DNA of 17,774 nucleotides from Planctomycetota bacterium. GTDB taxonomy: Bacteria; Planctomycetota; Phycisphaerae; WQYP01. The position numbers and the translations under genes were made by a program. Below are positions 1-17,774 of this stretch, piece by piece. Position 1 is the stretch's first letter. Each line of letters begins with the position of its first letter. The stretch lies in assembly GCA_021809365.1 (NCBI GenBank), contig JAKBAC010000060.1, forward strand, positions 1 to 17,774. Reading direction: 5' to 3'. The notes beneath the pieces were generated by a model that was not told the DNA's origin, ran no database searches, and saw only the letters and a list, made by a program, of their open reading frames with translations.

Positions 1-7
1 GGATCAT
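1..7 (-). CDS. 5' end of a divergent gene, product unknown (partial, runs off left edge)
   Basis: Only the start codon and the following codon are inside the window. On the reverse strand a strong Shine-Dalgarno sequence, AAGGAGG (complement of 15-21), lies 7 bp before an ATG at 7-5, so a gene very probably reads leftward out of the window. The same reverse frame is open upstream of this ATG for about 20 codons, so a slightly earlier start cannot be excluded, but the ribosome site favours this one. Nothing can be said about its function. Confidence 0.45.
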
Positions 8-115
8 TGTGAATCCTCCTTGATTCGTTACCGCATCCTTGGCCTTGGCCGCCACAACGGCGACCTTCCACTTCTAATCCTAACCCAAAACCGCCAACAA
101 TAGGAGTTACACCCG

Positions 116-460
116 TTGGCGATATTGGGGAGCACCATCAAACAGGAAATGGGAAGCGGCACAGCCTCAGATATTGAGGAACATTTCTTTCATGATGGCG
201 ACGCGTTTTACAAGGCCAATGTGAAAATCGGCGAACACACCTACAAGCTAAAAGTATTGCCCGATGGCACATTGCTGAAAATGAAGCTCAAGGAAAATGA
301 ACACCGCGACCATGAAGAAGGCGATCATGGTGATGCCGAACATGACTATGGTGAGCATGGGGACCACGATCACGCGGACAGAGACCATGGGGATCATGGC
401 GATCATGGCGAGCATGGCCATGCGGACAAAGATCATGGTGATCGCGGCGACAGCGACTGA
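116..460 (+). CDS. Truncated His/Asp-rich PepSY-like protein (partial paralog of the gene at 1883-2554, possible pseudogene)
   Basis: The 114-residue frame opens with a TTG that has AGGAG 9 bp upstream (102-106). It begins inside what is the second PepSY-like repeat of the paralog at 1883-2554. From position 139 (KQEMGSG) onward the two are closely similar in DNA and protein, through KVLPDGTLLK into a tail rich in DHG, EHG and HADKDHGD units with 13 His. Before 139 the similarity stops. There is no signal peptide and no first PepSY repeat, and an in-frame TAG sits at 101-103. If translated, the product would stay in the cytoplasm, unlike its secreted paralog. It may be a decayed duplicate, or a small metal-binding peptide using a fortuitous TTG. 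I see no PhoB-like box upstream, unlike the full copy. Confidence 0.5.
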   Translation: MAILGSTIKQEMGSGTASDIEEHFFHDGDAFYKANVKIGEHTYKLKVLPDGTLLKMKLKENEHRDHEEGDHGDAEHDYGEHGDHDHADRDHGDHGDHGEHGHADKDHGDRGDSD

Positions 461-505
461 TGCACAAGCCGCATGGCGTTGATGCCATTTCAGGCCAGGC
501 CGATC

Positions 506-600
506 CAGCGTTGCGCTGAACCGGCTTTGCCGGGCATGTCTGCTTTGACGGGGCGGGCATCCTGCTGATTGGCCGGCAGCGCCAATCGGCGTAAGTCGCC
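506..600 (+). other. Cluster of short hairpins in the 3' region after the truncated PepSY gene
   Basis: Four perfect short stems follow one another: CAGCG/CGCTG with a 3-nt loop (506-518), CCGGC/GCCGG with a TTT loop (521-533), GATTGGC/GCCAATC with a 7-nt loop (567-587) and GGCG/CGCC (588-600). A strong terminator follows at 638-669. The region has no convincing protein-coding frame. It could be a structured 3' UTR or a small RNA; no promoter of its own was identified. Confidence 0.35.
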
Positions 601-637
601 GACACACAAAGATGAAGAAGATCCTTCTCCCTTTAAG

Positions 638-669
638 CCCCGGTCAGGTAAAGCTGGCCGGGGTTTTTT
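638..669 (+). terminator. Rho-independent terminator after the truncated PepSY gene
   Basis: A 10-bp stem (CCCCGGTCAG with CTGGCCGGGG, one G-T pair) closes a 6-nt loop and is followed directly by six T residues. It ends transcription coming from the 116-460 gene or from the hairpin-rich region after it. Confidence 0.85.
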
Positions 670-674
670 GTACC

Positions 675-698
675 AGGCATCATCCCTGATGCCGTGGG
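675..698 (+). repeat. 24-bp direct repeat, copy 1 (contains an inverted repeat)
   Basis: This matches 773-796 with one mismatch, 98 bp apart. Copy 1 contains the inverted repeat GGCATCATCCCTGATGCC (7-bp arms, 4-nt centre). It lies just after the terminator at 638-669. Its role is unknown. Confidence 0.7.
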
Positions 699-748
699 CT
701 GGTTTCGGTGCCTGAGATTGCATACGCTCGACGGCACGATGGACCGTG

Positions 749-775
749 CCTGCTACTTACGACAAGAGTAGCAGG
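749..775 (+). other. Stem-loop with 9-bp perfect arms
   Basis: CCTGCTACT (749-757) pairs perfectly with AGTAGCAGG (767-775) around a 9-nt loop. It abuts copy 2 of the 24-bp repeat. No T-run follows directly, so it is not a standard terminator. It could be an RNA structure or a protein-binding site. Confidence 0.5.
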
Positions 776-796
776 AATCATCCCTGATGCCGTGGG
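773..796 (+). repeat. 24-bp direct repeat, copy 2
   Basis: It is identical to 675-698 except for one base, which falls in the left arm of the inner inverted repeat. It overlaps the right arm of the stem-loop at 749-775 and is followed by a short T-rich stretch (797-801). The rest of the gap up to the amidase start at 1086 holds no gene that I can support, only the box and -10 described at 954-986. Confidence 0.7.
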
Positions 797-953
797 TTTT
801 TCTTTCCGACGAATCCAGATTTGGGACAGTACGGAAGATCGCGACTGTTACGGCCCAGGCTCATCCACTCGTGGCGATGCTCGACGTTTTAATACCCATC
901 ATTTCCGGTTCGCAGAAATGGTCGCAGACTCTGCCGGCGCAATCAGGGCGCGG

Positions 954-986
954 TTTCATCTTCCTTTCACGTTTAAGGGCTATTGT
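954..986 (+). promoter_or_regulatory. PhoB-like direct-repeat box A and -10 upstream of the amidase gene
   Basis: TTTCATC-TTCC-TTTCACG (954-971) is two 7-bp half-sites repeating every 11 bp. Nine bases later comes TATTGT (981-986), a plausible -10. Near-identical boxes with the same 9-bp spacing occur at 1798 and 3781. E. coli PhoB boxes have the same layout (7-bp repeats, 4-bp spacer, about 10 bp before -10), so an OmpR/PhoB-family activator is the likely ligand, most simply the regulator at 3877-4551. This implies a transcript start near 993 and a leader of roughly 90 nt for the amidase. Confidence 0.65.
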
Positions 987-1085
987 GATCGGTGGTTCCG
1001 CAAGGCTTCGCCGTCGAATTCTCCGTTCGTCGAGGGTGGCTTGACGGTGCCACTTACATGTTTGGCGTTCGCGAAAGGAGCAATC

Positions 1086-1763
1086 ATGACGTATCCCGAT
1101 GAAAACAGTTCCACTTTCCTGGTGAGGCGTTGGAAAGCCTTGGTTATCCCGGCGATTTTGTGTTTTGTGGTTCTACCCCCTTTTCTGCATGGTGCTGTGG
1201 ATGAGAATAAGAAACCGGCCTTTGTGGTTATTGATCCCGGCCACGGCGGGATTGATTCAGGTACGCGGAGCAGTAACGGCGTGGATGAAAAGACCATCAC
1301 GCTGGCGGTGGCCGGAGATATGGTTCCGCTGCTGAAGCGTGACGATATCAACTTTGTCTTAACGCGCGATCGGGATAAATATGTGAGCCTCAACCAGCGG
1401 GTACAGATCGCCGATCGTCCCGGGGATCGTCTGCTGTTAAGTATTCATTGTGATTATTTCAAACAGCGCGGGATGCGGGGCTTTACCGTGCTTTACGCGC
1501 AGGGTGCCTCCCATGATTCGTGTGTCGCCGCGCACCTGATCGCTGCAGGCCTGATTCATGAGGGCTTTACCTGTCATGATGTCCGCATGGACACACGCGG
1601 GCTGGAGGTGCTGGATAAAAGCAACTGCCCGGCGGTGTTGGTGGAACTGGGGTTTATGTCCGATCCGCATGATTTACGCTATCTCACGTCAAAATCAGGC
1701 CGACAAAAGCTCGCTGCCGGCTTAGCTCGCGGCCTTAAGGCCTATTTGCATGTAACACGATAA
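1086..1763 (+). CDS. N-acetylmuramoyl-L-alanine amidase (Amidase_3 family), membrane-anchored or secreted
   Basis: This 225-residue protein should cleave the amide bond between N-acetylmuramic acid and the stem peptide of peptidoglycan in the periplasm. An N-terminal hydrophobic segment (about 18-36) follows the basic residues RRWK, suggesting an uncleaved anchor or signal peptide. The catalytic domain fills residues 45-222. It has zinc ligands H53 (DPGHGGIDSG), E68 and H121 (LLLSIHCD), and the catalytic glutamate E187 in VELGFMSD. The family often has A or N after SIH, where this has C. The frame is open back to 708, but I chose the ATG at 1086 because AAAGGAG lies 5 bp upstream and the predicted promoter at 954-986 is inside the longer frame. 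No SPOR, LysM or AMIN domain is present. The upstream box links it to the two-component system at 3877-6083. Confidence 0.9.
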   Translation: MTYPDENSSTFLVRRWKALVIPAILCFVVLPPFLHGAVDENKKPAFVVIDPGHGGIDSGTRSSNGVDEKTITLAVAGDMVPLLKRDDINFVLTRDRDKYVSLNQRVQIADRPGDRLLLSIHCDYFKQRGMRGFTVLYAQGASHDSCVAAHLIAAGLIHEGFTCHDVRMDTRGLEVLDKSNCPAVLVELGFMSDPHDLRYLTSKSGRQKLAAGLARGLKAYLHVTR

Positions 1764-1797
1764 AGCATCGCGCGGCAAAATATCGGTGCAATCAGCG

Positions 1798-1830
1798 TTT
1801 CACGTTCCTTTCATGGAGGGATGTTACGTT
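1798..1830 (+). promoter_or_regulatory. PhoB-like direct-repeat box B upstream of the His-rich PepSY-like gene
   Basis: TTTCACG-TTCC-TTTCATG (1798-1815) has the same half-sites, 11-bp period and TTCC spacer as boxes A and C. The -10-like hexamer 9 bp downstream, TACGTT (1825-1830), is weak, but its position matches the other two exactly. The start codon follows at 1883, giving a leader of about 45 nt. Confidence 0.6.
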
Positions 1831-1882
1831 AAGTCGATGCAGATTGAATTGTTCGATCTGCGATTTTCTCAGGAGTGCGGTT

Positions 1883-2554
1883 ATGAATCGCAAAGCATGT
1901 CTTATTATCGGGGTTGTTGGATTGGCTTTAGCAGCCAGAGGCACGCTGCCCGTGCGGGCCGATGCGCCGGACCATGGGGAATCCAAGGTGACCATGGCGC
2001 AATTGCCGACTGCTGTGGCTAAGACGCTTACGCAGGAGGCCGCGGGCGGGCAAGTTGGGGAGATTGATATGGCCGTCGGCGATCACCGAGTCACATACGA
2101 AGCCGATGTGGTTATCAGCAAAATGCCCTATGAAATTAAAATATCCACGGATGGCACGCTGCTGAAAAAGCACCTAAGCGATATGGATCTTACGATGGCT
2201 GAACTCCCCGCTGCCGTTGCGGCAACAGTCAAACAGGAAATGGGCAGCGGCAAGGCCTCCGATATCGAGGAAGATTACACTGATGCTGGAAGCGCTTATT
2301 ACAAAGCGACCGTGAAGATCGGCGAACACGCGTATAAGCTCAAAGTGCTGCCCGACGGCACGTTGCTGAAAATCAAACTCAAGAAAGAAGATCACGGCGA
2401 CCATGAAGATGGCGATCATGCGGATCACGATGACCATGGAGACCATGGGGACCATGGCCATGCGGATAAAGATCATGGAGATCATGGGGACCATGGCCAC
2501 GGCGATGGTGATCATGGGGATCATCACCATGGCGATCATGGCGACAACCACTGA
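1883..2554 (+). CDS. Secreted two-domain PepSY-like protein with His/Asp-rich metal-binding tail
   Basis: The 223-residue product has a typical signal peptide (about 1-28, MNRK then a hydrophobic run ending near VRADA). Two PepSY-like (PF11396-type) repeats follow: about 38-98 (MAQLPTAVAKTL to DGTLLKKHL) and about 105-167 (MAELPAAVAATVKQ to DGTLLKIKL). The tail (169-223) is built of DHG-type triplets with 18 His and many Asp, ending GDHHHGDHGDNH. Such tails commonly bind Zn, Ni, Cu or Co; which metal is unknown. I chose the ATG at 1883 over the in-frame ATG at 1844 because AGGAG (1871-1875) lies 7 bp before it and it starts the signal peptide exactly. It is probably a periplasmic metal buffer or sensor accessory for the kinase and pump downstream, which is an inference from the shared box and the His-rich sensor of the kinase. 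A truncated copy lies at 116-460. Confidence 0.8.
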   Translation: MNRKACLIIGVVGLALAARGTLPVRADAPDHGESKVTMAQLPTAVAKTLTQEAAGGQVGEIDMAVGDHRVTYEADVVISKMPYEIKISTDGTLLKKHLSDMDLTMAELPAAVAATVKQEMGSGKASDIEEDYTDAGSAYYKATVKIGEHAYKLKVLPDGTLLKIKLKKEDHGDHEDGDHADHDDHGDHGDHGHADKDHGDHGDHGHGDGDHGDHHHGDHGDNH

Positions 2555-2584
2555 CCGCCGGACATAAAAGCATCCTCCTCCCTG

Positions 2585-2628
2585 AGCAGGGCTGGCCCGT
2601 GGCGCTATGGGCTGGCCCTGCTTTTTTT
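2585..2628 (+). terminator. Rho-independent terminator after the His-rich PepSY-like gene
   Basis: AGCAGGGC and GCCCTGCT form the outer stem. A 2x2 internal mismatch (TG/TG) separates it from an inner GCCC/GGGC stem with a 10-nt loop. Seven T residues follow. It lies 30 bp after the stop codon. The remaining sequence up to the reverse-strand gene end at 2757 shows no feature I can support. Confidence 0.85.
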
Positions 2629-2756
2629 ACCCCTTTGCCCTCCGTCAATTCTAATTTGCAAGCTTGCGGTGGGCGAGCCTCTCCTCGCCGAGCAGGGATC
2701 GCCCGTGGTGCCAGGAAGCAGAGGTATACAAGCGGCTTGGATACCGCCTATGGCGA

Positions 2757-3632
2757 TCAGCCTTCGGCCTCGCCGGATGGCACGTCCCGATCGTCCACGG
2801 CAACCGGCTGAAGTGCCGGGGACGGGCTAACATCGATTCGGGTTTTGGAAAGATAGGCAACCAATCCAAAAATGGTCACGAGAAAAATGGCACTCGTGCC
2901 GACGGTTCCAAGACCCAGGCCGCCCAAGTCATGTGGTTGCGACATGAGATCTCCAATAGATGCGCCCAGCGGTCGCGTCAAGACATAGGCGGCCCAGAAC
3001 GCAAAAACCGAATTGAGTTTAAACTGGTAGTAGCCGATGGTGATTATTGCAATGCCCGTTGCAAAAATAAGCGCGGAGTTGAGATAGCCCCATTTCAGGC
3101 CTTCGGCCAACAGATCTCCACCCGATGTCCCCAGCGCAAACGTGAAGAGAATTGTAAGCCAGTAGAACGCTTCGCGTCGGGTGGTGAAGATGGTGTGAAT
3201 GGAAAGCGTCTTCTCGCTGGCGTACCAGGAAACGAACGCCACAAGCAGCAGGAACGAAAACCCGATGGTAGTGACACTTAAAGGAACGTGCATATTATCG
3301 GCGAGATTATCGCTGATCAGCGTTCCCACCACGCTGATGAGCACCACCGCAAACCAATACAGCTTAGGCACGTACCTCCTGGCGCGAAACTGGAAGTAGA
3401 GCGCCACCACCAGCAAACCGCTCATGAAAAGGCTGGTATAGGTCAGGCCAAAGCCCAGCTTGAGGTTCAGAAGATCCGCAGCGGTCTCCCCTACCGTGGT
3501 GGCCATAATCTTGATAATCCAAAAATACAGCGTAATTTCCGGCACTTTGTTCAACATCGTAGCGCCACGATCCTGCTGCAACAGAGTGTCCGACTGCGTA
3601 TCGCGAGTTCCCCGGTTTGCGTAGTTTGGCAT
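2757..3632 (-). CDS. COG4705-type multi-pass membrane protein of unknown function
   Basis: The 291-residue protein has a polar N-terminus (1-30), about eight hydrophobic segments between roughly 31 and 261, and a polar C-tail. It resembles the uncharacterised COG4705 membrane proteins, recognised from KVPEITLYFWIIKI and TTVGETAADLL. Four intramembrane acidic motifs recur at about 50-60 residue intervals: GETAAD (48-53), SDNLAD (107-112), GGDLLAE (171-177) and GASIGD (223-228). This implies an internally repeated transporter-like fold. The ATG at 3632 has AGGAGG 5 bp upstream; the longer frame to 3707 has no such site. It is divergent from the regulator gene at 3877, with a possible degenerate PhoB-like box in its leader. 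A role in envelope or metal stress is inferred from context only. Confidence 0.75.
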   Translation of the reverse strand: MPNYANRGTRDTQSDTLLQQDRGATMLNKVPEITLYFWIIKIMATTVGETAADLLNLKLGFGLTYTSLFMSGLLVVALYFQFRARRYVPKLYWFAVVLISVVGTLISDNLADNMHVPLSVTTIGFSFLLLVAFVSWYASEKTLSIHTIFTTRREAFYWLTILFTFALGTSGGDLLAEGLKWGYLNSALIFATGIAIITIGYYQFKLNSVFAFWAAYVLTRPLGASIGDLMSQPHDLGGLGLGTVGTSAIFLVTIFGLVAYLSKTRIDVSPSPALQPVAVDDRDVPSGEAEG

Positions 3633-3705
3633 AAGAGCCTCCTGTAAATAAATCGCCCCGCGACGCCCCGGAACATCCGGTGATTTTCGCCACAGACCAA
3701 CAGCC

Positions 3706-3738
3706 ACCCTAGCAACTGAACATGAAGGGCTGATTAAA
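3706..3738 (-). promoter_or_regulatory. Degenerate PhoB-like box D facing the COG4705 gene
   Basis: Read on the reverse strand, TTTAATC-AGCC-CTTCATG (3738 to 3721) matches the 18-bp consensus at 14 positions. It is followed after the same 9-bp gap by TAGGGT (3711 to 3706), a poor -10. The geometry matches the other three boxes, but half-site conservation is lower, so this is tentative. Confidence 0.35.
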
Positions 3739-3780
3739 GCGATATTCTTTTTGCGCCTGGCCGGATCGTGATCACGGGCT

Positions 3781-3813
3781 TTTCATCTTCCTTTCATCAA
3801 CTTCCTTTATACT
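3781..3813 (+). promoter_or_regulatory. PhoB-like direct-repeat box C and -10 of the two-component/RND operon
   Basis: TTTCATC-TTCC-TTTCATC (3781-3798) is a perfect 7-bp direct repeat with an 11-bp period. Nine bases later is TATACT (3808-3813), a good -10. There is no -35 match, as expected for an activator-dependent promoter. It sits 64 bp before the regulator start at 3877, suggesting autoregulation. Confidence 0.7.
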
Positions 3814-3876
3814 TAGGTGCTTGGTAGCAGTTGCCTTTTGCCTGCTTCCAAATGATGGGTGTTGGCAGGTGCGTTC

Positions 3877-4551
3877 ATGCGGGTACTGGTGGTTGAGGAT
3901 TTTAAGACGCTAAGGGAATCCATCGCGCAAGCTCTGCGCGAACAGACCTACGTGGTCGATGAAGCCGGCGATGGGCGGCTGGCGCTATGGCATCTGCAAA
4001 GCGGTCATATTGATGTGGTAATTCTGGATTTAATGATGCCGGGAATCGATGGCTTTCAGGTACTCAAGGCCATGGAACGCATGAAAGTCCGACCAGCGGT
4101 CCTGGTTCTGACAGCGCGCGATACCGTGGATGACCGGGTCAAAGGATTGGATGCGGGAGCCGATGATTATCTCACCAAGCCCTTTGCCCTGGAGGAAATG
4201 CTGGCCAGAGTCCGAGCCTTAACGCGACGGCGATATAAAGTGGCATCATCGAAACTGACCATCGGAACCCTGGCCATAGACCTCAACGCCCGGCGGGCTT
4301 TCCGGGCCGGGGTGGAAATTGAATTAAGCGCCCGGGAATATGCCATACTGGAGTATCTGGCCATGCGGCAGGGAGAAATTGTCTCACGGGCCGAAATTTG
4401 GGAACATGTGCATTGCGACGATTCGCCGCCGGAAAGCAATGTCGTGGACGTATTTGTAAGCTTGCTGCGCAAGAAAATTGACGCGGATTCGCCGGATCGA
4501 CTGATTCACACGCGGCGCGGCCAGGGCTATATGCTTGGGGCAGGTGTTTGA
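3877..4551 (+). CDS. OmpR/PhoB-family response regulator (heavy-metal CusR/CopR-like)
   Basis: The 224-residue protein is a receiver domain (1-115) joined to a winged-helix DNA-binding domain (about 128-222). Receiver residues are intact: acidic pair E7/D8, phosphoacceptor D51 in VVILDLMMPGIDG, T79 and K101 (LTKPF). The C-terminal domain has the OmpR-type LSAREYAILEYL and VDVFVSLLRKKI helices and the HTRRGQGYML wing. I prefer the ATG at 3877 (weak AGG 7 bp upstream) to the in-frame GTG at 3859, because MRVLVVED is the usual start of the family. The next gene begins in a TGATG overlap, so regulator and kinase are translationally coupled. The most likely targets are the four boxes described here, including its own promoter. 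Confidence 0.92.
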   Translation: MRVLVVEDFKTLRESIAQALREQTYVVDEAGDGRLALWHLQSGHIDVVILDLMMPGIDGFQVLKAMERMKVRPAVLVLTARDTVDDRVKGLDAGADDYLTKPFALEEMLARVRALTRRRYKVASSKLTIGTLAIDLNARRAFRAGVEIELSAREYAILEYLAMRQGEIVSRAEIWEHVHCDDSPPESNVVDVFVSLLRKKIDADSPDRLIHTRRGQGYMLGAGV

Positions 4552-6083
4552 TGGGATCCATCCGACTACGGTTGACGCTCTGGTGCGGAGTGGCCATTGC
4601 GCTGATGCTGGCGGTGTTGGGCGTAAGTTTGTATCTGACGCTGCAACATTCATTGCAATCGCAGTTTAACGCCTCGCTTGTCGCTCGAGCCACCCTGCTG
4701 GTGGATACGCTGGACTGGGACCAGCATCGCGGATTCCATGTCAGCACCGATTTTACTCCCATCGCCGGTGGCGAAAATCAGGGTACGCCGCATTATTTTC
4801 AGATATGGACACCGGAAGGAAAATCGGTTCTCAGGGCACCGGCGCTCGGCAGGCGTCAATTGAAATTTATCAAGCCGCCGCCGGACGCCGACGTGTTTGC
4901 AGCGGTCAATCTTGCCGGTGACCACGGTGGCCGCGAACTGGTGCTCCGCTTTCGCGAAGGTGACGACGATGATTCCGAGCACCATCATGATGCCCGGAAC
5001 GGACACGGACATGTGGATACCCATGGCGAAACGACCTTGCCGCAACAAGGTGATCATCTTGATTATCATGATGCGCCGGGGAAGCATGCGCCGCGTCATT
5101 ACATTCTCGCCGTGGCGCGACCCACAGAGGAGTTGGATGAAGCAATTTCGAGCATCGGCTGGTCGCTGGCGATTTCCTGCACGCTGACCACGCTGGTTTC
5201 CGCGGTTTTGATAGCATGGCTTTTACACCACGGTTTTCGTCCGGTCAATGCCATTGCGGAACAGATCGCCGCCGTCGGTGCCACACATCTGGACGATCGC
5301 ATCAGCCCGGAAAACATTCCGCGCGAACTATTACCCATTGTGGATCGTCTCAATAAGTTGCTGGAGCGTGTGGAAGTGGCGGTGAAGCGCGAAAAATCGC
5401 TTACGGCCGATATGGCTCATGAGCTGCGCACACCCTTGGCGGGTTTGCGCACGGCTATGGAACTGTCTTTATCCCGCGCGCGAGCGCCGGAGGAATATCA
5501 GCATACGCTCCGGCAATCGCTGGCGATCAGTATGCAAATGCAGGATATGGTGGAAAATCTTCTCATGCTGGCGCGGCTGGAGTCGGGATTGTCGGCAAAG
5601 AATTTGGAATCCTGTCGATTGGACCAGATGCTCGCCCGGCAATTGGAGCAGTTTTCCGATGGCATTCTGGACCGCAACGTGATGTTGGAAAACAGCGTAA
5701 TGATGCCGACGCTGGTGTTAGCTCCGCCGGAATTGCTGACACTGGTGATTCGCAATGTGCTGGACAACGCGGTAAGTTACGTCAATGATAAAGGGACGAT
5801 CCGGGTGACGTTGTCTGAAGCGGCTCATGAGATGGAATTGCGCGTTGCCAATACCGGCAGTGCGGTCTCATCGGCGCAGTCCCAACAGGTATTTGAACGG
5901 TTCTGGCGCGGGGATGCGTCGCGCACGGGGCAGGGGCGGCACAGCGGGCTGGGATTATCCATCGTGCAAAATGCAATGCGGCAAATCGGTGGCACGGCTA
6001 CGGTTGAATCTTCCCTCGGTGGATGGTTTACTATGATATTGCTATTTCCAAAGCATGGAAGCGATGGAGCGCATGAAGTTTAA
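4551..6083 (+). CDS. Sensor histidine kinase (CusS-like) with a His-rich periplasmic sensor domain
   Basis: The 510-residue inner-membrane kinase has TM1 (about 8-31), a periplasmic domain (about 32-202), TM2 (about 203-225), HAMP (about 226-280), a dimerisation domain with phospho-accepting H290 (DMAHELRTPLAG) and an ATPase domain. The ATPase domain has N402/N406 in the N box, NTG (434-436) in place of the usual DxG, as in CusS-like kinases, the F box (VFERFWRGD) and SGLGLS (465-470). The periplasmic domain contains a low-complexity stretch at 136-183 with DDDD followed by HHH (144-146) and seven further His. This could bind the inducing metal directly and echoes the His-rich tail of the protein at 1883-2554. 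The ATG at 4551 overlaps the regulator stop (TGATG). Confidence 0.92.
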   Translation: MGSIRLRLTLWCGVAIALMLAVLGVSLYLTLQHSLQSQFNASLVARATLLVDTLDWDQHRGFHVSTDFTPIAGGENQGTPHYFQIWTPEGKSVLRAPALGRRQLKFIKPPPDADVFAAVNLAGDHGGRELVLRFREGDDDDSEHHHDARNGHGHVDTHGETTLPQQGDHLDYHDAPGKHAPRHYILAVARPTEELDEAISSIGWSLAISCTLTTLVSAVLIAWLLHHGFRPVNAIAEQIAAVGATHLDDRISPENIPRELLPIVDRLNKLLERVEVAVKREKSLTADMAHELRTPLAGLRTAMELSLSRARAPEEYQHTLRQSLAISMQMQDMVENLLMLARLESGLSAKNLESCRLDQMLARQLEQFSDGILDRNVMLENSVMMPTLVLAPPELLTLVIRNVLDNAVSYVNDKGTIRVTLSEAAHEMELRVANTGSAVSSAQSQQVFERFWRGDASRTGQGRHSGLGLSIVQNAMRQIGGTATVESSLGGWFTMILLFPKHGSDGAHEV

Positions 6084-7497
6084 CGGCAAACACAAAAAAC
6101 AATTCGGAATTACCGCGGTGTTATGTACTCTGACGCTGGCGGGATGCCAGAGCTATCAATCCAAACCGCTGACGGAGGCGGTGGTTAAAAAAGCGCTTGC
6201 GGTGCCGGGGTGGAAGCAATTGCGAATTTCCGCCACGCGGATTCGTGGTATTGGATTGCCAACTCTGCCCCTGCACCCGAATGGTGGATTAACGCCGGAT
6301 GAGGCCGCGGTGATTGCGGTGATATTGAATCCATCACTGCGAATCGCACGTGATCAACGCGGAGAGGCGGTGGCGCAGGTCATTGAAGCCGGGATATTGC
6401 CGAACCCCCAGTTGTCTGATTCGACGGCCCTTGTCACGGGCGGATATCGCACCGATACGTTCACGGGATATGGCGTGGGCCTGAACTGGGATGTCACGCG
6501 GCTGATCGACCGTGATGCGCGGTTGGCCTCGGCCAAGTATCACCGTGGTCAGGTGGATTTGGAGGTGGCCTGGCAGGAGTGGCAAACCGCGCAGGCGGCG
6601 CGGCTGGCCGTTTATAATCTGGCGGCCACGGAGGCGCAATTGCATCAGGCTCAGTTGGCGGAGGGCGAACTGCAAAGCAATCAGCAAGTGGTGCAGAAAG
6701 CATATAACGCCAGTCTCAATACCATTCTGGATCTGACCGCCGCCCGTGCCGCCAGCCAGCAGGCTCAAGCCCTGGTGCAATTGCTGATGCAAAAGCGCAA
6801 CCAAAATATGATTCGGCTGCGGCAGATCATGGGATTGCCGATCAACGCGCCCGTTCGATTGAGCCGAGAAGTGAAGTTTCCAGCCGGCATTACGTTACCG
6901 CCGGAGAGTGTCATCCTTAAAGACCTGCCTCGGATGCGGCTGGATCTCGTGGCCCTGAAGCTTGGTTACGAAAGTCAGGAAGAAGCCTTGCGGGCGGCGG
7001 TGTTGCGGCAATTTCCGCGCGTGAGCCTGGGCTTCCAGCAAGCCAGCGACACCACAAATGTGCATACAACAGGATTCGGTGTCAGCATTGACCTACCCAT
7101 TTTTGATCGCAATCAGGGGAACATTGCAATTCAAAAGGCAACCCGCAAACTGCTTTATGACACCTACATTGCCCGCGAATTTGATGCCCGATCAGCGGTG
7201 GCCATGGCCTATTCCGATATTCATGCGCTGGTCTCACAAATTGCCGCCACCGACGCGGCGGTAAAGAGTCTGGCAAAACTCGTGCGGACATATCGGCAGG
7301 CGCTGCAATTCGGGAACGTCGATATTGTCAGCTATTACACGGAAGTGGACCAGTTGATCCAGAAGCGGATTAACCTGATTCAGCTCAAGAATCAGCTTGA
7401 ACGCAACCGCATCGCTCTGGCCCTGGCCGCCGGGACTTACGTGCCGGAAATGAGCACATCCCGGAAACCCATGCGACAAGGAGATACAAAGCCATGA
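6073..7497 (+). CDS. Outer-membrane efflux lipoprotein (TolC/CzcC-type OMF)
   Basis: This 474-residue protein is probably the outer-membrane channel of the tripartite pump. The N-terminus is a lipoprotein signal: basic MKFNGKHKK, a hydrophobic run, and lipobox LAGC with the acylated Cys at residue 25. Two long alpha-helical OEP repeats follow, rich in Gln, Ala and Leu; the first begins near DEAAVIAVILNPSLRIA. Candidate in-frame starts are 6055, 6064 and 6073. None has an ideal ribosome site, and I chose 6073 because it begins the signal peptide and has a GGAG nearby. Any of them overlaps the kinase end (6083), so translation is coupled. The stop overlaps the adaptor start (ATGA). Confidence 0.88.
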   Translation: MKFNGKHKKQFGITAVLCTLTLAGCQSYQSKPLTEAVVKKALAVPGWKQLRISATRIRGIGLPTLPLHPNGGLTPDEAAVIAVILNPSLRIARDQRGEAVAQVIEAGILPNPQLSDSTALVTGGYRTDTFTGYGVGLNWDVTRLIDRDARLASAKYHRGQVDLEVAWQEWQTAQAARLAVYNLAATEAQLHQAQLAEGELQSNQQVVQKAYNASLNTILDLTAARAASQQAQALVQLLMQKRNQNMIRLRQIMGLPINAPVRLSREVKFPAGITLPPESVILKDLPRMRLDLVALKLGYESQEEALRAAVLRQFPRVSLGFQQASDTTNVHTTGFGVSIDLPIFDRNQGNIAIQKATRKLLYDTYIAREFDARSAVAMAYSDIHALVSQIAATDAAVKSLAKLVRTYRQALQFGNVDIVSYYTEVDQLIQKRINLIQLKNQLERNRIALALAAGTYVPEMSTSRKPMRQGDTKP

Positions 7498-8591
7498 AAC
7501 CTTCGACAATCCTGCTATCGGGTGTACTGATAACCGTCGCGGCGGCGGGAATCGGAGCGGTGGCGTGGCGAGAGCATCCGTCATCCGCGGCGGTGAATGC
7601 TGTTGCGGTTTTGCCCCGCGCCAGTCAAAATGTCATAGCGTTTGTAAAAACGGTGCCGATACGCCGGCAGAGCATCTCCGAGTCGGTCGTCTCCTATGGC
7701 ACCGTGGTGGCACGGGCCAGTTCCATTCGCAATGTGGCGGTTCCCTTCAAATCGCAGGTGCTGCGTATACTTGTCGCCGGTGGACAGCATGTAGAGGCAA
7801 AAGAACCGCTGCTGCAGCTTGAGTCCACGAATTCCGAACTTCTCCTGTTGGCGCAGGCACAAAATGCGGCCCTGACCGCACGGGAACAACTATCCGAAGA
7901 GAAGCAGAAATTCGCATTGCATCTGGCCACACGCCAAAGTTTGCTGGCCGCACAGCAGGCCCTGCAACTGACGCAGTTGAACTTATCCAATCTTAAAGCG
8001 CTTGGCATCGGCGGGCCGCGCTTAATAAAGGCTCCGGCTAGTGGTGTGGTGGCCAAAATACTTTCCGGGCCGGGGCAGATTATTCTTCCCGGCGGCCCTC
8101 TTTTACAACTGGTATCTTCACGCAATATTGAAGTGCAGTTGGGCCTGGAACCGGAGGATTCCATCAAAGTGCGGCGCGGACAAACCGTCGCGCTTGTGCC
8201 GGTTGGAGAACAGAAAACCCGGGCGATAGTCGGACATATTTCCCTGATTACCCAGCGCGTTAACCCGCGCACGCGGCTGGTGGATGTTTTTGTCACACCC
8301 GAGGCGCACTCTGGATTGTTGTTGGGGCAGTATGTGGAAGGCAAATTAATCATCGCGCATGCCACGGGATTGGTGGTCCCACGCGCGGCGGTACTGCCCG
8401 TGGGCACCAATGAGGAGCTGTTTACGGTTCAGCATGGCCGTGCGGTGGTACATTACGTGCATATCGGACTGTCCAATGCGCAATACCTGCAACTGCTCAA
8501 CAGCACACTGACTCAGGGCGAACAGGCGGTCATCGTGGGCAACGCGGAATTAACCGATGGAATGGCCGTGACAAGGACGTTTAAGCCATGA
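7494..8591 (+). CDS. RND efflux periplasmic adaptor subunit (HlyD/MFP family)
   Basis: The 365-residue membrane-fusion protein links the RND permease to the outer-membrane channel. It has an N-terminal hydrophobic anchor or signal (about 5-25) and a split barrel-sandwich/lipoyl domain (VPFKSQVLRILVAGGQHVEAKEPLLQLES, then IKAPASGVVAKILSGPGQIILPGG). These flank a short helical hairpin. The beta-barrel and membrane-proximal domains lie towards the C-terminus. No His- or Met-rich metal-chaperone extension is present, unlike several CzcB/CusB proteins. Start and stop overlap the neighbours by 4 bp (ATGA on both sides), and AAGGAG lies 10 bp before the ATG. Confidence 0.9.
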   Translation: MKPSTILLSGVLITVAAAGIGAVAWREHPSSAAVNAVAVLPRASQNVIAFVKTVPIRRQSISESVVSYGTVVARASSIRNVAVPFKSQVLRILVAGGQHVEAKEPLLQLESTNSELLLLAQAQNAALTAREQLSEEKQKFALHLATRQSLLAAQQALQLTQLNLSNLKALGIGGPRLIKAPASGVVAKILSGPGQIILPGGPLLQLVSSRNIEVQLGLEPEDSIKVRRGQTVALVPVGEQKTRAIVGHISLITQRVNPRTRLVDVFVTPEAHSGLLLGQYVEGKLIIAHATGLVVPRAAVLPVGTNEELFTVQHGRAVVHYVHIGLSNAQYLQLLNSTLTQGEQAVIVGNAELTDGMAVTRTFKP

Positions 8592-11500
8592 ATTTTAATC
8601 AATGGATTCACAAGCATACCCGCTCGGTGTTGTTTGTCATGCTGGTACTGGCACTGGGCGGGGCACTGGCGGCTCTGGGCCTGCCGGTGGCCCTGTTTCC
8701 GCGGGTCAGTTTTCCGCGCATTGAAGTATCGGTAAATTCCGGCCAGCAGCCCGCGCAACGCATGAACATCTCGGTAACGTATCCTGTGGAACAGGTTGTG
8801 CGTTCCATCCCGGGCGTGCAATCCGTTGAAGCCCGCACGGGCCGCGGCTCATGCGAACTAAAAATCAGTTTCGCATGGGGATCCAACATGTCCCAGTCGC
8901 TGCTGGAAGTGGACTCACAAATCAACAGTATACTCACCAAACTTCCGCCCGGAACAAGTTTTCGCGCCAAACGCATGGACACCACCAACTTTCCAGTGCT
9001 GGGCTACAGCCTGGTTTCATCCACATTATCTCCCAGCCGCCTGCGCACCATTGCCAAGTATCAGATCCAACCGCTGCTGTCCACCGTCCGCGGCGTGGCG
9101 CGCGTGCAGGTGCAGGGCGGGGCGACGCCGGAATATCATGTCATCGTCAATCCGGCCCGTCTTCAGGCATTCAATATGACACTAAGCGATGTGGCACAGA
9201 GTTTAAGCGCCGCCAATGTGTTAAGTGCGGTGGGAAAATTTGAAGATCACGACAAATTGTATCTGATTATTTCCAACACCAGTTATCGCAGTATCCGGCA
9301 GATTCAACAGGTGGTTCTGCGCACCGGGGCCAATGGTCTTGTGCGGCTCGGCGACGTCGCCACTGTGAAGCTCTCCACCAAACCGCAGTGGATCCGCGTG
9401 GACGCCGACGGCCATCCCGCCGTGTTATTGCAGGTATTTCAGCAGCCGGGCGGGAATACCGTCCGTATTGCCCGCGATATACGCAGGAAAATGAAGGACT
9501 ATAAAAAAAACCTTCCACCGGGCATTAACATTGCGACGTGGTACAACCAGAGTCAGCTTATTCTGGCGGCCGCCGCATCGGTGCGGGATGCGGTGGTCAT
9601 TGGCATTATTCTGGCCATAGCCGTGTTGCTGCTGTTTCTGCGCAACTGGAAAATTACCCTGATCGCCGCGATGGTGGTGCCCGCCGTACTGAGTTCCACG
9701 ATTCTGCTTCTGTATTTATTCCACATGAGCTTCAACATCATGACCCTGGGTGGCATGGCGGCAGCAGTGGGATTGATTATTGATGACGCCATTGTGATGG
9801 TGGAACATATTGTCCGGCGCATCCGCGGTTCCACCGACGACCCGCGCGCCCGGATTATCAAATCCACGCGCGAGTTTACCGGGCCGTTGGCCGGATCTTC
9901 CACTTCCACCATGATTATCTTCGCGCCGCTGGCATTTCTTTCCGGCGTTACCGGGGCTTTTTTCAAGGCCTTGTCATTGACCATGGCGGCAAGCCTGATG
10001 ATTTCGTTTTTTATGGCCTGGCTGGCTGTTCCCGTCTTGGCGGCGCATTGGCTTAATCAACGTGATGCCGATCAGCCGGAAGGCGGCCGAATTACCGCTT
10101 ATCTCCATCGGGTCTATGCGTGGATCATGGTCCGCATTCTCCGTGTGCCGGCGCTGGTATTGGTGGTTCTGGTGCCGATTCTGGTGCTGGGTTACCTGGC
10201 GTATGAGAATGTCGGCAGCGGCTTTATGCCGCACATGGATGAAGGCGGGTTTATTCTGAATTATGTGGCAAATCCCGGCACATCACCCACGGAAACCAAT
10301 CGGCTGCTCCTGGAAGTTGAAAAAATTATCTTAGCCAACAGGTATGTTGATACATTTTCCCGCCGCACGGGACTGCAGCTTGGCGGAGGTACCACCCGAT
10401 CTTACACCGGGGATTTCTTCATTCGCCTCAAGGGTTTTCCGCGACCACCCATCGAGAAGATCATGACTGCCATCCGCCAACGTATTCGCCAGCGGGTGCC
10501 GGGGTTAAAAATTGACACCGCACAGATGATGCAGGACCTCATCGGTGATCTTACGGCGGTGCCGCAGCCTATCGAAATTAAAATTTTCTCGGACAGCGGC
10601 CCGTTACTCAATGCCCAGGCGTTAAAGGTAAAATATGCCATATCCCGTATCCCCGGGGTGGTGGAAGTGCGCAGCGGAATTCAGATTGCCGGTGATGCCC
10701 TGCAAATTCGCGTTAATCGGATCAAGGCGGCGCTGCAGGGGATGACCGCCGATACCATCACCCGATCCCTGAGAGCGTATCTTTCCGGTACGGTCACCAC
10801 CCGCATTCAGCGCGGGCCGCAGATGATTGGCGTGCGTGTCTGGGTGCCGCGGGTGGACCGGGCCACCGAGCATGACATTCGTAATTTACTTCTGCGCGCG
10901 CCGGATGGTCATTTGTTCCCGCTCAAAGAGGTCGCTTCGATTCAAACGCTTAACCGGCAGCAGGAAATATTCAGTGACAACCTGAAACGCATGATCGCCG
11001 TGACCGCCCGCATCAACGGACGCGATATGGGGTCCACCGTCGCCGCAGTGCAACGGATACTCAATAAGCCCGGCATGTTTCCACAGGGCATGTATTATGA
11101 ACTTGGCGGCCTGTACAAACAGCAGCAGATCGCGTTTCGCGGCCTTTTGGTGGTCATGATCGCGGCGATTTTACTGGTATTTCTGGTGCTGCTGTTTCTG
11201 TATGAGCACTTCCGCGTGGCTCTGGCCATGCTGTCAATCCCACTTTTGGCCCTGTGCTGCGTGTTTGTGGGACTTTGGGTGACGCATACGGAACTCAATG
11301 TCTCATCCATGATGGGCATGACGATGGTGGTGGGCATTGTCACGGAGGTTGCGATTTTTTATTATTCGGAATATCAAGAAATAGGCGATCGGACGCCGCC
11401 AATTCAACGCTTGATTGACGCCGGCAAAAACCGCATGCGTCCCATTGCCATGACCACCGTTGCCGCCATTTTAGCATTGTTGCCCCTGGCCTTGGGCATT

Positions 11501-11641
11501 GGGCAGGGATCGCAAATGCAACAACCGCTGGCCATAGCGATTATTACAGGTTTATGTGTGCAATTGCCCCTGACGCTGGTCATTCTGCCGACATTGCTGA
11601 AAATTGTGCGTCAAGAAAAAGTCGGCCAGTCAGTGGTATGA
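8588..11641 (+). CDS. RND-family efflux permease (HAE1-like TM4 signature, atypical TM10)
   Basis: The 1017-residue inner-membrane pump drives export with proton influx. The usual RND plan is visible: TM1 (about 13-33), first periplasmic loop, TM2-6 (about 335-485), central linker, TM7 (about 518-540), second loop beginning VGSGFMPHMDEGG, and TM8-12 (about 853-1005). TM4 carries GLIIDDAIVMVE with an Asp pair, D399/D400. That fits hydrophobe/amphiphile pumps better than metal pumps, which have D-G there. In TM10 the position normally held by the essential Lys of HAE1 pumps (GLxxKNAI) reads GIVTEVAIFY, with E920. So the substrate should not be assumed to be a metal, despite the His-rich sensor. 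It is the last gene of the operon. Confidence 0.9.
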   Translation: MNFNQWIHKHTRSVLFVMLVLALGGALAALGLPVALFPRVSFPRIEVSVNSGQQPAQRMNISVTYPVEQVVRSIPGVQSVEARTGRGSCELKISFAWGSNMSQSLLEVDSQINSILTKLPPGTSFRAKRMDTTNFPVLGYSLVSSTLSPSRLRTIAKYQIQPLLSTVRGVARVQVQGGATPEYHVIVNPARLQAFNMTLSDVAQSLSAANVLSAVGKFEDHDKLYLIISNTSYRSIRQIQQVVLRTGANGLVRLGDVATVKLSTKPQWIRVDADGHPAVLLQVFQQPGGNTVRIARDIRRKMKDYKKNLPPGINIATWYNQSQLILAAAASVRDAVVIGIILAIAVLLLFLRNWKITLIAAMVVPAVLSSTILLLYLFHMSFNIMTLGGMAAAVGLIIDDAIVMVEHIVRRIRGSTDDPRARIIKSTREFTGPLAGSSTSTMIIFAPLAFLSGVTGAFFKALSLTMAASLMISFFMAWLAVPVLAAHWLNQRDADQPEGGRITAYLHRVYAWIMVRILRVPALVLVVLVPILVLGYLAYENVGSGFMPHMDEGGFILNYVANPGTSPTETNRLLLEVEKIILANRYVDTFSRRTGLQLGGGTTRSYTGDFFIRLKGFPRPPIEKIMTAIRQRIRQRVPGLKIDTAQMMQDLIGDLTAVPQPIEIKIFSDSGPLLNAQALKVKYAISRIPGVVEVRSGIQIAGDALQIRVNRIKAALQGMTADTITRSLRAYLSGTVTTRIQRGPQMIGVRVWVPRVDRATEHDIRNLLLRAPDGHLFPLKEVASIQTLNRQQEIFSDNLKRMIAVTARINGRDMGSTVAAVQRILNKPGMFPQGMYYELGGLYKQQQIAFRGLLVVMIAAILLVFLVLLFLYEHFRVALAMLSIPLLALCCVFVGLWVTHTELNVSSMMGMTMVVGIVTEVAIFYYSEYQEIGDRTPPIQRLIDAGKNRMRPIAMTTVAAILALLPLALGIGQGSQMQQPLAIAIITGLCVQLPLTLVILPTLLKIVRQEKVGQSVV

Positions 11642-11687
11642 TCCACCAAGTCATCGTCCCGCGGTTGAGTCTCAGCCGACGTTCATG

Positions 11688-12281
11688 TCACGATTCTTGT
11701 ACTGGTTTTGTTTCTAAAGCGCGGACAATCCGACGGTCCGGGATCAACCACATCGCGGCCACGAACAGGTAAAGCGCATCCGAGAGCCAATGGTTAACGA
11801 ACGCAAGGCCGATGGCCGCGACGTAGCAGACCATGGATAATTTTCCCTTGCGATCGCGCCCGATCGCGCCGGCCAGAAATGAGTCATGGCCCTGCATGTG
11901 AATGATGGCGAATTGCAAAATGAAGTACGCAACCGCCGCCATCAATAAAACAACCCCGTATAATGCCGTCGGCAGGGCTGCGGAATAGTTTTGTCCCACC
12001 CAGCGCGTTACAAACGGCACCAGCGAAAGCCAGAATAAAAGATGCAGATTGGCCCACATGATTCCTCCATTGATCGCGCGGGTCGCATGGATCATGTGAT
12101 GGTGGTTATTCCAGTAGATACCAATATAAATAAAGCTTAACACATAACTGAAAAGCACCGGCAGCACCGGTAAAAGCGCCGCGACATTCGTCCCCGGCGG
12201 CTCCTTGAGATCCAACACCATAATGGTGATGATGATGGCAATTACGCCATCACTGAACGCTTCAAGTCTACTGGTTCGCAT
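11688..12281 (-). CDS. TMEM175-family potassium channel (DUF1211)
   Basis: The 197-residue protein has six hydrophobic segments and begins with the family signature RLEAFSDGVIAIIITIMVLDLK. FSD (residues 9-11) in TM1 is the hallmark that lines the tetrameric potassium pore in bacterial TMEM175. The second helix end, YWNNHHHMIHA, also fits. GAGG lies 5 bp before the ATG at 12281. It is convergent with the RND operon, 46 bp from its end, with no clear terminator between, and lies downstream of the pirin gene on the same strand. A link to either neighbour is unproven. Confidence 0.85.
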   Translation of the reverse strand: MRTSRLEAFSDGVIAIIITIMVLDLKEPPGTNVAALLPVLPVLFSYVLSFIYIGIYWNNHHHMIHATRAINGGIMWANLHLLFWLSLVPFVTRWVGQNYSAALPTALYGVVLLMAAVAYFILQFAIIHMQGHDSFLAGAIGRDRKGKLSMVCYVAAIGLAFVNHWLSDALYLFVAAMWLIPDRRIVRALETKPVQES

Positions 12282-12356
12282 AAGCCCTCAATCCAATGCA
12301 ATATCTTCGGACGCCTATTCCAACCATGCCGTCCAGCCTGAAGCCATCACGGTAAG

Positions 12357-13244
12357 CTAATTTCCGGCATTTAACTCTCCCATCCGCCCGTTTCGATATT
12401 CCTCAAATGCCTTTGCGATCTCCTCCTGGGAATTCATGACAAATGGGCCGCGACCCACGATGGGTTCATCTATCGGCGCACCGCTCATAACCAGCAGGTG
12501 TGAATTCGTATTGGTTTTCAGCGTGATACTCTCGCCGGATCGATCGAAGATAACCAGATCGCTCTCGCCCGCTTTTTTGCCTTCCACCTCAACTTCACCC
12601 TCCAACACAAGAATGACGGTTGTATGTCCATCGGGCAAGGGCAGTGTTACCGCCTCCTTCTGGTGGAGATTTACATCCCACAAATTGATGGGGGTAAAAG
12701 TTTTTGCGGCACCTTTTTGCCCCGCGTATTCACCGGCGATAATCCGTGCGACCTCAGCCCCATGAGCCAAGGCCACATTGGGAATCGCGGCTTTGAGCAA
12801 AGACTGATACCCCGGCGTGGCGGTCTTATCCTTCGCGCGCAGATTCACCCAGAGCTGAACCACCTGGAATGGTCCGCCGCGGCGTGTGAATTCCGTTGAA
12901 TGAAATTCCTCATGGATAATTCCCCGTCCCGCGGTCATCCATTGCACGTCACCCGGCCCAATTTTTCCCCCGCCGCCATGCGAATCGCGGTGCTCAAGTT
13001 CGCCTTGATAAACGAGGGTGACTGTTTCAAAGCCTTTGTGCGGATGGCCTCCCACACCGCGCTGTTCATCGCCGGGCGGGAATTCATAGGGGGCGGCATA
13101 GTCCAGCAGCAAAAATGGACTTAATTCACGCCCCAGACCATTGTAATCGAACACCGAATTCACCGGGAAGCCATTGCCAACCCAGTGCATATCCGAACTC
13201 TGGTGAATCCGCAGCAGCTTTTTCATATACAATTCTTTCGTCAT
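12357..13244 (-). CDS. Pirin-family bicupin protein
   Basis: The 295-residue protein has two cupin halves. The N-terminal one carries the pirin metal site: H67 and H69 (GGHPHKGFETVTLVYQGE), H111 and E113 (AGRGIIHEEFHS). Pirins bind Fe and include quercetin dioxygenases and redox-sensitive regulators; the role here cannot be decided from sequence. The start is uncertain. The ATG at 13244 follows the glycosyltransferase stop by 7 bp, suggesting coupling, while the in-frame ATG at 13226 (MKKLLRI) begins nearer the conserved region. Neither has a good ribosome site. It probably shares a transcript with the gene ending at 13252. Confidence 0.88.
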   Translation of the reverse strand: MTKELYMKKLLRIHQSSDMHWVGNGFPVNSVFDYNGLGRELSPFLLLDYAAPYEFPPGDEQRGVGGHPHKGFETVTLVYQGELEHRDSHGGGGKIGPGDVQWMTAGRGIIHEEFHSTEFTRRGGPFQVVQLWVNLRAKDKTATPGYQSLLKAAIPNVALAHGAEVARIIAGEYAGQKGAAKTFTPINLWDVNLHQKEAVTLPLPDGHTTVILVLEGEVEVEGKKAGESDLVIFDRSGESITLKTNTNSHLLVMSGAPIDEPIVGRGPFVMNSQEEIAKAFEEYRNGRMGELNAGN

Positions 13245-13251
13245 AAAGGTG

Positions 13252-14394
13252 TTACCAATCCGTCAATAATTCCATCGCACCATGAAACGCCGCTTCCGGC
13301 GAGTTGTTGGCGATGCAATGAGCGCAGTCGGTCGCGGAGCAAAAGCGACTGCATGGCGGCAGAGGCTCAGGTTGCAGCACACGCCGCGGCACGCCGTAGG
13401 CACCGAAGCGCACCGGCGAGTTATAGTGCGCCGGATCGCCCCCGTGCGGATGGCAGCAGATTTCCACCACCGGCAGTCCCGCCGCGGCCGCAATATGCTT
13501 GGGACCTGTGTCATTGCCCAGATACAATGTGGCACGCTTCATCAGAGCGTAGACCTGCAGCAACGTTGTTGCGCCAATGACGTTCGCGCATCGTCGGTGT
13601 AAGGCTGCGGCAAACGCGGATCCCAGCGGCAATTCCACGTCCGATCCCACCAATACAAACACCGCATTGAAGCTGGAAGCCAGCCGGTGCCCGACATCAA
13701 TGAATTTTGTCACCGGCCAGATTTTCCGCGGCTTACTGGAACCGGGCGCAACGACCACAATCGGCCCGCCCCGCGGCAGCGTTTGCAAAACAGCCTGCGC
13801 AAAACTTTCATCCGCCGGACTTGGCACCAGCGAAAAATCATAGCCGGTCACATCCACACCGAGATTATGAAGAAATTCCTTATTGCGCTCCACCGCGTGC
13901 ATCGGTTTCTCATCCGGCTCCACCAGTCTGGTAAACAGATCATTGCGCCGCCGAATGCGCGGCAAATCCATGCGGGTGTCCCGGAAGGCAATGCTTTCGC
14001 GTGATCCCAGCGCGTGAATCAGTCGATCCGCATAAGCCTCCCGTGTATAGGTTGGATAGATTGCGGTTTCGACAGCCGCAGCTCTCAATTCAGCCAAAAG
14101 CGTGCGCTGATACTGTGGATCAGCAACGAAGCGACTGCGCTTTATGGGAATAATCTGATCCACCGGAGATTCGTTGGCAAGAATCCCGGCATTAACATCT
14201 GTGGTCAGCAGCACCAGCCGCTTATTGGGAAATAATAATTTGTAATAAGGGAGGCTGGGGCGAAAAAGGACAAAATCCCCGATGGCATCGACCCGCACAA
14301 TCAGGACGGTACCGCGCTTTTTCCTGAACCGCGCGCGAAACCGCGATTCCGCATGAACAATCCTGGAAAAATATCGAGTCCGGCGGCTTCTCAT
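13252..14394 (-). CDS. Glycosyltransferase family 9 (ADP-heptose:LPS heptosyltransferase-like)
   Basis: The 380-residue cytoplasmic or membrane-peripheral enzyme has the two-Rossmann GT-B plan of WaaC/WaaF proteins. The N-terminal motif is VLIVRVDAIGDFVLFRPSLP (30-49), the central loop PIVVVAPGSSKPRKIWP (211-227), and the nucleotide-sugar motif LGNDTGPKHIAAAAGLPVV (292-310). It probably transfers a heptose or related sugar to lipopolysaccharide core or another surface glycan; the actual donor and acceptor are unknown. A basic N-terminus (MRSRRTRYF, RFRARFRKKR) may help membrane association. The C-terminal region has a cysteine cluster C348-x3-C352-x4-C357-x2-C360 that could bind a metal. The start at 14394 lacks a clear ribosome site. 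Confidence 0.87.
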   Translation of the reverse strand: MRSRRTRYFSRIVHAESRFRARFRKKRGTVLIVRVDAIGDFVLFRPSLPYYKLLFPNKRLVLLTTDVNAGILANESPVDQIIPIKRSRFVADPQYQRTLLAELRAAAVETAIYPTYTREAYADRLIHALGSRESIAFRDTRMDLPRIRRRNDLFTRLVEPDEKPMHAVERNKEFLHNLGVDVTGYDFSLVPSPADESFAQAVLQTLPRGGPIVVVAPGSSKPRKIWPVTKFIDVGHRLASSFNAVFVLVGSDVELPLGSAFAAALHRRCANVIGATTLLQVYALMKRATLYLGNDTGPKHIAAAAGLPVVEICCHPHGGDPAHYNSPVRFGAYGVPRRVLQPEPLPPCSRFCSATDCAHCIANNSPEAAFHGAMELLTDW

Positions 14395-14546
14395 GACGTC
14401 ATACTCTCAGTGGCAGCCCGCGTACGACCAACGCACCCCGGAACGTTCCAGTAAACGCACCGTAAGCGCCATTTTAATGTTAGGCTCCGTCACATTTGAA
14501 GGCAAATGGCCCATGCAACCCCATCCGATGGCGCAAGCGCGGCGCG

Positions 14547-14576
14547 TTTCCCCATGTTTCTGTTTATCGCTATAAT
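14547..14576 (+). promoter_or_regulatory. Probable promoter of the methyltransferase/ubiX operon
   Basis: A perfect TATAAT (14571-14576) is preceded at 18 bp by TTTCCC (14547-14552), a weak -35. Transcription would begin near 14583, about 29 nt before the ATG at 14612. The rest of the 14395-14611 gap shows no gene. Confidence 0.5.
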
Positions 14577-14611
14577 GATCATGTTGAATTGTGCAATGGA
14601 TTGATACGCAA

Positions 14612-15385
14612 ATGGCCGATACTGTGACATCTTCGCCGCCGCCGCCCGCTTGGGATACGGGGAGCCTCAAGCACCCCCACGAGCTTGTGGACAAGGCCGG
14701 CCGGGTGCAATCCATGTTTTCCGCCATCGCCCCGTCGTATGATCTCAACAACCATTTGCATTCACTGGGGATGGATCATTATTGGCGGCGGCAGGCCGTG
14801 CGAATGGCCGGGGTGACGCCGACGGATGTTGTCGCGGATATCGCCTGCGGCACGGGGGACCTTTCCATCGCCTTTCACCGGGCCCAACCAAAGGGCGTGA
14901 TCGGCATTGATTTTTGCCACGCCATGTTACGTGGGGCTTGCCGCAAGACGGCTTTAATCGCGGATCGCGGCATGGCTTTTTATGAGGGAGACGCCCTGCG
15001 ACTTCCCCTGCAAAATCAGAGTGTGGATGTGGTTTCCATCGCCTTCGGCATCCGCAATGTTTCCGATTGGGGCGCGGCGGTGGATGAATTTTACCGTGTG
15101 CTCAGGCCCGGCGGTCGCCTGATTATTTTGGAGTTCTCCCTGCCCGGCAATGCGTTGTTGCGGGCGGCGTACAATTTTTATTTCCGCCGGATTCTGCCCC
15201 GCACCGCCACGCTGATCAGTGGTGATAAAACCGGTGCGTACAAATATCTGCCGGAAAGTGTCAACACGTTTATTTCGCGGGATCAACTGACCCGGCGCAT
15301 GCAAAACACCGGATTTACCGGTGTAACCGCGAAGCCGCTGACGGCCGGAATCTGTGTGTGCTATCGGGGTGTTCGCCATGCGTAA
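14612..15385 (+). CDS. ubiE: UbiE/MenG-type quinone C-methyltransferase
   Basis: The 257-residue SAM-dependent enzyme should methylate the quinone ring in the last steps of (demethyl)menaquinone or ubiquinone synthesis. Motifs are FSAIAPSYDLNNHLHSLGMD and YWRR (UbiE signature 1, about 36-60), the SAM loop VADIACGTGDL (74-84), the acidic end of strand 2 GIDFC (98-102), SIAFGIRNVSDW (142-153) and YRVLRPGGRLIILEFS (signature 2, 161-176). I chose the ATG at 14612; the in-frame GTG at 14591 would leave almost no leader after the predicted promoter. No ribosome site is visible. It overlaps the next gene by 8 bp. Menaquinone is the likelier substrate if the organism lacks ubiquinone, but the window does not decide this. 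Confidence 0.9.
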   Translation: MADTVTSSPPPPAWDTGSLKHPHELVDKAGRVQSMFSAIAPSYDLNNHLHSLGMDHYWRRQAVRMAGVTPTDVVADIACGTGDLSIAFHRAQPKGVIGIDFCHAMLRGACRKTALIADRGMAFYEGDALRLPLQNQSVDVVSIAFGIRNVSDWGAAVDEFYRVLRPGGRLIILEFSLPGNALLRAAYNFYFRRILPRTATLISGDKTGAYKYLPESVNTFISRDQLTRRMQNTGFTGVTAKPLTAGICVCYRGVRHA

Positions 15386-15740
15386 ACTCGCGGAACCCGA
15401 ACAGATCATGCGCCGAACGGTGCGGTGCGATTGGATCTGCCGCCATTGCGGGCAGCAGTTCGGTTCAGAAAATATCGCCTATTATTGCGCCACACTGCCG
15501 GATATCATTAAACCGACCTGGTTTTTCGCCGCCATGACCCTGCTGGATCATCTGCGCGATTGCCGGAATGAAGATTATACGGGGAGGCTGGCCGGGCGTT
15601 ACGGATCGGATTTTTTATCGCATCCTCAAATTTATAACTGGTTTAATGAGCACGCGCTGGTGGAAAAACGCCTCATTGAGGAAGAAGAACTTGACGATCA
15701 GCAGGGCCGACGTGCTGGTACTTTTACAGGAGAACGCTGA
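15378..15740 (+). CDS. Small uncharacterised Cys/His protein between the methyltransferase and ubiX
   Basis: I do not recognise this 120-residue protein. It has C17, C21 and C24 (WICRHCG), C37, and H58-x3-C62 (DHLRDC). C21/C24 with H58/C62 would make a C2HC-type zinc site. The C-terminus is acidic and charged (EKRLIEEEELDDQQGRR). It has no signal peptide or membrane segment. It overlaps the methyltransferase by 8 bp and ubiX by 1 bp (TGATG), so all three are translationally coupled. This suggests a role in the same pathway, perhaps regulatory or scaffold, which is inference only. Confidence 0.7.
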   Translation: MRKLAEPEQIMRRTVRCDWICRHCGQQFGSENIAYYCATLPDIIKPTWFFAAMTLLDHLRDCRNEDYTGRLAGRYGSDFLSHPQIYNWFNEHALVEKRLIEEEELDDQQGRRAGTFTGER

Positions 15741-16336
15741 TGTCTAAAACATTTATTCTTGCCATTACCGGTGCCTCCGGGGTAATCTACGCGCGGAAGA
15801 TTCTGCAAGGACTTTCCGCCGCGCGATGTCGGGTTTATCTGGTCATATCTCCCGCAGGTCGGCGGATTCTGCATGATGAGCTGGGGCTGGAACATCCGGG
15901 GCCGGATGCGCTTCTGGGCGAGGCGATGCCGCATGACATTATCCACCTGCCATATAACGATATCGGGGCTTGCATCGCCTCCGGTTCATTTCCGACCGAT
16001 GGTATGATCATTGCCCCCTGTTCGAGCAACAAATTGGCGGAAACCGCCCATGGCCTCGGTGACAATCTTATAGCCCGCGCCGCCCAGGTGACGCTTAAGG
16101 AGCGTCGTCTGCTGATTCTGCTGCACCGCGAAATGCCCATTGGATTAATTGAAATCCGCAATATGGCCCAACTCGTGGAAGCCGGTGGTATTATCTGTCC
16201 GGCCAGTCCAGGTTTTTATAAAAATCCGCAGAACATAGATGATCTGGTGGCCATGGTCGCGGGCCGCGTGCTGGATTTGGCGGGCGTTCCCCACAAATGG
16301 AATACCCGCTGGATGGGAGCCGGGGCCGCGCGATAG
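15740..16336 (+). CDS. ubiX: Flavin prenyltransferase UbiX
   Basis: The 198-residue flavoprotein joins a dimethylallyl group to FMN, making the prenylated FMN cofactor needed by UbiD-type decarboxylases. Family motifs are present: FILAITGASGVIYA (5-18), IASGSFPTDGMIIAPCSSNKLA (79-100), RAAQVTLKERRLLILLHREMP (113-133, with basic and acidic active-site residues) and ICPASPGFYKNPQNIDDLV (152-170). The ATG at 15740 has AGGAG 7 bp upstream. No ubiD is in the window, so its client enzyme is encoded elsewhere. With the methyltransferase upstream, it probably supports the decarboxylation step of quinone synthesis. Confidence 0.93.
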   Translation: MSKTFILAITGASGVIYARKILQGLSAARCRVYLVISPAGRRILHDELGLEHPGPDALLGEAMPHDIIHLPYNDIGACIASGSFPTDGMIIAPCSSNKLAETAHGLGDNLIARAAQVTLKERRLLILLHREMPIGLIEIRNMAQLVEAGGIICPASPGFYKNPQNIDDLVAMVAGRVLDLAGVPHKWNTRWMGAGAAR

Positions 16337-16344
16337 CAGTGCGA

Positions 16345-16370
16345 CGGATCGGGTTTATAAACCGGGTCCG
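16345..16370. other. Imperfect 26-bp palindrome between convergent genes
   Basis: A perfect 12-bp palindrome, GGTTTATAAACC (16352-16363), lies at the centre of a 26-bp imperfect palindrome with CGGATC on the left and GGGTCCG on the right. It is 9 bp after the ubiX stop and 148 bp from the Sel1 gene end. It could be a bidirectional transcription end or a dimer-binding site. No T-run follows, so a standard terminator is not supported. The rest of 16371-16517 shows no gene. Confidence 0.4.
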
Positions 16371-16517
16371 ATTCGCTCCCTGCGAAGACCGACGGCACCA
16401 CATGACCATGACGGCGCTCCGGGGACCTAACGCGACTGAGCACCGTGGCGATCATCCCTAATGATGACATGCTCCCTGTTCGCCCGGCGCTTAACGTTGC
16501 GTGCCGGCGGTGTGTCG

Positions 16518-17774
16518 TTAATTTCCCTGTTGAAGTTCGCGAATGGCTTTTGCCGCGAGAGCCGCTATTTTGCGATTGCCGGATTTCTCAGCTCTGCGAT
16601 ACCACATTCTGGCCTTGCTGTTGTCCCGCGGCACGCCACGACCGAAATTGTAATGCAGGCCAAGGTTGTACATGGCGATGGCATTACCCCTTCTTGCGGC
16701 CTGGTGATAATACTCCATGGCCTTGCCGTCATCCTGCGGCACGCCTTGACCGACGGCGTAAAGCAATCCGATATTGAGCATCGCGTTGGCATTGCCCGCG
16801 GCGGCGGCGTTGCGGTACCATTCCATGGCTCTGGCAAAGTCCCGCGGCACTCCCCGTCCGTTTTGATAAAGTACGCCGACATCCGTCATGGCGTTGCCAT
16901 TGCCCGCCGCCGCGGCCATGCGATACCATTCCATGGCTTTCCTGTAATCCCGCGGCACGCCTTTTCCTTTTTCATATAGCACACCGATATCCGTCATGGC
17001 GCGGCTGTCACCCGCCGCCGCCGCTTGGCGATAGAACGTGACAGCCTTCGCGTAACTCCGTGGCACGCCCTTTCCCGTTTGATAAAGTGAACCAATGTTG
17101 TAAAGGGCATCCACACTGCCTGCCGCTGCCGCTTTACGCCACCATGCCATGGCTCTGACGTAGTCCTGCGGCACGCCTTGACCGGCGTAGTAAAGCCATC
17201 CGATGTTGTCCATTGCCGCCCTATCACCGGTTCCCGCCACCTTGCGGAACAGGTCCATCGCCTTGGCGTAATCGGGTGATACGCCCAAACCATTTTTGTA
17301 GAGCAGGCCGATATTGTTTAATGCGTGAATATCCCCCGCCGCGGCGGATTGGCGGTACCAATCCATTGCCTTGGTGTAGTTCGGCGGTACTCCTCGTCCT
17401 TCCTGATAGAGCACTCCGATATTGTTCATCGCGCGGGCATTACCCGCAGCCGCGGCATCGCGGTACCAACCCATCGCCCTGGCATAATTGTGTGGCACTC
17501 CCTGGCCGTGCTCATAGAGCCAACCGAGATTTTCCATCGCATCGCCCGATCCGAGGGTGGCGGCCCGGCCAAACCAGGCCATGGCGTTGATGTAATCCAT
17601 GGGCACGCCGAGACCTTTTTCATAGAGAAAACCAATGTGGAACATGGCCTGTCTATTTCCCGCCGCCGCGGCCCGGCGGTACCAGTGCATGGCCTTGACA
17701 TAATCTTGCGGTACGGCGTGACCGCGCTGGTAAAGCATGCCAATGTTGTTCATGGCCCCGGCATTGCCCGCAGC
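16518..17774 (-). CDS. Sel1-repeat (SEL1-like TPR) protein, N-terminus off the right edge
   Basis: At least 418 residues lie in the window. The frame stays open through 17774 with repeat sequence (AAGNAGA before the first internal Met), so the gene continues beyond the edge and the Met at 17753 is not its start. It consists of eleven 36-residue Sel1 repeats of the type AMxNIGxLYxxGxGVPxDYxKAMxWYRxAAAAGN, followed by a short charged C-terminal cap (KIAALAAKAIRELQQGN). Sel1 arrays form curved alpha-helical solenoids that bind other proteins. Whether it is secreted cannot be told because the N-terminus is missing. The repeats are visible in the DNA as 108-bp tandem units. It is convergent with ubiX. 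Confidence 0.9.
   Translation of the reverse strand, partial: AAGNAGAMNNIGMLYQRGHAVPQDYVKAMHWYRRAAAAGNRQAMFHIGFLYEKGLGVPMDYINAMAWFGRAATLGSGDAMENLGWLYEHGQGVPHNYARAMGWYRDAAAAGNARAMNNIGVLYQEGRGVPPNYTKAMDWYRQSAAAGDIHALNNIGLLYKNGLGVSPDYAKAMDLFRKVAGTGDRAAMDNIGWLYYAGQGVPQDYVRAMAWWRKAAAAGSVDALYNIGSLYQTGKGVPRSYAKAVTFYRQAAAAGDSRAMTDIGVLYEKGKGVPRDYRKAMEWYRMAAAAGNGNAMTDVGVLYQNGRGVPRDFARAMEWYRNAAAAGNANAMLNIGLLYAVGQGVPQDDGKAMEYYHQAARRGNAIAMYNLGLHYNFGRGVPRDNSKARMWYRRAEKSGNRKIAALAAKAIRELQQGN

What the first reader, a model, noticed from the sequence alone, without database searches (positions are those of the whole stretch)
954..3813. A shared 18-bp PhoB-like box marks a probable stress regulon
Three intergenic copies of TTTCAYSTTCCTTTCAYS (954-971, 1798-1815, 3781-3798) precede a cell-wall amidase, a secreted His-rich PepSY-like protein and the regulator/kinase/RND operon. 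Each has 7-bp half-sites with an 11-bp period, the same TTCC spacer, and a -10-like hexamer exactly 9 bp downstream. OmpR/PhoB-family activators are known to bind such head-to-tail sites next to -10, and a regulator of that family is encoded here. This defines a testable autoregulated regulon joining metal buffering, efflux and wall remodelling.
Basis: partly seen in the sequence, partly recalled or inferred. Interest (0 to 1): 0.8.

Follow-up and report, generated by a model that had tools for sequence, protein, structure and literature searches.

The report
Shared PhoB-like switch at four promoters
A repeated 18-letter DNA switch, built like the well-known PhoB binding site, sits in front of a cell-wall enzyme, a histidine-rich secreted protein, a membrane protein and a sensor/efflux operon, so these genes are probably switched on together; the kind of control is ordinary, the gene set is what is worth testing.

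Summary
Three 18-bp boxes (954-971, 1798-1815, 3781-3798) are head-to-tail 7-bp repeats with a 4-bp spacer, in three promoters with unlike flanks. A matrix from 59 published E. coli PhoB sites ranks them 2nd, 3rd and 4th of 35,514 window positions. TANNNT follows each at exactly 9 bp and at no other gap from 0 to 35.

None has a good -35 at 15-19 bp, as expected if the box replaces it.

Best explanation: the OmpR/PhoB-family regulator encoded at 3877 binds the boxes as a tandem dimer and activates four units: amidase, His-rich PepSY-like protein, DUF347 protein, and its own regulator-kinase-efflux operon. Coinciding contig lengths suggest that amidase, PepSY and kinase genes stay linked in planctomycete relatives.

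Binding, signal and conservation of the boxes could not be tested: no genome was held for the window and I reached no DNA of close relatives. The metal theme is only partly supported. New member of a known kind; moderate interest.

The parts
954..971 (+). Box 1, TTTCATC-TTCC-TTTCACG, 9 bp, then TATTGT (981-986); before the amidase gene
   Evidence: PhoB-matrix rank 4 of 35,514
1086..1763 (+). N-acetylmuramoyl-L-alanine amidase (Amidase_3), start 99 bases after the -10 hexamer, AAAGGAG before the ATG
   Evidence: PF01520, 147.1 bits; distances
1798..1815 (+). Box 2, TTTCACG-TTCC-TTTCATG, 9 bp, then TACGTT (1825-1830); before the PepSY-like gene
   Evidence: PhoB-matrix rank 2 of 35,514
1883..2554 (+). 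Secreted-looking protein with two PepSY-like domains and a His/Asp/Gly-rich tail
   Evidence: PF11396 E 0.0015, 19.2 bits, below its cut-off of 28.3; structure model and fold matches
2757..3632 (-). DUF347 membrane protein, divergent from the regulator gene
   Evidence: PF03988, 204.1 bits, 4 stretches
3706..3738 (-). Box 4 (3738-3721), TTTAATC-AGCC-CTTCATG, 9 bp, then TAGGGT (3711-3706); faces the DUF347 gene
   Evidence: 14.4 bits against 9.9 for the next position; 93 of 3000 shuffles reach the score, 0 of 3000 with TANNNT at 9 bp; 4th of 240 positions with TANNNT at gap 9, 5th scores 0.88
3781..3798 (+). Box 3, TTTCATC-TTCC-TTTCATC, 9 bp, then TATACT (3808-3813); before the regulator operon
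   Evidence: PhoB-matrix rank 3 of 35,514
3877..4551 (+). OmpR/PhoB-family response regulator, the proposed reader of the boxes
   Evidence: PF00072 and PF00486; solved relatives PrrA, BasR/PmrA, PhoP
4551..6083 (+). Sensor histidine kinase with a His-rich periplasmic loop
   Evidence: PF00512, PF02518; alignment of 19 homologues; best NCBIfam match below its cut-off
6055..7497 (+). Outer-membrane efflux protein, overlapping the kinase gene
   Evidence: PF02321
7494..8591 (+). Membrane-fusion protein of the pump
   Evidence: PF13437, PF16576; TIGR01730 over its cut-off
8588..11641 (+). RND permease
   Evidence: PF00873, 697.5 bits; each NCBIfam RND model listed is below its cut-off

Best explanation
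The boxes are operators of the OmpR/PhoB-family response regulator encoded at 3877-4551. Its partner kinase (4551-6083) senses an envelope or metal-type stress and phosphorylates it; the regulator binds each box head-to-tail as a tandem dimer in the place of a -35 element and recruits RNA polymerase to the -10 hexamer 9 bp downstream. Four units are switched on: the amidase, the His-rich PepSY-like protein, the DUF347 protein (weaker box) and, by autoregulation, the regulator-kinase-efflux operon. Shown here: the boxes, their repeat geometry, register with PhoB sites, the fixed -10 spacing, gene content and inferred linkage in relatives. Inferred: that this regulator and no other binds, that it activates rather than represses, and the nature of the signal.
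For: Three near-identical direct-repeat boxes in three promoters. Register and sequence fit the PhoB matrix: ranks 2-4 of 35,514, 0 of 500 column-permuted matrices reach the sum. TANNNT only at gap 9 in all four downstream stretches. No good -35 at 15-19 bp: 0-3 of 6 letters of TTGACA; the sigma-70 scan of 461-3900 found one site, not at a box. Box 3 lies before the gene of an OmpR/PhoB-family regulator whose genes overlap or abut through the pump. Recognition helix like PrrA and PhoP, which belong to the family that reads direct repeats (PMC4832192 passages). Kinase-amidase, kinase-PepSY and amidase-PepSY homologues share contig lengths and sources.
Against: No binding or expression data. The regulator-box pairing rests on position; another OmpR-family paralogue could read the boxes. 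The boxes could not be checked in any close relative. Two of the four -10 hexamers match TATAAT at only 3 of 6 letters. Box 4 alone, by score, is reached in 93 of 3000 shuffles and has another spacer. In E. coli the strict TANNNT at gap 9 occurs in only 2 of 11 PhoB sites examined. The 4-mismatch family test was not significant.
Confidence: 0.72

Rival explanations
1. The boxes are true Pho boxes read by the organism's own PhoB, or by another OmpR-family paralogue encoded elsewhere; the neighbouring regulator is a target, not the reader.
For: The E. coli PhoB matrix places the boxes among the top four of the window with 12.7-12.9 bits, inside the range of real E. coli sites (7.3-25.0, median 16.2). 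In E. coli the cusR/cusC region itself holds a PhoB site (PMC10294691 Table 1).
Against: I recognised no phosphate gene among the window genes given to Pfam. The box stands at the promoter of a two-component operon, where autoregulation is common (recalled). Both half-sites have T where the E. coli consensus has G (TTTCA against TGTCA).
Confidence: 0.18
2. The conserved stretch is not an activator site but a promoter element of an alternative (ECF-type) sigma factor, with the box as a long -35 region.
For: Fixed distance to a -10-like hexamer in all four; no good sigma-70 -35.
Against: A perfect or near-perfect 11-bp-period direct repeat and its fit to PhoB sites are not expected of a -35 element; I recognised no sigma-factor gene among the window genes scanned.
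Confidence: 0.05
3. Chance likeness, or remains of a duplicated promoter, with no regulatory role.
For: 2 of 400 shuffles give a family as tight, 8 of 60 at the looser setting; boxes 1 and 2 share GCAATCAG upstream, at different distances, and the PepSY gene is partly duplicated at 116-460.
Against: Flanks of the three boxes match at only 3-8 of 20 letters in the blocks compared; the boxes are intergenic, correctly oriented and share the -10 spacing.
Confidence: 0.05

Closest known systems
Pho box of E. coli PhoB (PMC10294691, section with Table 1 read; PMC4971064, passages)
   Same: 18-bp direct repeat with 11-bp period, TCA core in each half-site; box near -10 in place of -35; phoA (TATAGT) and phoB (CATAAT) have a -10-like hexamer at the same 9-bp gap
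   Different: TTTCA instead of TGTCA half-sites, fixed TTCC spacer in three boxes; gene set is envelope/efflux, not phosphate; only 2 of 11 E. coli sites have strict TANNNT at gap 9, one of them on the strand opposite to its gene
PhoP of M. tuberculosis on 7-bp repeats (PMC4832192, abstract and passages)
   Same: 7-bp motifs with a 4-bp spacer, tandem dimer; recognition helix residues N and V at PhoP positions 212 and 213 are shared
   Different: Motif TCACAGC; other base-contacting positions differ (E215 to D, S216 to V, Y217 to F, Y220 to L, read)
CzcRS/CusRS/CopRS heavy-metal two-component systems with RND pump
   Same: Best NCBIfam matches of regulator (212.8 bits) and kinase (237.9 bits); pump genes in the same operon
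   Different: Both below the curated cut-offs (279.2 and 292.55); permease below the CusA/CzcA cut-off (453 against 701); recognition helix unlike PcoR, whose VRRLR is VSLLR here
PepSY protein beside a two-component pair: DbfQRS of Vibrio cholerae (PMC12714742, passages) and UipA-UipRS of Microbacterium (PMC8963506, passages; the UipA paper was not held)
   Same: PepSY-type periplasmic protein encoded close to a regulator/kinase pair; UipA is a tandem of PepSY domains that binds metal
   Different: Here His-rich tail, sub-threshold PepSY domains, and added DUF347, amidase and RND genes
UzcRS regulon of Caulobacter (PMC8963506, passages)
   Same: Zn/Cu/U-responsive two-component system with 18-bp sites and many envelope targets, efflux pumps among them
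   Different: UzcR half-sites are CATTAC-N6-TTAA, another sequence

Membership tests
OmpR/PhoB-family direct-repeat operator | Two head-to-tail half-sites with an 11-bp period | tested here: met
   register by PhoB matrix
OmpR/PhoB-family direct-repeat operator | Position replacing -35, close to -10 | tested here: met
   9 bp to TANNNT in 4 of 4; 0-3 of 6 letters of TTGACA at 15-19 bp
OmpR/PhoB-family direct-repeat operator | Bound by a response regulator of that family | not testable with these tools
   needs binding assay; a family member is encoded behind box 3
Pho regulon | Sites score as PhoB sites | tested here: met
   ranks 2-4 of 35,514
Pho regulon | Phosphate genes among the targets | tested here: inconclusive
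   none recognised among the window genes scanned, but the genome is not held
CzcR/CusR/CopR heavy-metal regulators | TIGR01387 over its cut-off | tested here: not met
   212.8 against 279.2 bits
CzcS/CusS/CopS heavy-metal kinases | TIGR01386 over its cut-off | tested here: not met
   237.9 against 292.55 bits
CusA/CzcA heavy-metal RND pump | TIGR00914 over its cut-off | tested here: not met
   453 against 701.45 bits; the best model, RND_permease_2, is also below its cut-off (538 against 1250)
PepSY-TCS module (DbfQRS-like) | PepSY protein encoded within four genes of kinase or regulator | tested here: met
   one gene (DUF347) lies between PepSY-like gene and regulator; domain call rests on PF11396 below cut-off and fold matches
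PepSY-TCS module (DbfQRS-like) | PepSY protein acts on the sensor domain of the kinase | not tested
   no complex was predicted here

The most novel reading that the evidence does not exclude
A planctomycete envelope regulon in which one regulator co-controls a peptidoglycan amidase, a His-rich periplasmic metal buffer, a DUF347 transporter and an RND pump, and the PepSY-like protein, itself induced from a box, feeds back on the kinase: a wall-remodelling response wired to metal or envelope stress.
Probability: 0.25. Interest if true: 0.55.

Novelty: new member of a known kind. Interest (0 to 1): 0.4.

Why it matters
It gives an exact operator sequence and a four-promoter target list for a two-component system in what looks like a planctomycete lineage (the few named homologues are Phycisphaerae or Planctomycetia). 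It also places a wall amidase and a DUF347 protein under one proposed switch, which makes their roles testable together.

Tried and rejected
Own-genome scan: not possible, no genome held. Relatives in GTDB contigs with the kinase as query: three distant loci, in Novosphingobium rosa and two cyanobacterial MAG records; a scan of the 10 loci held at that point found no TTTCAYS-N4-TTTCAYS. Viral contigs with the kinase alignment: two distant loci; with the regulator and with the PepSY protein: none. Plasmids: the 5000 best kinase records (capped) are all under 60% identity. Sequence strings of the box in papers: six strings, 0 papers, open-licence PMC library only. Rfam at gathering thresholds: 0 matches. 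Bare pattern in viral contigs: 19 stretches, against 11 for the reversed pattern; with the -10 slot 0; no tblastn match of the six proteins tried (amidase, PepSY, DUF347, regulator, kinase, permease) in those 19 at 1e-4. UipA is known here only through passages of PMC8963506; it is not among the structure matches listed, which says nothing against kinship. A possible third half-site before box 3 (GATCACG, 3770-3776, 2 mismatches) was not pursued.

Considered and set aside: a metal-specific pump (cut-off not met); the set as a phosphate regulon (see rivals); PMC9426598 and PMC12864828, of which I read passages only, added nothing used here.

The contig-length comparison was redone on the full lists.
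Full report
OBSERVATION. Because that pattern was taken from the data, I also asked, without a pattern, how often intergenic DNA of this composition yields three 18-mers within 3 mismatches of a seed: 2 of 400 shuffles. At 4 mismatches the test does not discriminate (8 of 60). Flanks of the three boxes match at 3-8 of 20 letters in the blocks compared, so the boxes are not part of a longer duplicated stretch.

PROMOTER GEOMETRY. Downstream of each box a TANNNT hexamer begins after exactly 9 bp. Over gaps 0-35 no other TANNNT occurs in any of the three, nor after the fourth box, while its background rate is 0.0073 per position. Letters matching TATAAT are 4, 3, 5 and, for the fourth, 3 of 6 (by eye). 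Hexamers 15-19 bp upstream match TTGACA at 0-2 of 6 letters for the three boxes and 0-3 for the fourth. The sigma-70 scan of 461-3900 found one promoter-like site, at 3271, not at a box (shuffles average 2.6). This is the layout of an activator that replaces the -35; PMC4971064 (passages) says so of the usual E. coli Pho box.

A FOURTH BOX. A matrix from the three boxes gives one further stand-out: minus strand 3738-3721, TTTAATCAGCCCTTCATG, 14.4 bits, next best 9.9. By score alone 93 of 3000 shuffles do as well; with TANNNT at 9 bp, 0 of 3000. Of 240 window positions with TANNNT at gap 9, the three boxes and this one lead, and the fifth scores 0.88. It faces the DUF347 gene, whose ATG at 3632 follows AGGAGG. 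The intergenic region thus carries two divergent boxes.

PHOB-LIKE IN A TESTABLE SENSE. I built a matrix from the 59 PhoB sites of PMC10294691 (section with Table 1 read) and scored the window: boxes 2, 3 and 1 rank 2nd, 3rd and 4th of 35,514; rank 1 is at 12612, inside the pirin gene; the fourth box ranks 20th at 8.0 bits. Shifts of 1-6 bp turn the scores negative, and 0 of 500 column-permuted matrices reach the sum. In E. coli K-12, phoA has TATAGT and phoB CATAAT at the same 9-bp gap. Of the 11 sites examined, strict TANNNT at gap 9 occurs at 2: phoA, and phoE, whose listed site is on the strand opposite to its gene; pstS has TATAAC, ugpB TACAAA and yoaI TAACAA there. So the spacing is shared with some Pho promoters, not all. 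M. tuberculosis PhoP binds 7-bp motifs with a strict 4-bp spacer as a tandem dimer (PMC4832192, abstract and passages).

THE REGULATOR. The gene behind box 3 encodes a receiver plus winged-helix protein. Its best solved relatives are 1kgs (response regulator D), PrrA, BasR/PmrA and PhoP. NCBIfam's best match is the heavy-metal regulator subfamily, below its cut-off. In the recognition helix it resembles PrrA and PhoP rather than PcoR: VRRLR in PcoR is VSLLR here. That it reads the boxes is inference from position, family and form of the site.

RELATIVES. The few named close homologues are Phycisphaerae or Planctomycetia; most have no name. No DNA of close relatives was reachable, but the longest-contig lengths printed for homologues coincide. 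Over 119 kinase, 120 amidase (119 with a length) and 20 PepSY rows: kinase-amidase at 8 lengths, of which 6 (5542, 26230, 37556, 42739, 91042, 193526) involve the closest rows and share a source, and 2 (5184, 1651) involve distant rows from different sources and look like chance; kinase-PepSY at 3 lengths (17399, 21662, 91042); amidase-PepSY at 3 (84773, 88613, 91042). In the first, smaller comparison 0 of 95 amidases outside the clade coincided with the 25 closest kinases or the 20 PepSY rows. Equal lengths from the same source are taken to mean the same contig. Long contigs do not prove adjacency; the 5,542-base one puts kinase and amidase within that span. So the amidase is probably a lasting neighbour of the kinase, which favours a common regulon.

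BACKGROUND. The exact box occurs in 0 of 398 Pseudomonadota and 0 of 386 cyanobacterial genomes, as does the reversed control. By my estimate about one match is expected in that much DNA, so this shows that the pattern is rare, not that it is lineage-specific. In viral contigs it occurs in 19 stretches against 11 for the reversed pattern, and never with TANNNT in the slot.

MECHANISM AND RANKING. Signal to kinase, phosphorylation of the regulator, cooperative tandem binding, recruitment of polymerase at four promoters, with positive autoregulation. Chief rival: the same box read by the organism's own PhoB or another paralogue. PepSY proteins beside two-component pairs are a recurrent module, and DbfQ of Vibrio cholerae is reported to interact with the sensory domain of its kinase (PMC12714742, passages); feedback of that kind is the boldest reading left open. 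UzcR of Caulobacter is a functional parallel (metal-responsive, envelope targets) with a different site sequence (PMC8963506, passages).

VERDICT. A real and well-formed regulatory element of a known kind. In the listings of my paper searches (titles and starts of abstracts, open-licence PMC only) I saw no paper on this gene combination; that is weak evidence of absence.

Noticed in passing
window 116-460: A second, 5'-truncated copy of the His-rich PepSY-like protein; likeness to the full copy starts only at the KQEMGSG stretch. Relatives P0138 and P0139 are similar C-terminal parts joined to other N-termini.
   Followed up: partly
window 1838-1862: An 11-pair hairpin followed by a T-rich stretch lies at the predicted 5' end of the PepSY mRNA, just after the expected start near 1837.
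   Followed up: no
window 4950-5105: The kinase's periplasmic loop is rich in His and Asp and varies in length and sequence among relatives; possibly a metal-sensing stretch.
   Followed up: no
window 8588-11641: The permease carries GLIIDDAIVMVE in its fourth helix region, which by recall is the drug-pump rather than the metal-pump form of this motif.
   Followed up: no
window 11688-17753: Downstream genes: TMEM175-type channel (11688-12281, -), pirin (12357-13244, -), GT9 glycosyltransferase (13252-14394, -), UbiE-type methyltransferase (14591-15385, +), flavoprotein (15740-16336, +) and a protein with 11 Sel1 repeats (16518-17753, -).
   Followed up: no
window 939-946 and 1788-1795: GCAATCAG occurs upstream of boxes 1 and 2 but at different distances from them; meaning unknown.
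   Followed up: no
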